DNA from: Cellulophaga baltica
GTDB taxonomy: Bacteria; Bacteroidota; Bacteroidia; Flavobacteriales; Flavobacteriaceae
Length of the DNA: 64,000 nucleotides
Assembly (NCBI RefSeq): GCF_018861125.1
Contig: NZ_JAHKQN010000024.1
Location: 25,177 to 89,176, forward strand
Direction: 5' to 3'
Both the position numbers and the translations under genes were made by a program. Below the pieces are notes generated by a model that was not told the origin of the DNA, made no database searches, and saw only the letters and a program-made list of their open reading frames with translations. Within the stretch, counting starts at the first letter, position 1, and each line of letters starts with the position of its first letter. This document shows, in pieces, positions 1 to 64,000 of the stretch.

Positions 1-424
1 ACACAACCAAAAATTTATATAATTAACTGGAATACAGATTACTAAAAACAAATTATAAAATCAAAAATTACATATTTATAAATTATATTAACTAGAAATT
101 AATTATATTATAATGGACACAAAACTTTTCAACAATCTTGAAATAAATGTTGAAAAATATCAATTTTGTATAATTAAACATTTTCATCAATTTAAATTAT
201 GACAGCCAATTTTAGATAAACAATATTTTTAGCCCCCTTATTTTCATAATTCCATTATCATATTAATTTGAAATTGGTATAATATCCTGGATTTAATAAT
301 GACAAAATTAAACCTCTACAGATTCTTTAAGATTTAGTAACATATGTTATTCATTTTTAATTATATCTTGTGAAAATTAAACTTAATTTTTTAGGGTATT
401 TATTTTTAAAATTTCACTTTTACT
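1..424. other. AT-rich intergenic region before ppk1
   Basis: This stretch has no convincing reading frame. It is extremely AT-rich with short A and T runs. I found no exact TAnnTTTG box close to the ppk1 start and no strong hairpin. It presumably holds the ppk1 promoter and the end of whatever lies to the left. Confidence 0.5.
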
Positions 425-2422
425 ATGGCTATAAATACAAAAGAGTTTTTTAATAGAGATTTATCTTGGTTACGTTTTAATCACCGGGTATTACAAGAAG
501 CTAGTGATATTAGAAATCCGCTATATGAAAGACTTAAGTTTTTGGCTATTTTCTCATCAAACTTAGATGAGTTTTTCAAAGTTCGAGTGTCTGATATTCG
601 AAAAATAAAAGAGTTAGATAAACCTTTACGTAAAAAACTAATTACAAAGCCTAACAAATTACTCTCTAAAATTAAATCACAGGTAAATAAGCAACAAGAA
701 GAATTCGGAGCTATCTTTTTTAATGAGATTTTACCTGAACTAGCAAAACATAACATTCATTTGCTTAAAATTGAAGATTTAGATAGTCAACAAATAAGTT
801 TTATAATAGCATATTATGAAAGTATTAAGCACCAGTTTAAAATAATAAAAAATGAAGATTTTAAAACGCTTGAAAATGAGGTGCTATATCTTGTAGGCTC
901 TAGTACTAAAGGAGATTTAATAGGTTTGAAAATTATAGAAGATATTTCTCGTTTTGTTGAAATACCTAATAAAAAAGGTGAAAACAACTTCATTTTTATC
1001 GACGATGTGCTACGTTTTGCCTTAAAAGAAAATTTTGAATCTGAATTTTATGCCCTTAAAATTTCAAGAGATGCAGGACTCTATATTGACAGTGAATATT
1101 CTGGAGATTTACTTGAAAAAATAAAAAATGCATTACCTAACAGAGAAACAGGTCAAGTGACTAGGGCATTAATTGATCAATTAATGCCTAATGATTTAAT
1201 CTCCAAATTGGAAAAAACATTAGATATTAATGAGACTGATTTAGTAAAAGGTGGGCGTTATCATAATTTTAAAGACTTATTTGCTTTTCCTGAGGTAGAA
1301 AATGATGTATTGTATTTTAAAAACTTACCTCCTATTAAAAATGAGCGTTTTACAAATAAATCTTCTGTTTTTGAAGTTATTGAGCAAAAAGACCAATTAT
1401 TAAGTTTCCCCTACGAATCATTTAATGACGTAATTACCTTATTAGAAACTGCAGCGACAGATAAAACTGTAACTAAAATTAAAATTACACTATATCGTGT
1501 TGCGACAGATTCATCAGTATCAAAAGCTATTTTAAAAGCTATTAAAAATGGTAAAGAAGTTTTTGTTTTTATAGAAACTAAAGCTCGTTTTGATGAACAA
1601 AACAACATAAAATGGGGTAAATTATTGCAAGATAATGGTGCAAATGTAAAATATAGTTATGCTGGTATAAAAGTACATTCAAAAATATTTTACATTGAAA
1701 AAATAGAAAATGACACTTTAAAAAGTTATGCATATATCGGGAGTGGTAATTTTAATGAAAAAACATCTAAAATATATACTGATTTTGGTTTGATGACTGC
1801 AAACCCTAAGATTACTTCAGAAATAGCTCAGGTTTTTCAAGTTTTAGAAGGTAATTTAATTATTCCTAAAACTAAACACTTATTGGTGTCTCCATTTACA
1901 ACACGAAGCACTTTTACAAAACTTGTTGAAAATGAAATCGAAAATTCAAAATCAGGCAAGGAGGCTTATATCGTTTTAAAATTAAACAGTCTACAAGATG
2001 ATAAAATGATTCAACTTTTATATAAAGCCAACAATGCTGGTGTAAAAATTCGCTTATTAGTGAGGGGTATTTGTTGCTTGGTTCCTGGTATTAAAAACCA
2101 AAGTGAGCATATTTTTGTGACCAGTATTGTCGATCGTTTTTTAGAACATAGTAGAGTATATATTTTCGCAAATGGTGGGCAAGAAAAATTATATTTTGGT
2201 TCTGCTGATTGGATGACTAGAAATCTTGATTATAGAATTGAGGTTATTACTCCAATTTTAGATGCTACTATATTTCAACAAATTAAAAACCAGTTAGAAA
2301 TTCAATTAAACGATAATGCCAAAGCTCGAATAATTGATCATTTGCAAACGAACACTTATATTAATACTACAATTAAAGCCTCAGAAAGTTCACAACACAT
2401 AATTTACAGGAGCTTACTTTAG
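425..2422 (+). CDS. ppk1: Polyphosphate kinase 1
   Basis: This enzyme reversibly transfers the gamma-phosphate of ATP onto inorganic polyphosphate, in the cytoplasm or at the membrane. The 665-residue length is close to the usual PPK1 length of about 690. The N-terminal domain opens with FFNRDLSWLRFNHRVL and continues SSNLDEFFKVRV, both typical of the family. The two histidines of the phospholipase-D-like catalytic domains are visible: H418 in KVHSKIFYI (the expected autophosphorylated residue) and H575 in LEHSRVYIF. Start is the ATG giving MAINTKEFF. It is followed at about 135 bp by tamB on the same strand, with no obvious terminator between them. Assignment to PPK1 is firm. Confidence 0.95.
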   Translation: MAINTKEFFNRDLSWLRFNHRVLQEASDIRNPLYERLKFLAIFSSNLDEFFKVRVSDIRKIKELDKPLRKKLITKPNKLLSKIKSQVNKQQEEFGAIFFNEILPELAKHNIHLLKIEDLDSQQISFIIAYYESIKHQFKIIKNEDFKTLENEVLYLVGSSTKGDLIGLKIIEDISRFVEIPNKKGENNFIFIDDVLRFALKENFESEFYALKISRDAGLYIDSEYSGDLLEKIKNALPNRETGQVTRALIDQLMPNDLISKLEKTLDINETDLVKGGRYHNFKDLFAFPEVENDVLYFKNLPPIKNERFTNKSSVFEVIEQKDQLLSFPYESFNDVITLLETAATDKTVTKIKITLYRVATDSSVSKAILKAIKNGKEVFVFIETKARFDEQNNIKWGKLLQDNGANVKYSYAGIKVHSKIFYIEKIENDTLKSYAYIGSGNFNEKTSKIYTDFGLMTANPKITSEIAQVFQVLEGNLIIPKTKHLLVSPFTTRSTFTKLVENEIENSKSGKEAYIVLKLNSLQDDKMIQLLYKANNAGVKIRLLVRGICCLVPGIKNQSEHIFVTSIVDRFLEHSRVYIFANGGQEKLYFGSADWMTRNLDYRIEVITPILDATIFQQIKNQLEIQLNDNAKARIIDHLQTNTYINTTIKASESSQHIIYRSLL

Positions 2423-2557
2423 TTTATAAAAGAATGTCAACCTAAAATTGTATCAAAAATATAACGTCAGACTACTTAGGTTACATGCTATTGGGTTAAT
2501 TTAGTGTTGAGTAAAGCACATTACTTAATTTGAAATAGCAGATATTTGTTGGTTGAA

Positions 2558-5500
2558 ATGAAGAAGAAACAAAAACGCATTTTTAGGCGAGTTTTAAGGA
2601 TTTTTGCAGTTTTACTATTACTATTTATAGGTATTATTTTATTTATAAGAAGTCAGTGGGGGCAAGATATCATTGTAACCAAAGTTATAAAGTACGTTTC
2701 TGACAAAACAAATACTGAAATACGAATTGATAAACTCTTCGTTACATTTTCAGGGAATCTATATTTAGAAGGTCTTTATCTTGAAGATACAAAAGGTGAC
2801 ACATTAGTTTATTCAAAGACTTTAGAAGCTAATGTACCTTTTATGCCAATAATTACCGGTACTAGCGTTAGTTTAAATTCATTAACCTGGGAAGGCTTGA
2901 AAGCTAATGTTACTAGAGAAGAAGGTACGGAAGATTTTAATTTTAGTTTTTTAGTGAATGCATTTGCTACACAAGATACCGTACCAACTACTACAGAAAG
3001 TGAACCATTAAACCTTTCAATTGGTGATATAATTTTAAGTGATTTTGATATTACCTATAAAGATGATTTTTTAGGAATTGAAAGTGCCGTTAAATTGGGT
3101 ACGTTTGAGGTAGTTTTTGATGAGCTTGATCTTGAAAAAATGCGCTATGTAATTGATGATATTGAATTACAAAATACAACTATCAATTACAAACAAACAA
3201 AACCTTTTATTACCACCGAAGATACCACTACCACACAACTGCCTTATATAGAAATTGGTGATGTAGAATTTAAAAATGTAAAAGCAGATTACAACTCAGT
3301 AATTGATAAACAAATTGCTAATGTTACAATTGGAAATTTCAATTTACAGTTAAATAAAGCAGATTTAGAAACTAATACTTTTGAGATTGATAGATTAGCC
3401 TTAAACAATTCCAACATTAGTTTTAAAGCTGAAGCACCCGCTACAATTACCAATGATTCTATAGCAACCGAAACCACTTCACCTTTTGAGTGGCCAGCAT
3501 ATAAATTTACACTTAATGAGTTAAACTTTGAGAATAATAATCTTAATTACCAAGCAGGAAACACACCAGCTGAAGTAGGTACATTCAATGCAAATGCTAT
3601 TGAAATTTCTAACTTTAACTTAAAAACTTCTGACCTATCTTATGAAGCAGGGAAAGCTGCACTTTCATTAGAAACTTTTTCTTTTAAAGAAAAAAGCGGA
3701 TTCATGTTAAAAGATTTTGCTTTTAATGCTAATTTAGAAGATACAGAAGCTACAATTACAGACTTAAAACTAAAAACAAATAATAGTGAGCTTTATGGTA
3801 AAGCTTCTCTTAAATACAATGCTCTCCAGCAGTTAATTGATGCACCTGAAAATTCTTTTTTTAATATTGAACTGCCAAAGTTTGCTATAAATATTTCCGA
3901 TGCTTTTATTTTTCAACCCGATTTAAAGAACAATGAAAATATAGCTAAAACAGCTGAAAATAATATTACGGGAAATGTAACAGCTTCAGGAAGTTTAAAG
4001 GCTGTTCAAATACCCGATTTAATTATTAATTGGGGTGAAAACACACAAGTTTTAGCACAAGGTGAGCTAGGTAATTTAACGCAACCGGACTCTTTATCTT
4101 TTAATTTTAAAACTATCAAAGCCACATCAAACCGAAAAGATATCTTAAATTTTATTCATGAAGAAGACTTAGGTGTTTCAGTACCTAACACAATAAATTT
4201 AAATGCTATTGCTAGTGGAACAGCTACTGATGCTACTGGAGAAATACAAGTGAAAATACCTGAAGGAACTGCAAAAATCACAGGCAATTTTAAAAATACA
4301 AATCAAATTGCCTTTGGTGGAAATTTAAAAATAGACTCGCTTCAATTAAACAAATTACTTAAAAATGATCAACTAGGCGCTCTTTCATTTACTATGGATG
4401 TTTCAGGAAGTGGATCAAGTGTAAATACTTTAAATGCAAAATTAGCTACAGATTTTAGACAGTTAGAATTTAAAAAATATGACTTTTCAAACTTAAAATT
4501 AGATGGTGAAATTGTAAATGGAAAAGGAGCTATAAATCTAAATTTTAAAGACAAAAACTTAAACCTTAATGCAGACACCAATATTAATCTTGATTCTACT
4601 GCTTCTGCTATAAAATTAAATTTAAATATTATTGGTGCAGATTTATATGCTTTAGGAGTTACAAATGAAAATATTAAAATTGCTTCGCAACTAAATACAG
4701 AATTTAGTGGGAATGCCGATGACTTCACATTAAATGCTACAATTAAAGAAACTATAGCGGTATTAAATAATGAACAGTACCGAATGGGCGAATTAAATTT
4801 GGCCAGCAAAATTGATACTAGTAGTACCAAATTTGAAGTTAGTAGTAGATTCTTAAATGGTAATTTAAAAGCTAATAGTTCTATTAATAAACTTAATACC
4901 GCACTACAACAACAATTTAAATATTATTTTTCAGATTCTATCGTGGAAAATGAAACGACAAATCCTATTGTTTTAAATATGGATTTTAAACTAAGGCCTA
5001 CTCCTATCCTAACTGAAGTATTCTTAAGAGATGTAGAGCGTTTAGATACAATTTCAATTTCAGCTGATTTCAATTCTATAACTAAAAACCTGAATGCATC
5101 GTTGATTTTACCATCTGCAATGTATAATGGCAGTTCGGTTGATAGCTTGCAAGTAAGTGTTAATGGTAGTGCAAATGATTTAAATTTTATAGCTAGTTTA
5201 AATAGTCTTTCCTCCGATCCTATTTTAATTAAGAAAACAGTTTTTGAAGGAGTTTTAAAAAATAATGCAATGGACCTAGATTTTACATCGTATGATGATG
5301 ATCAGAAACTATTGCACATAGCATCAGAACTAATATTAGCAAAAGATACCACTAAACTGCATATTAACCCATCAGAACTAATTTTTAATAAGAAACAATG
5401 GAATATATATGAAGACAATAATATTTACATTGGAGAAAATATTCTAGATTTTAATAATGTAACTTTCTCTAATAACACCCAAGAACTAACTTTAAGTAAC

Positions 5501-7549
5501 GCTATTGAAGGAATTGATAAAGAACACTTTGGTGTTGAATTTAATAATTTTAAACTGCAGACTTTCCTTAGTTTATTAAATCCAGAAGAAGCGCTAGCAT
5601 CTGGTTTGGTTGATGGTAGTTTTGTAGTAGAAAATCCTTTTGGGGCAACAGGTATTATTGCTGATTTTAGTATCAATAAGCTAAATGCTTTACAAACACC
5701 TTTAGGGAACTTAAACCTAAAAGCCAATTCTGTTAGTAACACTGGTTATAACTTTGATATGGCCTTAAAAGATGGTAATATTGATTTGGACCTAACTGGT
5801 GATTATACAGCTGATGCTACTGGCGCCAAATTAAATTTAGATTTAGCGCTTAACAAATTAGGCTTAAAAGTATTAGAATCTTTTACAGATAATGCTGTTA
5901 CTGACACTTCCGGTTCTATTTCTGGAAATGTAAGTTTAAGTGGCACTACAACAGATCCAATTTATGAAGGAAATTTTGCTTTCAATGACACCAAATTTAA
6001 AATCTCGGAATTAAATTCTGTTTTCAAAATTTCAAATAAAAATTTAAAAGTTGATAACTCAGGATTGTATTTAAATAATTTTACAATTAACGACAACAAC
6101 AATAATAGCTTTTCTGTTGATGGAACTATAAAAACTGCTGATATTACAAACCCTACATTCAATTTAAGCTTAAATGCAAATGCTTTTCAAGTCATGAATT
6201 CTACTGAAGAAGACAATGAATTATTTTATGGTAAAGCAAGTATGGATGCTGATATTCTGGTTAAAGGCGATTTAAACCTGCCAATTGTTACTGGCAAATT
6301 TAAAATTGGTGAACTTACTGATATTACTTATGTGGTTCCTGAATCACAACTAGATATTGAAGAGCGTGATGGAGTTGTAATATTTGTAAACCAAAAAAAT
6401 CCTGATGCAATACTTACCCGAAAAGAGGAAGAAGAATCATCATCAATATTAAAAGGATACAAGGTAAACACTATTCTACAAGTTGATAATAATGCCGTTT
6501 TTAATGTCATTATTGATAAAAAAACGGGTGATAATCTTCAAGTATCCGGTGAGGCTGATTTAAATTTTGGTATGAATGCTGTTGGAACAATGAGTTTATC
6601 TGGTCGTTATGAATTAAATAAAGGCCATTATGAGACTATTTTATACAATGTAGTAAAACGCAAATTCTCAATTAAAGAAGGAAGTACGATTACCTGGAAT
6701 GGTAGTCCAACGGATGCTGACCTTGATGTTACGGCAATTTATAATGTTGATGCATCGGCCACTAATTTAATGAGTAGTTTAACATCTAGTGAAGATTCGA
6801 GTGTATCGAGTAAATACCAGCAAGTGCTTTCATTTATGGTGTATTTAAATGTTGAAGGAGAAATACTAGCTCCTGAAATATCTTTTAGCTTAGATATGGC
6901 TGAAGAAGACCAAAGCGCAATTAGTGGCACAGTTTACGAACAAGTGCAACAGCTAAATGAACAAGAATCAGAATTAAACAAACAAGTTTTTTCACTATTA
7001 ACATTAAACCGTTTCTTCCCAAGTTCAGGCAGTGATGGTAGTAGTGGCGGTACCGCAACAATAGCACGTAGTAATGTGAGCAAAGTTTTATCAAGCCAAT
7101 TAAATACCTTTTCAGATAAGTTATTGGGTAACTCTGGTTTTCAATTAGGTTTTGATTTTGACAGTTATACCGATTACACAGGTGATAACCCTGAAGATAG
7201 AACACAACTAAACATAAATGCACAGAAAAAATTATTTAACAATAGATTAATTGTTACCGCAGGCAGTACCGTTGACGTAGAAGGTAGTGCACAAACTGAA
7301 GATGAGGAAACACCCATAATAGGTAATGTGAGTTTAGAATATTTATTATCTGAAGATGGTAGGTATCGTTTAAAAGGTTTTCGCAAAAATGAATATGAAA
7401 ACATTATTGACGGGCAACTAATTATTACAGGAGTCGCTTTAATTTTTAACAAAGAATTCAATAGTTTTAGTGAGTTATTTAACCCCTTAAAAGAAGATAA
7501 AAAAGAACAATACAAAGATAAAAGTGATACTGAAGATAATAATGAATAA
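2558..7549 (+). CDS. tamB: TamB-like translocation/assembly module protein (DUF490)
   Basis: This is a large inner-membrane-anchored periplasmic protein of 1663 residues. TamB-like proteins bridge the envelope and work with an Omp85 partner in outer-membrane protein insertion or lipid transport. One N-terminal transmembrane helix (about residues 12-31) follows a very basic start, MKKKQKRIFRRVLRIF. The rest is a long run of alternating beta-strand repeats rich in Asn, Leu and Thr, as in AsmA/TamB solenoids. It ends with a DUF490-type region (roughly the last 400 residues, including LQVSGEADLNFGM). I chose the ATG at 2558 over an upstream TTG because it starts directly at the basic signal-anchor. 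The next gene, 40 bp downstream, encodes the Omp85 partner, which supports the call. Confidence 0.9.
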   Translation: MKKKQKRIFRRVLRIFAVLLLLFIGIILFIRSQWGQDIIVTKVIKYVSDKTNTEIRIDKLFVTFSGNLYLEGLYLEDTKGDTLVYSKTLEANVPFMPIITGTSVSLNSLTWEGLKANVTREEGTEDFNFSFLVNAFATQDTVPTTTESEPLNLSIGDIILSDFDITYKDDFLGIESAVKLGTFEVVFDELDLEKMRYVIDDIELQNTTINYKQTKPFITTEDTTTTQLPYIEIGDVEFKNVKADYNSVIDKQIANVTIGNFNLQLNKADLETNTFEIDRLALNNSNISFKAEAPATITNDSIATETTSPFEWPAYKFTLNELNFENNNLNYQAGNTPAEVGTFNANAIEISNFNLKTSDLSYEAGKAALSLETFSFKEKSGFMLKDFAFNANLEDTEATITDLKLKTNNSELYGKASLKYNALQQLIDAPENSFFNIELPKFAINISDAFIFQPDLKNNENIAKTAENNITGNVTASGSLKAVQIPDLIINWGENTQVLAQGELGNLTQPDSLSFNFKTIKATSNRKDILNFIHEEDLGVSVPNTINLNAIASGTATDATGEIQVKIPEGTAKITGNFKNTNQIAFGGNLKIDSLQLNKLLKNDQLGALSFTMDVSGSGSSVNTLNAKLATDFRQLEFKKYDFSNLKLDGEIVNGKGAINLNFKDKNLNLNADTNINLDSTASAIKLNLNIIGADLYALGVTNENIKIASQLNTEFSGNADDFTLNATIKETIAVLNNEQYRMGELNLASKIDTSSTKFEVSSRFLNGNLKANSSINKLNTALQQQFKYYFSDSIVENETTNPIVLNMDFKLRPTPILTEVFLRDVERLDTISISADFNSITKNLNASLILPSAMYNGSSVDSLQVSVNGSANDLNFIASLNSLSSDPILIKKTVFEGVLKNNAMDLDFTSYDDDQKLLHIASELILAKDTTKLHINPSELIFNKKQWNIYEDNNIYIGENILDFNNVTFSNNTQELTLSNAIEGIDKEHFGVEFNNFKLQTFLSLLNPEEALASGLVDGSFVVENPFGATGIIADFSINKLNALQTPLGNLNLKANSVSNTGYNFDMALKDGNIDLDLTGDYTADATGAKLNLDLALNKLGLKVLESFTDNAVTDTSGSISGNVSLSGTTTDPIYEGNFAFNDTKFKISELNSVFKISNKNLKVDNSGLYLNNFTINDNNNNSFSVDGTIKTADITNPTFNLSLNANAFQVMNSTEEDNELFYGKASMDADILVKGDLNLPIVTGKFKIGELTDITYVVPESQLDIEERDGVVIFVNQKNPDAILTRKEEEESSSILKGYKVNTILQVDNNAVFNVIIDKKTGDNLQVSGEADLNFGMNAVGTMSLSGRYELNKGHYETILYNVVKRKFSIKEGSTITWNGSPTDADLDVTAIYNVDASATNLMSSLTSSEDSSVSSKYQQVLSFMVYLNVEGEILAPEISFSLDMAEEDQSAISGTVYEQVQQLNEQESELNKQVFSLLTLNRFFPSSGSDGSSGGTATIARSNVSKVLSSQLNTFSDKLLGNSGFQLGFDFDSYTDYTGDNPEDRTQLNINAQKKLFNNRLIVTAGSTVDVEGSAQTEDEETPIIGNVSLEYLLSEDGRYRLKGFRKNEYENIIDGQLIITGVALIFNKEFNSFSELFNPLKEDKKEQYKDKSDTEDNNE

Positions 7550-7589
7550 TCATCTAATTTTAAATTGATTATCTTATAAAACATATAAA

Positions 7590-9899
7590 TTGAAAAAATA
7601 TTTTAAATATAATTATATCGCAGGCCTATTCTTATTATTGGGTGCTTACTCTTGTGGTGTATCAAAATACCTACCTGAAGGAGAAGTTTTTTATACGGGC
7701 GCTTCAATAAATCTTGAAGCGGAAGAAGACACTTTAAAAACAACAAAAATTAAAGAAGAGCTACAATATTTAATACCAACACAACCAAATTCTAAATTCT
7801 TGGGCATTCGTTTAGGTTTATATTATCATTATAAGGCACAGCAAGAAAAGCCTGGTTTTTTAAATAAATGGTTGAATAAAAAATTCGGAGAAGAACCTGT
7901 ATATTTATCTGAAATTAATCCGCCACGTGTTCAAGAATTAATGCGAAACCGATTAGAAAACAGAGGTTTTTTCTATAGTAACGTAAATTCTGAAATAACT
8001 ACTACTCCTAAATACGGAAGCATTGAATATACAGCGAAACTACCTGAACCTTATCGCTTAGAAAAATTAGAGCTTAAAAATGATTCACTTCTTATCTATT
8101 CTGAAATTAGACAAATTTTAGAAAAAACACCAATTAAGTCTGGTAGTAGATTTGATTTGGCTTTATTAAAATACGAACGAGAACGCATTGACAATCAATT
8201 AAAACAAAAAGGATATTATAATTTTAATTCAGATTTCTTAATTTTTGAAGCTGACACTAATAAATACAAAACCCCAAAATTTGATTTATTACTTCGTTTA
8301 AAAAACAGTACTCCAAAAAAATCAACTATACCCTACACAATTGATTCAATTACTGTTTACCCTAAATATACCGTTGAAGATACTACCGCCGTTACTGAAA
8401 ATACAGTTGTAAATGGAATAAATTTTATTCAGGAAAACGAATTTTTTAAACCGAAAAGATTAGAGCCTTATATTCTTTTTAAGAAAGGAGAAAAATATAA
8501 TGCGAATACTGCCAAACTTACAAGTAATAGATTCTCATCAATAGGAAGTTACAAATACGTAAACATTCAATTTAAAGAAAAAGATACTGCGGCTGCTTTA
8601 GATGAAATTGGTTCGTTAGATATGGACATTTTTCTATCACCATTAACAAAAAGATCTGCTCGAATTGAATTACAAGGCTTAACTAAATCAAATGGGTTTA
8701 CAGGTCCAGGAGTGTCTCTTTCATACAGTAACAGGAATGTTTTGGGTGGTGGTGAAACATTGAGTATTACGGGTAATTTCTCTTATGAAATGCAATTATC
8801 AGGCAGCAATAATAATACTAGTATTGGTGGTGGTTTAACAACAGATTTAGTTTTCCCTAGGTTAGTGCCTTTTTCTCCAAGTTTGTTTAAAGACAATGTT
8901 CCTAAAACTAAAATTAGCTTAGGTTTTGAGTTTTTAAATAGAACTGACTTATATACTTTAACTTCACTCTCAAGCACTTTTGGTTACTTATGGAATGAAA
9001 ATAAATATGTATATCATGAGCTCAACCCTATAAGTATTAATTATGTAAGCTTAAGTGATACTACTGAAGAATTTGAAGAGATATTAGATGAAAACTCATA
9101 TTTAGAAAGCAGTTTTGAACAGCAATTTATTGCAGGACTTACCTATAAATTTACTTTTAATGAGTTGGTTGATGAAGGTAAAACAAACCCAATTTATTTC
9201 TCTACCAATTTTGATATAGCTGGTAATGCTTTAAACCTTTTAAGTGGTGGTAATGATAAGGCTTTTGGTTTAGACTATGCACAATACGCAAAAATAGATG
9301 CAGACTTTAGGTTTTATCACAGATGGAAAAATGACAACACTTTTATTGCTCGTGCGTATGGAGGCTTGGGAGTACCTTACGGTAACTCAAGTACATTACC
9401 TTATGCTAAACAGTTTTTCTCTGGTGGCGCATATAGTGTTCGAGCATTTCAAATTAGATCATTAGGTCCTGGTACTTTTTTTACAGAAGATGATGATACT
9501 AGTTCGTATTACGACCAATCTGGTAATTTAAAATTAGAAGCAAACTTAGAATATCGTTTCCCAATTGTTCCCTACTTGAAAGGTGCTCTTTTTGCTGATG
9601 TCGGTAATATCTGGCTTACTTATGATGTAGATATATCAGAAGATGATGACGAAGATGATATTGCTTTTCTTGAAGAATTAAGTAGTAAAGGTAAATTTAG
9701 TAGTAATTGGGCCAAAGAACTGGGTGCTGGTGTAGGTTTCGGATTAAGAGTAGATATACAAAGTTTTGTTATTCGTTTAGATTTAGCTTCCCCGTTTAGA
9801 GTACCATATTATGATGAAGGTGAACGTAGTAGAATTCCATTTTTTGATGGTGGAGATGATAATTTAATGTTCAATTTTGCAATAGGGTATCCTTTTTAA
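7590..9899 (+). CDS. tamA: BamA/TamA-family outer-membrane protein (Omp85), lipoprotein form
   Basis: This 769-residue Omp85-family barrel is predicted to be the outer-membrane partner of the preceding TamB. The N-terminus is a lipoprotein signal (LLLGAYSC, cysteine about residue 22), a common Bacteroidota variant. POTRA-like segments cover about residues 30-330. A C-terminal beta-barrel with many aromatic-ended strands ends in ...AIGYPF, a terminal phenylalanine typical of barrel signals. FSGGAYSVRAFQIRSLGPG matches the conserved Omp85 GG..VRG region of loop 6. An acidic loop (SEDDDEDD) sits near residue 685. The start is probably TTG: the next in-frame Met lies about 110 residues in and would remove the signal peptide. 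Confidence 0.9.
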   Translation: MKKYFKYNYIAGLFLLLGAYSCGVSKYLPEGEVFYTGASINLEAEEDTLKTTKIKEELQYLIPTQPNSKFLGIRLGLYYHYKAQQEKPGFLNKWLNKKFGEEPVYLSEINPPRVQELMRNRLENRGFFYSNVNSEITTTPKYGSIEYTAKLPEPYRLEKLELKNDSLLIYSEIRQILEKTPIKSGSRFDLALLKYERERIDNQLKQKGYYNFNSDFLIFEADTNKYKTPKFDLLLRLKNSTPKKSTIPYTIDSITVYPKYTVEDTTAVTENTVVNGINFIQENEFFKPKRLEPYILFKKGEKYNANTAKLTSNRFSSIGSYKYVNIQFKEKDTAAALDEIGSLDMDIFLSPLTKRSARIELQGLTKSNGFTGPGVSLSYSNRNVLGGGETLSITGNFSYEMQLSGSNNNTSIGGGLTTDLVFPRLVPFSPSLFKDNVPKTKISLGFEFLNRTDLYTLTSLSSTFGYLWNENKYVYHELNPISINYVSLSDTTEEFEEILDENSYLESSFEQQFIAGLTYKFTFNELVDEGKTNPIYFSTNFDIAGNALNLLSGGNDKAFGLDYAQYAKIDADFRFYHRWKNDNTFIARAYGGLGVPYGNSSTLPYAKQFFSGGAYSVRAFQIRSLGPGTFFTEDDDTSSYYDQSGNLKLEANLEYRFPIVPYLKGALFADVGNIWLTYDVDISEDDDEDDIAFLEELSSKGKFSSNWAKELGAGVGFGLRVDIQSFVIRLDLASPFRVPYYDEGERSRIPFFDGGDDNLMFNFAIGYPF

Positions 9900-10643
9900 A
9901 AAAGCATCATTTATTGACAACTATTAATTCTGTGAAAACAATAAAACACTGACTATCAGTTAAATTAACATTATACGAGACAAGATCATTTTGCAATCAC
10001 ATCAATATACTATTGATTTTCGTATTTACATTTAAAGGCAAATATTTCCAATATAATTTATTAAACTGTTTCTCATTTTTTTTTAAGTTAATTTTTCTCT
10101 TAGATAATGTACAGTCGCCTTAACTGTAGTCTTTCTGATAAATAGCTCAAACTAGAGTTTAAGCTAATTAGTTTTTGAACAATTTTTCCAATATTAAATT
10201 TGCTACATCTTAAATAACAATCAGCAAAAGCATAAATTTCAGGAACTTCTTTATAATTGCTAAGTAGGTAAATACTCTTGTTTATTTTCATTTACAACCT
10301 AAAGTTCCATAAAAATCGCCTTTATATTTCCTTGATCCTTTAAAGGCTCCTAACGTATATTAGGAGTCTCGTAAATTTCTTTATCAAGCAGTTCTATTAC
10401 AGTATTTTTTATGAAGCTACGCACTTCCTGAATACACTAGAATATTTAATAAAACGAAGAGAAGAATTTAAATTTTACTAAAAAATATTTACAATTTAAA
10501 TGAGCTTAAAATTCATAGCAATTGTTTAATACCTATAATATATTTCTATTATAAAATGAAAATCAATAGAAGTATCCTTTTTTCTTATTGAGTTAAACCA
10601 AGCTGTATTCATTCTATAATTTTGAATCATAAAAAAATATACT
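9900..10643. other. Long intergenic region, no convincing gene
   Basis: About 740 bp between tamA and a dehydrogenase gene. A 63-codon frame on the minus strand (10100-10291) has an ATG but no recognisable product and no exact promoter box. An imperfect hairpin lies at 10345-10368 (9-bp stem with one G-U, 6-base loop), not followed by a T-run. The right end carries the promoter of the next gene. The region may be decayed coding sequence. Confidence 0.45.
10617..10624 (+). promoter_or_regulatory. Predicted minus-7 box of the SDR gene at 10644
   Basis: TAATTTTG matches the Bacteroidota TAnnTTTG consensus exactly. It would start transcription near 10631, leaving a leader of about 13 bases before the ATG. 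Confidence 0.55.
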
Positions 10644-11462
10644 ATGGATTTAAATATAAAAGGAAAAACAGCTTTAATCACTGGAGGTGATTCTGGTATT
10701 GGTTTAGAATCAGCAAAATTTTTAGCCCGTGAAGGCGTAAATATCGTTTTATCTGATAGAGAAGGAAATAAAGATTTAGAAAATGCTGTTAAGCAGGTAG
10801 AAAAAGAATGTACAGGTAATGCTAAAGTTATGGGTATTCCTGCTGATATATCTAAAAACGACGAGGTATTAGCACTAGCATCTAAAATTGATACAGAATT
10901 TGGTGGTGCGCATATAATTTTTCACTCTGCAGGTGCTCGTGGTGCAGCAGGTGATTTTTTAGAATTAACTGATGACGACTGGTCTAAAACTATTGATGTT
11001 GATTTAATGGGTGCTGTACGTATAGCACGTGCGTTTATACCACAAATGCAAAAATTAAAATGGGGTAGAATGTTAATGGTTGCCTCAGAAAATGCTTTTC
11101 AACCATATGTGGAGGAAAGTCCATACAACGCTTGTAAAGCAGCAATTATAAACTTATCAAAATGTTTATCAAGAGGGTATTCTAAAGAGAATATTTTATT
11201 CAATACAATTTCACCGGCATTTATTGAAACGCCGATGACTGACGCTATGATGGAAGAATTGGCTGAAAAAAGAGATTGCACTGTTGAGGAAGCAGTACAA
11301 TGGTTTGTAAAAAATAATAGACCACATATTGCTATGCAACGTAGAGGGAAAACTGAAGAAGTTGCTTCAGTAATTGCATTTTTATGTTCAGAACATGCTA
11401 GTTATGTAAATGGAACAAATATAAGAGTTGATGGTGGTGCTGTAGAATCTGCTTTTGGATAG
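10644..11462 (+). CDS. Short-chain dehydrogenase/reductase (SDR family)
   Basis: A 272-residue cytoplasmic NAD(P)-dependent oxidoreductase of the classical SDR family. The Rossmann motif is TGGDSGIG (about residues 14-21). The catalytic Ser is in VASENAF and the YxxxK pair is YNACK (about residues 161-165). The usual NNAG motif is replaced by HSAG, a tolerated variant. The C-terminal NGTNIRVDGG is typical of the family. Substrate cannot be read from sequence. The neighbourhood contains galactose and uronate genes, so a sugar or sugar-acid substrate is plausible but unproven. It has its own promoter. Confidence 0.85.
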   Translation: MDLNIKGKTALITGGDSGIGLESAKFLAREGVNIVLSDREGNKDLENAVKQVEKECTGNAKVMGIPADISKNDEVLALASKIDTEFGGAHIIFHSAGARGAAGDFLELTDDDWSKTIDVDLMGAVRIARAFIPQMQKLKWGRMLMVASENAFQPYVEESPYNACKAAIINLSKCLSRGYSKENILFNTISPAFIETPMTDAMMEELAEKRDCTVEEAVQWFVKNNRPHIAMQRRGKTEEVASVIAFLCSEHASYVNGTNIRVDGGAVESAFG

Positions 11463-11465
11463 AAA

Positions 11466-11660
11466 TTAATCTATATAAGTATTGATTGAGCAGACAAGAT
11501 TACAATCTTTTATGAGCATTCTTTTAAAACCGACAGCAAGTTCTTGACTTTCAAAAATTAACGCTTCTGTAATGCTATCACTTAAAATAAGCTGTTTTAA
11601 GAGGTATTCAACAACATATTTATTGTCAGATGTTAACAGTACGTATTTTATGTTAGTCAA
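11466..11660 (-). CDS. Possible small protein, unknown function
   Basis: This 64-codon frame starts with TTG and ends 3 bp from the convergent dehydrogenase. The product looks protein-like: an amphipathic helical pattern (KYVVEYLLKQLILS), then mixed polar and hydrophobic residues ending in SINTYID. I do not recognise a family. In its favour, an exact TAnnTTTG box (TATATTTG read on the minus strand) lies at 11687-11694, giving a leader of about 20 bases. An in-frame stop just upstream excludes a longer version. Against it are the TTG start and small size. Confidence 0.4.
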   Translation of the reverse strand: MTNIKYVLLTSDNKYVVEYLLKQLILSDSITEALIFESQELAVGFKRMLIKDCNLVCSINTYID

Positions 11661-11686
11661 AGCCTTAAAACGTATTTAGTAATAGG

Positions 11687-11694
11687 CAAATATA
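11687..11694 (-). promoter_or_regulatory. Predicted minus-7 box for the small gene at 11466-11660
   Basis: Read on the minus strand this is TATATTTG, an exact TAnnTTTG match. The predicted start is near 11680. No clear TTTG upstream element was seen at the usual distance. Confidence 0.4.
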
Positions 11695-11752
11695 ACTAAC
11701 TCGTAAATAATACCTAACTTTTTATTTTAACTTTTGTTGAATGGTATTTTTA

Positions 11753-12772
11753 TTAGAGGAATGCTCTTAATCGCTCACAAGCTTGCTCTGCGGTAATGTC
11801 TCGTTGCGGTGTACCAAACATTTCATACCCAACCATAAATTTTTTCACTGTTGCACTACGTAATAAAGGAGGGTAAAAACTCATATGCCAATGCCAATGT
11901 TTGTTAGATTCATTGTTTGTAGGCGCTTGATGAATTCCACTTGAATATGGAAAAGAACACTCAAACAACTTATCATAAGCTTTTGTTATTTTTGAAATTG
12001 CATCAGCAAATGTATTAGCTTGTTTTTCTGACAATTCTGAAATTGACTTTAAATGCTGTTTTGGAGCTATCATCGTCTCAAAAGGCCAAACAGCCCAGTA
12101 AGGAGTCAACACCAAAAAATCTTCATTTTCATATACAATTCTTTCCTGTTTTTGTAGCTCTTGAATTAAATAATCACCCAACAAACTAGTTTTTTTGTTC
12201 TTATAATATTCAAGTTGATGACTGTCTTTTTTTTGAACTTCATTTGGTAAAGTAGACTGACTCCATATTTGACCATGAGGATGCGGATTACTACACCCCA
12301 TTACGGCACCTTTGTTTTCAAATATCTGTACGTAATTAATATGTTCATTAGCGCCTAAAAGTTGGTATTCTTTTTGCCATGTTTGCACCACTTTTTCAAT
12401 TGCGAAGACACTCATATCCGCTAAACTTTTTGAATGATTAGGACTAAAGCAAATTACCTTGCAAATACCCTTTTCGCTTTCTGCTTTAAATAAACCATCT
12501 TCTATTTCAAATGTTTTAGAGTCTTTTTGCAATGCAGCAAAATCATTCGTAAAAACGAATACATCATCATAATTAGGATTCACTTCACCATTGATTCTGG
12601 TATTTCCAGCACATAAATAACAATTTGGATCGTAACTATGCCTTTTCTCGTTTGATATAGTCTCTTTTTGACCTTGCCATGGGCGTTTTGCTCTGTGTGG
12701 AGAAACTAAAACCCACTCCCCCGTTAGTATATTAAATCGCTTATGTGAATAATCTTGTAAATCAGTATTCAT
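11753..12772 (-). CDS. galT: Galactose-1-phosphate uridylyltransferase
   Basis: A Leloir-pathway enzyme that exchanges UMP between UDP-glucose and galactose-1-phosphate in the cytoplasm. The 339-residue length matches GalT. Visible signatures are RFNILTGEWVLVSPHRAKRPW near the N-terminus and CYLCAGNTR with a CxxC metal site. The active-site motif is NPHPHGQIW (nucleophilic His in HPH), and the C-terminal HWHWHMSFYPP is also present. It lies 18 bp after galK on the same strand, so the two form an operon. No galE or galM is in the window. Confidence 0.97.
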   Translation of the reverse strand: MNTDLQDYSHKRFNILTGEWVLVSPHRAKRPWQGQKETISNEKRHSYDPNCYLCAGNTRINGEVNPNYDDVFVFTNDFAALQKDSKTFEIEDGLFKAESEKGICKVICFSPNHSKSLADMSVFAIEKVVQTWQKEYQLLGANEHINYVQIFENKGAVMGCSNPHPHGQIWSQSTLPNEVQKKDSHQLEYYKNKKTSLLGDYLIQELQKQERIVYENEDFLVLTPYWAVWPFETMIAPKQHLKSISELSEKQANTFADAISKITKAYDKLFECSFPYSSGIHQAPTNNESNKHWHWHMSFYPPLLRSATVKKFMVGYEMFGTPQRDITAEQACERLRAFL

Positions 12773-12790
12773 TGTATAATTATTGATTTA

Positions 12791-13942
12791 TTATAAATTT
12801 ATTAAGTGAGTTCCTTTAGATAATTTTACACTGTAAAAACTACAATCTTTTTCAAACACATTCTTAAAAGCATCTGCTATATATGATTTAAATAAAGGTA
12901 TTTCAGTATTCAGAATTAAATTAATAGTACAACCACCAAAACCACCACCCATCATACGAGCGCCTAAAATATTATTATTCCCTTTTGTTTTATCCACTAA
13001 ATAATCTAGTTCTTTACAACTAACTTTGTATTGTAAACTCAACCCTTTGTGAGATTGATAAAGTAACTCTCCAAGTGTATTTAAATCACGCTTCGCTATT
13101 GCTTTTGAAAACAATTGAACACGATTATTTTCCTCTATAATATATAAAGCTTTTTGATAATCTTCTTCTGAAAGTTTATTTTTAATACGATTTAAATCTT
13201 CTATAGTAGCATCTCGTAAGGCATCAACATTTAATATTTGAGCTACATTTTCACAAACCTGTCTCCTATCATTATATGCACTTTCTGCCAATTCGTGTTT
13301 TACGTTTGAATTTATTAAAAGAAGTTCATACTCTTTAAAATCTATCTCAAAAGTAGAAGAATCTATATACCTACAATCAAGTAATAAGGCACTATTTTCA
13401 ACACCAAACATACTAGCATATTGATCCATAATTCCACATTTTACAGCAGCATAATTATGCTCTGCTTTTTGAGAAATTAAAATCATTTCTTTTTTTGAAA
13501 GTTGCAAATTATACAACTCATTTAAAGCATAAACTACACTATTCTCCAACGCTGCAGAAGATGATAAGCCTGCTCCACTAGGAATATCACCTGAGAATAA
13601 TATATCAAAATTACCAAGCTTAAATCCTTTTTTTATAATTTCAGCAACTACACCTAAAATATAATTACGCCAATTACCATTTTGAATTGTTGAAATACTA
13701 TTTAAATTAAACTCATACAATTCATTCATATCATTAGCGAAAACTTGACATGAACCATTATCACTCTTCTGAATAGCTAAATAAATACCTTTATTAATAG
13801 CTGCAGGAAAAACAAAACCGTCATTATAATCCGTATGCTCACCTATTAAGTTTATTCTACCTGGAGAAAAAATTAAAATGGGTTCATTCGTAAATCTTTC
13901 TTGAAAATCTTCTTGAACTTTTACAATTAATTTTTTATCCAT
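12791..13942 (-). CDS. galK: Galactokinase
   Basis: Phosphorylates galactose at C1 with ATP, the first committed Leloir step. The 383-residue GHMP-family kinase shows all three signatures. These are the galactokinase motif GRINLIGEHTDYNDG (about residues 28-42), the ATP-binding GHMP motif PSGAGLSSSAALE (about 121-133), and the C-terminal glycine-rich GARMMGGGFGGCTI. It is the first gene of a galK-galT operon. Upstream at about 14030 is a near-match to the TAnnTTTG box (GATATTTG), so the promoter is uncertain. Confidence 0.97.
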   Translation of the reverse strand: MDKKLIVKVQEDFQERFTNEPILIFSPGRINLIGEHTDYNDGFVFPAAINKGIYLAIQKSDNGSCQVFANDMNELYEFNLNSISTIQNGNWRNYILGVVAEIIKKGFKLGNFDILFSGDIPSGAGLSSSAALENSVVYALNELYNLQLSKKEMILISQKAEHNYAAVKCGIMDQYASMFGVENSALLLDCRYIDSSTFEIDFKEYELLLINSNVKHELAESAYNDRRQVCENVAQILNVDALRDATIEDLNRIKNKLSEEDYQKALYIIEENNRVQLFSKAIAKRDLNTLGELLYQSHKGLSLQYKVSCKELDYLVDKTKGNNNILGARMMGGGFGGCTINLILNTEIPLFKSYIADAFKNVFEKDCSFYSVKLSKGTHLINL

Positions 13943-14121
13943 TTTACTGCTACTATAAAATTAAAATTATACGATAGTACTTGAATAGTGTAGCAAATAT
14001 CTAAATTATAAATAGTAGAGACTAATAGAATATTTTATTTTTTCATTGTTAATAATTTATTGCACATGCATAGCATATAAACCTACGAGTGCTATTATTT
14101 TTACACACTTTTGAAAAAAAT

Positions 14122-14478
14122 ATGGAACTACTTAAAGTTGGAGATAAAGTTTATAATACAAAACAAAATGGGTTTAATGATTTTGTCCGCTATTCTTTTT
14201 CTGAAGTTGTTAGAGTTACAAAAACTTTAGCTGTTTTAAAAAATGGAATACGCTTAGTAAACCGTCCTGAAATCTCTTATATAACTGAGTCAATTGGATT
14301 TTCTGTATCAAGACAAAGAGGTGTTCATTGGCACTTGGTTTCATTACAAGCTATAAGAAACGCACAAATTGAAAATGAAAAAATTAGAGCTCACGATTGG
14401 TTTGAATCTAAAGAATTCTCTTTAAAAGAAAAGCAATTTATCTATAAAATGTTTAAAGATTTAAAAGATAAGAACTAA
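14122..14478 (+). CDS. Conserved small protein, unknown function
   Basis: A 118-residue soluble protein starting MELLKVGDKVYNTKQNGFN. I chose this ATG over an upstream ATG (14089) because the extra 11 residues look like untranslated leader. The N-terminal 60 residues resemble a small beta-barrel (KVGDKVYN... VTKTLAVLKNGIRLVNRP). The C-terminal half is helical and charged. No catalytic motif, signal peptide or membrane segment is seen. It sits between the divergent galK and an SDR gene 64 bp downstream, which gives no clear hint of function. Confidence 0.65.
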   Translation: MELLKVGDKVYNTKQNGFNDFVRYSFSEVVRVTKTLAVLKNGIRLVNRPEISYITESIGFSVSRQRGVHWHLVSLQAIRNAQIENEKIRAHDWFESKEFSLKEKQFIYKMFKDLKDKN

Positions 14479-14542
14479 TATTTTTTTTGCTAAAACACAA
14501 AAGGTTATTTTTATAAAGCATAAGGTTAAAAATTACAAAAAA

Positions 14543-15337
14543 ATGGGTGTTACTTTATTTAATTTATCAGGAAAAATTGCTTTGGTAACAGGTAGTACTC
14601 ATGGTTTAGGTATGGCTATGGCCAAAGGCTTAGGTAAAGCTGGAGCAACTCTTATTATAAATGGAAATTCGTCACAAGAAAAAATTGAAAAAGCATTAGA
14701 AACTTATAAGTCTGAAGGTATAAAAGCTTATGGGTATAAATTTGATGTTACTGATGAGAAAGAAGTAATAGAAGCTATCACTAAAATTGAAAAAGAAGTT
14801 GGTGCTATTGATATTTTAGTGAATAATGCCGGGATTATTAAACGTGTACCATTAGAAGAGATGGATGTTAATGATTTCAAACAAGTTGTTGATGTTGATT
14901 TAGTGAGTCCTTTCATTGTATCTAAACATGTAGTAAAGGGTATGATATTACGAAAAAACGGTAAAATCATAAATATTTGCTCTATGATGAGTGAACTAGG
15001 TCGTAATACAGTTGGCGCTTATGCTGCCGCAAAAGGCGGTTTAAAAATGCTTACTCAAAACATGGCTACAGAATGGGCTAAACATAACATACAAACTAAT
15101 GGAATTGGACCTGGTTATTTTGCAACTTCACAAACAGCTCCTATTCGTGTTGACGGACATCCTTTTAATGATTTTATTGTAGGCAGAACTCCTGCTGGTA
15201 AATGGGGTGATCCTGACGATTTACAAGGTGCTGCTATATTCTTAGCATCAGAAGCTAGTAATTTTGTAAACGGACAAGTAATTTATGTTGATGGTGGCAT
15301 ATTGGCAACTATAGGTAAACCATCTAACGAAGATTAA
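14543..15337 (+). CDS. SDR oxidoreductase, gluconate 5-dehydrogenase / KduD-like
   Basis: A 264-residue classical SDR resembling gluconate 5-dehydrogenase and the 2-dehydro-3-deoxy-gluconate 5-dehydrogenase (KduD) group. Motifs: TGSTHGLG cofactor loop (about residues 17-24), NNAG (about 94-97), catalytic Ser in NICSMMS, YAAAK (about 160-164), and FVNGQVIYVDGG near the C-terminus. A role in keto-sugar-acid metabolism fits the uronate genes 10 kb away, but the exact substrate is inferred. Its stop codon directly abuts the stop of the convergent response regulator. Confidence 0.8.
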   Translation: MGVTLFNLSGKIALVTGSTHGLGMAMAKGLGKAGATLIINGNSSQEKIEKALETYKSEGIKAYGYKFDVTDEKEVIEAITKIEKEVGAIDILVNNAGIIKRVPLEEMDVNDFKQVVDVDLVSPFIVSKHVVKGMILRKNGKIINICSMMSELGRNTVGAYAAAKGGLKMLTQNMATEWAKHNIQTNGIGPGYFATSQTAPIRVDGHPFNDFIVGRTPAGKWGDPDDLQGAAIFLASEASNFVNGQVIYVDGGILATIGKPSNED

Positions 15338-16063
15338 TTACAACCCAAGAGCAGAGAAAAATTCTGCTTTATGGCTATCACCTATCGGAATACGAACATC
15401 GTTAATTACAATTCTATTACGTTGTACAGTTTTTATTGAATTTACATTTACAACATATGATTTATGAACTCTTAAAAATTGATCTGAAGGTAATTTATCT
15501 AAAATCTCTTTAAAGTTCATTAATGTTAAGATCGTTTTATTGGTATTTAAGATGTGAATTTTTAAATAGTCTTTTAAACCTTGAATGTATTCAATTTCGT
15601 CTAAGTTTATTTTAATACTCTCGTATTCTGCTTTAACAAAAATGAATTTTTTGGGTTCACTAATTTCTCCAATAGAAGGAAATACATTACCCTCCATAGG
15701 TTTATCTTTTTTAGATAAAAATTCCTTAGCTCTAGAAACTGCTTTTATAAAACGATGATAAGGTATAGGCTTTACTAAATAATCTACCGCATTTAAATCA
15801 AAACCTTCTACGGCATATTGAGAATAGGCTGTAGTAAATATAAATAAAGGCCTATTATCTAATGACGTTATAAAATCTATACCACTAATTTGTGGCATTT
15901 GAATATCACAAAAAATAAGATCCACTTTAGACTCTTTTATAACTGAAATTGCATCTAAAGGATTTGTAAAAGTCCCTACAACATCAACAAAATCAAGCTT
16001 ACTACAATATTCTTCAATAATATCAATCGCCAAAGGCTCGTCATCAATTATAATACACTTCAT
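15338..16063 (-). CDS. LytTR-family response regulator
   Basis: A 241-residue cytoplasmic response regulator. The receiver domain (residues 1 to about 120) has the acidic pocket DDEP and the phospho-acceptor D53 in FCDIQMP. The C-terminal LytTR DNA-binding domain (about 135-241) has the typical YIQGLKDYLKIH and FLRVHKSYVVN segments. It lies 3 bp after its cognate LytS-type histidine kinase, so they form a two-component system. The DUF4907 gene and kelch lipoprotein upstream on the same strand suggest envelope-related targets. The stimulus is unknown. Confidence 0.93.
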   Translation of the reverse strand: MKCIIIDDEPLAIDIIEEYCSKLDFVDVVGTFTNPLDAISVIKESKVDLIFCDIQMPQISGIDFITSLDNRPLFIFTTAYSQYAVEGFDLNAVDYLVKPIPYHRFIKAVSRAKEFLSKKDKPMEGNVFPSIGEISEPKKFIFVKAEYESIKINLDEIEYIQGLKDYLKIHILNTNKTILTLMNFKEILDKLPSDQFLRVHKSYVVNVNSIKTVQRNRIVINDVRIPIGDSHKAEFFSALGL

Positions 16064-16066
16064 TTC

Positions 16067-17095
16067 TTAAATTTTAATAGTAAGTCTAACACAATAACTT
16101 TCTCCATCATTTTCTACGATTAAATCATGAGAGTCTGGATACAATAAATTTAGTCTATTTCTAACATTTTGAAGCCCTACACCAGAACTATCTTCTTCTT
16201 TTTTAAAAGAACCAATTTTATTAATGATTATAAAATGAATTGCATTAGGAAAAATAGTCAGATTAATCTTAACGTTAGTGATACCTTTAAAATCAGTCCC
16301 GTATTTAAAAGCGTTTTCAATAAATGAAATAAACAATAAAGGTGGCATTGCTACCCTACTATGCTCTCCTGAAATTTTTAAAATAACATTCTTACTATCT
16401 GACAAACGTAAACGCTGTAATTGAACATAATTTTTAATGTATTCAATTTCACGGGTTAAAAGCACTAAATCCTTATCTGCTTCATACAACATATAACGCA
16501 TTAGTTCAGATAAATTTATAATCGCTTCAGAAGCTTTATCTGATTTTTTAACTGAAAGTGAATAAATTGCATTTAATGAATTAAATAAAAAATGTGGATT
16601 TAACTGTGTTTTTAAAAACTGTAATTCTGAATTTACTTTTTCGTTTTCAATTACTTTACGTAAATCTTCATTTTTATTCCATTCTATATAAATACGTAAA
16701 AGAGAACTCACTATAAAAGGAATACCCAAAGTAATAGCAGACATAAAAATTTTTCTAAATTCACGTTGTTCTACACTATAGGTATTGTCAGGAAGTAAAT
16801 GATTAAAATCTGCAAAAAAGTTTTTCGCAATAATGTCCATTAAAATAATAAAACTTCCAATTAATAGAACAACAATAGTTATGTATAACCAAGTTTTCTT
16901 TTTTAATAGAACCTTAGGTATTAAATAGTAATAATTAAAATAGAAAAAAATGGTAGCTAAAAAAAGTCTTAAATATAAATCAGGAGGAACAAGTCTACCT
17001 TCACTAACAAACGGATACAATAACAAACCGTAAAACAAAATCCATAAAAATATGTGGATAAGTGTTTGCCATATGTTAGTTTTTTTTATTAGCAT
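16067..17095 (-). CDS. LytS-type sensor histidine kinase (His_kinase family)
   Basis: A 342-residue membrane sensor kinase. Four hydrophobic segments lie at about residues 10-30, 41-60, 68-90 and 117-135. A coiled linker precedes the His_kinase domain, with the phospho-acceptor H168 in QLNPHFLFNSLNAIYSL. A GHKL ATPase follows, with FIENAFKYG as the N-box and SGVGLQNVRNRL as the G-box. This architecture pairs with LytTR regulators, and that gene follows 3 bp downstream. There is no large periplasmic domain, so sensing is probably within the membrane or through a partner protein. Confidence 0.92.
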   Translation of the reverse strand: MLIKKTNIWQTLIHIFLWILFYGLLLYPFVSEGRLVPPDLYLRLFLATIFFYFNYYYLIPKVLLKKKTWLYITIVVLLIGSFIILMDIIAKNFFADFNHLLPDNTYSVEQREFRKIFMSAITLGIPFIVSSLLRIYIEWNKNEDLRKVIENEKVNSELQFLKTQLNPHFLFNSLNAIYSLSVKKSDKASEAIINLSELMRYMLYEADKDLVLLTREIEYIKNYVQLQRLRLSDSKNVILKISGEHSRVAMPPLLFISFIENAFKYGTDFKGITNVKINLTIFPNAIHFIIINKIGSFKKEEDSSGVGLQNVRNRLNLLYPDSHDLIVENDGESYCVRLTIKI

Positions 17096-17103
17096 TTATA
17101 CTA

Positions 17104-17457
17104 TTATTCCTTAGAAATATCAATATTTAATTCAGAAAGTTCCTCTATAGTTACAAAAGGATTTTTTTTAGTTTTCAATTTATTTTCAACTAATTTTCCA
17201 ATTAACAAAGCTTCTTCTTCTGTTTTAAAAGGAATATTACCTTGAACTGCAGGAATAATACTTTGCTTAATAAGCACTTTATTATTAGCTTTTATTATAT
17301 AGCCATATCCATTTTCAACTTCAAAAACTTCAGTAGTTGTAGGAACTTTAGAAATTTCAGTTTGCGTTTCAACAGGCTTAGTTGATAAGTACATTACAAG
17401 AAAAATTACACCTACTAATAATAGAACTCCTAAAAGGATTTTCTTTATATTTTTCAT
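17104..17457 (-). CDS. DUF4907-type membrane-anchored protein
   Basis: A 117-residue protein with an N-terminal transmembrane or signal segment (about residues 6-24) and a small periplasmic domain. That domain contains YGYIIKANNKVLIKQSIIPAVQG and a segment on processing of lysine-rich helices, which I recognise as the DUF4907 family. Biochemical function is unknown. It lies 8 bp upstream of the LytS kinase, so it is translated with the two-component system and could be its accessory or sensory subunit (inference). A hairpin separates it from the upstream kelch gene. Confidence 0.75.
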   Translation of the reverse strand: MKNIKKILLGVLLLVGVIFLVMYLSTKPVETQTEISKVPTTTEVFEVENGYGYIIKANNKVLIKQSIIPAVQGNIPFKTEEEALLIGKLVENKLKTKKNPFVTIEELSELNIDISKE

Positions 17458-17478
17458 AAAAGAAAACGTATTAAAGAT

Positions 17479-17512
17479 AAAATAGGCCTGCGTTTTAAGA
17501 CAGGCCTATTTT
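17479..17512 (-). terminator. Hairpin between the kelch and DUF4907 genes
   Basis: A perfect 12-bp inverted repeat (AAAATAGGCCTG paired with CAGGCCTATTTT) with a 10-base loop. On the minus strand it follows the kelch gene. The T-run after it is interrupted, so it may be a partial terminator or processing site rather than a complete stop. Confidence 0.65.
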
Positions 17513-17562
17513 ATTATAATTTGAAATATATTTTTATATTAATCATGAAACAATATCATGAA

Positions 17563-18561
17563 TTAATCTTCGTCATCATATTCATCAAAAGGAAAGAATT
17601 CATCTAAATCATCAAGGTATAAGGTACCTGATTTTCCTAGTCCAACAAAAGCTCTACTACCATTAGTAAATGCTACAGCACCTTCTCTAGATGTACCTTC
17701 AAAACTAGTTTTATCATCCCAAGTATCATCAGAAGGGTCATATTCCCATACACTTGTCGTAGCACCACTTCTATCTCCAGTAGCTATATAACCATAACCG
17801 TTTAAATTAAATGCAACAGCATTATCTCTTGTTATAGCATAATCATCTTCTTCATCTAATTCTAATAATTCAGTCCATGTTTCTGTAGAAGGATCAAAAT
17901 ACCAAAAATCAGTAGGGTAAGAACCACTAGAAATACCTGTGCCTAAATATACTAGATCATTAATTGTAAAAGTTACAGCATTAACTCTTTTATCTCCACC
18001 AAAACCTTCTAATTCAGCCCAAGTATCAGTACCAGGTGTATATTTCCAAAAATCTTTTAAATCGTTATCACCATCATTACCAGTACCAAAATATCCTGCA
18101 CCATTAATACCAAAAGCTACAGCTCCTCTACGTGCTTCAGTTTCTGGTAAACTTGCAATTTGAGTCCAAGTATTTGTACCTGTATTATAAGAGTAAAAAT
18201 CATATAATTCATATTCTGTTTCATTATATCCAGAACCAATATACCCAGTTCCGTCTACTTGAAAACCGGCAGCAGAACTTCTTTCACTTCCTAAAAAATC
18301 AGCTTTTTGAGACCAAAAGTTACCAGCAAAGTCATATGACCAAAAAGAATTTAGATAATCATCTCCATCGTAACCAGCACCAATGTAACCTACATCATTA
18401 ATTGTAAAGTATGCAGTACCACTTCTAGGACTACCATCAAACGTAGACATATCTACCCAGTTACCATCATCATCATCATCATCATTTGAACAACTAGTTA
18501 ATAAAAGAGTAGCCATAAAAAACAATGACAGTATTCTAAATCGATATTCTATTTTTTTCAT
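17563..18561 (-). CDS. Kelch-repeat lipoprotein
   Basis: A predicted surface or periplasmic lipoprotein of 332 residues folding as a six-bladed beta-propeller. I chose the ATG at 18561 (MKKIEYRF) because it gives a clean lipoprotein signal with LLLTSC, followed at once by six Asp residues, an acidic stretch near the lipid anchor. Six kelch repeats are visible, each with a G-Y-x-G-x-G core (GYIGAGYD, GYIGSGYN, GYFGTGND, VYLGTGIS, GYIATGDR, AFVGLGKS), followed by W-x-Y-D-P segments. The C-terminus is acidic and ends YDDED, the same five residues as the divergent DUF4270 protein. Ligand unknown. An exact minus-7 box lies upstream. Confidence 0.85.
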   Translation of the reverse strand: MKKIEYRFRILSLFFMATLLLTSCSNDDDDDDGNWVDMSTFDGSPRSGTAYFTINDVGYIGAGYDGDDYLNSFWSYDFAGNFWSQKADFLGSERSSAAGFQVDGTGYIGSGYNETEYELYDFYSYNTGTNTWTQIASLPETEARRGAVAFGINGAGYFGTGNDGDNDLKDFWKYTPGTDTWAELEGFGGDKRVNAVTFTINDLVYLGTGISSGSYPTDFWYFDPSTETWTELLELDEEDDYAITRDNAVAFNLNGYGYIATGDRSGATTSVWEYDPSDDTWDDKTSFEGTSREGAVAFTNGSRAFVGLGKSGTLYLDDLDEFFPFDEYDDED

Positions 18562-18593
18562 ACGAAATTCTTTTTGTGTTTTTATAAGAAATA

Positions 18594-18601
18594 CAAAATT
18601 A
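18594..18601 (-). promoter_or_regulatory. Predicted minus-7 box of the kelch gene
   Basis: Read on the minus strand this is TAATTTTG, an exact TAnnTTTG match. It predicts a start near 18587 and a leader of about 26 bases before the ATG at 18561. This supports the shorter start for the kelch gene. Confidence 0.5.
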
Positions 18602-18731
18602 CTTAGCGTGTTGCCGTATAGGAAACAGAATAGATAAAACAACATATTTAACATATCAACTAGCAAATTTAATCGACCAACAAGACTTTAGTTTTTATAT
18701 TTAAAATTTAGGTATTTGTCTAAAAAAAATA

Positions 18732-18739
18732 TAGTTTTG
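18732..18739 (+). promoter_or_regulatory. Predicted minus-7 box of the DUF4270 gene
   Basis: TAGTTTTG, an exact TAnnTTTG match, with a predicted start near 18746 and a leader of about 54 bases. A hairpin lies at the very start of this leader. Confidence 0.5.
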
Positions 18740-18748
18740 TCTATTCGG

Positions 18749-18768
18749 GTCTACACATTAATGTAGAC
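18749..18768 (+). promoter_or_regulatory. 5'-leader stem-loop or operator of the DUF4270 gene
   Basis: A perfect 7-bp inverted repeat (GTCTACA / TGTAGAC) with a 6-base CATTAA loop, placed within a few bases of the predicted transcription start. It could be an mRNA 5' stem-loop or a protein-binding palindrome. Confidence 0.5.
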
Positions 18769-18799
18769 TCTTATACTTTTATTGAATAAAATTATTTAC

Positions 18800-20128
18800 A
18801 TGAAAAAATTATTATGGTATTTCAATATCATTTTTTTACTTACGCTCATAATTTCCTGTTCAGATAGCACTATATATGACACGGATTTTGTAGCAGGAGA
18901 ATTTTTTACTAACTCTTCAACAAATGTAGTTGTAGTTGACACAAATACAATTTACATGTCCACAATCAAATTTGACAGTATTATCACTTCTAGCCCAGAT
19001 AGAATGTTAGTAGGCAAATATACTGACCCTGTTTTCGGTGAAGTTAAAGCCGCTAACTATATGGGTTTTATACCAAGTTCTTATGAAATTGATGATGATG
19101 CAAGATTTGATAGTATTATAATGTTTTTAGATTATGATGAATATTATTATAATGATACAACTCTTACAAATACTATTCACATAAGAAAGCTTACTGAAAA
19201 TTTTGACCCTGATGATGATGATTACTTTTACAATACTAGTACAGTAAAATCTGAAGAGGACGAAGTCGGTTTTGCTGTTTTTTCGCCTAGACCTTTTTCT
19301 ACAGATTCATTAGAAATTAGACTTAACGATGATTTTGGACTTGAATTTTTTGAAAAATTTCAAGAAGATGAAATTTCAACTTACGATGAATTTGCTGCAT
19401 TTTTCAAAGGTTTAACTTTTCAACCTGATGATGATGATAATGGGGCTGTTATAGGGTTTACAACTGAAAGTATATTTAGATTATATTATTCAATATCTGA
19501 TGAAGATGATTTTGATGATTACTATATAGATTTTTCTTTAAATACAGTTGAATCTCCAAATCCACTATTTAATCAAATTAGTTCTGTTAATGCTATTGAA
19601 GATTTACAAACATTAACCGATGTAGAGGTAGAGTTAGATGAATCTGATAGTAATAATCAAACCTACATGCAATCAGGAGTTGGTATTGCCACAAAATTAT
19701 CATTTCCATTTATTGAAACCATAAATAATGTTGGTGGTTTAGGAACAATACTAGAAGCTACTTTAAAAATATACCCTGTTATTGGTTCTTATTCTGATGA
19801 ATTAGAATTACCTGAATCATTACTTATTTATACTGTAGATAAAAACAATGATATATCAGGTACACCAACTTATTTTGATGGCTCTACTTCAATTACAGCA
19901 ACATTAAATACAGATGAAGAGGAATTTGGTGATATTTATTATGAAGTGACAATTACTAGTTTTATTGAAGAAATTTTAACTAATGGCTCAACTCTTGATG
20001 AAGAGTTAATATTTTTCCCGTCAGATTATACAACAACTGTTGACAGAACAATACTAAATGGAATTACAAAAACAAATTATACTACAACCCTTGAACTTAC
20101 ATATGCTGTTTACGATGACGAAGACTAA
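18800..20128 (+). CDS. DUF4270-family lipoprotein
   Basis: A 442-residue lipoprotein of the Bacteroidota DUF4270 family, function unknown. The signal ends in LTLIISC (lipobox). The segment VDTNTIYMSTIKFDSIITSSPDRMLVGKYTDPVFG is the recognisable family start. The body is mostly beta-strand and very rich in Asp/Glu (DDDDN, SDEDDFDDYY). I chose the ATG at 18800 over an upstream TTG. The last codons, encoding YDDED, contain the start codon of the next gene, so the two overlap by 14 bp and are probably translationally coupled. Likely on the periplasmic or outer face of the outer membrane. Confidence 0.85.
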   Translation: MKKLLWYFNIIFLLTLIISCSDSTIYDTDFVAGEFFTNSSTNVVVVDTNTIYMSTIKFDSIITSSPDRMLVGKYTDPVFGEVKAANYMGFIPSSYEIDDDARFDSIIMFLDYDEYYYNDTTLTNTIHIRKLTENFDPDDDDYFYNTSTVKSEEDEVGFAVFSPRPFSTDSLEIRLNDDFGLEFFEKFQEDEISTYDEFAAFFKGLTFQPDDDDNGAVIGFTTESIFRLYYSISDEDDFDDYYIDFSLNTVESPNPLFNQISSVNAIEDLQTLTDVEVELDESDSNNQTYMQSGVGIATKLSFPFIETINNVGGLGTILEATLKIYPVIGSYSDELELPESLLIYTVDKNNDISGTPTYFDGSTSITATLNTDEEEFGDIYYEVTITSFIEEILTNGSTLDEELIFFPSDYTTTVDRTILNGITKTNYTTTLELTYAVYDDED

Positions 20129-21371
20129 AATAAAATATTTAGGTTTAGCTTTAGGTTTGTTCTTTTGCTCATTCAATGGTTTTGCTCAATCAGAAGCGCT
20201 TACCAGCTCACCATATTCTTTATACGGTTTAGGCGTTATTAACCAGACAAGTATTGGCAAATCTAATAGTTTAGGGTATACTGGAATTGGTATAAGTTCA
20301 AATTCAGAAATAAACAACCTAAACCCTGCAAACTTTGGATCAATACCACAAAATTCATTTTTTTATGACATTGGTATGAATGCTGAAATAAATAAGTATT
20401 CTAATTCAACTTCAGATGATACAAATACTACTGTAAATTTCTCTAATTTAGCATTTGCATTTAGAATTGCAGAAGGGTTAGGTGCGGGTATATCTATGGT
20501 TCCTTATAGTGATGTAGGCTATTCCGTTTTAAGCGAAGAGTCTAATATTGAAGGTAGTACAGATACTTACCTGAGTTATGTTACTGGAATTGGTTCTTTA
20601 AGTGATTTAAAATTAAACCTAGGTTACAACGTAATGGATCAATTAAGAGTTGGTCTTAGTACATCTTTTCTTTTTGGAAGTATTGACCAAGAAGAATTAA
20701 TTGCAATTAGTAGTAGTACATTTGAATTAACTGAAACTACAAATTACACAGGTGTAAGATTTGGTCTAGGTTTGCAATTTGACCCAACAGAAAATATTAC
20801 TTTCGGAAGTATTATGAACCTCCCTACCACTTTAAAAGGTGATATGACGCGTTCTGCTGTAAAAACTGTATCAGGTTTCGAAATAACAGTAGAAGATGAA
20901 GTTGAAACAGATGCTGATAATTTTAGCCTACCTCTTGAAGTTGGTATGGGTGTTAGTGCCAAATTAAAAGATAAATACACTGTTAGTCTTGACTATAGAA
21001 AAAATTATTGGAGTTCAACAGATCAAGAAGATGAAGCTGGAACTTATGTAGATCAAGATATTGTAGGTTTTGGACTTGAGTATATCAAAAATAAAAAGAG
21101 TTACAAATACAAAGACCGTATCAATTATAGACTTGGTTTTAATTACGATAATGGTTATTTAGAAATCAATGAACAAAAGATTGATGGCTATAGCATAACT
21201 ACTGGTCTTGGTTTACCATTAAGTTTACGTAGTAACTCAATAATTAACTTATCATACAGCTACAGTTCAAAAGGTCGTGTAGAAACAGTTTTAGTTAAAG
21301 AGAATTACCATGTTATAACTTTAAACATGAGTTTAGAAGATTTATGGTTTAGAAAAAGAAAAATTAATTAA
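20115..21371 (+). CDS. Outer-membrane beta-barrel protein, OmpP1/FadL-like
   Basis: 418 residues, with a signal peptide ending GFAQ (about residue 25), then SPYSLYGLGVINQTSIGKSNSLGYTGIG. That opening is typical of Bacteroidota barrel proteins of the FadL/PorV-like kind. The remainder alternates beta-strands of about ten residues with turns. I chose the ATG at 20115 because it begins the signal peptide directly; the earlier ATG at 20058 lies inside the DUF4270 frame. The start overlaps the end of the DUF4270 gene by 14 bp. The stop overlaps the convergent EamA gene by 4 bp. Cargo is unknown. Confidence 0.78.
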   Translation: MTKTKIKYLGLALGLFFCSFNGFAQSEALTSSPYSLYGLGVINQTSIGKSNSLGYTGIGISSNSEINNLNPANFGSIPQNSFFYDIGMNAEINKYSNSTSDDTNTTVNFSNLAFAFRIAEGLGAGISMVPYSDVGYSVLSEESNIEGSTDTYLSYVTGIGSLSDLKLNLGYNVMDQLRVGLSTSFLFGSIDQEELIAISSSTFELTETTNYTGVRFGLGLQFDPTENITFGSIMNLPTTLKGDMTRSAVKTVSGFEITVEDEVETDADNFSLPLEVGMGVSAKLKDKYTVSLDYRKNYWSSTDQEDEAGTYVDQDIVGFGLEYIKNKKSYKYKDRINYRLGFNYDNGYLEINEQKIDGYSITTGLGLPLSLRSNSIINLSYSYSSKGRVETVLVKENYHVITLNMSLEDLWFRKRKIN

Positions 21372-22225
21372 ATTTTCTTTTTCATGGTGGTCTTATTTTT
21401 ATAAAGTGCATTTAAAATAAGACCACCAATAATCATTACCATACCCAATACACTCCACAAAGTATATACTTCATTAAACCAAAACAAACCAACTACTACT
21501 GTAAACAATACTTCTAAGTATTTTAATGGTGCAACTTGTGTTGTTGTTGCTAATTGAAAAGCTTTTGTCATATACAATTGACCAAAGTAACCAAAGATAC
21601 CTATTACCGATAGTAATATCCATTCAATGCCTTCTGGTGTTTTCCAATCGAAAATCATAAGTGTACCACCAACTAAGGTTGCTATAAACATAAAATAATT
21701 TACAACGACAACTGGGTGATCTTGTTTTCCTATTTTACCAATTAAAACATAAACAAGTCCGCTAAAAAATGCAGCTATTAGTATTAACAATAGACCTGTA
21801 TTATTTACTTCTCCATCAAAACCTTTTAAAATTAAAACACCACTAAAAGCTATTCCAAAAAACAACCATTGCATTGGTTTAATTTTTTCTTTTAGTAAAA
21901 ATATAGCAAAAACCGCAGCAAAAATTGGAGCTATATATCGTAATGAAACTGCTGTACCTATAGATAAGTATTTAAGAGACATAAAAAATAAAGTCATTGA
22001 TGTCACACCTACTACACCTCTTAAAATTAAAAGTTTACGCTTATTTCCTAAAATTGATATTTTATTTTTTAATAAATAAGACATGGTTAAAACCAAAGTA
22101 CCTAATGATCTAAAAAACACAATTTCATAAGCAGGTATATGCACAAGATATTTTACAATAGTATTCATTAAAGTGAATGACATTGTACTTAATATCATAA
22201 AACCTAGTGCTTTTTTTATATCCAT
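21368..22225 (-). CDS. EamA-family (DMT superfamily) permease
   Basis: A 285-residue inner-membrane transporter of the drug/metabolite superfamily. Ten hydrophobic segments are arranged as two EamA repeats (residues about 5-135 and 145-275). Each has the typical layout, for example EIVFFRSLGTLVLTMSYLL, and SLRYIAPIFAAVFAIFLLKEKI with its proline-rich end. Substrate cannot be deduced; this family exports amino acids, metabolites or other small molecules. Its last codons overlap the convergent outer-membrane protein gene by 4 bp. Confidence 0.88.
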   Translation of the reverse strand: MDIKKALGFMILSTMSFTLMNTIVKYLVHIPAYEIVFFRSLGTLVLTMSYLLKNKISILGNKRKLLILRGVVGVTSMTLFFMSLKYLSIGTAVSLRYIAPIFAAVFAIFLLKEKIKPMQWLFFGIAFSGVLILKGFDGEVNNTGLLLILIAAFFSGLVYVLIGKIGKQDHPVVVVNYFMFIATLVGGTLMIFDWKTPEGIEWILLSVIGIFGYFGQLYMTKAFQLATTTQVAPLKYLEVLFTVVVGLFWFNEVYTLWSVLGMVMIIGGLILNALYKNKTTMKKKI

Positions 22226-22304
22226 TTAAAAGTATTTTTATTTTAAAATATTAATTTGAATAAAAGTAAAATTATAAACTATTCATTTACAAAACTTTAG
22301 TTTG

Positions 22305-24488
22305 TTATACTGTTAAGAGTCCTACTTTTTTTAATGTATTAATCGGTTTAGAAAACCAAAAAAGCTCAAAATTATTAAAGCTTTTTTCAAAATCAGTTTT
22401 CAGATTTTTAAATGACGACAGCTTTTCATTAGTCGGCAATAAATACTCTAATTGATTTATAAACCACTCCCCTTCATCTTTATTTAAATTAATTACTGTA
22501 ATAGTTCTTTTATGATGAAAAGTTAATTTTAAAAGCTCCCAAGTTTGCCCTTTTTTAGATTTTTTATATTCCTCAACCAAAGGTAGACTACCAAGCCAAA
22601 CTATTTTAACGTTAGGTTTTATATTAAATTCAGGCTGCACATTCAAGCAATTTTCAATGTAATTAAATTTGATTTTTGACTTAGGTATTTTAAAATCGAA
22701 CCAATCTTGCAATGGAATTTCAAATCCAATACCGTGCATATAATTAAATAATGATTTTTTTAAACCATAGCTAAACTTACTGTGATCAATACCTGTTGAA
22801 TCCTTAAAATCAATATCATTATTTGCAAATGTAATTTCTTTAACATCAGGTACAATACCATATTCAGATGGGTTAATGCCAACAGGACTATGCGCAGTTA
22901 AGGCAAATTGATGCCAAAAACCAGATTGTAACACTCCCAACTTAAACAATTGACGTACCATTTCTAAACTATCAACTGTTTCTTGTACTGTTTGTGTAGG
23001 ATATCCGTACATTAAATAAGAATGTACCATAATATTTGCTTCAGTAAAATTTTGAGTCACTTGAGCAACTTGTGCAACTGTTACACCTTTATCTATTAAT
23101 TTTAAAAGTCTATCTGAAGCCACTTCTAAACCACCAGACACGGCTATACAACCTGATGCTTTAAACAATTGACACAAATCACTCGTAAAATTTTTCTCAA
23201 AACGAATATTTGTCCACCACGTAACCGTTAGATCTCTCTTTATTATTTCTAAAGCTAAAGCTTTCATTAATGACGGAGGCGCCGCTTCATCTACAAAATG
23301 AAAACCATTCTCACCTGTCTGCTCAATTAATTGCTCCATCCGATCTACAAGAATAGTTGCGGCAATAGGCTCATAAATTTTGATATAATCTAATGAAATA
23401 TCACAAAATGTACATTTACCCCAATAACAACCATGAGCCATGGTTAGTTTGTTCCACCTACCATCACTCCACAAACTATGCATTGGATTAGCAATCTCTA
23501 TTACAGACACATAATTATCTAATAATAAATCAGAATAATCAGGTGTACCAACCTCACTTTGTTTATAATCTGGCTTAGTACTATTATTTTTAAAAACTAC
23601 AACATCATCTTCAAGTAGAAAAGTGCGTTTAAATTCTCTTAATTTTGTCTTAATTGAGTTAACTAACAATTCTATTGGTAATTCTCCATCATCAAGTGTT
23701 ATATAATCAAAAAAGTCAAAAACTCTTTTGTCTGTAATAGAACGTAATTCCGTATTTGGGAATCCACCTCCCATTGCTATTTTTACCTCAGGGTACTTAT
23801 TTTTAATATATTGAGCACATCTAAAAGCACTATATAAATTACCAGGGAAAGGGATTGAAAAACATACCAATTTTGATTGTTGCTTTTGAATATGGTCCTC
23901 TAAAATTCTTAAACTAATTACATCAATATACGTTGGTTCTTCTTGTAACTTAGCATACAATTCATCAAATGAATTAGCACTTCTCCCTAAACGTTCGGCA
24001 TATCTACTGAATCCAAAATTATCATCGATACATTCTACTATAAAGTCTGATAAATCTTCTAAGTACAATGTAGCTAAATGTTTAGCTTTATCTTGCATTC
24101 CCATTGCTCCAAAAGCCCAATCTAAATCATCCAATTGTTCAAACCTTGAAGCTTCAGGCAAAAAACCTTCAGTACAAATTTGACGTGCAAAAGTTTCATT
24201 TTTTCCCTGTAAAAATGCAATTACTACATCTATTGTTTTTAAATAAGAATCTCTTAAAGCATATATACGTTCGCAATTTTCAGAAACTATAGTTTCATTT
24301 TCAAACGCATAATTAAAAATCTTAGTAAATTCTTTTTTCGAAAATAAATTTAAAATTACTTCTATACCTAAATCTAACTGAAAACTCGTTATGTTTTTCG
24401 TATTTAAAAAACCTTTTAAATATGCAGTTGCAGGGTACGGCGTATTTAATTGTGTAAAAGGTGGCGTTATAAGTAAAAGTTCTTTCAA
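22305..24488 (-). CDS. B12-binding-type radical SAM protein with CX4CX2C motif
   Basis: A 727-residue protein. The N-terminal region (about 1-290) resembles a cobalamin-binding-like Rossmann segment (LITPPFTQLNTPYPA; KIAMGGGFPNTELR) with a long insertion. The radical SAM core begins at HGCYWGKCTFCD, with cysteines C354, C359 and C362. Their spacing is CX4CX2C instead of the standard CX3CX2C. Later core signatures include GFHFVDEAAPP and SGGLEVASDRLLKLIDKG, the latter like other radical SAM beta-strand 4-5 regions. The reaction is unknown. An exact minus-7 box lies just upstream, so it is probably transcribed alone. Confidence 0.82.
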   Translation of the reverse strand: MKELLLITPPFTQLNTPYPATAYLKGFLNTKNITSFQLDLGIEVILNLFSKKEFTKIFNYAFENETIVSENCERIYALRDSYLKTIDVVIAFLQGKNETFARQICTEGFLPEASRFEQLDDLDWAFGAMGMQDKAKHLATLYLEDLSDFIVECIDDNFGFSRYAERLGRSANSFDELYAKLQEEPTYIDVISLRILEDHIQKQQSKLVCFSIPFPGNLYSAFRCAQYIKNKYPEVKIAMGGGFPNTELRSITDKRVFDFFDYITLDDGELPIELLVNSIKTKLREFKRTFLLEDDVVVFKNNSTKPDYKQSEVGTPDYSDLLLDNYVSVIEIANPMHSLWSDGRWNKLTMAHGCYWGKCTFCDISLDYIKIYEPIAATILVDRMEQLIEQTGENGFHFVDEAAPPSLMKALALEIIKRDLTVTWWTNIRFEKNFTSDLCQLFKASGCIAVSGGLEVASDRLLKLIDKGVTVAQVAQVTQNFTEANIMVHSYLMYGYPTQTVQETVDSLEMVRQLFKLGVLQSGFWHQFALTAHSPVGINPSEYGIVPDVKEITFANNDIDFKDSTGIDHSKFSYGLKKSLFNYMHGIGFEIPLQDWFDFKIPKSKIKFNYIENCLNVQPEFNIKPNVKIVWLGSLPLVEEYKKSKKGQTWELLKLTFHHKRTITVINLNKDEGEWFINQLEYLLPTNEKLSSFKNLKTDFEKSFNNFELFWFSKPINTLKKVGLLTV

Positions 24489-24512
24489 ATTAGGTTGTTA
24501 CATATGAATAAA

Positions 24513-24520
24513 CAAAGGTA
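24513..24520 (-). promoter_or_regulatory. Predicted minus-7 box of the radical SAM gene
   Basis: Read on the minus strand this is TACCTTTG, an exact TAnnTTTG match. It gives a start near 24506 and a leader of about 18 bases. Confidence 0.5.
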
Positions 24521-24552
24521 AGCTTAACTATAAAAACAACTTATTTAATTAC

Positions 24553-25497
24553 TCATTCTTTCTTTAAAATTTCGCTCACTGCATTTTTATAAGCAACAGG
24601 ATTACTTGCCTTTTTAATAGCCTTATATGTTTTCTGAGGATTAGAGAATGATTGTGAAAAGAATTCCCAAAAACCTAACATTTTCATTTTTATAGGTGTT
24701 GGCCCTGATAAAAATTCATCATATTGTTTATAAATAGTGTCATGAAATTCTTTAAAAACCACTAATCTATTTTCAGGGTACTCTGTAGTATTAGCTTTTA
24801 TCATACTTGGCAAAAACGGATCTGCAATTAAGCCTCTACCAATCATCCAATGATTGATACTTGGGAAACGTTCCTGCATTTCTTTAAACCTAGAAACTGT
24901 TGTAATATCTCCATTATAATACAATGTATGTTTTGTATAATCAATACAACGCTGAAAAGCATCTAAATCTACACCTCCTTTGTAAAGTTGTTTTCCTATT
25001 CTGGCATGAATAGCTATATTCTTAATGGGGTATTTTTCAAGAATGGGTAGCGTGTCTAAAATCTCATCACTATTATCATAGCCCATACGCATTTTCATAG
25101 AAACAACAACATCGGTTTCAGAATGAACACGATCTAAAATATGATCTATTTTAGATGCTTCTTTAACCAAACCGGAACCCATGCCACGTTTAGTGACCAT
25201 AGGATAAGGGCAACCCAAATTCCAATTTAACTCTTTATAACCAAGCTCTTGAATATATTTTACAACAAATAAGAATTCATCAGCATCGTTCGTCATCACC
25301 TGTGGAATAACATCTAGCGTTGTATTATTTTCTAATTGCAAATCTCTTTGGTAAGATGATTTAATTTTAAATTTACCATCTAAACGAATATATGGCGCAT
25401 AGAAAGTATCTATTCCCCCAAAATAATGATGAAATGCATTTCGAAAACGAAAATCTGTAAAACCTTGTAAGGGTGATGATAAAAGTTTAAAACTCAT
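24553..25497 (-). CDS. tRNA-dihydrouridine synthase (DUS family)
   Basis: An FMN-dependent enzyme that reduces uridine to dihydrouridine in the tRNA D-loop. The 314-residue protein has the N-terminal SPLQGFTDFRFRN (FMN loop), catalytic C96 in LNWNLGCPYP, VSMKMRMGY, NIAIHARIGKQLYKG (phosphate-binding HxR), and the late MIGRGLIADPFL. It resembles the DusC-like subgroup rather than DusB, judging by its short length. It has its own minus-7 box, so it is probably not part of the kdgK-pfk transcript despite sharing the strand. Confidence 0.92.
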   Translation of the reverse strand: MSFKLLSSPLQGFTDFRFRNAFHHYFGGIDTFYAPYIRLDGKFKIKSSYQRDLQLENNTTLDVIPQVMTNDADEFLFVVKYIQELGYKELNWNLGCPYPMVTKRGMGSGLVKEASKIDHILDRVHSETDVVVSMKMRMGYDNSDEILDTLPILEKYPIKNIAIHARIGKQLYKGGVDLDAFQRCIDYTKHTLYYNGDITTVSRFKEMQERFPSINHWMIGRGLIADPFLPSMIKANTTEYPENRLVVFKEFHDTIYKQYDEFLSGPTPIKMKMLGFWEFFSQSFSNPQKTYKAIKKASNPVAYKNAVSEILKKE

Positions 25498-25515
25498 TAG
25501 ACATAAAATTGGCTA

Positions 25516-25523
25516 CAAATGTA
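25516..25523 (-). promoter_or_regulatory. Predicted minus-7 box of the DUS gene
   Basis: Read on the minus strand this is TACATTTG, an exact TAnnTTTG match. The predicted start is near 25509, about 12 bases before the ATG. Confidence 0.5.
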
Positions 25524-25557
25524 GCAACTTGTTTTCATACTATGTGCTTTAAATTAA

Positions 25558-26781
25558 TTAGCTTCTATTCAAAATTTTATTGAAATCGTAATCCTCAGGA
25601 TTATCAAGGTACTTTTTAGCTGCTTCGTAATCTGACTCTTGTATATAATGTAAATTTTGGAAGCAAAGTTGTGCAAATTCTGAATTCACATTTACTAACC
25701 TTGGAGCAATTTTACCATCTTCACCTTTTAAATCAGATAAATATAATGGCGTAACTTCACCTTTAGAATTAGCAGAAACGATACAACCGCTAATACCTTC
25801 ATCAAACATTTTTTTAACACCTAAACCTAATAAAGTACATAAGGTAAGATCAAAACCAATAGGTCTACAACAACGTAGTTCATAACCAAGTTCAACAGGT
25901 CTACTCTTAATATCAAGTCCTATTTCTTTTAATTTTGTCTGCAATAACATATTAAAAATATGTGATTTACTAACGTTACCAAGTTCTGGATGGCCATGTG
26001 CATCATATGTAAAATTAATATCACATTTATCTAATTCAGAATCTGGTAAAATATGGAAAACACCTTCACTAATTAAAGCCACACCGTAATGAATGTTTTC
26101 AATTTTTCTTTTTACGATTGATGAGATGATTAAATTAACAACCTTTTCAAAAGTGATGTCTGTGTCATCAAACATTTCAGGAATAACTAACATTGGAAAG
26201 TGACAACTAGTTGCAATACCAAAAGCCAAATGCCCTGCAGAACGCCCCATTGTACTCATTACAAACCAGTTTTGGCTTGTACGAGCATCTTCATAAGTAG
26301 TATTACCTATACGAACACCTTCATCTTTAGCAGAGTGAAAACCAAAAGTAGGATTGCGATCAGGTAATGGTAGATCGTTATCGATAGTCTTTGGAACGTG
26401 AATATTCGAAATAGCAATGTTTTCGTCTTGTAAATAACCTGTAATTCTATTGGCAGTAGAGGCGGTGTCATCACCACCTATACTTACCAACAGTTTTACA
26501 TTGTTATCTAAAAAAAGTTTAGTATTCAACTTTTCATCAGTAGGTTTAAACCTACTCATAATTAATGTTGAACCACCTCTACTAAAAATACGATCGGCGT
26601 GATCAAAATCAAATTCTTTAATTCGAGGTTCTTCAGAAAAAATTCCTTTAAACCCTTCATGCAAACCTAGTACGCGATATCCATCTTTAAGAAAAATTTT
26701 AGCAACAGTACTAATTACAGCATTAATTCCTGGAGCAGGGCCTCCACCACAGAAAATTAGAATTGATTTTTGAGCCGACAT
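25558..26781 (-). CDS. 6-phosphofructokinase, residues of the pyrophosphate-dependent type
   Basis: A 407-residue phosphofructokinase interconverting fructose-6-phosphate and fructose-1,6-bisphosphate. The nucleotide/phosphate loop is CGGGPAPGINAVI (about residues 11-23). The donor-site motif is GGDD (102-105), where ATP enzymes have GGDG. The catalytic motif is PKTIDND (130-136), where ATP enzymes have PGTIDGD or PGTIDND. In characterised families the second Asp and the Lys mark PPi-dependent enzymes, so a reversible PPi-PFK is likely (inference). MGRSAGHLA is the usual substrate motif. It follows kdgK by 36 bp in a probable operon, an unexpected partner for a KDG kinase. Confidence 0.88.
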   Translation of the reverse strand: MSAQKSILIFCGGGPAPGINAVISTVAKIFLKDGYRVLGLHEGFKGIFSEEPRIKEFDFDHADRIFSRGGSTLIMSRFKPTDEKLNTKLFLDNNVKLLVSIGGDDTASTANRITGYLQDENIAISNIHVPKTIDNDLPLPDRNPTFGFHSAKDEGVRIGNTTYEDARTSQNWFVMSTMGRSAGHLAFGIATSCHFPMLVIPEMFDDTDITFEKVVNLIISSIVKRKIENIHYGVALISEGVFHILPDSELDKCDINFTYDAHGHPELGNVSKSHIFNMLLQTKLKEIGLDIKSRPVELGYELRCCRPIGFDLTLCTLLGLGVKKMFDEGISGCIVSANSKGEVTPLYLSDLKGEDGKIAPRLVNVNSEFAQLCFQNLHYIQESDYEAAKKYLDNPEDYDFNKILNRS

Positions 26782-26818
26782 ATTATATATGAAATTTGGT
26801 TAAGTTATTTATTTTTAA

Positions 26819-27865
26819 TTATCTAGCAACTCTACCTGAAGCATCACCTCCCATTAGTTTTTCAACTTCTGAAACTGTAACTAAGTTAGCGTCACCTTTA
26901 ATTGTATGTTTCAAACAAGAAGCAGCAACAGCAAAATCAAGTGCATTTTGATCATCTTCAGGATACTTTAATAATCCGTAGATTAAACCTCCCATAAATG
27001 AATCACCACCACCTACTCTATCAACAATATCAGTAATTTGGTACTGACGCGTTTCATACATTTTTTTACCATCATATAAAACACCAGCCCATGTATTGTG
27101 TGAAGCAGAAATTGAACCTCTTAAAGTGGTAATAACTTTTTTAGCTTTTGGAAATTTCTCCATCATTTGCTTACAAACAGATAAGAAAGCTTCAGCTTTA
27201 ACATCATGACCGTGTTTATGAACATCTAAACCTTCAGGGTGAATTCCGAAATGCTTTTCAGCATCTTCTTCATTACCTAAAACAACATCACAATATGCAG
27301 TCAATTCTGTCATAACTTTTTCTCTATGAGCATCATCACAGTACGTCCATAATTTAGCTCTATAGTTTAAATCTGTAGAAATTGTAACACCCATTTCACT
27401 AGCCACTTTCACAGCTTCTAAACAAGCATCTGCAGCACCTTGAGAGATTGCTGGTGTAATACCAGTCCAGTGAAACCAAGCAACATCTTTAAAAGCCGCT
27501 TTCCAATCAACCATACCTGGCTTAATATCAGAAATAGCAGAATGAGCTCTATCATAAACAACTTTACTACCTCTACTTACAGCACCAGTTTCTAAGAAAT
27601 AAATACCTAAACGATCTCCACCGTAAACGATTTTATCAACACCAACACCTCTTTTACGCATTTCCATCATTGCACATTCACCAATGTCGTTCTTTGGTAA
27701 TCTTGTAACAAAATCAACTGGAACACCATAATTTGCTAAAGAAACTGCAACGTTTGATTCTCCACCACCGTAAACAACATCAAAGTTAGATGCTTGTGAA
27801 AATCTTAAAAAACCTTGAGGAGCCAATCTTAACATTATTTCTCCGAATGTTACTACTTTTTTCAT
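26819..27865 (-). CDS. kdgK: 2-keto-3-deoxygluconate kinase (PfkB family)
   Basis: Phosphorylates KDG to KDPG, the step after DEH reduction in alginate breakdown. This 348-residue ribokinase-family protein starts MKKVVTFGEIMLRLAPQG. It has the N-terminal glycine motif VYGGGESNVAVSLANYG and the C-terminal PfkB signature DRVGGGDSFMGGLIYG, which carries the catalytic Asp. It is the first gene of kdgK-pfk and is divergent from a LacI regulator. Two copies of a CG-centred palindrome lie in the shared promoter region. KDPG aldolase is not encoded here, so the pathway must finish elsewhere in the genome. Confidence 0.9.
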   Translation of the reverse strand: MKKVVTFGEIMLRLAPQGFLRFSQASNFDVVYGGGESNVAVSLANYGVPVDFVTRLPKNDIGECAMMEMRKRGVGVDKIVYGGDRLGIYFLETGAVSRGSKVVYDRAHSAISDIKPGMVDWKAAFKDVAWFHWTGITPAISQGAADACLEAVKVASEMGVTISTDLNYRAKLWTYCDDAHREKVMTELTAYCDVVLGNEEDAEKHFGIHPEGLDVHKHGHDVKAEAFLSVCKQMMEKFPKAKKVITTLRGSISASHNTWAGVLYDGKKMYETRQYQITDIVDRVGGGDSFMGGLIYGLLKYPEDDQNALDFAVAASCLKHTIKGDANLVTVSEVEKLMGGDASGRVAR

Positions 27866-27901
27866 TCTGAATATTAATTTAATTAATTATAAATATTTTT
27901 T

Positions 27902-27917
27902 GCTTAATCGTTTAAGC
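27902..27917. promoter_or_regulatory. LacI-type operator O1 in the kdgK leader
   Basis: GCTTAATCGTTTAAGC, a near-perfect palindrome around a central CG, as is usual for LacI-family operators. It shares the first 14 bases with the second copy 79 bp away. It lies between the predicted kdgK start site and the kdgK ATG. Confidence 0.75.
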
Positions 27918-27973
27918 CAGTTTTTAAAAATAAATCAAAACACGAATGTTTTGATTGCTATTGTTAAATATAC

Positions 27974-27981
27974 TATTTTTG
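27974..27981 (+). promoter_or_regulatory. Predicted minus-7 box of the lacI-family gene
   Basis: TATTTTTG, an exact TAnnTTTG match pointing right. Its last base is the first base of operator O2, giving a start near 27988 inside the operator and a leader of about 27 bases. Confidence 0.6.
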
Positions 27982-27996
27982 CTTAATCGTTTAAAC
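27981..27996. promoter_or_regulatory. LacI-type operator O2 at the divergent start sites
   Basis: GCTTAATCGTTTAAAC, the second copy of the CG-centred palindrome. It is flanked on both sides by minus-7 boxes that face inward, so one bound repressor would cover both predicted transcription starts. Confidence 0.75.
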
Positions 27997-28003
27997 AAAT
28001 ATA
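27996..28003 (-). promoter_or_regulatory. Predicted minus-7 box of kdgK-pfk
   Basis: Read on the minus strand this is TATATTTG, an exact TAnnTTTG match. It overlaps the edge of O2 by one base and gives a start near 27989, with a kdgK leader of about 124 bases that contains O1. Confidence 0.6.
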
Positions 28004-28014
28004 AACAACTTTAG

Positions 28015-29034
28015 GTGAAAAAAAAAAGAATAACGATAAAAGACATAGCAAATGTTTTAAGCATTTCACCAGCGGCAGTTTCTAAAGCCCTGAATGATGA
28101 TTCACGTATTAGTGCAAAGACTAAAGAAGCCGTAAAAAGAGTAGCCAAAGAGCTAAACTACCAACCGAACCACCTAGCCAGCGCCTTAAGAAGAGGGAAA
28201 AGTAATTTAGTTGGTGTTATTGTACCTAAAACTAATAGCAATTTTTTCTCTTCTGTTATTGAAAATATTGAAGCTGTACTTAATAAAGCTGGTTATAATA
28301 TTATAATTACCCAATCAAATGAATCTTTTGAAAAAGAATGTAAAAATATAGACACGCTTTTATATACTCAAGTAGATGGTATTATCGCTTCAATGGCCAA
28401 TGAAACTGTAGATTTATCTTTCTATGAAAAAATAAAGTCTAAAGGAATTCCTTTAATATTATTTGATAGAGGTGAAAATGATTTAAACGTAGATTATATT
28501 GGAATTAACGATTACGAAAGCAGTCATATGATTGTAAACCATTTGGTTGAAAGAGGATGCAAACGTATCGCACATATTGGAGGATTTAAACGAACTCGAA
28601 TTTTTAACAACAGAATTAAAGGTTATGTTGATGCTTTAAAAAAACATAATTTACCTTTAGATAACGAACTTTTGCTAGAGAGTAGCTTAACTACTGAAGA
28701 TGGCAGAAATAAAATGTTAGAATTGTTAGCACTTGAAAACAGACCAGATGCTGTATATATTGCTGGTGATTATGCCAGCTTAGGTGCACTTCAAGTTTTG
28801 AATGAAAAAAAAATTAAAATTCCTGAAGATATTGCTTTAGTAGGTTTTGGTAACGAACCTTTTACCGCTATGGTTACCCCTACTATTACTAGCGTAAAAC
28901 AACATAGTGAAGAAATAGGAAAACTTGCTGCGAAGAGTTTTTTAGATCATGTAGAAAAAACTACTGTAACTCAAAACTTAAATAAAATAATTTTAGATGC
29001 TGCTCTAATTATTAGAGATTCTTCTAAAAAATAA
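28015..29034 (+). CDS. LacI-family transcriptional regulator
   Basis: A 339-residue repressor-type regulator. The N-terminal helix-turn-helix is ITIKDIANVLSISPAAVSKALN, followed by the hinge helix HLASALRRGKSN that inserts at central CG steps of LacI operators. A periplasmic-binding-protein-like effector domain (about 62-339) follows. The start codon is GTG, directly giving MKKKRITIKDIA. It is divergent from kdgK-pfk, and two matching palindromes lie between them, so autoregulation and control of kdgK are likely (inference). The effector is probably KDG, KDPG or another sugar phosphate, which the sequence does not tell. Confidence 0.92.
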   Translation: MKKKRITIKDIANVLSISPAAVSKALNDDSRISAKTKEAVKRVAKELNYQPNHLASALRRGKSNLVGVIVPKTNSNFFSSVIENIEAVLNKAGYNIIITQSNESFEKECKNIDTLLYTQVDGIIASMANETVDLSFYEKIKSKGIPLILFDRGENDLNVDYIGINDYESSHMIVNHLVERGCKRIAHIGGFKRTRIFNNRIKGYVDALKKHNLPLDNELLLESSLTTEDGRNKMLELLALENRPDAVYIAGDYASLGALQVLNEKKIKIPEDIALVGFGNEPFTAMVTPTITSVKQHSEEIGKLAAKSFLDHVEKTTVTQNLNKIILDAALIIRDSSKK

Positions 29035-29068
29035 ATAAGCGTATTTGCACAAAACAAATACGCTTATT
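29034..29068. terminator. Bidirectional terminator between lacI and the DEH reductase
   Basis: A perfect 14-bp stem (AATAAGCGTATTTG / CAAATACGCTTATT) with a 7-base loop, between two convergent genes. The stem starts in the last base of the LacI stop codon. T-rich sequence follows on both sides, so it can serve both transcripts. Confidence 0.85.
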
Positions 29069-29090
29069 ATAAATTATATTCTAGTATTTA

Positions 29091-29852
29091 TTAGATACCT
29101 AAAGCTTGACCACCACCAATTTGGATAGTTTCTGCTGTAATAAATGCAGCATCTTTACTAGCTAAGAAAGAAACAACACCAGCAACATCTTCTGGCTGAC
29201 CTAATCTTCCTAACATAATATTGTTAGCCCAAGAAGCAAAAACTTCTGGTTTAGTAGATTTAATTTGTGCATGGAAAGGAGTATCAATAGTACCAGGAGA
29301 TACTGCGTTAACTCTAATGCTGTATTCAGCTAAATCTTTAGCTAAAGCTCTAGTAATTGCATGAACACCTGCTTTAGAAGTACCGTAAATTCCTGCACCA
29401 GGACCACCTGCAGTCCAACCTGCATTAGATGTATAGTTAATAATTGAAGGATGCTCTCCATTTTTCAAATAAGGGATTGCAGCTCTTGAAGCAAAGAATA
29501 CAGAATCTAAGTTTAAAGCCATAACAAATCTATAAAATTCAGTTGTCATTTCTTCAAATCTAGATCTACCACCTAAACCACCAGCATTATTTACAAGAAC
29601 ATCAATTCTACCGTATTTTTCACCAATTTTAGTGATATTTGACACTACCTCTTCTTCTTTAGTAACATCAAAACCGTAATATTCAGCAGTAATACCTTCT
29701 GCAGTCAATTCCTTAACTCTTTCTGCTCCTATTTCATCTTCAATACCATTTAAAATAACCGTATATCCGTCTTTTCCTAATCTTTTTGCTACTTCAAATC
29801 CTATACCTCCGGTTGCACCGGTAACAATAGCAACTTTTTTTTCTGAACTCAT
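29091..29852 (-). CDS. SDR-family reductase, probable DEH (4-deoxy-L-erythro-5-hexoseulose uronate) reductase
   Basis: A 253-residue classical SDR: TGATGGIG cofactor loop (about residues 12-19), NNAG (about 90-93), catalytic Ser in YTSNAG, YGTSK (about 155-159), and VNAVSPGTIDTPFH. It is the last gene of gntR-MFS-SDR. Related flavobacterial alginate loci carry an SDR in this place that reduces DEH (the spontaneous product of unsaturated uronate) to KDG with NAD(P)H. The assignment rests on family and context, as substrate residues are not diagnostic. The product KDG would be used by kdgK 1.2 kb away. Confidence 0.8.
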   Translation of the reverse strand: MSSEKKVAIVTGATGGIGFEVAKRLGKDGYTVILNGIEDEIGAERVKELTAEGITAEYYGFDVTKEEEVVSNITKIGEKYGRIDVLVNNAGGLGGRSRFEEMTTEFYRFVMALNLDSVFFASRAAIPYLKNGEHPSIINYTSNAGWTAGGPGAGIYGTSKAGVHAITRALAKDLAEYSIRVNAVSPGTIDTPFHAQIKSTKPEVFASWANNIMLGRLGQPEDVAGVVSFLASKDAAFITAETIQIGGGQALGI

Positions 29853-29887
29853 TTTTATTTATTTAGTGATTGTTATAATATTTTATT

Positions 29888-31195
29888 TTATTTGTTAGCT
29901 TTTAAAGGCTCAATTTTAGGACATAATACCCAAACAGCCACCAATGCTATTACAGCTAGTGTTCCTCCAATTAAAAATGCAGGAGTATAATTACCACCGG
30001 TTGTTATAAAAGTAACTAATGCAGTAAGTCCTGCCGCACCTAGTTTAGCAGCCATTCCAGCAAAACCCGATAAGGTACCAACTATTTTTCCACTGTATAA
30101 ATCACTTGGTAATGTTTGAATATTTCCAATTGCAACTTGAAATCCAAAAAGCAATACAGCCATAATAATTACTGCATTCATTGCCGTTCCAGGTGCTTTT
30201 AAAAGAAAGAAACAAGGAATCATCAATGCAATACCTAAAGTGATTGTCATCTTTCGTGTTTTATCTACAGACCAACCTGCTTTTATTCTATTTTTAGCAA
30301 GTAAACCACCAAATATCGCTCCAATCATAGCACCTACATAAGGTACCCATGCAGAAAATGCAATTTGTTTCACGTCCATACCAAAAACTTCAGACAAGTA
30401 AAGAGGAATCCAAACTATAAATAACCACCAAATAGGATCAATTGCCGCAGATGCAATAATTACTCCCCAGCTTTCTTTATGTTTAAATAATTGAGATGTA
30501 GTTGGCGTGTAACCTTCATCATAGTTACCATCTTTATCTATATCTTGATTTCTTTGACCTGAAAGAATATATTTTTTTTCATCATCTGATAGCCATGGGT
30601 GATTTTTTGGATCACCTTTAACTACAAATAACCAAGGAAGTAACCATAAAAAACCAAGTACAGCTACTACGATAAAAATTGCTTTCCAATCAAAATAATA
30701 TGATAATAATCCAATTACTGGATATGCCACTATACCACCTATAGCAGCCCCTGAATTAAAGATACCTTGAGCAAGAGCTCTTTCGTTAGTTGGAAACCAT
30801 TCCGCATTTGCTTTAGCTGCACCAGGCCAATTTCCTGCTTCAGCAATACCTAAAATAGATCTGAATATAGAAAATGATAACATACCTTGAGCAAAAGCAT
30901 GTAATAGTGTGGCAATAGACCATACTCCTATTGATAACGCAAAACCTATTCTAGTACCTATCCAATCGAAAATCTTACCAAAAAGAGCTTGACCTCCAGC
31001 ATAGGATAGTATAAAAATTGTTGATATTGTACCATAAATAGCTTTATGTCCGTCTTTATCCATCTCTGGAAATAATTCATTTGCAATATCAGGCCACAAA
31101 GCACCAAAAGCTTGTCTATCAATATAATTTACAATTGCAGCTAGAGCCACAAGACCTACAACCCACCATCGTAATCCTTTTACTTTCATATTCAA
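29888..31195 (-). CDS. MFS permease, ACS family (ExuT/hexuronate-like), probable DEH/uronate importer
   Basis: A 435-residue inner-membrane symporter with twelve hydrophobic segments. The N-terminal WWVVGLVALAAIVNYIDRQAFGALWPDI carries the family's NYIDR motif. GIAEAGNWPGAAKANAEWFP and ERALAQGIFNSGAAIGG are hallmark segments of the anion:cation symporter (ExuT/DgoT) group, which moves hexuronates and sugar acids with protons. It sits 12 bp after gntR and 35 bp before the DEH reductase. It therefore probably imports unsaturated alginate monomers or short products from the periplasm. Confidence 0.87.
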   Translation of the reverse strand: MNMKVKGLRWWVVGLVALAAIVNYIDRQAFGALWPDIANELFPEMDKDGHKAIYGTISTIFILSYAGGQALFGKIFDWIGTRIGFALSIGVWSIATLLHAFAQGMLSFSIFRSILGIAEAGNWPGAAKANAEWFPTNERALAQGIFNSGAAIGGIVAYPVIGLLSYYFDWKAIFIVVAVLGFLWLLPWLFVVKGDPKNHPWLSDDEKKYILSGQRNQDIDKDGNYDEGYTPTTSQLFKHKESWGVIIASAAIDPIWWLFIVWIPLYLSEVFGMDVKQIAFSAWVPYVGAMIGAIFGGLLAKNRIKAGWSVDKTRKMTITLGIALMIPCFFLLKAPGTAMNAVIIMAVLLFGFQVAIGNIQTLPSDLYSGKIVGTLSGFAGMAAKLGAAGLTALVTFITTGGNYTPAFLIGGTLAVIALVAVWVLCPKIEPLKANK

Positions 31196-31207
31196 TAAAT
31201 TAATTTA

Positions 31208-31915
31208 TTATTTATCAGAATGGTAGCAGTATTGATATAATGTACCAAAGTGAATTTTCATTTTTTCTTTTGCTAATTGAGGGTTTTGAGATTCAATTGC
31301 TTTGTAAATTTCTTCATGTTCTTTAATACCTCTTACAGATTGATTAGAGTCACAAACATGATATTTTTCAAAATTTGTAATAATTTCTGGTGTAATGATT
31401 AACATAAATGTATTCATTGTGCTATTACCACTTGCATTCGCAATTGCTAAATGAAAAAGCAAATCTTCTTGTACAGCATCTTCACCATTCTCAACTTTTT
31501 CAGCATAAGCTTCTAAAGCTTCACGTATTTTTTTTAAATCTTCATCTGTTCTTCTTAAAGAAGCCAACCTTACTGTTTTCAATTCAAGTAAAATTCTAGT
31601 TTCTACAAGTGATTTAAAATCTGGATCTTCTAAATTTAAGATGTCATTTAACATTCCATCCATTGCAACCGTTCCAATTTCTGCTATAAAAGTTCCACTT
31701 TGAGGTTTAGAAACTAAAATCCCGTAAAATTCTAATTTTCGAATAGCCTCTCTAATGTTACTTCTACTTACTCCAAACTTTTCTGAGAGCATTCGTTCTG
31801 AAGGCAATTTATCTCCTGGTTCTAAATTTTTAAAGCTGATTAACTCCTTAATATTCAAAATAATTTGATTTTGAATATCATTTTGATCTGATTTTGTAAC
31901 AATTTCTAATTTCAT
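31208..31915 (-). CDS. GntR-family regulator, FadR/UxuR-like
   Basis: A 235-residue one-component regulator. The winged helix is at about residues 18-85 (LEPGDKLPSERMLSEKFGVSRSNIREAIRKLEFYGIL). A C-terminal all-helical FCD domain (about 100-230) binds an organic acid effector, often through a metal. It is the first gene of the gntR-MFS-DEH reductase operon. Its own promoter and those of susC and the PL17 lyase carry TGGT-N2-ACCA units. These resemble the TGGTATACCA core recognised by UxuR/ExuR, the uronate regulators of enterobacteria. It is probably the repressor of the alginate genes, released by an uronate-derived acid (inference). Confidence 0.9.
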   Translation of the reverse strand: MKLEIVTKSDQNDIQNQIILNIKELISFKNLEPGDKLPSERMLSEKFGVSRSNIREAIRKLEFYGILVSKPQSGTFIAEIGTVAMDGMLNDILNLEDPDFKSLVETRILLELKTVRLASLRRTDEDLKKIREALEAYAEKVENGEDAVQEDLLFHLAIANASGNSTMNTFMLIITPEIITNFEKYHVCDSNQSVRGIKEHEEIYKAIESQNPQLAKEKMKIHFGTLYQYCYHSDK

Positions 31916-31938
31916 ACTCCTAAAACATTCTTGAAAAT

Positions 31939-31961
31939 TGGTTAACCAGATTGGTTTCCCA
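31939..31961. promoter_or_regulatory. Tandem GntR operator at the gntR promoter
   Basis: Two units, TGGTTAACCA at 31939-31948 (perfect palindrome) and TGGTTTCCCA at 31952-31961 (imperfect), spaced exactly 13 bp. The second overlaps the last two bases of the minus-7 box, a position expected for autorepression. Confidence 0.75.
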
Positions 31962-31967
31962 AAACTA
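31960..31967 (-). promoter_or_regulatory. Predicted minus-7 box of gntR-MFS-SDR
   Basis: Read on the minus strand this is TAGTTTTG. A TTTG element lies 16 bases further upstream. The predicted start near 31953 falls inside the operator. Confidence 0.6.
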
Positions 31968-32102
31968 TAAAAAAAATTTTTAACAAAAAAAGATTATTTA
32001 ATTCAAAAAAAAATAAAAAATCTTGTTAAAATAACAATAAATGTATATAACTTATTCCCAAGAGTTTATGCCTAAAAATTAAATAAATATTTTATGCAAA
32101 TT

Positions 32103-33026
32103 TTAATGCGATACTTCTAATTCATAGATATTAACCTTTGAATAAGCACCCTTATCTCTTGATTGAAAGTAATTTCCTGCTTTAAAATAATTTTCAAAAA
32201 CACCCCATTTTTTAATATGGATACCTTCATAAACTTTATATTCGTTACCATTTAAAACGATAACCATCTTGCCGTCTGATATTTTCACTTCAAGAACAAA
32301 TTTTCTAAAATCAACTTTTTGCTCAAAATTGAAACCTTCATCATCATCCCAAGCATCATCATGCAACATTTCTTCGTAAGTTGCATTTAAATTTTTCAAA
32401 ACCTTAGTCTTTACTCTAATTTTACCTTTATCCCAATAAATTTTTAAAATTGGTGGCGCATTATTATCATCTTCACCAATTAAATCTCTTTGCTCATTGG
32501 TCAACCTACCATGAATTTGCATAATAATTGTTCTATGGTATTTTCCATTTGAATCTCTGCTTGTCTCTTCCATAGAAATTTTGCCTTTCATATATGCTCC
32601 ATCTGCAAAAGTCCAGTTCACGTTATTATTACCAGGAACCATTTGCTCTCTTAATTCTGAACGCGTATACTTTGTATTTGCCGTTTTAGAATCAGTTGGC
32701 ATTGAGTGAAACACTATAGAACCTTTCGTAGAATCTATATACATATAAGGTTTAGCAATCTCATTATTAGCAAAATCTAAAATTTCAGGCGGTTCAATAT
32801 TATAAGGTTTTCCCTTTTCATTAGTAACTGGAAGTGTAACTTTCCAATGACTTAAATCTATATTAGGTAATCTTACTTTTTTATTCCTTTTCTTCTTCTT
32901 CTTTTTCTTTTCAATTTTAACATCCGATTCTGCAACGCTACTCTCACTTACTTGTGAAGTAGCGGTTACAGAAAGAAATGCTATTATTAAAAAGCTTACT
33001 ATTTCATTTCGGAAATTCATCTGCAA
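32103..33026 (-). CDS. Alginate lyase, polysaccharide lyase family 7
   Basis: A secreted endo-type alginate lyase (307 residues) cutting by beta-elimination. After a signal peptide (about residues 3-25, ending TATSQ) comes an unusual Lys/Arg-rich linker (37-52, including seven consecutive Lys). The PL7 jelly-roll domain follows. All three PL7 signatures are present: RSELRE (122-127), QIH (170-172) with the catalytic His, and YFKAGNYFQ (280-288) with the catalytic Tyr. In PL7 the QIH form is generally linked to activity on G-containing blocks, so polyG or MG preference is expected (inference). It is the last gene of the susC operon. No lipobox is seen, so it is probably periplasmic or secreted. 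Confidence 0.92.
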   Translation of the reverse strand: MQMNFRNEIVSFLIIAFLSVTATSQVSESSVAESDVKIEKKKKKKKRNKKVRLPNIDLSHWKVTLPVTNEKGKPYNIEPPEILDFANNEIAKPYMYIDSTKGSIVFHSMPTDSKTANTKYTRSELREQMVPGNNNVNWTFADGAYMKGKISMEETSRDSNGKYHRTIIMQIHGRLTNEQRDLIGEDDNNAPPILKIYWDKGKIRVKTKVLKNLNATYEEMLHDDAWDDDEGFNFEQKVDFRKFVLEVKISDGKMVIVLNGNEYKVYEGIHIKKWGVFENYFKAGNYFQSRDKGAYSKVNIYELEVSH

Positions 33027-33073
33027 TTCAATTTTATAATTCTTTTAATTCTAATACAACTAGTGTGCTAAAT

Positions 33074-34549
33074 TTAAAAACCAGGAGTAATAATATCAAT
33101 ATTATCTATAAATACATCTGTACTACTATCAACAGCACCTAAAGCTCTTACATATATTACAGCTATATCTGACGAAGCTGTAAATTGAAATGTTGTTGTT
33201 GTGAAATTATCAACACTTGAACTACTTTTATCCGGATTAAAATCATTTGTAATATTAACATAAGCGTCTGCAAAATCATCTATTCCAACCTCAGTCGTGA
33301 TTTCTGTATTTAAAATCCAAACCTCTGTATTAATACCTTCTGCTTCAGAACGAGTTTGTATAGTAAATGTATATTCAACACCAGGCTCTACAGCTACAAC
33401 CTGATAAAGTCTGCGACATGGATCATCAAATTTTAAACCTCTAGTTTTTACTCCATCTACAAAGTTACCATCACTTGTTGACCCTGGCTGTTCATCTGTG
33501 CAGTAAGTAGCATCTATATAATCATTTAAGTCAGTATTTCTCCAAATTGCTCTATACGGACTATCTATTGTAGCTCCTGAATTATCAACAACAGTACTAT
33601 TAGGTGTCATATCCCAAGCATCAGCATTATCTCCAGTTTCAGTAGTATATTCATCACCTGTCCCATTTAGAACAACAGCAGCAAAAGTAGCCTCAACTCC
33701 TCCTACAGGAACTGCTTTAGTAACACTTTTTGAAACTCCCGCTTCATTCTCTGTAGTTAAAGTAACATCATAAGTTCCGTCAGCTGCAAAAATGTGTATA
33801 GGGTTCATTTCTGTTGATGTATTACCATCGCCAAAATCCCAACTATAAGATACTGCTAAAATTGATTCATCTGTAAATTCAGCAGTTAAAGAAGATGTTG
33901 TAAAAGAAAAATCTGGTACTGTAGACAACACTAAACCTTCAATATTTTTAGACAATGAAACTTCTTCTCCTAAAAAATTAGTTATTGTTAATGTAGCCAC
34001 AAATACATCTTCACTTGAATAAATATGAGTAGGACTAAAATTAGCATCTTCTTCAGTGTCTTCAACTGAATTCCAACTAACAACTTCTCCATCTCCAAAA
34101 TCCCACTCTAATTCACTAGCACCAGAACTTAAATTTTCAAAAGAAACTTCTGAATCAACTATAGAAAAATCAAAATCTATAAACACAGGTGAAACATCAG
34201 ATGAATCTACTGCTGTTAAACCATCAGAACTAGTTGTTGTTAATTTAACGGTATACAAACCTCCTGTACTATAAGTATAGTCAGGGTTAGCTTCTGTTGA
34301 TGTATTACCATCACCAAAATCCCAATTATAAGAAACAGCGTCAGTTGAGTAACTTCTAAACACCAATGCTAAATCATCTTCAGCACTAGAACTTACAGTA
34401 AAAAGTGTATTGGGTTCTATGTTGTTTACATTCCCTGTTGGTGGTTCAAATTCTTCATAACCTGTATCAAAACAAGACACTAAAGTAAATGTGAACAGAA
34501 ATAACAAAGCAATACTACCTTGATATTTATTTATTAATTTATAATTCAT
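33074..34549 (-). CDS. PKD-repeat lipoprotein with C-terminal carbohydrate-binding-like domain
   Basis: A 491-residue predicted surface glycan-binding lipoprotein in the SusE/F position of the alginate operon. Lipobox LVSC (C26) is followed by an acidic Glu-rich anchor. Three PKD modules follow, each with the W-D-F-G-D-G core: YNWDFGDGNTS, LEWDFGDGEVV and YSWDFGDGNTS. The C-terminal 200 residues form a jelly-roll-like module with paired cysteines (DATYCTDEQ, DDPCRRLYQ), probably the alginate-binding part (inference). PKD 1 and PKD 3 share a 42-bp nearly identical DNA segment, pointing to internal duplication. It lies between the coiled-coil PKD lipoprotein and PL7. Confidence 0.82.
   Translation of the reverse strand: MNYKLINKYQGSIALLFLFTFTLVSCFDTGYEEFEPPTGNVNNIEPNTLFTVSSSAEDDLALVFRSYSTDAVSYNWDFGDGNTSTEANPDYTYSTGGLYTVKLTTTSSDGLTAVDSSDVSPVFIDFDFSIVDSEVSFENLSSGASELEWDFGDGEVVSWNSVEDTEEDANFSPTHIYSSEDVFVATLTITNFLGEEVSLSKNIEGLVLSTVPDFSFTTSSLTAEFTDESILAVSYSWDFGDGNTSTEMNPIHIFAADGTYDVTLTTENEAGVSKSVTKAVPVGGVEATFAAVVLNGTGDEYTTETGDNADAWDMTPNSTVVDNSGATIDSPYRAIWRNTDLNDYIDATYCTDEQPGSTSDGNFVDGVKTRGLKFDDPCRRLYQVVAVEPGVEYTFTIQTRSEAEGINTEVWILNTEITTEVGIDDFADAYVNITNDFNPDKSSSSVDNFTTTTFQFTASSDIAVIYVRALGAVDSSTDVFIDNIDIITPGF
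33809..33850 (-). repeat. Intragenic direct repeat, copy A (PKD module 3)
   Basis: 42 bp matching 34292-34333 at 40 of 42 positions. It encodes the WDFGDGNTSTE segment of the third PKD module, which implies recent duplication or gene conversion between modules. Confidence 0.8.
34292..34333 (-). repeat. Intragenic direct repeat, copy B (PKD module 1)
   Basis: The partner of 33809-33850, encoding the same segment of the first PKD module. The intervening second PKD module is clearly different at this place. Confidence 0.8.
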
Positions 34550-34572
34550 AATATTAAATTTTAATGTATAAC

Positions 34573-35778
34573 TTATTGTTTTACTATTATATCAAAAGCA
34601 TCTAACCTAACTTCATCTCCAGCAACAGTTCCATAAATTATAACAGATTCATTCTCCCCTGCTTCAAATGTAATTGCATGTTTTTGAAAAACATTTTCAG
34701 TTCTTCCTACACTCGTATCTGTTCTAGTTGCAAGAATATTTTCTTCTAATTTAGATTCTGCATAAGTTGAAGTATTAGGGTTTAAAATAGAAACTGTTAC
34801 TTCACCAAAATCTGTATCCAAAGAAAAAGCTGAAAAATAAGTTAGCACATATGTTACGCCTTGGGAAACCTCTATCTCTTGATAAATAACTCTATCCCCT
34901 GAAGCTGGTAATTTAGCAGCCTGTACTCCTTCTGGCAAAGCCGCTAAATCACTTTCATTAGTAGGTGCATTAATCTGAATAACAGTTGTACCCCCTGTAG
35001 TTGGACTCCAATCTGCATTACTAGGAACTCTCCAAGAATCTCTTCCATCCCCTGAACCATCAAATAAGGTTCCAACTTCAAATCCTGGCTCTCCAATTTC
35101 AGGAACTGGAATTGTTGGCACAGCTTGATTAACCGTAATAATTTGTTCTGTTGAAGCTGATTTACCTAAGTTATCAGTTACTGTTAAACCAACAGTATAA
35201 GTACCGGGTTCAGGGAATGAGAAAATTATTTCTCTATCATTTAAAGTACCTGCCTCTAATTCTTGAATTTGAGTTTCTAATGCAGCTACATTTGCTAATG
35301 TTTCGTCAGAAAGTGATGCTTCAGCATCTAATAAAGATTCTTCTAGCGCAGCTAATTCAGCTTCCATTACATCAATTACATCTTGATCAGTTTCACAAGG
35401 CAACTTAAATTCTATAGCAGCAATATCCTCTTCTAGGGCGACAACTTCTGCTAATTCAGCATCAATTAAAAGTTCAAGAATTGGCAAGTCTTTATTAATC
35501 AAAGAAACACCTTCAGAAGGTTCTATGCTCCATTCGTAATTAGTACCGTTTACGGCTAAATTTGAACCTGCTAAAAAATTAAAATCATAATTAGCAGCTA
35601 ATTCAACGTCATTACAATCAAATTCTGAAGTCGTAACATCAGTTACAGAATAAAAAGGTGTTGGACCTGTAATATCTTCCAGATCACCTACATCAGCTAA
35701 ATCATCACTGACACAAGAAGTTAGAGATACAAATGCACCTAAAACCATGTATTTTAATGTATATAAATATTTTTTCAT
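34573..35778 (-). CDS. PKD-like lipoprotein with inserted coiled-coil hairpin
   Basis: A 401-residue predicted outer-membrane lipoprotein (lipobox SLTSC, C22), second in the SusE/F position. A PKD-like fold starts at about residue 53 (FDCNDVELAANYDFNF) and is resumed at 182-217 (REIIFSFPEPGTYTVGLTVTDN). Between them lies an 80-residue insertion (about 98-178) made of Leu/Ala/Glu heptads, EVVALEEDIAAIE and ELAALEESLLDAE, that looks like an antiparallel coiled coil. The C-terminal 180 residues form a beta-sandwich with a CBM-like pattern. It lies 12 bp after susD. It probably binds alginate at the surface, with the coil acting as spacer or docking arm (inference). Confidence 0.8.
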   Translation of the reverse strand: MKKYLYTLKYMVLGAFVSLTSCVSDDLADVGDLEDITGPTPFYSVTDVTTSEFDCNDVELAANYDFNFLAGSNLAVNGTNYEWSIEPSEGVSLINKDLPILELLIDAELAEVVALEEDIAAIEFKLPCETDQDVIDVMEAELAALEESLLDAEASLSDETLANVAALETQIQELEAGTLNDREIIFSFPEPGTYTVGLTVTDNLGKSASTEQIITVNQAVPTIPVPEIGEPGFEVGTLFDGSGDGRDSWRVPSNADWSPTTGGTTVIQINAPTNESDLAALPEGVQAAKLPASGDRVIYQEIEVSQGVTYVLTYFSAFSLDTDFGEVTVSILNPNTSTYAESKLEENILATRTDTSVGRTENVFQKHAITFEAGENESVIIYGTVAGDEVRLDAFDIIVKQ

Positions 35779-35790
35779 AATTATAATTTT

Positions 35791-37365
35791 TTAATATCCA
35801 CTATTTTGAATGTAGAAACCTGGTAAATTGTCAATCTCGGTCTGTGGAAAAGGAAGGTACTTCTTTTCACTAGTGTAAAACAAACTGTTTGCATTTGAAA
35901 ATGCTGTTAAAACATTATCAGCTTCACCAAATCTTATTAGATCATATAAACGTTGATTTTCATATACAAACTCAACTCTTCTTTCTTCTAATAACTCATC
36001 TTTAGTTAAGTTCACAACTTCTTCAAGACCTGCTCTTTGCCTAACAAGGTTAAAAGCATCAATAGCTCTAGAATCTGTTGTACTATTTCCACCTGCTAAA
36101 ATAGCTTCAGCATAAAGCAACAAAACATCTGCATACCTTAAAACAATCCAATCATTATCACCAATTTCACCATCTGTTGGAAATTTAGCATTAAAAGTAT
36201 CGTTTGTTTCATCTGTAGGATCATATGATAATGCATCAATACTTGCGTAGAAACGTACTGGTTGTAATTCAGGGTTCATAACTTCTAAAAAGTCAAGTGT
36301 TGCTATATTTACACCATTAGAAGGACCTTGTAATGTCATAGCAAAACTATGAGACTCAGAGTCTGTTTCAACTTGATCATCTAAACCACTATCACTAGTA
36401 ACATAATTATCACTACTAACTAAATCGTAAGCAATTGAAAATATAACTTCGTCATTAATCTCTAAAGCATCATTATTAGACCATGTACCTTCTAAAACTC
36501 CATCAGAATATCCGTCTGAAATACTATTACCAAATACTTCACCATAATCTATAACCAAATTAGCATTGTACTCATCATCAGTAATAACATCAGGATCTAG
36601 ATCAAAGTTCTCTGCATTTGCTCTTTCTGTATAGATAAGACTATAGCCATATGAAGAACTATTTTCTACAACTGATGCTAGTAAAAGTTCAGCCTCAGTA
36701 TAATCAGGATTAGGTTGACTTAAATAAGCCTTAGCTGCAAAAGTAATAGCTGCCCCTTCTGAAGGTCTGTATCTATTTTGTTCAACACCATTTAAATAAG
36801 CAATTGAAGTTTTGAAATCATCAATAATCTTTTCGTAAACTTCAGCTTCAGGTAATTGAGGATAATCTAAGGCTTCTTCAGTATTAACATCTAAAACTTT
36901 GTCAATAAAAGGAACATTTTGATATGCTCTCACAAGGTTAAAGTGACATAAAGCCCTCATAAAATAAGCTTCACCAACTACGTACTGCTGATCTTCAGGA
37001 ACTAAAAAACGACTATCAATAATTGTATTTGCATGTTTAATAGTTGACATATTATTAGAGTAATATGAAGACACATCTCCATTATTAGCATCAACATTAT
37101 ATGCATTTATCGCTGGGAAGTTTCCGTTTTCAGAATTTGCTCTAACATTGTCAGACCTTAACTCTGTTAACAAAAATTCATTAGCTGGTATTTTTTGATA
37201 CGCATCTAAAACACCGTTTGCCAAAAATTCAAAACCGTCATCTGTTTGAAGTAACTCTTCATTTGAAAGTGCTGTTGGGTTACTTAAATCTAGTTCTTCC
37301 TCACAACTGGTTAATAAAGTCGCAAATGAAAAACAAACTATTATATTTTTATATATCTTTTTCAT
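35791..37365 (-). CDS. SusD/RagB-family alginate-oligosaccharide-binding lipoprotein
   Basis: A 524-residue SusD homologue, the surface lid of a SusC transporter. Lipobox LLTSC is followed by EEELDL. An N-terminal SusD-like segment (EELLQTDDGFEFLANGVLDAYQ) and TPR-type helices (VGEAYFMRALCHFNLVRAYQNVPFI) are present. The C-terminal SusD signature is RYADVLLLYAEA, followed by LLEERRVEFVYENQRLYDLIRFG. It starts 6 bp after susC, the invariable arrangement. Genes downstream encode PKD lipoproteins and PL7, so alginate oligomers are the expected ligand. Confidence 0.95.
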   Translation of the reverse strand: MKKIYKNIIVCFSFATLLTSCEEELDLSNPTALSNEELLQTDDGFEFLANGVLDAYQKIPANEFLLTELRSDNVRANSENGNFPAINAYNVDANNGDVSSYYSNNMSTIKHANTIIDSRFLVPEDQQYVVGEAYFMRALCHFNLVRAYQNVPFIDKVLDVNTEEALDYPQLPEAEVYEKIIDDFKTSIAYLNGVEQNRYRPSEGAAITFAAKAYLSQPNPDYTEAELLLASVVENSSSYGYSLIYTERANAENFDLDPDVITDDEYNANLVIDYGEVFGNSISDGYSDGVLEGTWSNNDALEINDEVIFSIAYDLVSSDNYVTSDSGLDDQVETDSESHSFAMTLQGPSNGVNIATLDFLEVMNPELQPVRFYASIDALSYDPTDETNDTFNAKFPTDGEIGDNDWIVLRYADVLLLYAEAILAGGNSTTDSRAIDAFNLVRQRAGLEEVVNLTKDELLEERRVEFVYENQRLYDLIRFGEADNVLTAFSNANSLFYTSEKKYLPFPQTEIDNLPGFYIQNSGY

Positions 37366-37371
37366 AACTAA

Positions 37372-40300
37372 TTAAAATTGGAAGTTAATACCTGCTGAAA
37401 TTGTTCTAACTACTGGTCCATCACCTCTTTGGTAACCAGCCGTTAATGGCGTATTGGCATTGTTAGATGTTTGTCCAGCTGCCTCAGGATTAAAACCTTC
37501 ATAACCTTTAGCTGTAAAGAATAATAGGTTTTCACCTGTTATATAAAATCTAAGTTTATCAAACTTATTTTTTTCTGTAAATTTCTTTGGAAAAGAAAAA
37601 CCTAAGGTTACATTTCTTAAAGCTACAAATGAAGCATCTTGAATGTGATCGTCTGTAAATCTTCTATGAACTGTTAAATCAGCATCAGGGAAATTAGCAA
37701 CTTCATTTACCGCAGATTCGCTAGCATAATACAATTGATCTAAATCTGCCACTCTAACTTCTGCTCCATGAGAACCTTGCCATTGCAATGAGAAATCAAA
37801 ATCATTATATGTAAAATCAGAATTGAAACCCCAAGTAAAATCAGGATAAGGACTACCTAACTCAGTTCTATCTTCATCGTCAATAACACCATCGTTATTT
37901 AAATCTTTTACATAAACATCTGCAAAATCATTATTAAATCTATTAAACGGATTATCTACCCACTCTAAAGGAATTTCTCTATCATAAACCCATCCATAAA
38001 ATGATGTAATTGGTTGTCCAACCTTAGCAATAAATTCTGTTGGTCTTGTATCTTGGTCAATACTAGAAATAATTTGATCATTATTACCTAAGTTTTTAAC
38101 AATGTTTCTATTTAAAGCAAAATTACCACCAGCAATCCAGCTAAAATTCTCATTTGATAATACTCTAGCATTTAACTCTAATTCTACACCCTCGTTTTTA
38201 ACCTCACCTATATTCTGTAACCAGTTATCAGTACCATAAGTTGCTGCAACGGGAGCAAAAAGAATTAAATCTTTACTGGTTCTTGTATAATAATCAGCTG
38301 AAAAATTAATTAAACCTCTACCAAAAGTTACATCAACTCCAGGGTTAAATTCTATTAAACTTTCCCAACCTAAATTTTCATTAGCTAAAGTTGTAGCTTT
38401 TACACCTGTTTGGTTGTTATAACCAATTGTACTAAATGTTTCTTCAAACCTGTACAATGATTCGTAAACGTCGTTTGAAATTTGATTTGAACCAGAAACA
38501 CCATAACTAGCTCTAACTTTTAAAAAGGTTACAAAATCACTTGAAGATAAGAAATCCTCATTTGACATTACCCAACCTGCAGAAGCTGCCGGGAAAAATC
38601 CAAATCTAGAATTTTGACCAAATCTTGTACTTCCATCAGTACGAGCAGACACTTGTAATAAATATTTTTCATCGTAGTTATAATCTACTCTACCAAAATA
38701 AGACACCAACTTATCAGTTCCGTTATCTGTATATGTAGTACCACCATCTGCAAGTGCTATATTATTATTAAAATCATTCGTAAAACCAACAGCTTCAGAT
38801 TCTTGCCTGTAAAAATCTCTTTGTGTAAATTCAAAACCAAGTACTGAGTTTAAATTATGCTTACCCAAACTAGTATTGTATTTTAATATAGATTCAATAG
38901 CATATTGGTTTAACTCATCTCTTCTTTCTAAACGGTAAGATTCTTGTTCTCTATTTTCTTGACCCAACAAGAAGTCAGCCTCTGTAGTTGTTGTTGTTCT
39001 GAATACTCCAGAAATACCTTGTCTGAAATTAAGACCTTTTGCTAATTTTACATCAAAATAAGAAGATGCATTTAAACTTAGTTTTTTCTTTAATCTAGAT
39101 CTTTCTAAATAATGTACTAATGGGTGTACATTTTTAGTAGTAGATAACGTTAAACCTCCTGAAGTTAAATCACTTACTAATGGCAAACCTGTATTTGGAT
39201 CTCTTGCGATTGATCTTGAGTCAGTATCAGACACTGTAAATACATGATCAAATGCTCTTGAAAAACCATAACTACCAACACCTATATTCTCAAATTGAGA
39301 ACCTGCATCACCTGGATCAGATTGTGTAATATAATCTAAATGATCTTCATTTAAATACAATGGAATATGACCATATTGTCTTAATGGATCTGTAAATCTA
39401 GTCGGAACTCTCACTTGGTCATTATAATTTGCACGAATATTGGCACCAAATTTAATTTTACCATTTTTTGATTTACTATCAACTTTAACCCTTGCATTAT
39501 ACTTTTTAAAATTATCTGTAAGCACAACACCTTCATCATCAAGATATCCTAAGGATGCAGTATAACTAGTTAACTCTGTACCACCTCTTACTGATAAAGA
39601 GTGACTACTAATTACACCTCCATTAAAAATTTCATCTTGCCAGTTAGTCCAACCACCACCTAATGAAGCGATAAAATCCATTGCCTCAAGCTCAGCATAA
39701 GCAGTATTGTAATCTCCATTAATTCTATCATAATTTTCACTGTCAACTGAAATTGCACTAACAACATCTTGTAAGCCATCTAACCTAGAACGTTCTTGAC
39801 TAATATTAGTATTAAAGTTGGTATTCTTATTAGTATACTTATACCCTGTAAAAGTATTGTATGAAAATCTTGTTTTACCTGCAACACCTTTTTTAAGTGT
39901 TACCAATATTACACCATTTGCTCCACGTGAACCATAAATTGCTACTGACGAAGCATCTTTTAAAACACTTATTGAAGCAATATTATTATTATCAATAGAA
40001 CCAAGTATATCAGAATCTGTACCTAAAACAACACCATCAACAACTATTAATGGAGAAGAAGAACCTGTAATTGAACCAGGACCTCTTAATGTAATTTTTG
40101 GATCACCACCAGCTTCTGAAGCTACTGTTTGTATTCTTAAACCAGCAACCTTACCTCTAAGCGCATCTTCTACACGAGAAACAGCTACGTTTTCAATATC
40201 GTCACTAGATACTTTAGTTAAAGCACTTGTTACATTTTTCTTTTTCTGATCACCATAAGCAACTACTACAATTTCATCTAGCTCTGCTAAGTCTTCGGCC

Positions 40301-40584
40301 ATTGAAACATTTATAGTTTTTTCTGCTCCCACAATTACTGATTGAGCTTTGTACCCAATGTAAGAGAATTGTAAAACATCATCTTTTTTGACAGTAATTT
40401 TGTAAATACCATCAAAATCTGTAGATGTACCTTTTGTTGTTCCCGCGATAACAACATTTGCACCCGGAATTGGAACGTTGTTCTCATCTGAAACAACACC
40501 AGAAACCTGGTAACTGTCTTGCGCATAAAGCGAGATGTTAAGCAACGTAATTGCAATTAATAAAAGTTTTGATTTTAATTTCAT
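37372..40584 (-). CDS. SusC/RagA-family TonB-dependent transporter, alginate type
   Basis: A 1070-residue outer-membrane importer of oligosaccharides powered by TonB. A signal peptide (ending LYAQ) is followed by a carboxypeptidase-regulatory-like domain (about 25-105, VSGVVSDENNVPIPGANVVIAGT). The plug comes next (about 115-225, with LRGKVAGLRIQT and ASSVAIYGSRGANGVILVTLKKG), then a 22-stranded barrel ending in INFQF, a typical final Phe. It is the first gene of susC-susD-PKD-PKD-PL7. The leader is about 300 bases, and three operator units lie at its promoter. The GSRGANG motif is diagnostic of the SusC family. Confidence 0.95.
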   Translation of the reverse strand: MKLKSKLLLIAITLLNISLYAQDSYQVSGVVSDENNVPIPGANVVIAGTTKGTSTDFDGIYKITVKKDDVLQFSYIGYKAQSVIVGAEKTINVSMAEDLAELDEIVVVAYGDQKKKNVTSALTKVSSDDIENVAVSRVEDALRGKVAGLRIQTVASEAGGDPKITLRGPGSITGSSSPLIVVDGVVLGTDSDILGSIDNNNIASISVLKDASSVAIYGSRGANGVILVTLKKGVAGKTRFSYNTFTGYKYTNKNTNFNTNISQERSRLDGLQDVVSAISVDSENYDRINGDYNTAYAELEAMDFIASLGGGWTNWQDEIFNGGVISSHSLSVRGGTELTSYTASLGYLDDEGVVLTDNFKKYNARVKVDSKSKNGKIKFGANIRANYNDQVRVPTRFTDPLRQYGHIPLYLNEDHLDYITQSDPGDAGSQFENIGVGSYGFSRAFDHVFTVSDTDSRSIARDPNTGLPLVSDLTSGGLTLSTTKNVHPLVHYLERSRLKKKLSLNASSYFDVKLAKGLNFRQGISGVFRTTTTTEADFLLGQENREQESYRLERRDELNQYAIESILKYNTSLGKHNLNSVLGFEFTQRDFYRQESEAVGFTNDFNNNIALADGGTTYTDNGTDKLVSYFGRVDYNYDEKYLLQVSARTDGSTRFGQNSRFGFFPAASAGWVMSNEDFLSSSDFVTFLKVRASYGVSGSNQISNDVYESLYRFEETFSTIGYNNQTGVKATTLANENLGWESLIEFNPGVDVTFGRGLINFSADYYTRTSKDLILFAPVAATYGTDNWLQNIGEVKNEGVELELNARVLSNENFSWIAGGNFALNRNIVKNLGNNDQIISSIDQDTRPTEFIAKVGQPITSFYGWVYDREIPLEWVDNPFNRFNNDFADVYVKDLNNDGVIDDEDRTELGSPYPDFTWGFNSDFTYNDFDFSLQWQGSHGAEVRVADLDQLYYASESAVNEVANFPDADLTVHRRFTDDHIQDASFVALRNVTLGFSFPKKFTEKNKFDKLRFYITGENLLFFTAKGYEGFNPEAAGQTSNNANTPLTAGYQRGDGPVVRTISAGINFQF

Positions 40585-40806
40585 TTGTTGAGTTTGTTAC
40601 GTTAAAATTAATAAGCGTGTTTTATAGGCAGATAAAAACCTATATAAATAATTCATCCCTTTACAACAAAAAATAAGCCTGAGTTACTAACTTAAATTCT
40701 GATATTTTCTAAAAAAAGAAAAACAATAAAGTAAAAAGGATAAGGTTTAAAATTCACTCAAAAAGCAAGCTTCATTTAAAAAATTTGAATGGAAAAATCT
40801 TTTTTA

Positions 40807-40828
40807 CAAAATGACAAGCGTCATTTTG
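40807..40828. promoter_or_regulatory. Hairpin in the susC leader
   Basis: A perfect 9-bp stem (CAAAATGAC / GTCATTTTG) with a 4-base loop. On the plus strand it is followed by an interrupted T-run, so it resembles a terminator for antisense transcription. On the minus strand it lies about 75-95 bases into the predicted susC mRNA. Confidence 0.55.
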
Positions 40829-40874
40829 TTTTGTTTTTTTGCCTGAGTTTTTATCATATCAATTGAGTTTTTTT

Positions 40875-40910
40875 TGGTTATCCAAACTGGTCTACCAATT
40901 TGGATAACCA
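40875..40910. promoter_or_regulatory. Triple GntR operator at the susC promoter
   Basis: Units TGGTTATCCA (40875-40884), TGGTCTACCA (40888-40897) and TGGATAACCA (40901-40910), each 13 bp apart. The outer two are exact reverse complements, making the whole 36-bp block a palindrome. The last unit overlaps the minus-7 box by two bases. Confidence 0.85.
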
Positions 40911-40916
40911 AATATA
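40909..40916 (-). promoter_or_regulatory. Predicted minus-7 box of susC operon
   Basis: Read on the minus strand this is TATATTTG, an exact TAnnTTTG match. The predicted start near 40902 lies inside the operator block, so bound repressor would block initiation. Confidence 0.65.
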
Positions 40917-41090
40917 TGTTATTAGTATGTTAAATAAAAATGCAATTATAAATTTTAACAGAAGAAAATAGGATTAAAATAAAATTAAGGTGCTTAAAAT
41001 AAGAAATTACTATCAGCGATTGTTATAAAACATAATACAACACACCGATTGAATAAAAAATACAACTGATAGTTTATGAGAAATTAAAAA

Positions 41091-41127
41091 AATCCACTTT
41101 TGAGTTTATTATTCTCAAAAGTGGATT
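41091..41127 (-). terminator. Terminator of the PL17 gene
   Basis: A perfect 14-bp stem (AATCCACTTTTGAG / CTCAAAAGTGGATT) with a 9-base loop, followed on the minus strand by a T-run, 8 bp after the PL17 stop codon. Confidence 0.88.
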
Positions 41128-41135
41128 AATAAAAT

Positions 41136-43388
41136 TTAATTAAATTTCGCAAAAGGTCCTACCCATTTGTAGTCCTTGCCTAAAATTGATAAGTTATGGT
41201 TAGTGTTTAATGAATTGTCTTTATTAGAAACAACAAATACTAAAGTAGAATTATCATTATTTACTATTTTAATGGCAGTATAATTTTCTGTGTCAACCAA
41301 AAGACTAATTGTTTTAATTGCACTATAAGCGTTTACCGCCGATTCAGATACAGGGCTATACGAACCATGTGACTCTGTTACTGAAACAAATGTTGCATTT
41401 TGAGCATTCTTTTTTCTTATAATAAAACCAGGGTCTTTTCTTAAATTGAACTCTGGATCGTTTGCTCCAATTCTTGCAAACAAAAGCTCATCTCCTTCTG
41501 ATGTAATACTTGTGTTGGTGTAAAATTTATTATTTGACAACCAATTTAATGTCACGTTTTCTCCTTTAGAAATTCCTTTTGCTTCTAAATACAAATGCTG
41601 ATATCCATTTTTATCACTCAATGGTTTAAGTGTATTAAATGCTTCATACTCAAAATTAGTTTTCATTATTTGACCCAAATAATAAAACGGCAAATCATAT
41701 TGATGTGTGCTATCAGATAACACTCTAACTATATCTAAAACAATTGGCTTTATATATGCCTCATATTTAATAACTGCCATTGTTCTATGCATTTCCGTAC
41801 CTGGATATGCATTAATTTCTTTTGCACTAGCAACTTGAAGGTCTTCATTTTTAATATCAAAAATATATTTTTCAGGGTAATACTGACTTCCAATATCATA
41901 TGTGCCTTTAAAATGAGAAGTTTCATCTTGAATAATTGTATTATGAGCAATTGTTTGTTTAGCCCAGGTCTTATTTTCTTTTAAATAATTACCACCTCCT
42001 TTTTGCTCTATATTTACAAAACGTGCAAGTCCGTAATCTTGTGCAACTTCATCACCATCTTCATATAAAGAATATGATAATTTGTCATAATGCCCATGAC
42101 TTGAACCTTGTGAAGCATATTTAAAAACAAGTTCAATATCATCACTTCTAATAATACCTACTCCACCTTGTTTACCATCTGACCCATCAGATAGATTAAT
42201 TGATTTTTTATCAAAAGGTTTCGCTTTTCCATTTTTCACACCTAAAGCAACCGCTAAACCAGAATCATCCAACAAAACTTTTCCTTGTTGCTCAGCTATT
42301 GAAAGTAATCCTGGGTTATTTCCTCCAAAATGATATGAAATATCCACAGCAGTAACTAACGCACTATTGTAATAAGACATTCCTTTTTGACCATCATTAA
42401 GTGGAAAGAAATCTCCATCTGCATCAGATAAATTCAATAATGCATTTATAGATTTTATAAGTACTCCTTCTTTATATTCAAAAATCTTTAATTCTGGTTT
42501 TACATTATGAAGTCCTTCTGCAAAAATTAAAAAAGGATACATTGCGTAACGTTGATAATATGGACCTTCATTATAATAGCCATCAGGTGAAAACGGTTCT
42601 TCAATATTTGCTAAAAAACCAGCTTTACCATCTTTATTTAAAAAACCACCATCATCATCTTTTGCTGATTTATCTAAACTAACACCCTTAATACCATATA
42701 AAGCACGATCAATTAATTCTTGATCATCCATTACTAAACCAATCATACCAACTGCCGCATTACCCCATGTACTGTGATTGTGAACTCTTTGATAAAATTG
42801 CGGGCTATCAACCGAAATATGATCAGCAAAAGGTCTAAATAAATTATTCTCTAATTTTTTTCGCTCCTTTTTTGATAAATAATCATAAATACAATCATAG
42901 GCTTGACTCACATAAACCAACCAGTTAGAATCATTTAGACATTGCCAAAATAACTTACCTCTAGCATAAGATCTTGTTTTTGGATGCAATGGTAATGTTT
43001 TGTACATCATCTCATATTCCATCAACATATCTTTTACATATTTGGCATACTTTTCATCTTCAAGTATTTGGTATAATACACCTGCTTTTTGTAAAACGAT
43101 AAAATTACGTTTATGCCTATCATGTGTATAACCTCCTGAATAATCTTTAGGAATCGGAACCTCAATTCCTGAAGCAATCTCTGCATCAATTTCTTTTTTA
43201 ATTTCTTCTAAAGAAGCATCAAAAAGTGGAATATTACCTAATTGTTCTCTAATATTCTTAACACCCTCCTTAGTTAAAATTAATTTAGGATGGTCTTGCG
43301 CACTACTCATTAAAGAGATAAGAAATATGCATGTTAAAAGTAGCACCTGAAAACATTTATTTTTCTGCTGTTTAGTTTTTAAATTCAT
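41136..43388 (-). CDS. Oligoalginate lyase, polysaccharide lyase family 17
   Basis: A 750-residue exo-type alginate lyase releasing unsaturated monomer that becomes DEH. A signal peptide (about 14-30, ending SSAQ) is followed by an (alpha/alpha) toroid domain. That domain carries HNHSTWG (203-209) and DGYYNEGPYYQRY (269-281), which match the Asn/His and Tyr catalytic regions of PL17. The C-terminal heparinase II/III-like beta domain begins near residue 395 and includes SQGSSHGHYDKLSYSLYEDG, probably with a metal-binding His. It is transcribed alone from a GntR-operator promoter and ends at a strong terminator. Works after PL7, probably in the periplasm. Confidence 0.93.
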   Translation of the reverse strand: MNLKTKQQKNKCFQVLLLTCIFLISLMSSAQDHPKLILTKEGVKNIREQLGNIPLFDASLEEIKKEIDAEIASGIEVPIPKDYSGGYTHDRHKRNFIVLQKAGVLYQILEDEKYAKYVKDMLMEYEMMYKTLPLHPKTRSYARGKLFWQCLNDSNWLVYVSQAYDCIYDYLSKKERKKLENNLFRPFADHISVDSPQFYQRVHNHSTWGNAAVGMIGLVMDDQELIDRALYGIKGVSLDKSAKDDDGGFLNKDGKAGFLANIEEPFSPDGYYNEGPYYQRYAMYPFLIFAEGLHNVKPELKIFEYKEGVLIKSINALLNLSDADGDFFPLNDGQKGMSYYNSALVTAVDISYHFGGNNPGLLSIAEQQGKVLLDDSGLAVALGVKNGKAKPFDKKSINLSDGSDGKQGGVGIIRSDDIELVFKYASQGSSHGHYDKLSYSLYEDGDEVAQDYGLARFVNIEQKGGGNYLKENKTWAKQTIAHNTIIQDETSHFKGTYDIGSQYYPEKYIFDIKNEDLQVASAKEINAYPGTEMHRTMAVIKYEAYIKPIVLDIVRVLSDSTHQYDLPFYYLGQIMKTNFEYEAFNTLKPLSDKNGYQHLYLEAKGISKGENVTLNWLSNNKFYTNTSITSEGDELLFARIGANDPEFNLRKDPGFIIRKKNAQNATFVSVTESHGSYSPVSESAVNAYSAIKTISLLVDTENYTAIKIVNNDNSTLVFVVSNKDNSLNTNHNLSILGKDYKWVGPFAKFN

Positions 43389-43480
43389 TGTTAGTAAGGA
43401 TAATGTTGAGTTACACCCATTTGGTTTAAATAAATATTATTAATGTTAAAAGTCGAATTTTACTTTAAACACCAACTAAC

Positions 43481-43503
43481 TGGTTTACCAAATTGGTTCA
43501 CCA
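43481..43503. promoter_or_regulatory. Tandem GntR operator at the PL17 promoter
   Basis: Two units, TGGTTTACCA (43481-43490) and TGGTTCACCA (43494-43503), again 13 bp apart. The second overlaps the last two bases of the minus-7 box, the same geometry as at susC and gntR. Confidence 0.82.
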
Positions 43504-43532
43504 AATATATACATATTTATTTAGTACGCAAA
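43502..43532 (-). promoter_or_regulatory. Predicted promoter of the PL17 gene
   Basis: Read on the minus strand: TTTG (43529-43532), 19 bases, then TATATTTG (43502-43509). This is the best full match in the window to the Bacteroidota promoter TTTG-N19-TAnnTTTG. The predicted start is near 43495, with a leader of about 107 bases. Confidence 0.72.
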
Positions 43533-43693
43533 AGTTTCAGGCAAATTCTAATAGAATCACAAAATACAACCATTAAAAATACATATTCAAAAATAACAAA
43601 AACTATTAATGTTTTTCTTCTATTTCGTCACACTTATTTTAACAAAAAAAATAAAATATTTAGTACATTTATTAACTTAAAAAACATCATAAA

Positions 43694-44326
43694 ATGCAAC
43701 AACAGTTTTTAGAAAACTATAGTAATATATTTGAGAACAAACTTATAGAAGAAATAATTTCTGTTGGTGTTTTGAGAAACGTAAAAGGAGGTGATACTTT
43801 AATTGAAATAGGTAATTACATTAAAAGTATGCCCCTTTTAATATCAGGAGCCATAAAAATTTTACGTGAAGATAATGATGGCGATGAACTATTATTATAT
43901 TATTTAGAAAAGGGTCAAACTTGCTCAATGACTTTAAATTGTTGCATGTCTTCTTCTAAAAGTGAAATTAGAGCAATAGCAGAAACAGATACAGAATTAA
44001 TTATGATTCCTATTGAAAAAATGGAAGAATGGACTGCGAAATACAAAACATGGAGGAGTTTTGTATTTGACAGTTATGACACAAGATTAAAGGAACTTTT
44101 AAACACTGTAGACTCTATTGCTTTTCAAAACATGGATAAACGTTTAATAGATTTTTTAAAAGAAAAATCTCGTATAACTAATACTAAAACCATACATAAT
44201 ACTCATCAAGAAATTGCTTATGATTTACATAGTTCAAGAGTAGTAATATCTAGACTTTTAAAAAAATTAGAAGAGCTTGGTAAAATAAAATTATATCGTA
44301 ATTATATTGAGATCGTAGCCTTATGA
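43694..44326 (+). CDS. Crp/Fnr-family transcriptional regulator
   Basis: A 210-residue regulator with an N-terminal cyclic-nucleotide-like beta-roll (about 10-120) and a C-terminal winged helix (about 145-210). The only three cysteines lie together in TCSMTLNCCM (C77, C83, C84), within the effector region. The N-terminal Cys cluster of E. coli FNR is absent. The recognition helix reads SSRVVISRLLKKLEE: the Ser-Arg pair of the family is kept, but the Glu that reads G in TGTGA/TTGAT sites is Val. cydAB, an oxygen-linked operon with an FNR-like palindrome, is 1 kb away. Its stop overlaps the convergent desaturase gene by 6 bp. Confidence 0.9.
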   Translation: MQQQFLENYSNIFENKLIEEIISVGVLRNVKGGDTLIEIGNYIKSMPLLISGAIKILREDNDGDELLLYYLEKGQTCSMTLNCCMSSSKSEIRAIAETDTELIMIPIEKMEEWTAKYKTWRSFVFDSYDTRLKELLNTVDSIAFQNMDKRLIDFLKEKSRITNTKTIHNTHQEIAYDLHSSRVVISRLLKKLEELGKIKLYRNYIEIVAL

Positions 44327-45193
44327 TTTGGTTTTCTTAAATCCATGTAAATTTTGCTTAATAAACCCTTTCGGGAAAGTATGTTCATCATCAAAACCTA
44401 GCTCAATTGTACCACTATCTTCGGGCACGTAATTTGTTCTAAAAATATAATCCCAAAGACTTAAACTTATACCAAAATTTACTCCGTATCTACCTTTTGG
44501 TAATTCGTATACATGATGGTATAAGTGCATTACTGGGTTATTCAAAATATATTTTAAAGGCCCCCAAGTTATTTTAATATTAGAATGGTTAAAATGACCT
44601 ATAGTTATGGCAATAAAATGAACAATATAAGCTTGTTCAGGCTCAAAACCTCCTAAAATCATTACTGCAAATGTTTTTAAAGGTTTGTATAAAACATTTT
44701 CCATCCAATGGTAGCGCATATGTGCTGCAAAACCCATTTCTTTCACACTGTGATGCACTTTGTGAAACTCCCACAAAAACTCATATTTATGAAGTAGTGT
44801 ATGCGTAAACCATTGCACAAAATCTAGTAATATAAAAAAGATAAGTAATTGACTCCACAGAGGCCATGCGGAAAAGTCTATTAAAGCAAAACTATCTGCT
44901 GATATACCAACATGAGAAAACACCTTTTCTAAGACCTTATAAAATCCACTAATAATAATTGCAAAAACAAAAAAATTAAAAAACATATAAAAAGCATCAA
45001 GCCAAAAATCTTTTCTAATAATTGCTTGATTTTTTCTCCAAGGAAACAACACTTCTAATGCCCAAATTATTAATGATATAAAAATTAATCCCCAAAAATA
45101 ATTAGTGTACCATGGCACATTAAATAGTACTGAATTCCAGGTCCATTTTAAAGTACCCAAAAAAGAATTTATAAAAACTTCTAAATATTCCAT
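44321..45193 (-). CDS. Sterol desaturase / fatty-acid hydroxylase superfamily protein
   Basis: A 290-residue integral membrane di-iron oxygenase of the superfamily PF04116. Four or more hydrophobic segments are interrupted by the histidine clusters HTLLH (131-135), HKVHH (144-148) and HLYHH near residue 222. Additional His lie in GFAAHMRYHW. These ligate two irons and use O2 to hydroxylate or desaturate lipids. The substrate in bacteria is not known. Located between a Crp/Fnr regulator and cytochrome bd, also O2-linked. Two exact minus-7 boxes lie upstream on its strand (45266-45273, 45302-45309). Confidence 0.88.
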   Translation of the reverse strand: MEYLEVFINSFLGTLKWTWNSVLFNVPWYTNYFWGLIFISLIIWALEVLFPWRKNQAIIRKDFWLDAFYMFFNFFVFAIIISGFYKVLEKVFSHVGISADSFALIDFSAWPLWSQLLIFFILLDFVQWFTHTLLHKYEFLWEFHKVHHSVKEMGFAAHMRYHWMENVLYKPLKTFAVMILGGFEPEQAYIVHFIAITIGHFNHSNIKITWGPLKYILNNPVMHLYHHVYELPKGRYGVNFGISLSLWDYIFRTNYVPEDSGTIELGFDDEHTFPKGFIKQNLHGFKKTKS

Positions 45194-45265
45194 CCACTCA
45201 AAACTTTCGCATAAAAATAGTCACACATTTATTTTAAACCTTACAATTTATTAGGTTATAAAGAC

Positions 45266-45273
45266 CAAATTTA
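45266..45273 (-). promoter_or_regulatory. Predicted minus-7 box of the desaturase gene (proximal)
   Basis: Read on the minus strand this is TAAATTTG, an exact match, giving a leader of about 66 bases. A second exact TAAATTTG lies at 45302-45309. The sequence alone does not say which is used. Confidence 0.4.
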
Positions 45274-45331
45274 TGTTTTAAAAAATTTAATTTATAAACC
45301 TCAAATTTAACTGATCTTATTTTTAAACTTT

Positions 45332-45345
45332 GTAACATAAGTTAC
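45332..45345. promoter_or_regulatory. FNR/CRP-geometry palindrome upstream of cydAB
   Basis: A perfect inverted repeat GTAAC-N4-GTTAC, the 5-4-5 spacing of FNR boxes. Its centre lies about 42 bp upstream of the predicted cydA start, the class II activator position. Confidence 0.62.
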
Positions 45346-45366
45346 GTTGTTTTATTTTTTGAGCCT

Positions 45367-45374
45367 TATTTTTG
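45367..45374 (+). promoter_or_regulatory. Predicted minus-7 box of cydAB
   Basis: TATTTTTG, an exact TAnnTTTG match, with a TTG at 45347-45349 at about the right distance upstream. The predicted start is near 45381, with a leader of about 33 bases to the ATG at 45414. Confidence 0.6.
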
Positions 45375-45413
45375 TTAGTAGAATGTATAAAAACAAATAA
45401 AAGTCGAGACCTT

Positions 45414-46745
45414 ATGGAAGATATGCTTTTTTACGATAGAATGCAGTTTGCTTTCACTATTACTTTCCATTATTTATTTCCGCAACTCACAATGGGTTTA
45501 TCACTCATAATTGTATATTTCAAAGGGAAATTTTTATACAATAAAATTGAAAAATATAATGACGCTGCCAAATTTTGGATGAAAATATTTGCCTTAAATT
45601 TTGCCATGGGTGTTGTTACTGGTATACCTATGGAATTTCAATTTGGAACCAACTGGGCTAAATTTTCAGAGCTTACTGGCGGTATTATTGGTCAGACCTT
45701 AGCTATGGAAGGTATGTTCTCATTCTTTTTAGAATCTTCCTTTTTAGGGTTATTTATTTTCGGAGAAAAATTACTTGGCCATAAACTACATTTTGTAACC
45801 GGATTCTTAGTGTTTTTAGGCTCTTGGGCAAGTGGATATTTAATTATTGCTACACATTCGTGGATGCAACACCCTGTCGGGTATGAAATATTAGAAAACG
45901 GGAAATTTGTACTTAATAATTTTGGAGCATTATTTTCAAACCCATGGTTACTTCCCTCCTATTTACACAACCAAGTCGCATCACTTATTACGGCATCATT
46001 TGTAGTTGGTGGTATTGGTGCTTTTTACATTTTGAATAATCAACATAATGAATTCGGAAAAATATTTTTAAAAACCGGAGTTGTTTTCGGTTTTATATCT
46101 AGTATTTTAGTGGCGTTTCCAACAGGAGATTTAGTTGCAAAAAATGTAGTTAAACACCAACCTGTAACCTTTGCTGCTATGGAAGGTATTTTTGAAACAG
46201 AAGAAGGCGGATCAGAAATTATTTTAATAGGACAACCTAACATTCAAGATAAAAAATTAGATAATAAAATAGCTGTACCCAACATATTAAGCTTTTTAAC
46301 CTACCAAAAATGGGATGCAGAGATTAAAGGACTAAATGAATTTGATGCCGATAAATATCCTTTAAACATACCTGGCTTATATTACGCTTATCATATTATG
46401 GTTGGTTTGGGCACCATATTTATTGGTTTATTATTTTTTGCTGTTGTTCAACTATTTAGAAAAAAATTATACCAAACAAAATGGGTTTTATGGTCTATTT
46501 TATTTTTACTTCCATTTCCATATATCGCAAATACAATGGGCTGGTATACAGCAGAATTAGGGAGACAACCATGGTTGGTTTATAATTTACTAAGAACATC
46601 AGCTGGTGCTTCACCTACAGTATCATCTGGTAATACATTATTTACCCTATTAGGCTTTATTGGCCTATATCTATTGCTAGGCCTGCTATTTTTAATATTG
46701 GTTGGTAAAATAATAAATAAAGGACCACAACTTTTAAAAGATTAA
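45414..46745 (+). CDS. cydA: Cytochrome bd ubiquinol/menaquinol oxidase subunit I
   Basis: The heme-bearing subunit of the high-affinity O2 reductase of the inner membrane. I chose the ATG at 45414 (MEDMLFYDRMQFAFTITFHYLFPQ), which places the heme b595 ligand at H19 as in E. coli. An upstream TTG start lies before the predicted leader. SWMQHPVGYE carries the conserved b558-ligand His, FAAMEGIFETEEGG is the quinol loop, and GWYTAELGRQPW is the family signature. At 443 residues it is the short Q-loop type. The gene is 3 bp from cydB. In this phylum it most likely uses menaquinol. Confidence 0.96.
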   Translation: MEDMLFYDRMQFAFTITFHYLFPQLTMGLSLIIVYFKGKFLYNKIEKYNDAAKFWMKIFALNFAMGVVTGIPMEFQFGTNWAKFSELTGGIIGQTLAMEGMFSFFLESSFLGLFIFGEKLLGHKLHFVTGFLVFLGSWASGYLIIATHSWMQHPVGYEILENGKFVLNNFGALFSNPWLLPSYLHNQVASLITASFVVGGIGAFYILNNQHNEFGKIFLKTGVVFGFISSILVAFPTGDLVAKNVVKHQPVTFAAMEGIFETEEGGSEIILIGQPNIQDKKLDNKIAVPNILSFLTYQKWDAEIKGLNEFDADKYPLNIPGLYYAYHIMVGLGTIFIGLLFFAVVQLFRKKLYQTKWVLWSILFLLPFPYIANTMGWYTAELGRQPWLVYNLLRTSAGASPTVSSGNTLFTLLGFIGLYLLLGLLFLILVGKIINKGPQLLKD

Positions 46746-46748
46746 ATT

Positions 46749-47825
46749 ATGGAACTATTTTGGTATATTGTTTTAATGACCATGTTAGCGGTTTATGTAA
46801 TTTTAGATGGCTATGATTTTGGTGCAGGAATTATTCATTTATTTTTTGCAAAAACTGAAAAAGACAAAAAAGCTATTACGAATGCTATTGGTCCTTTTTG
46901 GGATGCTAATGAGGTTTGGTTAATTGCATCAGGTGGTGTATTATTCTTTGCCTTCCCTACACTATACGCATCTTCTTTTAGTGGTTTTTACTTACCACTA
47001 ATTATGATTTTATGGCTATTAATTTTCAGAGCAATTGGCTTAGAATTACGCGGGCAAATACACAACAAAATGTGGGAAGCTGTTTGGGATAAAGCTTTTG
47101 GAATATCAAGCTTACTATTAGCATTATTTTTTGGCGTAGCTTTAGGTAATATAGTTAGAGGTGTAAATTTAGGTATTGTAACTGACGGTGTTTCTACGCA
47201 CGAACCGCACTACTTTTTTCTTCCATTATGGAACCCAACTTTTAGTCCTACAGCAGAGCATTTAGGTATTTTAGATTGGTTTACAATACTATTGGGTATT
47301 ATTGGTGTTGTTTCATTAACCATACATGGTGCAAACTGGATTATTTTTAAAACAAATTCTGATTTAAATAACAAGCTAAAAAAAGTAGTCTTTAATTTAA
47401 ATATTGCGTTATTAGTTTTAATAATTATATCATTATCAGTATGGCATGTAATTGATTACAAACCATTTAAAAACTTTTTAAATGATCCTTGGTTATGGAT
47501 TTTTCCGTTGATTACATTTATTGGCCATTTCGGACTTTTTAAAGTAAAATCATTTAAAAAAGATGGATTAGGATTTTTATTCTCTTCATTGTTTTTATTT
47601 GGTGGTATTACAACTACAGTTGCTTCAATTTTCCCAAAAGTATTGCCCTCAACAAATGATGTAAACCCTAGTTTGACAATTTATAATGTTGCCGCTCACG
47701 AATACGGTTTAACTGTAGGCGTGTATTGGTTTGTTATTGCTGTTGTATTAGTTGCAATTTATATGGTAATACAGTATAAAGTATTTAAAGGAAAAATGGA
47801 TGATGTTGGTTACGGAGAACATTAA
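46749..47825 (+). CDS. cydB: Cytochrome bd oxidase subunit II
   Basis: The 358-residue partner of CydA in the bd oxidase. The hallmark LDGYDFGAGI lies at about residues 19-28 and is followed by the conserved GPFWDANEVWLI. Nine hydrophobic segments are visible. Starts 3 bp after cydA, so both are one operon. No cydX-like small gene or cydCD exporter is visible next to it. No clear terminator was found after it, but the next gene has its own promoter box. Confidence 0.96.
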   Translation: MELFWYIVLMTMLAVYVILDGYDFGAGIIHLFFAKTEKDKKAITNAIGPFWDANEVWLIASGGVLFFAFPTLYASSFSGFYLPLIMILWLLIFRAIGLELRGQIHNKMWEAVWDKAFGISSLLLALFFGVALGNIVRGVNLGIVTDGVSTHEPHYFFLPLWNPTFSPTAEHLGILDWFTILLGIIGVVSLTIHGANWIIFKTNSDLNNKLKKVVFNLNIALLVLIIISLSVWHVIDYKPFKNFLNDPWLWIFPLITFIGHFGLFKVKSFKKDGLGFLFSSLFLFGGITTTVASIFPKVLPSTNDVNPSLTIYNVAAHEYGLTVGVYWFVIAVVLVAIYMVIQYKVFKGKMDDVGYGEH

Positions 47826-47880
47826 AAAAGTTTTAAAATTCGACTTTTAAACCTAATCTAGTAAATGCTTTAAGTTTTCG

Positions 47881-47888
47881 TATTTTTG
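47881..47888 (+). promoter_or_regulatory. Predicted minus-7 box of the M28 peptidase gene
   Basis: TATTTTTG, an exact TAnnTTTG match. The predicted start is near 47895, leaving a leader of about 23 bases. Confidence 0.5.
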
Positions 47889-47917
47889 AAACGACTAAGT
47901 TTTAATAAAATACAAAA

Positions 47918-49477
47918 ATGAATAAATTACCCTTATTCGTTGTTTTACTAGCAATGGCTTGTAATTCATCGCAAAAAACTGTTGCCAAAAAGTCAACAGT
48001 AACTCCAGAAATGAACCCTAAACCCTTTGCGGAAACCATTACTGAAGCTGAACTCAAAGAACACTTATATATTTATGCATCAGATGAGTTTGAAGGACGA
48101 GAAACTGGCGAGCCTGGACAAAAAAAAGCTGTTGAATATTTAGCTGAGCAATACAAAAAACTAGGCATTCCTGCGGCTCAATCAAATGGGGCTTATTTAC
48201 AGAAAGTACCTTTAGAAATAAGTAAAGTTCCTACAGGATTAATTGTTATAAATGGCAAAACCTTTAAAAACGGAGAAAACCTCTTAACTTTCAGTGCTGC
48301 TACAGGTGATTATACTGAAATTATTTATGCAGGTTTTGGTATTGAAGAAGACAATTATTCTGATTACGCTGATATTGATGTAGCAGGAAAAATTATTCTA
48401 GTTAAAACTGGAGAGCCTAAAAATACTGATGGAACTTATGTATTATCAGGTTCATCAGAAAAATCTAAATGGAGTAATTTATCTGAATCTATAAGTAAAC
48501 GTTTTGAGTTGGCAGAACGTAAAGGCGCAAAAGGAATACTTTATTACGATACTAATAACTTTTCTCGCTATAAGAGCAGGTTTGACTATATGAAGAAAAA
48601 CGATAGTGGCAGAATGTCTATAAAAGACAATTCAGAAGCTGACCTGCTTACCTTTTTTATCCAAAAAGATGTAGCAACGACTATATTACCTTCAATTGAA
48701 ACTGATAACACTGCTAAAGTTATTTCTACGCCAATAAAACTGGCTATAGAAAGCAGTAATGACCAAATTGATTCAGAAAACGTTGTTGCCATTTTAAAAG
48801 GCTCTGAAAAACCCGAAGAATATGTTATTATATCGTCTCATTTAGATCATATTGGAGTTACTAAAGATGGGCAAATTAATAACGGAGCTGATGATGATGG
48901 TTCTGGTACTGTTGCATTATTAGAAATTGCTGAAGCATTTAAAAAAGCTAAAGATGCTGGTAAAGGTCCTAAACGATCAATAGTATTTTTACATGTAACT
49001 GGTGAAGAAAAAGGCCTATTGGGATCTAAATATTATACAGATTATGATCCTATTTTTCCTTTAGATAAAACAGTTGCCGACTTAAATATAGATATGATTG
49101 GTCGTATTGACCCAAAAAGAGATGGCGAACGCAATTATATTTATTTAATTGGTTCTGATAAACTGAGTACAGACTTACACAATATATCAGAAGAAGCTAA
49201 TGAAAAATATATGAATATTGAATTGGATTACACCTATAATGATGAAAATGATCCTAACAGATTTTATTACAGAAGTGATCATTACAATTTTGTAAAAAAT
49301 AATATTCCTATAATATTTTATTTTAATGGCACACATGCAGATTATCATGCTCCTGGTGACACACCTGATAAAATTAATTATGATTTATTAGAGAACAGAA
49401 CTCGACTTGTATTTTATACCGGCTGGGAAGTTGCAAACAGAAATGATAGACTTATTGTAAATAAAGCAAATAAGTAA
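47918..49477 (+). CDS. M28-family metallopeptidase lipoprotein with PA domain
   Basis: A 519-residue predicted lipoprotein (LLAMAC lipobox, cysteine about residue 15), probably a periplasmic or surface aminopeptidase. A protease-associated domain (about 110-260) is inserted before the M28 zinc domain. Metal and catalytic residues are readable. HLDHIGV holds the first His and catalytic Asp, and NNGADDDGSGT the bridging Asp. TGEEKGLLGS has the catalytic Glu pair, NIDMIGR the next Asp, and a final His lies in the C-terminal part (RSDHYNF or HADYHAPGD). It has its own promoter and a terminator-like hairpin downstream. The substrate peptide is unknown. Confidence 0.93.
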   Translation: MNKLPLFVVLLAMACNSSQKTVAKKSTVTPEMNPKPFAETITEAELKEHLYIYASDEFEGRETGEPGQKKAVEYLAEQYKKLGIPAAQSNGAYLQKVPLEISKVPTGLIVINGKTFKNGENLLTFSAATGDYTEIIYAGFGIEEDNYSDYADIDVAGKIILVKTGEPKNTDGTYVLSGSSEKSKWSNLSESISKRFELAERKGAKGILYYDTNNFSRYKSRFDYMKKNDSGRMSIKDNSEADLLTFFIQKDVATTILPSIETDNTAKVISTPIKLAIESSNDQIDSENVVAILKGSEKPEEYVIISSHLDHIGVTKDGQINNGADDDGSGTVALLEIAEAFKKAKDAGKGPKRSIVFLHVTGEEKGLLGSKYYTDYDPIFPLDKTVADLNIDMIGRIDPKRDGERNYIYLIGSDKLSTDLHNISEEANEKYMNIELDYTYNDENDPNRFYYRSDHYNFVKNNIPIIFYFNGTHADYHAPGDTPDKINYDLLENRTRLVFYTGWEVANRNDRLIVNKANK

Positions 49478-49500
49478 ATATTAATAAAAATGATATTAAA

Positions 49501-49535
49501 ATGGCGGTGTACAAATCTTATCGCCATAATTTTTT
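49501..49535 (+). terminator. Probable terminator of the M28 peptidase gene
   Basis: A 6-bp stem (ATGGCG / CGCCAT) with a 15-base loop followed by AATTTTTT. The loop is long, so this is weaker than the neighbouring terminator. Confidence 0.5.
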
Positions 49536-49553
49536 ACAAAAAGTTTAAAGCAC

Positions 49554-49582
49554 AAAAAAAGCCTTATCAAAATTGATAAGGC
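49554..49582 (-). terminator. Terminator of the tRNA-His gene
   Basis: A perfect 10-bp stem (GCCTTATCAA / TTGATAAGGC) with a 2-base loop. On the minus strand it is followed by seven T (the A-run 49554-49560), 13 bp after the tRNA 3' end. Confidence 0.85.
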
Positions 49583-49594
49583 TTTGTATTTCTG

Positions 49595-49668
49595 GGTGGA
49601 AGACCGGGTTCGAACCGGCGACTTTCGGTACCACAAACCGACGCTCTAACCAGCTGAGCTACAACCAC
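49595..49668 (-). tRNA. tRNA-His (anticodon GTG)
   Basis: Reading the minus strand gives a cloverleaf with D-arm GCTCAGCTGGTTAGAGC, anticodon stem TCGGT/ACCGA around loop TTGTGGT (anticodon GTG, His), and T-arm with TTCGAAC. A G just 5' (49669) and C73 fit the His-specific G-1:C73 pair. The final CA of the CCA tail follows directly, so the tail appears to be only partly encoded. Pairs 5-68 and 6-67 of the acceptor stem read as U-U mismatches. A promoter-like TATCTTCG lies upstream (49685-49692) and a strong terminator downstream. Confidence 0.95.
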
Positions 49669-49684
49669 CATTTGTAAGCGGGTG

Positions 49685-49692
49685 CGAAGATA
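49685..49692 (-). promoter_or_regulatory. Predicted minus-7 box of tRNA-His
   Basis: Read on the minus strand this is TATCTTCG, one mismatch from TAnnTTTG, placed 16 bp before the tRNA 5' end. Confidence 0.45.
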
Positions 49693-49872
49693 ATTTTTTA
49701 CTTCCTATCTACAAAACAAATTTATAAAATATTTTCATTTTTTTTATTTCAAGTATTTTTTAATCTTTATTGATAGCTTAATAGTACATTGCTTGTAAGA
49801 TTAAATTTGATAAATCGGTATTTTTTTCATTACTTTATAAATTGTAAATAAAATCCTACACTTATTACAGCT

Positions 49873-51927
49873 ATGCAAAAATTATCTTTGAAGTTAGTTT
49901 TTCTAATTTTAATATTTTTCTTCAAATCCCCGGAAGTAATTAATTCACAAACTAAAAATAAAAATGAATTAGTAAATGAAATAATTCGTTTTGAAATGGA
50001 AAACGTTAATTTCAAAAAAGACACTAATTATATAAAACTTTTAAATAAATTAAGTTTTAATCTAAAATACATAAACTCTGACTCTGTTCGCCTATTAAGC
50101 AAAAAAGCAATATTGTTAAGTAGAGAAATAAATTATGATAAAGGAAAAGCAAATGCCTATCTCAATAAAGGAATTAACGAAATTATTCAATCTCCGAATA
50201 AGGCAGATAATTTTTGTATCGATTCCACTATAGCCATTTGTAAAAAAATAAAATATGATTCGTTATTAAGCGTAGCTTATAACGCAAAAGCTATTAACAA
50301 TCTTAACACCAATAATTATATAGATGCATATACAAACTACTTAAAAGCCTTAAAAATTTCAGAAAAACTTAATGACACAATTTTTCAAACAGTATTAAAT
50401 ACAAATATTGCTACCCTATTTACTGTTTTCAAAAATGAAAAAGAATCTATTAAATACTTCAAAAGATCTTTAAAGTTAGCAAAAAATCAAAAAAATTCGC
50501 AAAATCTTGGTCAAATAAAATGTAATCTAGGCAGTTTATATTTAGAAAAAGGAGATTTAGAAAAGGCTAAACAATTAACAGATGAAAGTATTGAAATTTT
50601 TAAAAAATTGAATTTTGATCCTTGGCTCTCTTTTTCTTACACAACCAAAGGAAAAATTTATTTAAAAAAAGACTCATTAGATAAAGCTTTAATGTATTTT
50701 AAACTTAGTGACACTATTTTAAATAAAATTGATAATAAAATTGGGAAGGCAGATTTATTTTTGGGTTTTTCTAAACTTTACTTAAAAAAGAAATGGTATT
50801 CTAGTTCATTTAAATATGCTAAAAAGGGTTTAAAATTATCTCAAGATATTAAATATCAAAGTTCTGAAGCTAATTTTCACAAAATTCTTTATGAGCTATA
50901 TAAAATAAGAGGGTTAACAAAAAACGCTTTAGAAAATTTAGAACAAAGTAATAAGATATATGATTCTATTTCATTAAAAGACAAAGAAATAGAATTAATG
51001 GTTTTAAATGCAAAAGAAGAATTTGATAAAGAAAAAACAGAAATAAATATAACCACAAATAAGGTTATTAAAAAACAACAGAGCTACATATCCTATATTC
51101 TAATTGCACTATTTATTGCAATTGCATTTTTGTACTATGTCTATATTTCAAAAAACACCATTAAAAACTTAAATCAGCAATTAAAACAAAAAACTGAAAC
51201 TCTTGAAGAAAATGAAGTTCGCTTGCAAAGTATTAATGAAAATCAAGAAAAACTTTTTTCTATTATTGGCCACGACTTAAAAGCCCCAATAATAGCTTTA
51301 AAAAACATTTTAAAGCTCATTAAAGATGGTGGTATAAAGCCAGAGGAATTTATGCCATTTGTTCCTAAATTACATAATGATGTTGATGCAATTTCATTTA
51401 CTCTAAACAATCTTATATACTGGGGTAAAACACAAATGAAAGGGTTTAAAATTTTTCCTAAACAAATTGATTTAAAAGATAGTATTGATGAAAGCATCAA
51501 ATTTTTATCTGAATTTGCACATCAAAAAAATATTAAAATAATTAATAACTCTACCGAGAACAGCAATGTATTAGCTGATAAAAACCATATTAATTTAATT
51601 ATTAGAAACTTAATTAACAATGCTATTAAATACTCCAATCCTAAAGATGAAATTGAAGTAAAAACTACAGAATTACCCAACCATCATGAAATTATTATTA
51701 AAGATAACGGTGTAGGCATATCTAAAGAGACTATTGAAAAATTAAACTCCGTAGAATCTTTAATTGAAAGTTCATATGGCACAAACAAAGAAAAAGGTAC
51801 TGGTATTGGACTAAAACTTTGTTATGAAATGGTTGAAATTAATGGAGGGACAATACGCGTTGAAAGTAAAGTAAATAAAGGAACAAGCTTTTTTATTACC
51901 TTCCCAAAAGCAGAAAAAGAAGCTTAA
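49873..51927 (+). CDS. TPR-containing hybrid-free sensor histidine kinase
   Basis: A 684-residue sensor kinase. An N-terminal signal peptide (about 1-25) leads to a periplasmic TPR solenoid (about 60-375; repeats such as LGSLYLEKGDLEKAKQLTDESIEIFKKL). One transmembrane helix (about 400-418) and a coiled coil follow. The HisKA domain has phospho-acceptor H467 in IIGHDLKAPI. The ATPase has NLINNAIKYS (N), DNGVGIS (G1) and GTGIGLKLCYEM (G2). There is no receiver domain and no adjacent regulator gene, so it is an orphan kinase. TPR sensors usually bind protein partners. Its stop overlaps the convergent bshB1 stop by 4 bp. Confidence 0.93.
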   Translation: MQKLSLKLVFLILIFFFKSPEVINSQTKNKNELVNEIIRFEMENVNFKKDTNYIKLLNKLSFNLKYINSDSVRLLSKKAILLSREINYDKGKANAYLNKGINEIIQSPNKADNFCIDSTIAICKKIKYDSLLSVAYNAKAINNLNTNNYIDAYTNYLKALKISEKLNDTIFQTVLNTNIATLFTVFKNEKESIKYFKRSLKLAKNQKNSQNLGQIKCNLGSLYLEKGDLEKAKQLTDESIEIFKKLNFDPWLSFSYTTKGKIYLKKDSLDKALMYFKLSDTILNKIDNKIGKADLFLGFSKLYLKKKWYSSSFKYAKKGLKLSQDIKYQSSEANFHKILYELYKIRGLTKNALENLEQSNKIYDSISLKDKEIELMVLNAKEEFDKEKTEINITTNKVIKKQQSYISYILIALFIAIAFLYYVYISKNTIKNLNQQLKQKTETLEENEVRLQSINENQEKLFSIIGHDLKAPIIALKNILKLIKDGGIKPEEFMPFVPKLHNDVDAISFTLNNLIYWGKTQMKGFKIFPKQIDLKDSIDESIKFLSEFAHQKNIKIINNSTENSNVLADKNHINLIIRNLINNAIKYSNPKDEIEVKTTELPNHHEIIIKDNGVGISKETIEKLNSVESLIESSYGTNKEKGTGIGLKLCYEMVEINGGTIRVESKVNKGTSFFITFPKAEKEA

Positions 51928-52640
51928 ATTAAATCATCTAAACTGTCTACAGCTACAAAACGCTCTGTTGTAAACCCTTCGGCATATTCAACCCCAATAA
52001 GCCTTCCTAAATCTCTAGCTCGGTAATTTACACTATCAATAAAATTTCTGCTTGTAATAGGCGTTTCTGGTTCATTACTCTTCGGATCATAAAATTGAGA
52101 TGTATAGGCTAAAATAGCTTCAGTTTTTTTCTCAATAAAATTACTTACATCAACAACAAAATCTGGTTCAATATTTTTCCATTGAATATAATGATACACT
52201 TGCTTAGGCCTCCATTTCTCTTGAACAGTATTTTCTATTTTGGTTTCAATTTTTAATAAACCACTTAAAAAACAAGCATCACTTACTAATTTACTTCCTT
52301 TACCATGATCAATATGTCTATCATCAATAGCATTACACAAAACAACATCTGGCTGATATTTGCGTACCATTTTTATAATTTCTAATTGATGCTCTTTATC
52401 ATTTAAAAAAAAACCATCAGCAAATGCTAAATTCTCTCTAACAGATACTCCTAAAATTTTACCGGCATTTGCAGCTTCAATATCTCTAATATCTGCGCTA
52501 CCTCTTGTACCTAGCTCTCCCCTAGTTAAATCAATAACACCAACTTTTTTACCGTTAGCTATTTCTTTTGCTATAGTAGCACCACAACCTAATTCTACAT
52601 CATCGGGGTGCGCACCAAAAGCTAGTATATCTAATTTCAT
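51924..52640 (-). CDS. bshB1: Bacillithiol biosynthesis deacetylase BshB1
   Basis: Removes the acetyl group from GlcNAc-malate in bacillithiol synthesis. The 238-residue PIG-L/LmbE-fold enzyme has the zinc motif AHPDDVELG (residues 10-18), then GELGTRGSADIRDIEA and DDRHIDHGKGSKLV, with HxxH metal residues. The C-terminal SPITSRNFIDSV-like segment (ETPITSRNFIDS) and the GVEYAEGF end are typical of BshB1. It follows ccsBA by 7 bp and shares its promoter. The thiol is common in Flavobacteriaceae. bshA and bshC are not in the window. Confidence 0.93.
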   Translation of the reverse strand: MKLDILAFGAHPDDVELGCGATIAKEIANGKKVGVIDLTRGELGTRGSADIRDIEAANAGKILGVSVRENLAFADGFFLNDKEHQLEIIKMVRKYQPDVVLCNAIDDRHIDHGKGSKLVSDACFLSGLLKIETKIENTVQEKWRPKQVYHYIQWKNIEPDFVVDVSNFIEKKTEAILAYTSQFYDPKSNEPETPITSRNFIDSVNYRARDLGRLIGVEYAEGFTTERFVAVDSLDDLI

Positions 52641-52647
52641 ATATAAT

Positions 52648-55600
52648 TTATTTTTTTGAATAGTACTTTTTATACTTCCAGAAGCTAAATCCTCCTAAAA
52701 TAAATACTCCGGCCACGGTATAATAAACAAAAGTAGGCGTTATTACTTGAGCTCCGCTGGCATAACTATGTAATCCTGCTAAATAAAAATTAACTCCAAA
52801 ATAGGTCATCATAATACTTGCAAAAGCAACGACACTCATAAAATTAAATAACCATCTGCTACGCATTCCGGGCACTAAACGCATGTGAATAACAAATGCA
52901 TATACCATAATTGAAACTAAAGCCCAAGTTTCTTTAGGGTCCCAACCCCAGTAGCGTCCCCAGCTTTCATTTGCCCATTGTCCACCTAAGAAATTTCCAA
53001 TGGTAAGCATTACCAAACCTGCGGTAAGCGCTAATTCATTTACAATGGTAATTTCTTTTAAATTAAGTTCCATTCTTTTCTTGTTCTTCTCATTAGTTAA
53101 AAGAATAAGTATTAAACTTACAACACCTAAAATCATACCAACAGTTAACGGACCATAACTACCAACAATTACTGCTACATGAATCATTAACCAATAACTA
53201 TCTAAAACAGGCTGTAAATTCGCTACAGCGGGATCCACCCAGTTACCATGTGCAATCCATAATAACATTGACGCAACAAATGCTGTGGAAGCAATAGTTA
53301 AGTTACTACGCGTACTAAATGCCAAACCAATACCCATTGTAGCCCATGACACGTATAAAATACTTTCATAAGCATCACTCCAAGGTGCGTGTCCTGATAT
53401 ATACCAACGTAAAATTAATCCTGCAGTGTGTAGAACAAATAGCACCCAGATAATTACTTTAAAACTTTTAATACCAATCCTAAGCCCTTTTCTATCTTTA
53501 AATATTTGAAAAATTAATAGGAAAAACATAATTAAACCTACTAACGCATAATACTTATAGAGTTTATTAAAAATATCTGCTTTGTTGTAAAAAACCTCAG
53601 TGTTTATTTTAGTTTCAGTAGGTAAAACTTCTGCCCCATTATTTCTTTGGTTCTGTTTAAACGCTTTTAACAGCTTATCTGCTTCAGAGTAATCCCCAGA
53701 TTTTATTGCTTTTTTAACAGTTAATAAATAAAACGGTAGTGCGTTTTTCATAAAGTTCCCGTAAAGAGAATCTTTTACAGGGTAATTCCCTGATCGGTAT
53801 TCTACTGGTGAAATCCATTTATTATTTTCATCATCTAATAATGGGAATACTTTTATTATTTCGCCACCTAAAGCTCTATTTAAAAGCCCTAATCTTAAAT
53901 ACGTATCTTTTATATCTGTTTGAAACTTATTAGGATTTGTAGTTGAAAATGCATTTTCTAAAAATGGGTCAAATTTTGAAATTCCTTTCTCATCAAAAAA
54001 GTCAGTAGCCTTAACATAACGTTGATCACTTGGTATTCCTATGATTTTTCTAATACTGTCATTCTGACCTTTCTTATCTAATGCTATAAACTCTGTATTA
54101 TACCATAATGCAGGACTTAGCATCATTGACAAGAAGACTTGATCAGAATTTAAATCTTTATATTTAGCTTTAAAACTAAGCTTACGTAGTAATTCAGACG
54201 AATAGGTGTTTATTGGCTTCATACGACCACCATCATCTTGAATCACTAATTTACCAAAATTCTCTGCATGTTCTTTTGATACCGTAGTAGATTTTAAAAT
54301 AGAATCTATCTGAAACTCAGTAGGACCTGAATTATGGTCATGCCCATCATCATCAGAGTGTATTTCTTGAGCATTAACGCTAAAACCTAAGGTTAAGAAT
54401 AAAGCGAAAACCGTCAGCAATTTTCTTTTCTTTTCGTTTAATTTATCTAATGAAGCGGTCAAATCTTTAAATCTAGTTTTACCAAAAAACATAATACCCA
54501 TTAAACCGATGTACAATAAAAAATACCCAATATAGGTAATCCATGTTCCCCAAAAATCATGATTTACAGATAAACCAGTACCTTTTTCATCAGGATCAAA
54601 ATTTGCTTGAAAAAAACGATACCCTTGATGGTCTAAAACATGATTCATATAAATATCATAATCAAAAGGGCGTTCATCTTCAATGGTAACTTTACTCATA
54701 AAAGAAGAGAAACCCTTTTCGGTACCAGGGTATTTTTCCGCAATAAAATCGTTTAATTTTATACTAAAAGGCAATTCGTATTCTTTTGAACCAAACCGAA
54801 TTGAAAAATCTAAACCTCCAACATTAAAATTATCTGTAAAATTAGCAGAACCCTTACCTCCTAGAACGGTTTTTTGTACTGTTTCTCCATTCGAAGTAAT
54901 ATCTAAAACAATAGCATCTCTGTCATTCTCAGTAACTTCTTCTTCTGGAATTTGAACAATACCATATGAACCTTTAATTACTGGATCAGGAATCACAAAT
55001 TGCATACCTGCAGTATTGTATAATGACCTTAATTGTAAAGTTTGTAAACTATCTTTCACCAAATCACCCCTAAATTGGTCAGCCATACGCATAAAATCAC
55101 CATCAAAAGGTGAATTTATATGATACTCGCCATTTTCAAACAAAATATTAATAGCACCATCTGTAGGCTTATTTAATGAGAATAACACGTTATGAATACT
55201 AGTAACTTCACCGCTTTCTATATAGTGATCATGACGCTCACCATCACCTGCTTCAACTATTTTTAAATACTCATTTCCATTATCATCAGCTACCAAATCT
55301 TCTTTTGCCCCTTCAATAAACTTTACAAAAGAAACCGTGAATGGTTGCCCATCAAAATCCATTTTCCAAGGTAAACTAGATTTTATTCCTTCTGTGGTAA
55401 CAATAATATCTTCTTCTAATGGTTTTCTTAATTTTTCGCCATTTATTTCACCTTCAACATTTACGTTTAAAAATGCTTTATCTGAATAAAAAATATTTGA
55501 AGATTCTCCTTCTCTAATAGGCATCATACCTTCAAAACTGATATATCTTGTAATAAATGCTCCTAGAATTATCAAAATCCAAGAAAGGTGCAAAATTAGT

Positions 55601-55836
55601 GTTGCCCACTTTTCTATTCGCAACAATTTATACCGAAACATATTCCCAATAAAATTGATTACAAAAAATACCATGATGGCCTCAAACCAGGTGGTATTAT
55701 AAATATAAATTCGGGCAGTATCTGTACTATACCAACTTTCAATAAAAGTACCTAAGCCCATGGCTATAGCAAAAACAATAAATAAAACAGACATTAATCG
55801 TGTAGAAAAGAAAAACTTTTTCAGAAGTGCTTTCAT
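52648..55836 (-). CDS. ccsBA: Fused cytochrome c biogenesis protein CcsBA (ResB-ResC)
   Basis: A 1062-residue inner-membrane heme exporter and cytochrome c synthase (System II). The N-terminal ResB part (about 1-440) has three early hydrophobic segments (residues 12-30, 48-62, 77-96) and a large periplasmic loop. A second hydrophobic segment lies near 432-450. A middle periplasmic region, rich in His/Asp (HSDDDGHDHNSG), separates it from the CcsA part (about 760-1055). That part carries the WWD heme motif WGRYWGWDPKETWALVS and flanking His residues (RWYISGHAPWSDAYESI, LIHVAVIVGSYG). The fusion is usual in Bacteroidota. First gene of ccsBA-bshB1; a minus-7 box lies upstream. Confidence 0.94.
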   Translation of the reverse strand: MKALLKKFFFSTRLMSVLFIVFAIAMGLGTFIESWYSTDTARIYIYNTTWFEAIMVFFVINFIGNMFRYKLLRIEKWATLILHLSWILIILGAFITRYISFEGMMPIREGESSNIFYSDKAFLNVNVEGEINGEKLRKPLEEDIIVTTEGIKSSLPWKMDFDGQPFTVSFVKFIEGAKEDLVADDNGNEYLKIVEAGDGERHDHYIESGEVTSIHNVLFSLNKPTDGAINILFENGEYHINSPFDGDFMRMADQFRGDLVKDSLQTLQLRSLYNTAGMQFVIPDPVIKGSYGIVQIPEEEVTENDRDAIVLDITSNGETVQKTVLGGKGSANFTDNFNVGGLDFSIRFGSKEYELPFSIKLNDFIAEKYPGTEKGFSSFMSKVTIEDERPFDYDIYMNHVLDHQGYRFFQANFDPDEKGTGLSVNHDFWGTWITYIGYFLLYIGLMGIMFFGKTRFKDLTASLDKLNEKKRKLLTVFALFLTLGFSVNAQEIHSDDDGHDHNSGPTEFQIDSILKSTTVSKEHAENFGKLVIQDDGGRMKPINTYSSELLRKLSFKAKYKDLNSDQVFLSMMLSPALWYNTEFIALDKKGQNDSIRKIIGIPSDQRYVKATDFFDEKGISKFDPFLENAFSTTNPNKFQTDIKDTYLRLGLLNRALGGEIIKVFPLLDDENNKWISPVEYRSGNYPVKDSLYGNFMKNALPFYLLTVKKAIKSGDYSEADKLLKAFKQNQRNNGAEVLPTETKINTEVFYNKADIFNKLYKYYALVGLIMFFLLIFQIFKDRKGLRIGIKSFKVIIWVLFVLHTAGLILRWYISGHAPWSDAYESILYVSWATMGIGLAFSTRSNLTIASTAFVASMLLWIAHGNWVDPAVANLQPVLDSYWLMIHVAVIVGSYGPLTVGMILGVVSLILILLTNEKNKKRMELNLKEITIVNELALTAGLVMLTIGNFLGGQWANESWGRYWGWDPKETWALVSIMVYAFVIHMRLVPGMRSRWLFNFMSVVAFASIMMTYFGVNFYLAGLHSYASGAQVITPTFVYYTVAGVFILGGFSFWKYKKYYSKK

Positions 55837-55865
55837 GGAGAATATACCCTTTGGAATTTGGTATG

Positions 55866-55873
55866 CAAAAATA
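55866..55873 (-). promoter_or_regulatory. Predicted minus-7 box of ccsBA-bshB1
   Basis: Read on the minus strand this is TATTTTTG, an exact TAnnTTTG match, giving a start near 55859 and a leader of about 22 bases. Confidence 0.5.
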
Positions 55874-56066
55874 CGGCCTTTTACCCCTATTTTAAAATCA
55901 ACATTATGAAAAAGACACTCTTATTTGTTAATTATTTCTTATTATTCAAAAATCTATATCCTATAAAAATTATCAATAGAATTAGTAATACTAAAAACAG
56001 AAACTAGATTTTTATTAAATCATTAAAAAAAACACCTTAGTTTTTTTAAAATTTGTAGTTTTGACT

Positions 56067-56831
56067 ATGGTTTCAATTGTACTTATCGGTACCGGGAATA
56101 TCGCTACCCATTTATATGATACTTTTCTTTTACACAAAGCAATAAATGTTGTGCAAGTTGTAGGCCGCAGCGAAAAATCACTCTCTTTTTTTGCTAAAAA
56201 AACAGAGACTTGTTTAATTGATGAAACCATAAAAACTGCTGCAATTTATGTTATTGCTGTTAGTGATGATGCTATTAATAGTGTTTCAAAAAAATTGCAA
56301 AACAAAAAAGGACTAGTAGTTCATACTTCTGGAAGTGTCCCACTTAGCAGTTTAACCTATAATAAAAATAGTGGTGTGTTTTACCCTTTACAAACATTTA
56401 CTAAAGGAAAAAAAATTGATTTTAAAAACATTCCTATTTGTATTGAAGCTTTACAAAAAGATGATTTTTTACTTATTGAAAAACTAGCAAAAATTATTTC
56501 AAACAAAGTATATACAATTTCAACTGAAGAAAGACAGCATTTACATGTTGCCGCTGTTTTTGTAAATAATTTCACAAATTATATGTTTACACTTGGTAAT
56601 GAAATTTGTGAAGAACATAAAGTCCCGTTTGATATTTTAAAGCCCTTGATCAATGAAACGGTGGAAAAAATAGCAGATTTAACTCCAAAAAACGCACAAA
56701 CAGGCCCTGCAAAACGCAATGATTTTGATACAATGCAAAGGCACATTGAGCAATTAAGATCTAAAGAAAAAAAGAAGATTTATAAATTATTAAGCGAATC
56801 TATTTTAGAAAAATATGGAAAAGAGTTATAA
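56067..56831 (+). CDS. Rossmann-fold / DUF2520 protein, F420-dependent-reductase-like
   Basis: A 254-residue cytoplasmic protein. The N-terminal NAD(P)-binding fold has IVLIGTGNIATHLY (GxGNIA) and the C-terminal helical half (about 125-250) is DUF2520. It contains EERQHLHVAAVFVNNFTNYMF and LTPKNAQTGPAKRNDFDTMQRH, which resemble the ketoacid-reductase-like dimerisation domain. The substrate is unknown. I chose ATG 56067 over an upstream TTG. The downstream kdsC-like gene begins inside its last codons (17-bp overlap), and this order with kdsC and maf is usual in the phylum. Confidence 0.85.
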   Translation: MVSIVLIGTGNIATHLYDTFLLHKAINVVQVVGRSEKSLSFFAKKTETCLIDETIKTAAIYVIAVSDDAINSVSKKLQNKKGLVVHTSGSVPLSSLTYNKNSGVFYPLQTFTKGKKIDFKNIPICIEALQKDDFLLIEKLAKIISNKVYTISTEERQHLHVAAVFVNNFTNYMFTLGNEICEEHKVPFDILKPLINETVEKIADLTPKNAQTGPAKRNDFDTMQRHIEQLRSKEKKKIYKLLSESILEKYGKEL

Positions 56832-57342
56832 AGAGTATTTAAGCAATATCACCACTTTTGTTTTTGATGTTGATGGTGTTTTTACTGATGGTAGTGTTTT
56901 AGTGATGACTAATGGAGATTTATTACGTAAAATGAACGTAAAGGATGGTTATGCACTAAAAACAGCTTTACTGAAAGATTATAATGTTTGTATTATATCT
57001 GGTGGCACTAACGAAGGTGTTCGCACTCGTTTAAAAGCTCTAGGAGTAACTGACATTTACTTAGGTGCGCATAATAAAATAGACCAATTAAACGACTATT
57101 TTGAAGGAAAAAAAATAAATCCTGAAAATGTATTATATATGGGTGACGATTTACCTGATATACCACCAATGCAAATGATTGGTTTACCAACATGCCCACA
57201 AGATGCTGTGCAAGAAGTAAAGAGTGTTAGTAAGTACATTTCACACAAAAAAGGTGGCAAAGGTTGTGTACGTGATGTTATTGAGCAAGTTTTAAAGGTT
57301 CAAAATGATTGGTATGATAATTTTGATGCTAAAAATGCTTAA
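56815..57342 (+). CDS. kdsC: KdsC-type HAD phosphatase (KDO-8-phosphate phosphatase)
   Basis: A 175-residue HAD-superfamily phosphatase making KDO for lipopolysaccharide. The nucleophile motif is FVFDVDGVFTDG, with D18 and D20. Motif II is ISGG. GDDLPDIPPM is motif III/IV, typical of the C0 KdsC-like group, which lacks a cap and works as a tetramer. The ATG at 56815 overlaps the DUF2520 gene by 17 bp, so translation is probably coupled. It lies 3 bp before maf. Confidence 0.9.
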   Translation: MEKSYKEYLSNITTFVFDVDGVFTDGSVLVMTNGDLLRKMNVKDGYALKTALLKDYNVCIISGGTNEGVRTRLKALGVTDIYLGAHNKIDQLNDYFEGKKINPENVLYMGDDLPDIPPMQMIGLPTCPQDAVQEVKSVSKYISHKKGGKGCVRDVIEQVLKVQNDWYDNFDAKNA

Positions 57343-57345
57343 TTT

Positions 57346-57933
57346 ATGTGGATAGATAAATTAAAGAATTTAAATATTATTCTAGCCTCGGGTTCACCTA
57401 GAAGAAAACAATTTTTTGAAGATTTAGATATTCCTGTTACTATTGATGTTAGACCAGTTGATGAAGTTTACCCAGAGCATTTAATAGCTAGTGAAATATC
57501 TGATTATTTAGCAGTTTTAAAAGCTTCGAAATTTAAAGAAAATATTGATAGTAATGCTGTTGTTATTACCTCTGACACAGTTGTATGGCACAAAAATGAA
57601 TCTTTAGCAAAGCCTTCAGACGCTGCTGAAGCATATAGTATGCTTAAAAAAATATCTAACGATTCACATGAAGTGATTACATCTGTCTGTTTTACATCGA
57701 AAGAAAAACAAGAAATATTAAACAGTACAACTTGGGTGAAGTTTAAAGCACTTACTGATGATGAAATTTGGCATTATATTAATAATTACAAACCTTTTGA
57801 TAAAGCAGGTAGTTACGGTATTCAAGAATGGATAGGACTTATTGGTATTGAAGAAATTAAAGGTTCTTACGCAAATGTAGTTGGTTTACCTACACATATA
57901 GTTTACAAAACGTTAATGAGTATGGCTGACTAG
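57346..57933 (+). CDS. maf: Maf-like nucleotide pyrophosphatase
   Basis: A 195-residue cytoplasmic house-cleaning NTP pyrophosphatase. The N-terminal IILASGSPRRKQFFEDL (substrate loop S-x-R-R) and ITSDTVVWHKNESLAKPSD (catalytic Asp) match the family; GSYGIQEWIG and GSYANVVGLPTH are the later motifs. The E-W pair in GIQEWIG is shared with dTTP/UTP-preferring members. Last gene of the DUF2520-kdsC-maf run. The next gene begins 38 bp later. Confidence 0.93.
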   Translation: MWIDKLKNLNIILASGSPRRKQFFEDLDIPVTIDVRPVDEVYPEHLIASEISDYLAVLKASKFKENIDSNAVVITSDTVVWHKNESLAKPSDAAEAYSMLKKISNDSHEVITSVCFTSKEKQEILNSTTWVKFKALTDDEIWHYINNYKPFDKAGSYGIQEWIGLIGIEEIKGSYANVVGLPTHIVYKTLMSMAD

Positions 57934-57971
57934 TTAATTTGCTTTATCTTTAAAAGTAAAAAAGTTGCCCT

Positions 57972-58925
57972 ATGAAAAAAGTTACTAAAATTGAGCAGTT
58001 AATTATTGCCTCAATATTAATCATTACAATTTTTGTTTCTTGTAAAACAAATGACAAAAGTGAAGACAAATCAATTGCTAAAAGCGAAATAAACGAACCT
58101 AAACCTGAGAAAAAAGAACTTTCTTCTGAATTTAAAGAGTATTGGTATTCTGGTAATGCAGAAATAACTTCTTACAATTTAAAACAAGCTCGCTATGGTC
58201 AATTTAGACCAGGAAGCACCGTATTGATTTATGTAACCGAGCCTTTTTTGGCTGGCAAGCAGGTAAAAGCAGACGGTGTTAACCCTGATAATATTCCTGT
58301 TTTAAAATTAAACAGTGTAAAAAACTATATAACAGGCATATACCCTTACTCACTAATGACGAGTAGCTTTTACCCTGTTCATGATGATACTCATTCAGTA
58401 AAATTATCTTTTTCTGCTCAAGAATGGTGTGGTCATATTTTTGCACAACTAAATAATAGGGAGAAATTTGAAATACAATCCAACTCTTATTTTGAGAGTG
58501 AAGCCGATCAGAAGTTTTCTCTTGAGAAAACTCACTTAGAGAATGAACTTTGGAATAAAATAAGAATAGACCCTAGCAACTTACCAACTGGTGATGTAAG
58601 CATTATTCCTTCTTTAGAGTTTTTAAGACAAACTCATAAAGAGCTAAAAGCATACAAGGCAACTATAAAAATAGAAAATAAAAATAAAACTATTCAAACG
58701 TACACACTTGAATATCCTGAGCTAGAAAGAACTTTAGCTATTGATTTTACAACTGCTTTTCCTCATACAATTGAAGGCTGGAGAGAAACCTATCCAAGTG
58801 GACATCATGGCTCAAAAGCAGAATTAATGACAACAACTGCAGAAAAAAATAAATCAATTAAAACGCCATATTGGAAACAAAATACAAATAGTGACTTATT
58901 TTTGCGCGATAGTTTAGGATTGTAG
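57972..58925 (+). CDS. Conserved lipoprotein of unknown function
   Basis: A 317-residue predicted lipoprotein (signal ending in FVSC, cysteine about residue 25) followed by a Lys/Glu/Ser-rich linker of about 30 residues. The body begins EFKEYWYSGNAEITSYNLKQARYGQ and contains SAQEWCGHIFAQLNN and the C-terminal TAFPHTIEGWRETYPSGHHG. I recognise the protein as a widespread flavobacterial type but know no function. The GHHG stretch and WCGH could bind a metal (inference). It follows maf and precedes an MscS channel by 4 bp, suggesting one transcription unit. Confidence 0.7.
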   Translation: MKKVTKIEQLIIASILIITIFVSCKTNDKSEDKSIAKSEINEPKPEKKELSSEFKEYWYSGNAEITSYNLKQARYGQFRPGSTVLIYVTEPFLAGKQVKADGVNPDNIPVLKLNSVKNYITGIYPYSLMTSSFYPVHDDTHSVKLSFSAQEWCGHIFAQLNNREKFEIQSNSYFESEADQKFSLEKTHLENELWNKIRIDPSNLPTGDVSIIPSLEFLRQTHKELKAYKATIKIENKNKTIQTYTLEYPELERTLAIDFTTAFPHTIEGWRETYPSGHHGSKAELMTTTAEKNKSIKTPYWKQNTNSDLFLRDSLGL

Positions 58926-58929
58926 CAAT

Positions 58930-59472
58930 ATGACAGATTTTTTTTTAAAACACCATCAAGAGTTATTAAGATCACTAATTACTTTATTAGTCGTAATAAT
59001 TTTAAAATTCATTTTAACTAAAGCTGTTAAAAAAGTTAGTAAAATTGGTGACTTCAATAAAGTTAGAACAAACCTAATAATTAAGTACATAACTATTGCT
59101 CTTACCATTATAGCTATAGGGGTTTTGACTTTAATTTGGAGTGTAAACTTTAGAGATTTAGGCGCACTATTAGCTTCTATATTTGCGGTAATTGGTGTTG
59201 CTCTGTTCGCTCAATGGTCTATTTTAAGCAATATTACTGCTGGTGTTATTATATTTTTCTCGTACCCTTTTAAGATTGGAAATACCATTAGAATTTTTGA
59301 TAAAGAAATTAATGGATCAGATGGCCATTCTGAAGAAACTTATATTATTGAAGATATTAGAGCATTTCACCTGCATTTACGCCGTAAAAATGGTGAAATA
59401 CTAACCTACCCTAACAACTTAGTACTTCAAAAAGGTATTGCCTTAGTAACAACCTATAATGATAATATTTAG
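58930..59472 (+). CDS. Small-conductance mechanosensitive channel (MscS family)
   Basis: A 180-residue membrane channel subunit, shorter than E. coli MscS (286) because the C-terminal cytoplasmic cage is reduced. Three hydrophobic segments lie at about residues 12-30, 50-70 and 75-95. The third leads into the family core FAQWSILSNITAGVIIFFSYPFKIGNTIRI, matching the pore-lining helix and the start of the beta domain. It presumably releases solutes on osmotic downshift. The gene is 4 bp after the unknown lipoprotein. Confidence 0.9.
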   Translation: MTDFFLKHHQELLRSLITLLVVIILKFILTKAVKKVSKIGDFNKVRTNLIIKYITIALTIIAIGVLTLIWSVNFRDLGALLASIFAVIGVALFAQWSILSNITAGVIIFFSYPFKIGNTIRIFDKEINGSDGHSEETYIIEDIRAFHLHLRRKNGEILTYPNNLVLQKGIALVTTYNDNI

Positions 59473-59559
59473 TAATTACTTACTAAAAACAATAAATAAA
59501 TGTAAATTTAGGTTTGTTAAAGAATATTTAAACTAGCACATAACTTTTCTTTATCTATC

Positions 59560-59567
59560 TATATTTG
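59560..59567 (+). promoter_or_regulatory. Predicted minus-7 box of the PIG-L/SSS unit
   Basis: TATATTTG, an exact TAnnTTTG match; the predicted start is near 59574, about 17 bases before the ATG of the PIG-L gene. Confidence 0.6.
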
Positions 59568-59590
59568 AATACCAATCTAAACAAAAAAAT

Positions 59591-62113
59591 ATGAACCTAA
59601 ATTTAAGGTTGTTTTTTGCTGTAGCATTATTAGCTAATTTTTGTAATGCTCAAGCGCCAAAAAAAAATAGTTCCTCTGAAATTTATTTGGCAATTCAAAA
59701 GCTCAACTTTTTAGGTAAAGCGCTATATGTAGCCGCCCATCCTGATGATGAAAACACACGGTTTATTTCATATTTATCAAATAATTTAAAAGCTGAAACA
59801 GCTTACCTATCATTGACAAGAGGAGATGGTGGTCAAAATTTAATTGGCACAGAATTGTCAGAATATTTAGGTGTTTTACGTACACAAGAATTATTAGCCG
59901 CTAGGCGTGTTGATGGTGGACAACAGTTTTTTTCACGTGCAAAAGATTTTGGTTTTTCTAAACACCCAAAAGAGACTTTAAAAATATGGGATAAAGATAT
60001 TGTTTTAAGTGATGTGGTATGGGTTATTAGAACCTTTAAACCCGATGTAATTATTAACAGGTTTGACCATAGAACTCCCGGTACAACCCACGGTCATCAT
60101 ACAACATCTGCTATGTTAAGTTTTGAAGCTTTTGATTTAACTAATGACCCCAATGCTTACCCTGATCAATTAACAAAAACTACATTATGGCAACCAAAAA
60201 GATTATTTTATAATACATCATCTTGGTTTTATCGTAATAAAGAAAAATTTGATAAAACAAACTTATTAAGTGTTGACACGGGTGTATTTTACCCTAATTT
60301 AGGTTTATCAAACAATGAAATTGCTGATTTAGCAAGAAGTCAACATTTATGTCAAGGATTTGGAAGACTTACTTCTCGCGGTTCAGAAACTGAATATATT
60401 GAATTTTTAAAAGGTGATTTCCCAAAAGATGAATCAAACATATTTGATGGCATAAACACAAGTTGGTCTAGGATTGAAGGTGGTGATGAAATTGGAGAAA
60501 TTTTGTATGACATTGAAAACAATTTTAATTTTCAAGACCCTTCAATACATTTACCAAAGCTAATAGAAGCATATAAATTATTACAAAAAAGTACTGATTT
60601 AGACTGGAAAGAAGAAAAATCAGAAGAACTATTAGCAATTATTGAAGCTGTAACTGGACTGTACTTAGAAGCTACTGCAGCAACCGCTACTTCATACCCT
60701 GGAGAAACTTTAAAAGTAACTATTGAAGCTATCAATAGAAGTAATGCTCAAATAACTTTAAATGCAATTGCAATTTCAGAAGGAGACATTAATATTTACA
60801 ATGAAAAATTAATCAATAATAAAAAACTAAACTTTGAAATTGACTTAAAAATTAACGAAGAGCAAGCTTATTCAAACCCATATTGGCTAAATGAAAAAAG
60901 CACACTCGGGCTTTACACGGTTAATAATCAAAATTTAATAGGTAAACCAGAAACTCCTACTACTTTTAATGCTATTTTTAAACTAGATATTAATGGTGAG
61001 CTCATTTCTATTACTAAACCAGTTGTTTACAGATACTCTAAACCTGATAAGGGTGAATTATACCAACCCTTTGTAGTGCTACCAAAAGCTACTGCTACAA
61101 TAGCTGATAAAGTTTTAATTTTTACTGACGGAACTAAAAAAACAATTTCAGTAGTTGTAAAAGCTCATAAAGATAACTCTATAGGTAATGTTACTTTAAA
61201 CCATAGTGATGGTTGGCAAATAGAAACAGAAACAAAACCTTTCAATATATTAAAAAAAGGTGATGCTCAAACAATTGAATTTATTGTAACACCACCAAAT
61301 ATTGAAAATGAAGGATTTATTTATCCAAATATCAGTATTGATGGAAAAGATATATCAAAGCAACTTACGGTAATAGACTATGATCATATTCCGCAACAAT
61401 CTGTTTTAATGCCTTCACAAACGAAAGTTGTACGTTTAGCGATCAAAAAAGCAGGTCAAAATATTGGCTATGTTGTTGGTGCTGGTGATAAAGTACCAGA
61501 AAGTTTGAAACAAATAGGATATACGGTTCACATTATAGATCCTACTACAATTACAACAGCGTCTTTACATAAATATGATGCTATTGTTATGGGAATTCGT
61601 GCCTATAACGTGTTACCAGAACTAAAATTCAAACAAAAAAATCTTTTAGAGTATGTTGAAGATGGTGGTACGTTAATTGTGCAATACAATACCGCAGGTA
61701 GATGGAACAGTCAGTTTGAAAACATTGCTCCTTATAGCTTAAAATTATCAAGAGATAGAGTTACTGATGAAAATGCAGAAGTGAAAATTCTTAAAAAGAA
61801 TAGCTCATTATTAAACTACCCTAATAAAATTACTGCTAGAGATTTTGATGGTTGGGTACAAGAACGTGGTTTGTATTTCCCAAGTGAATGGTCTAATGAG
61901 TTCACCCCTATTTTAGGAATGCATGATGAAGATGAAACAGAAAAAAAAGGAAGTTTGTTAATCGCTAAGTCAGGAAAAGGTTATTACATTTATTCTGGTT
62001 TAAGCTTTTTTAGAGAATTACCAGCAGGTATTACTGGTGCTTACAAGCTATTTGCAAATATGCTTTCTGTAGGAAAAGATACAATTGAAAATGAAGAGAC
62101 AATTAAAAAATAA
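59591..62113 (+). CDS. Secreted PIG-L-family deacetylase with C-terminal GATase-like domain
   Basis: An 840-residue exported protein with a signal peptide ending NFCNAQ. The N-terminal PIG-L/LmbE deacetylase (about 40-300) has the zinc motif AAHPDDENTRF, SLTRGDGGQNLIGTEL, and the metal-binding FDHRTPGTTHGHHTT. A middle beta region (about 360-620) resembles bacterial Ig or NPCBM-type modules. The C-terminal part (about 625-835) resembles a class-I glutamine-amidotransferase-like (ThuA-type) fold, IGYVVGAGDKVPESLKQIGY and YDAIVMGIRAYNV, without an obvious nucleophile Cys. It probably removes N-acetyl groups from an amino-sugar compound in the periplasm. A sodium symporter follows. Confidence 0.85.
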   Translation: MNLNLRLFFAVALLANFCNAQAPKKNSSSEIYLAIQKLNFLGKALYVAAHPDDENTRFISYLSNNLKAETAYLSLTRGDGGQNLIGTELSEYLGVLRTQELLAARRVDGGQQFFSRAKDFGFSKHPKETLKIWDKDIVLSDVVWVIRTFKPDVIINRFDHRTPGTTHGHHTTSAMLSFEAFDLTNDPNAYPDQLTKTTLWQPKRLFYNTSSWFYRNKEKFDKTNLLSVDTGVFYPNLGLSNNEIADLARSQHLCQGFGRLTSRGSETEYIEFLKGDFPKDESNIFDGINTSWSRIEGGDEIGEILYDIENNFNFQDPSIHLPKLIEAYKLLQKSTDLDWKEEKSEELLAIIEAVTGLYLEATAATATSYPGETLKVTIEAINRSNAQITLNAIAISEGDINIYNEKLINNKKLNFEIDLKINEEQAYSNPYWLNEKSTLGLYTVNNQNLIGKPETPTTFNAIFKLDINGELISITKPVVYRYSKPDKGELYQPFVVLPKATATIADKVLIFTDGTKKTISVVVKAHKDNSIGNVTLNHSDGWQIETETKPFNILKKGDAQTIEFIVTPPNIENEGFIYPNISIDGKDISKQLTVIDYDHIPQQSVLMPSQTKVVRLAIKKAGQNIGYVVGAGDKVPESLKQIGYTVHIIDPTTITTASLHKYDAIVMGIRAYNVLPELKFKQKNLLEYVEDGGTLIVQYNTAGRWNSQFENIAPYSLKLSRDRVTDENAEVKILKKNSSLLNYPNKITARDFDGWVQERGLYFPSEWSNEFTPILGMHDEDETEKKGSLLIAKSGKGYYIYSGLSFFRELPAGITGAYKLFANMLSVGKDTIENEETIKK

Positions 62114-62115
62114 CA

Positions 62116-62217
62116 ATGCAAGAGAAATTTAATTGGAAAAAAGAGTACTCTTTGGTACTACTTTTAAATATTATTTATGTTATTATTTTTTACTTTATAA
62201 TGACGGGGAACAGATAA
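62116..62217 (+). CDS. 33-residue single-pass membrane protein
   Basis: A 33-codon ATG frame with a stop at 62215-62217, placed 2 bp after the PIG-L stop and one base before the symporter ATG. The peptide has a charged N-terminus (MQEKFNWKKEYS), one hydrophobic helix of about 18 residues (LVLLLNIIYVIIFYFIM) and a short TGNR tail. The positive N-terminal segment suggests it stays cytoplasmic. Its exact packing between two larger genes, leaving no unused space, favours a real gene. It may be a small subunit of the SSS transporter (inference). Confidence 0.72.
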   Translation: MQEKFNWKKEYSLVLLLNIIYVIIFYFIMTGNR

Positions 62218-62218
62218 T

Positions 62219-63958
62219 ATGGAAGCACTTGATTGGAGTATCTTGGTTGGTACATTAGCATTTATTGTAGGTTACGGAGTTTGGAAAACTAAAGGAAGTA
62301 AAAATGTAAAAGATTATGTCTTAGGAGGTAATGAAGCTAATTGGACCACCATTGGTCTATCGGTAATGGCAACACAGGCTAGCGCCATTACATTTCTATC
62401 AACTCCAGGCCAAGCTTTTCATGACGGTATGGGTTTTGTTCAGTTTTATTTTGGACTACCAATTGCAATGATTATAATTTGCATTGTATTTGTGCCATTG
62501 TACCATAAATTAAAAGTATATACAGCCTATGAATTTTTAGAAAATAGATTTGATGTTAAAACAAGAACATTAGCTGCAATTCTATTTTTAATTCAACGAG
62601 GCTTAGCTGCCGGAATTACAATTTATGCTCCTTCAATAATACTTTCAGCAGTACTTGGTTGGCACTTACTAACCTTAAATATTATCATTGGAACAATTGT
62701 AACAATTTATACAGTTTCTGGTGGTACAAAAGCAGTAAGTGTTACCCAAAAACAGCAGATGTTTATTATTATGCTGGGTATGTTTATCACTTTCTTTTTC
62801 ATATTAGGTTATTTACCTGAAGATATAACGTTTAGTAAGGCATTGAAAGTAGCGGGAGCCAGTGGTAAATTAGACATTCTCGATTTCAGTTTTGACACAT
62901 CAACACGTTACACATTTTGGAATGGTATAACCGGTGGACTTTTTCTATTTCTTGCCTATTTTGGTACTGATCAAAGTCAAGTGCAACGTTATTTATCTGG
63001 TAAATCTGTAAGAGAAAGTCAATTAGGTTTAATATTCAATGGTATATTTAAAATACCAATGCAATTTTTTATTCTACTTTTAGGAGTACTTGTTTTTGTT
63101 TTTTATCAATACAATACTTCTCCTTTAAATTTTAATCCTGCAGCAACTGCAGCAGTACATAATTCAAAATATTCAAAAGATTATAAACAATTAGAAAATT
63201 ACCATGATGCTTTGATTATTGAAAAGAAAATAGCACAAGATAAATTTTCTACAGCATTAGATATTAAAGAATATGATGCAACTATTGAAGCTAAAAAGAA
63301 TATTATAGCTGTAAACAATAAAGAAAAACAAAACAGAGAATTAGCTAAAACAATCATTAAACAAGCTGATAGCACTGTTGAAACAAATGATAAAGACTAT
63401 GTTTTTATACATTTTATATTAAACTATTTACCAAAGGGATTAATTGGTCTACTACTGGCCGTAATTTTATCTGCGGCAATGTCATCAACAGCTTCAGAAC
63501 TTAACGCATTAGGAACTATTACAGCTTTAGATATTTTTAAAAGACATACCGAAAAAACAAATAAAAAACCACAAGAATACTATGTAAATGCATCAAAATG
63601 GTTTACTTTAATTTGGGGAATTATAGCCATATTAATTGCTTGTGTAACACATTTATTTGACAATTTAATTCAATTAGTAAATATTATTGGTTCTATATTT
63701 TACGGAAATGTTTTAGGTATTTTTCTATTGGCTTTCTTTTTTAAATATATAAAAGGGAATGCCGTTTTTATTGGCGCAATAATTACCCAAATATTCATAT
63801 TTGTAATTTACTACACCTTAATTTACATATACCCTGCAGGACAAGAAAAACTTGGATATTTATTACTTAACCTAATTGGCTGTATATTAGTTATAGCGAT
63901 TTCATTCTTTTTACAATTATTTGATAACTTACTAAAAAATCCAAAAGTTGAAGCATAA
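62219..63958 (+). CDS. Sodium:solute symporter (SSS family)
   Basis: A 579-residue inner-membrane sodium-coupled transporter with about 13 hydrophobic segments. NVKDYVLGGNEANWTTIGLSVMATQASAITFLSTPGQAF is the SSS N-terminal signature, and FLAYFGTDQSQVQRYLSGKS is the second family motif. An 80-residue charged cytoplasmic or periplasmic loop (about 305-390) is longer than usual. The substrate cannot be read. Its partnership with a secreted PIG-L deacetylase suggests an amino-sugar or its derivative (inference). It ends just before a strong terminator. Confidence 0.92.
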   Translation: MEALDWSILVGTLAFIVGYGVWKTKGSKNVKDYVLGGNEANWTTIGLSVMATQASAITFLSTPGQAFHDGMGFVQFYFGLPIAMIIICIVFVPLYHKLKVYTAYEFLENRFDVKTRTLAAILFLIQRGLAAGITIYAPSIILSAVLGWHLLTLNIIIGTIVTIYTVSGGTKAVSVTQKQQMFIIMLGMFITFFFILGYLPEDITFSKALKVAGASGKLDILDFSFDTSTRYTFWNGITGGLFLFLAYFGTDQSQVQRYLSGKSVRESQLGLIFNGIFKIPMQFFILLLGVLVFVFYQYNTSPLNFNPAATAAVHNSKYSKDYKQLENYHDALIIEKKIAQDKFSTALDIKEYDATIEAKKNIIAVNNKEKQNRELAKTIIKQADSTVETNDKDYVFIHFILNYLPKGLIGLLLAVILSAAMSSTASELNALGTITALDIFKRHTEKTNKKPQEYYVNASKWFTLIWGIIAILIACVTHLFDNLIQLVNIIGSIFYGNVLGIFLLAFFFKYIKGNAVFIGAIITQIFIFVIYYTLIYIYPAGQEKLGYLLLNLIGCILVIAISFFLQLFDNLLKNPKVEA

Positions 63959-63960
63959 AA

Positions 63961-63991
63961 AAAGCTCCATATTTTAAAAATATGGAGCTTT
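63961..63991 (+). terminator. Terminator of the PIG-L/SSS unit
   Basis: A perfect 14-bp stem (AAAGCTCCATATTT / AAATATGGAGCTTT) with a 3-base loop, 2 bp after the symporter stop. It closes the transcription unit that starts at 59560. Confidence 0.88.
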
Positions 63992-64000
63992 ATAATATAC

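Follow-up and report, generated by a model that had tools for sequence, protein, structure and literature searches.

Operator arrays at a fixed 13-bp pitch in the alginate regulon of a probable AusR-type GntR regulator, and a 15-bp pitch in its sister clade

Introduction

According to the available text of two reports (PMC7874173, PMC8286568, citing Dudek 2020), AusR of Zobellia galactanivorans represses alginate genes through single, double or triple operators, and its release by alginate breakdown intermediates is also reported (PMC7874173, PMC8286568, PMC8073546). For the GntR proteins linked to alginate in Vibrio and Bacteroides, no operator description was found in the portions of the literature available. 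In a second system, three dimers of Escherichia coli NanR assemble cooperatively on (GGTATA)3; although neighboring repeats are spaced by less than half a helical turn, each of the three takes up a dimer, so dense packing is feasible (PMC8012715).

A survey of GntR motifs by Suvorova, which holds no Bacteroidetes FadR-type regulator, gives the FadR-subfamily consensus as TKGT..ACMA, with a 2-nt gap in UxuR sites and a 3-nt gap in ExuR sites, and reports that extra half-sites 7–12 nt from the centre are common (PMC4494728). In the literature searched we found no description of fixed-pitch arrays for UxuR or ExuR. Both proteins belong to the FadR subfamily and bind a TGGTATACCA-like site.

Here we describe, by comparison of genome sequences, operator arrays at the alginate locus of Cellulophaga baltica: their pitch, promoter register, unit numbers, co-occurrence with the local GntR regulator and dependence on regulator clade.

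Results

The window, by which we mean the whole 64,000-nt stretch of DNA analyzed, comes from a 3.92-Mb Flavobacteriaceae genome and carries an alginate polysaccharide utilization locus (PUL) on its minus strand, running PL17, SusC, SusD, two PKD-type proteins and PL7, and then gntR-MFS-SDR (29091-31915). The annotated genes are as follows.

41136..43388, minus strand: PL17 oligoalginate lyase (Pfam and NCBIfam)
37372..40584, minus strand: SusC, TonB-dependent receptor
35791..37365, minus strand: SusD
32103..33026, minus strand: PL7 alginate lyase (Pfam Alginate_lyase2)
31208..31915, minus strand: gntR, FCD/FadR-type GntR regulator, inferred AusR orthologue (Pfam GntR and FCD; 79 homologous loci; AlphaFold model)
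29888..31195, minus strand: MFS transporter, in the gntR operon
29091..29852, minus strand: SDR, probable DEH reductase, in the gntR operon
28015..29034, plus strand: LacI-type regulator of the adjoining kdgK branch, a separate regulon

The sequence-only reading of this DNA had placed two, three and two copies of a 10-bp unit, TGGTNNACCA, at the gntR, susC and PL17 promoters, always 13 bp apart, and had the promoter-proximal copy overlap the final two bases of a TAnnTTTG (-7) box. The coordinates bear out these statements: each successive unit starts exactly 13 bp on, and the overlap is exact at all three promoters, where the proximal unit begins with the two bases that close the box. Four of the seven units are perfect and the other three have a single mismatch.

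31939..31948, no strand: gntR operator, distal unit TGGTTAACCA, 0 mismatches
31952..31961, no strand: gntR operator, promoter-proximal unit TGGTTTCCCA, 1 mismatch
31960..31967, minus strand: gntR -7 box TAGTTTTG
40875..40884, no strand: susC operator, distal unit TGGTTATCCA, 1 mismatch
40888..40897, no strand: susC operator, middle unit TGGTCTACCA, 0 mismatches
40901..40910, no strand: susC operator, promoter-proximal unit TGGATAACCA, 1 mismatch
40909..40916, minus strand: susC -7 box TATATTTG
43481..43490, no strand: PL17 operator, distal unit TGGTTTACCA, 0 mismatches
43494..43503, no strand: PL17 operator, promoter-proximal unit TGGTTCACCA, 0 mismatches
43502..43509, minus strand: PL17 -7 box TATATTTG

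The window holds six perfect sites against 0.82 expected, and the remaining two (21209 and 57180) are single and lie within open reading frames. Four pairs with at most one mismatch in total lie exactly 13 bp apart, whereas 30 windows simulated with matching dinucleotide composition contained none. We then scanned 79 GntR loci (1.51 Mb in all) for near-perfect site pairs within 60 bp. The distances were 13 bp (140 pairs), 26 bp (48) and 39 bp (4), with three others within that range, and rearranged control patterns gave no 13-bp pairs in the same loci. Site counts, simulated windows and control patterns together exclude a chance origin; the arrays are a regulon.

Since the 79 loci are related, their pair counts are not independent, and one vote per genus is the fairer figure. 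Among 120 Flavobacteriaceae genomes, one per genus, a 13-bp array with at most one mismatch was present in 28 of 28 genera with the regulator (E of 1e-60 or better; 27 perfect arrays, one with a single mismatch) and in 0 of the 92 without it, four of which have close pairs at 12, 17, 18 and 24 bp (Fisher p about 6e-28). As had been proposed, the alginate regulon thus appears to be read by the local GntR protein. The sequence-only reading had also offered itself to refutation by a search of related alginate loci; motif and pitch are conserved there, so the proposal stands on its computational half, and the 13-bp spacing is under genuine constraint.

In the genome from which the window comes, 13-bp arrays with one mismatch or none are confined to alginate-lyase genes and to PULs that contain a GntR paralogue; the three promoters of the window are among them. 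Unlinked arrays stand at a PL6 gene on contig C10 and a CBM6-PL7 gene on C36, and a second CBM6-PL7 gene on C36 has an array with two mismatches. A second PUL, on C5, holds PL6, PL7 and a GntR paralogue (58%) and has arrays at its susC and PL7 promoters, and on C26 a three-unit array stands at a susC gene adjoining a 52% paralogue.

At 73 susC promoters, including that of the window, arrays have three units in 55 cases, two in 15 and four in 3, and the TAnnTTTG overlap is exact in all 73. Because the spacers between units are mostly RWY, the full palindrome is YTGGTNNACCAR, and adjacent palindromes are a single base apart. A two-unit array is also palindromic around its spacer, which would suit a different unit, either ACCA-N3-TGGT or a composite of 23 bp, recognized by a tetramer or by another kind of dimer, as would the extra half-sites 7–12 nt off in the FadR subfamily (PMC4494728) and the one retained at the gntR promoter. 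However, the outer half-sites of the arrays are conserved, the sister clade described below retains TGGTNNACCA despite a change of spacer from 3 to mostly 5 nt, and the subfamily consensus itself is TKGT..ACMA (PMC4494728); we regard the composite reading as very unlikely and continue with one TGGTNNACCA unit per dimer.

The outer susC units of the window are mutual reverse complements, as they would be if they paired in the 5' leader as a transcribed RNA hairpin instead of serving as a DNA operator. Yet over the 55 three-unit arrays, the complementarity of outer units was 8.04 of 10 positions compared with 7.92 when shuffled, and 49 of 500 shuffles scored as high, which is to say that the outer units do not covary; the two-base loops within a unit, moreover, cannot close. 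Rfam gave no gathering-level family in four related susC-leader loci, and the window susC promoter yielded chance-level hits only. We reject the hairpin as almost certainly wrong and treat the units as DNA sites.

Unit number is graded across the regulon, at about 1.5 on most gntR promoters, two on lyase genes and three to four on susC, with a range of one to four per promoter in related loci. One perfect unit is found in 54 of the 79 gntR promoters; at most gntR promoters the preceding unit is degraded (e.g. TAACAAACCA), and its ACCA half-site, ∼10 nt from the centre of the full unit, is still in the 13-bp register. One full unit plus a half-site resembles the half-site boxes of the survey (PMC4494728), but those are single and weak, whereas here full palindromes are repeated in register.

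Such single-unit promoters and the likeness of the RWY spacers would be expected if the units were independent operators that make no contact between dimers, extra copies merely raising occupancy, and if the 13-bp pitch had been inherited from a copied ancestral cassette. Under drift, however, 1-bp indels in the A/T spacers should have produced other distances. At 95 loci with a regulator of the window type (clade A), 149 of 150 close pairs are at 13 bp and none is at 12 or 14 bp. The arrays also occur at non-homologous promoters and under three paralogues, the degraded gntR unit keeps its half-site in register, and the pitch shifts with the regulator clade, as shown below. We therefore consider independent operators unlikely, and favor dimers that pack side by side.

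To place the regulator, we scored the window GntR protein against domain and family models. Pfam GntR (66 bits) and FCD (90 bits) both matched. Against NCBIfam it fell below every equivalog cut-off listed, the nearest models being LldR and NanR (NanR, 111 bits against a cut-off of 260), and also PdhR. Its scores for UxuR (64.6/442 bits) and ExuR (58.6/396 bits) lie so far under the cut-offs that neither identity is tenable. The likeness to UxuR/ExuR claimed earlier thus survives in part: the window units have 2 nt between GT and AC, as in UxuR and unlike ExuR with its 3 nt (PMC4494728), but the protein is neither.

The fold predicted by AlphaFold (pLDDT 81.5, pTM 0.58) matches those of FCD regulators, NanR and DhdR-DNA among them. 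Residues D151, H155, H200 and H222, which we take to be consistent with an FCD metal site, are invariant in the GntR alignment. The GntR domain match begins at residue 15 and the first modelled helix at residue 8; with ∼14 residues before the winged-helix match, the protein lacks a 32-residue N-terminal extension of the NanR type.

Like AusR, the window protein combines a winged helix with an FCD domain, is encoded in an alginate PUL that includes MFS and SDR genes, and has multiple operators (2, 3 and 2). As far as the available text on AusR goes, the two systems share SusC/D, PL7, PL17 and PKD proteins as well. Judged by synteny, domains and function, the window GntR is very probably the AusR orthologue.

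A sister clade of regulators (clade B), mostly 43–52% identical to the window protein and found in other Bacteroidia families, often adjoins susC, PL7, PL17 or kdgK. Its loci keep TGGTNNACCA, with spacers mostly of 5 nt instead of 3: of 27 pairs, 21 are at 15 bp, three at 14 bp and three at 16 bp, and none is at 13 bp. Away from gntR, clade-B arrays (15 or 16 bp) precede susC, PL6, PL7, PKD-protein and PfkB/SDR genes. The TAnnTTTG offset of clade A is also the commonest in clade B. The central dinucleotide is AA/TA in clade A versus CA/TA in clade B, and hence pitch is not the sole difference between the clades.

Regulators of both clades coexist in four genomes (G521, G590, G624 and G638). 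There, the contig that bears the window-type gene has pairs at 13 or 26 bp, and the pairs next to the clade-B gene are at 15 bp. As the comparison within these genomes indicates, operator pitch follows the regulator, not the genome. Neither the promoter nor RNA polymerase can set the pitch, because the -7 register is common to both clades and the pitch is not. Promoter type is excluded in the same way, since gntR and susC promoters in both clades bear their own clade's pitch, susC promoters differing between clades as gntR promoters do.

A 63-protein tree places the 13-bp group and the 14–16-bp group on opposite sides of a branch with 100/99 support, and one switch is needed. Rooting on the distant protein L143, itself a long branch, makes 13 bp the derived state. 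The clades share their recognition-helix arginines, and their differences are concentrated in residues 1–16, K29-N30 versus G29, the wing (69 and 76) and the C-terminal helix (223–231). Lysine-29 and Asn-30, after helix 1, are not needed for the 13-bp pitch and cannot be its sole determinant, because L098, the first branch among the 13-bp proteins, has a 13-bp triple array without them. E32, S39, S44 and the C-terminal set occur in L098 and most 13-bp proteins, and in few or none of the others.

Discussion

An alginate regulon under an AusR-type repressor with multiple operators is already a known kind, to judge from the available text on AusR, and this regulon is of that kind, given that its regulator is very probably the AusR orthologue and multiple operators are reported for AusR. 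The window regulon itself adds a genus. What the present comparison adds to the accessible descriptions of AusR is a rigid pitch of 13 bp across the family, the register relative to the -7 box, and a sister clade at 15 bp. So far as the literature searched shows, a pitch fixed at 13 bp across a family and at 15 bp with a sister regulator clade appears to be new; we found no report of a fixed pitch or of a 13/15 switch there, and Dudek 2020 may give the spacing.

We think it probable that the arrays are operators of the local AusR-type repressor. Binding, one dimer per unit, repression, cooperativity and release by an effector are what we infer from the genomic patterns. One repressor dimer would bind each palindromic unit YTGGTNNACCAR. 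The first unit would cover the last bases of the -7 box, the others the presumed transcription start and the bases right after it; a row of dimers could thus keep RNA polymerase out until they are released by a product of alginate breakdown. In clade A, dimers would sit at exactly 13 bp, that is, 12-bp palindromes with 1 bp between and a rotation of about 86 degrees, and neighbors in this strict clade would most likely be in direct contact; in clade B they would sit at 15 bp (14–16). Because the unit and the promoter register are the same in both clades, the pitch would reflect clade-specific dimer packing. Unit number may grade control across gntR, lyase and susC promoters.

The sequence-only reading had called side-by-side dimers on such an array unusual. 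That view does not hold, as NanR (PMC8012715) and, in the available text, the multiple operators of AusR (PMC7874173, citing Dudek 2020) are precedents. NanR is likewise an FCD GntR repressor with side-by-side, cooperative dimers on a repeated operator whose repeat spacing matters (PMC8012715). It differs in its direct GGTATA repeats, bound in an asymmetric pose (PMC8012715), where we find palindromic TGGTNNACCA units at 13 bp. Its cooperativity runs through the 32-residue N-terminal extension (PMC8012715), an arm that the window GntR does not have.

More tentatively, and with somewhat less than even confidence, we suggest that pitch is an evolvable part of the GntR recognition code. One TGGTNNACCA-type unit, read by near-identical recognition helices, would be used at 13 bp (rigid) or 15 bp (14–16), and pitch and central dinucleotide would separate the two regulons in cells with both regulators. 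The single switch would coincide with changes at the N-terminus, the start of the winged helix and the C-terminal helix. If true, this pitch code would be the bacterial analogue of the nuclear-receptor spacing rule. The clades form a natural experiment in operator geometry, with one family, one unit and one register, two pitches, a single switch and genomes that hold both. They open tests of which surface of an FCD-type GntR protein sets dimer packing and whether spacing insulates paralogues. Paired 13-bp units also mark AusR-type regulons in a genome with high specificity and should help to locate unlinked alginate-lyase genes.

The kdgK gene lies beyond the alginate PUL and is divergent to the lacI gene. 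The earlier reading had noted that the kdgK promoter lacks the units, and no TGGTNNACCA-type unit is present in the window kdgK/lacI intergenic region. That region contains two copies of a LacI-type operator, TGCTTAATCGTTTAARC, which is unlike the GntR unit.

27901..27917, no strand: predicted LacI-type operator TGCTTAATCGTTTAAGC
27980..27996, no strand: predicted LacI-type operator TGCTTAATCGTTTAAAC

Two TTAAnCGnTTAA sites 78–91 bp apart stand between kdgK and lacI in the window and in all 12 of 12 related lacI-bearing loci.

A conserved RNA element in the susC leader

The 5′ leader of the alginate susC carries a conserved two-hairpin RNA element, in which AAAAAAGGAYAGGTGCACGCCTATCCTTTT is followed by TTACTTCTTTGGAGGGAAGTAA. 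The element was present in 64 of the 73 alginate susC leaders (those of the three related GntR loci listed below and 61 more), and the window copy is degenerate or lost.

L060, about 1088-1147: two-hairpin element
L079, about 3187-3246: two-hairpin element
L019, about 1116-1177: two-hairpin element
Window, about 40790-40850, minus strand: degenerate or lost copy

Among 60 genomes, strong matches were confined to GntR-positive ones, at 1-2 per genome, and a search of four related loci containing the susC leader returned no Rfam match for the element, which could possibly be an attenuator or a protein-binding leader.

Other promoter features of the alginate cluster

Upstream of the -7 box, susC promoters show a T-rich stretch and, after it, the motifs TTAAC and ATAAC at a spacing of about 11 bp. 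This block is strongly conserved among them and is either an extended promoter or a second-factor site. PL17 shares its intergenic region with a divergent Crp/Fnr-like regulator gene; Crp regulators have been noted as specific to Cellulophaga alginate clusters (PMC7874173).

About 40917-40945, minus strand: T-rich/TTAAC/ATAAC block (also in homologous susC promoters)
43694-44326: Crp/Fnr-like regulator gene

Arrays beside GntR paralogues and the kdgK/lacI operators

Two further loci of the same genome pair a GntR paralogue with 13-bp arrays.

L093 (contig C5), 3003, 7911-7933 and 13174-13196: arrays adjoining the 58% paralogue
L095 (contig C26), 1734-2471: third paralogue
L095, 7292-7327: three-unit array

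At L095 the array precedes a SusC/D pair, with no recognised lyase near that pair and the paralogue. The L093 arrays favour GT/AC centres (TGGTGTACCA, TGGTACACCA), in contrast to most units at window-type loci, hinting that paralogues with a common pitch may be discriminated by unit centre.

Between kdgK and lacI lie paired LacI-type operators, TGCTTAATCGTTTAARC, 79 bp apart.

27901-27917: LacI-type operator
27980-27996: LacI-type operator

Because the pair recurs in every lacI-bearing related locus at a spacing of 78-91 bp, its arrangement suggests looping.
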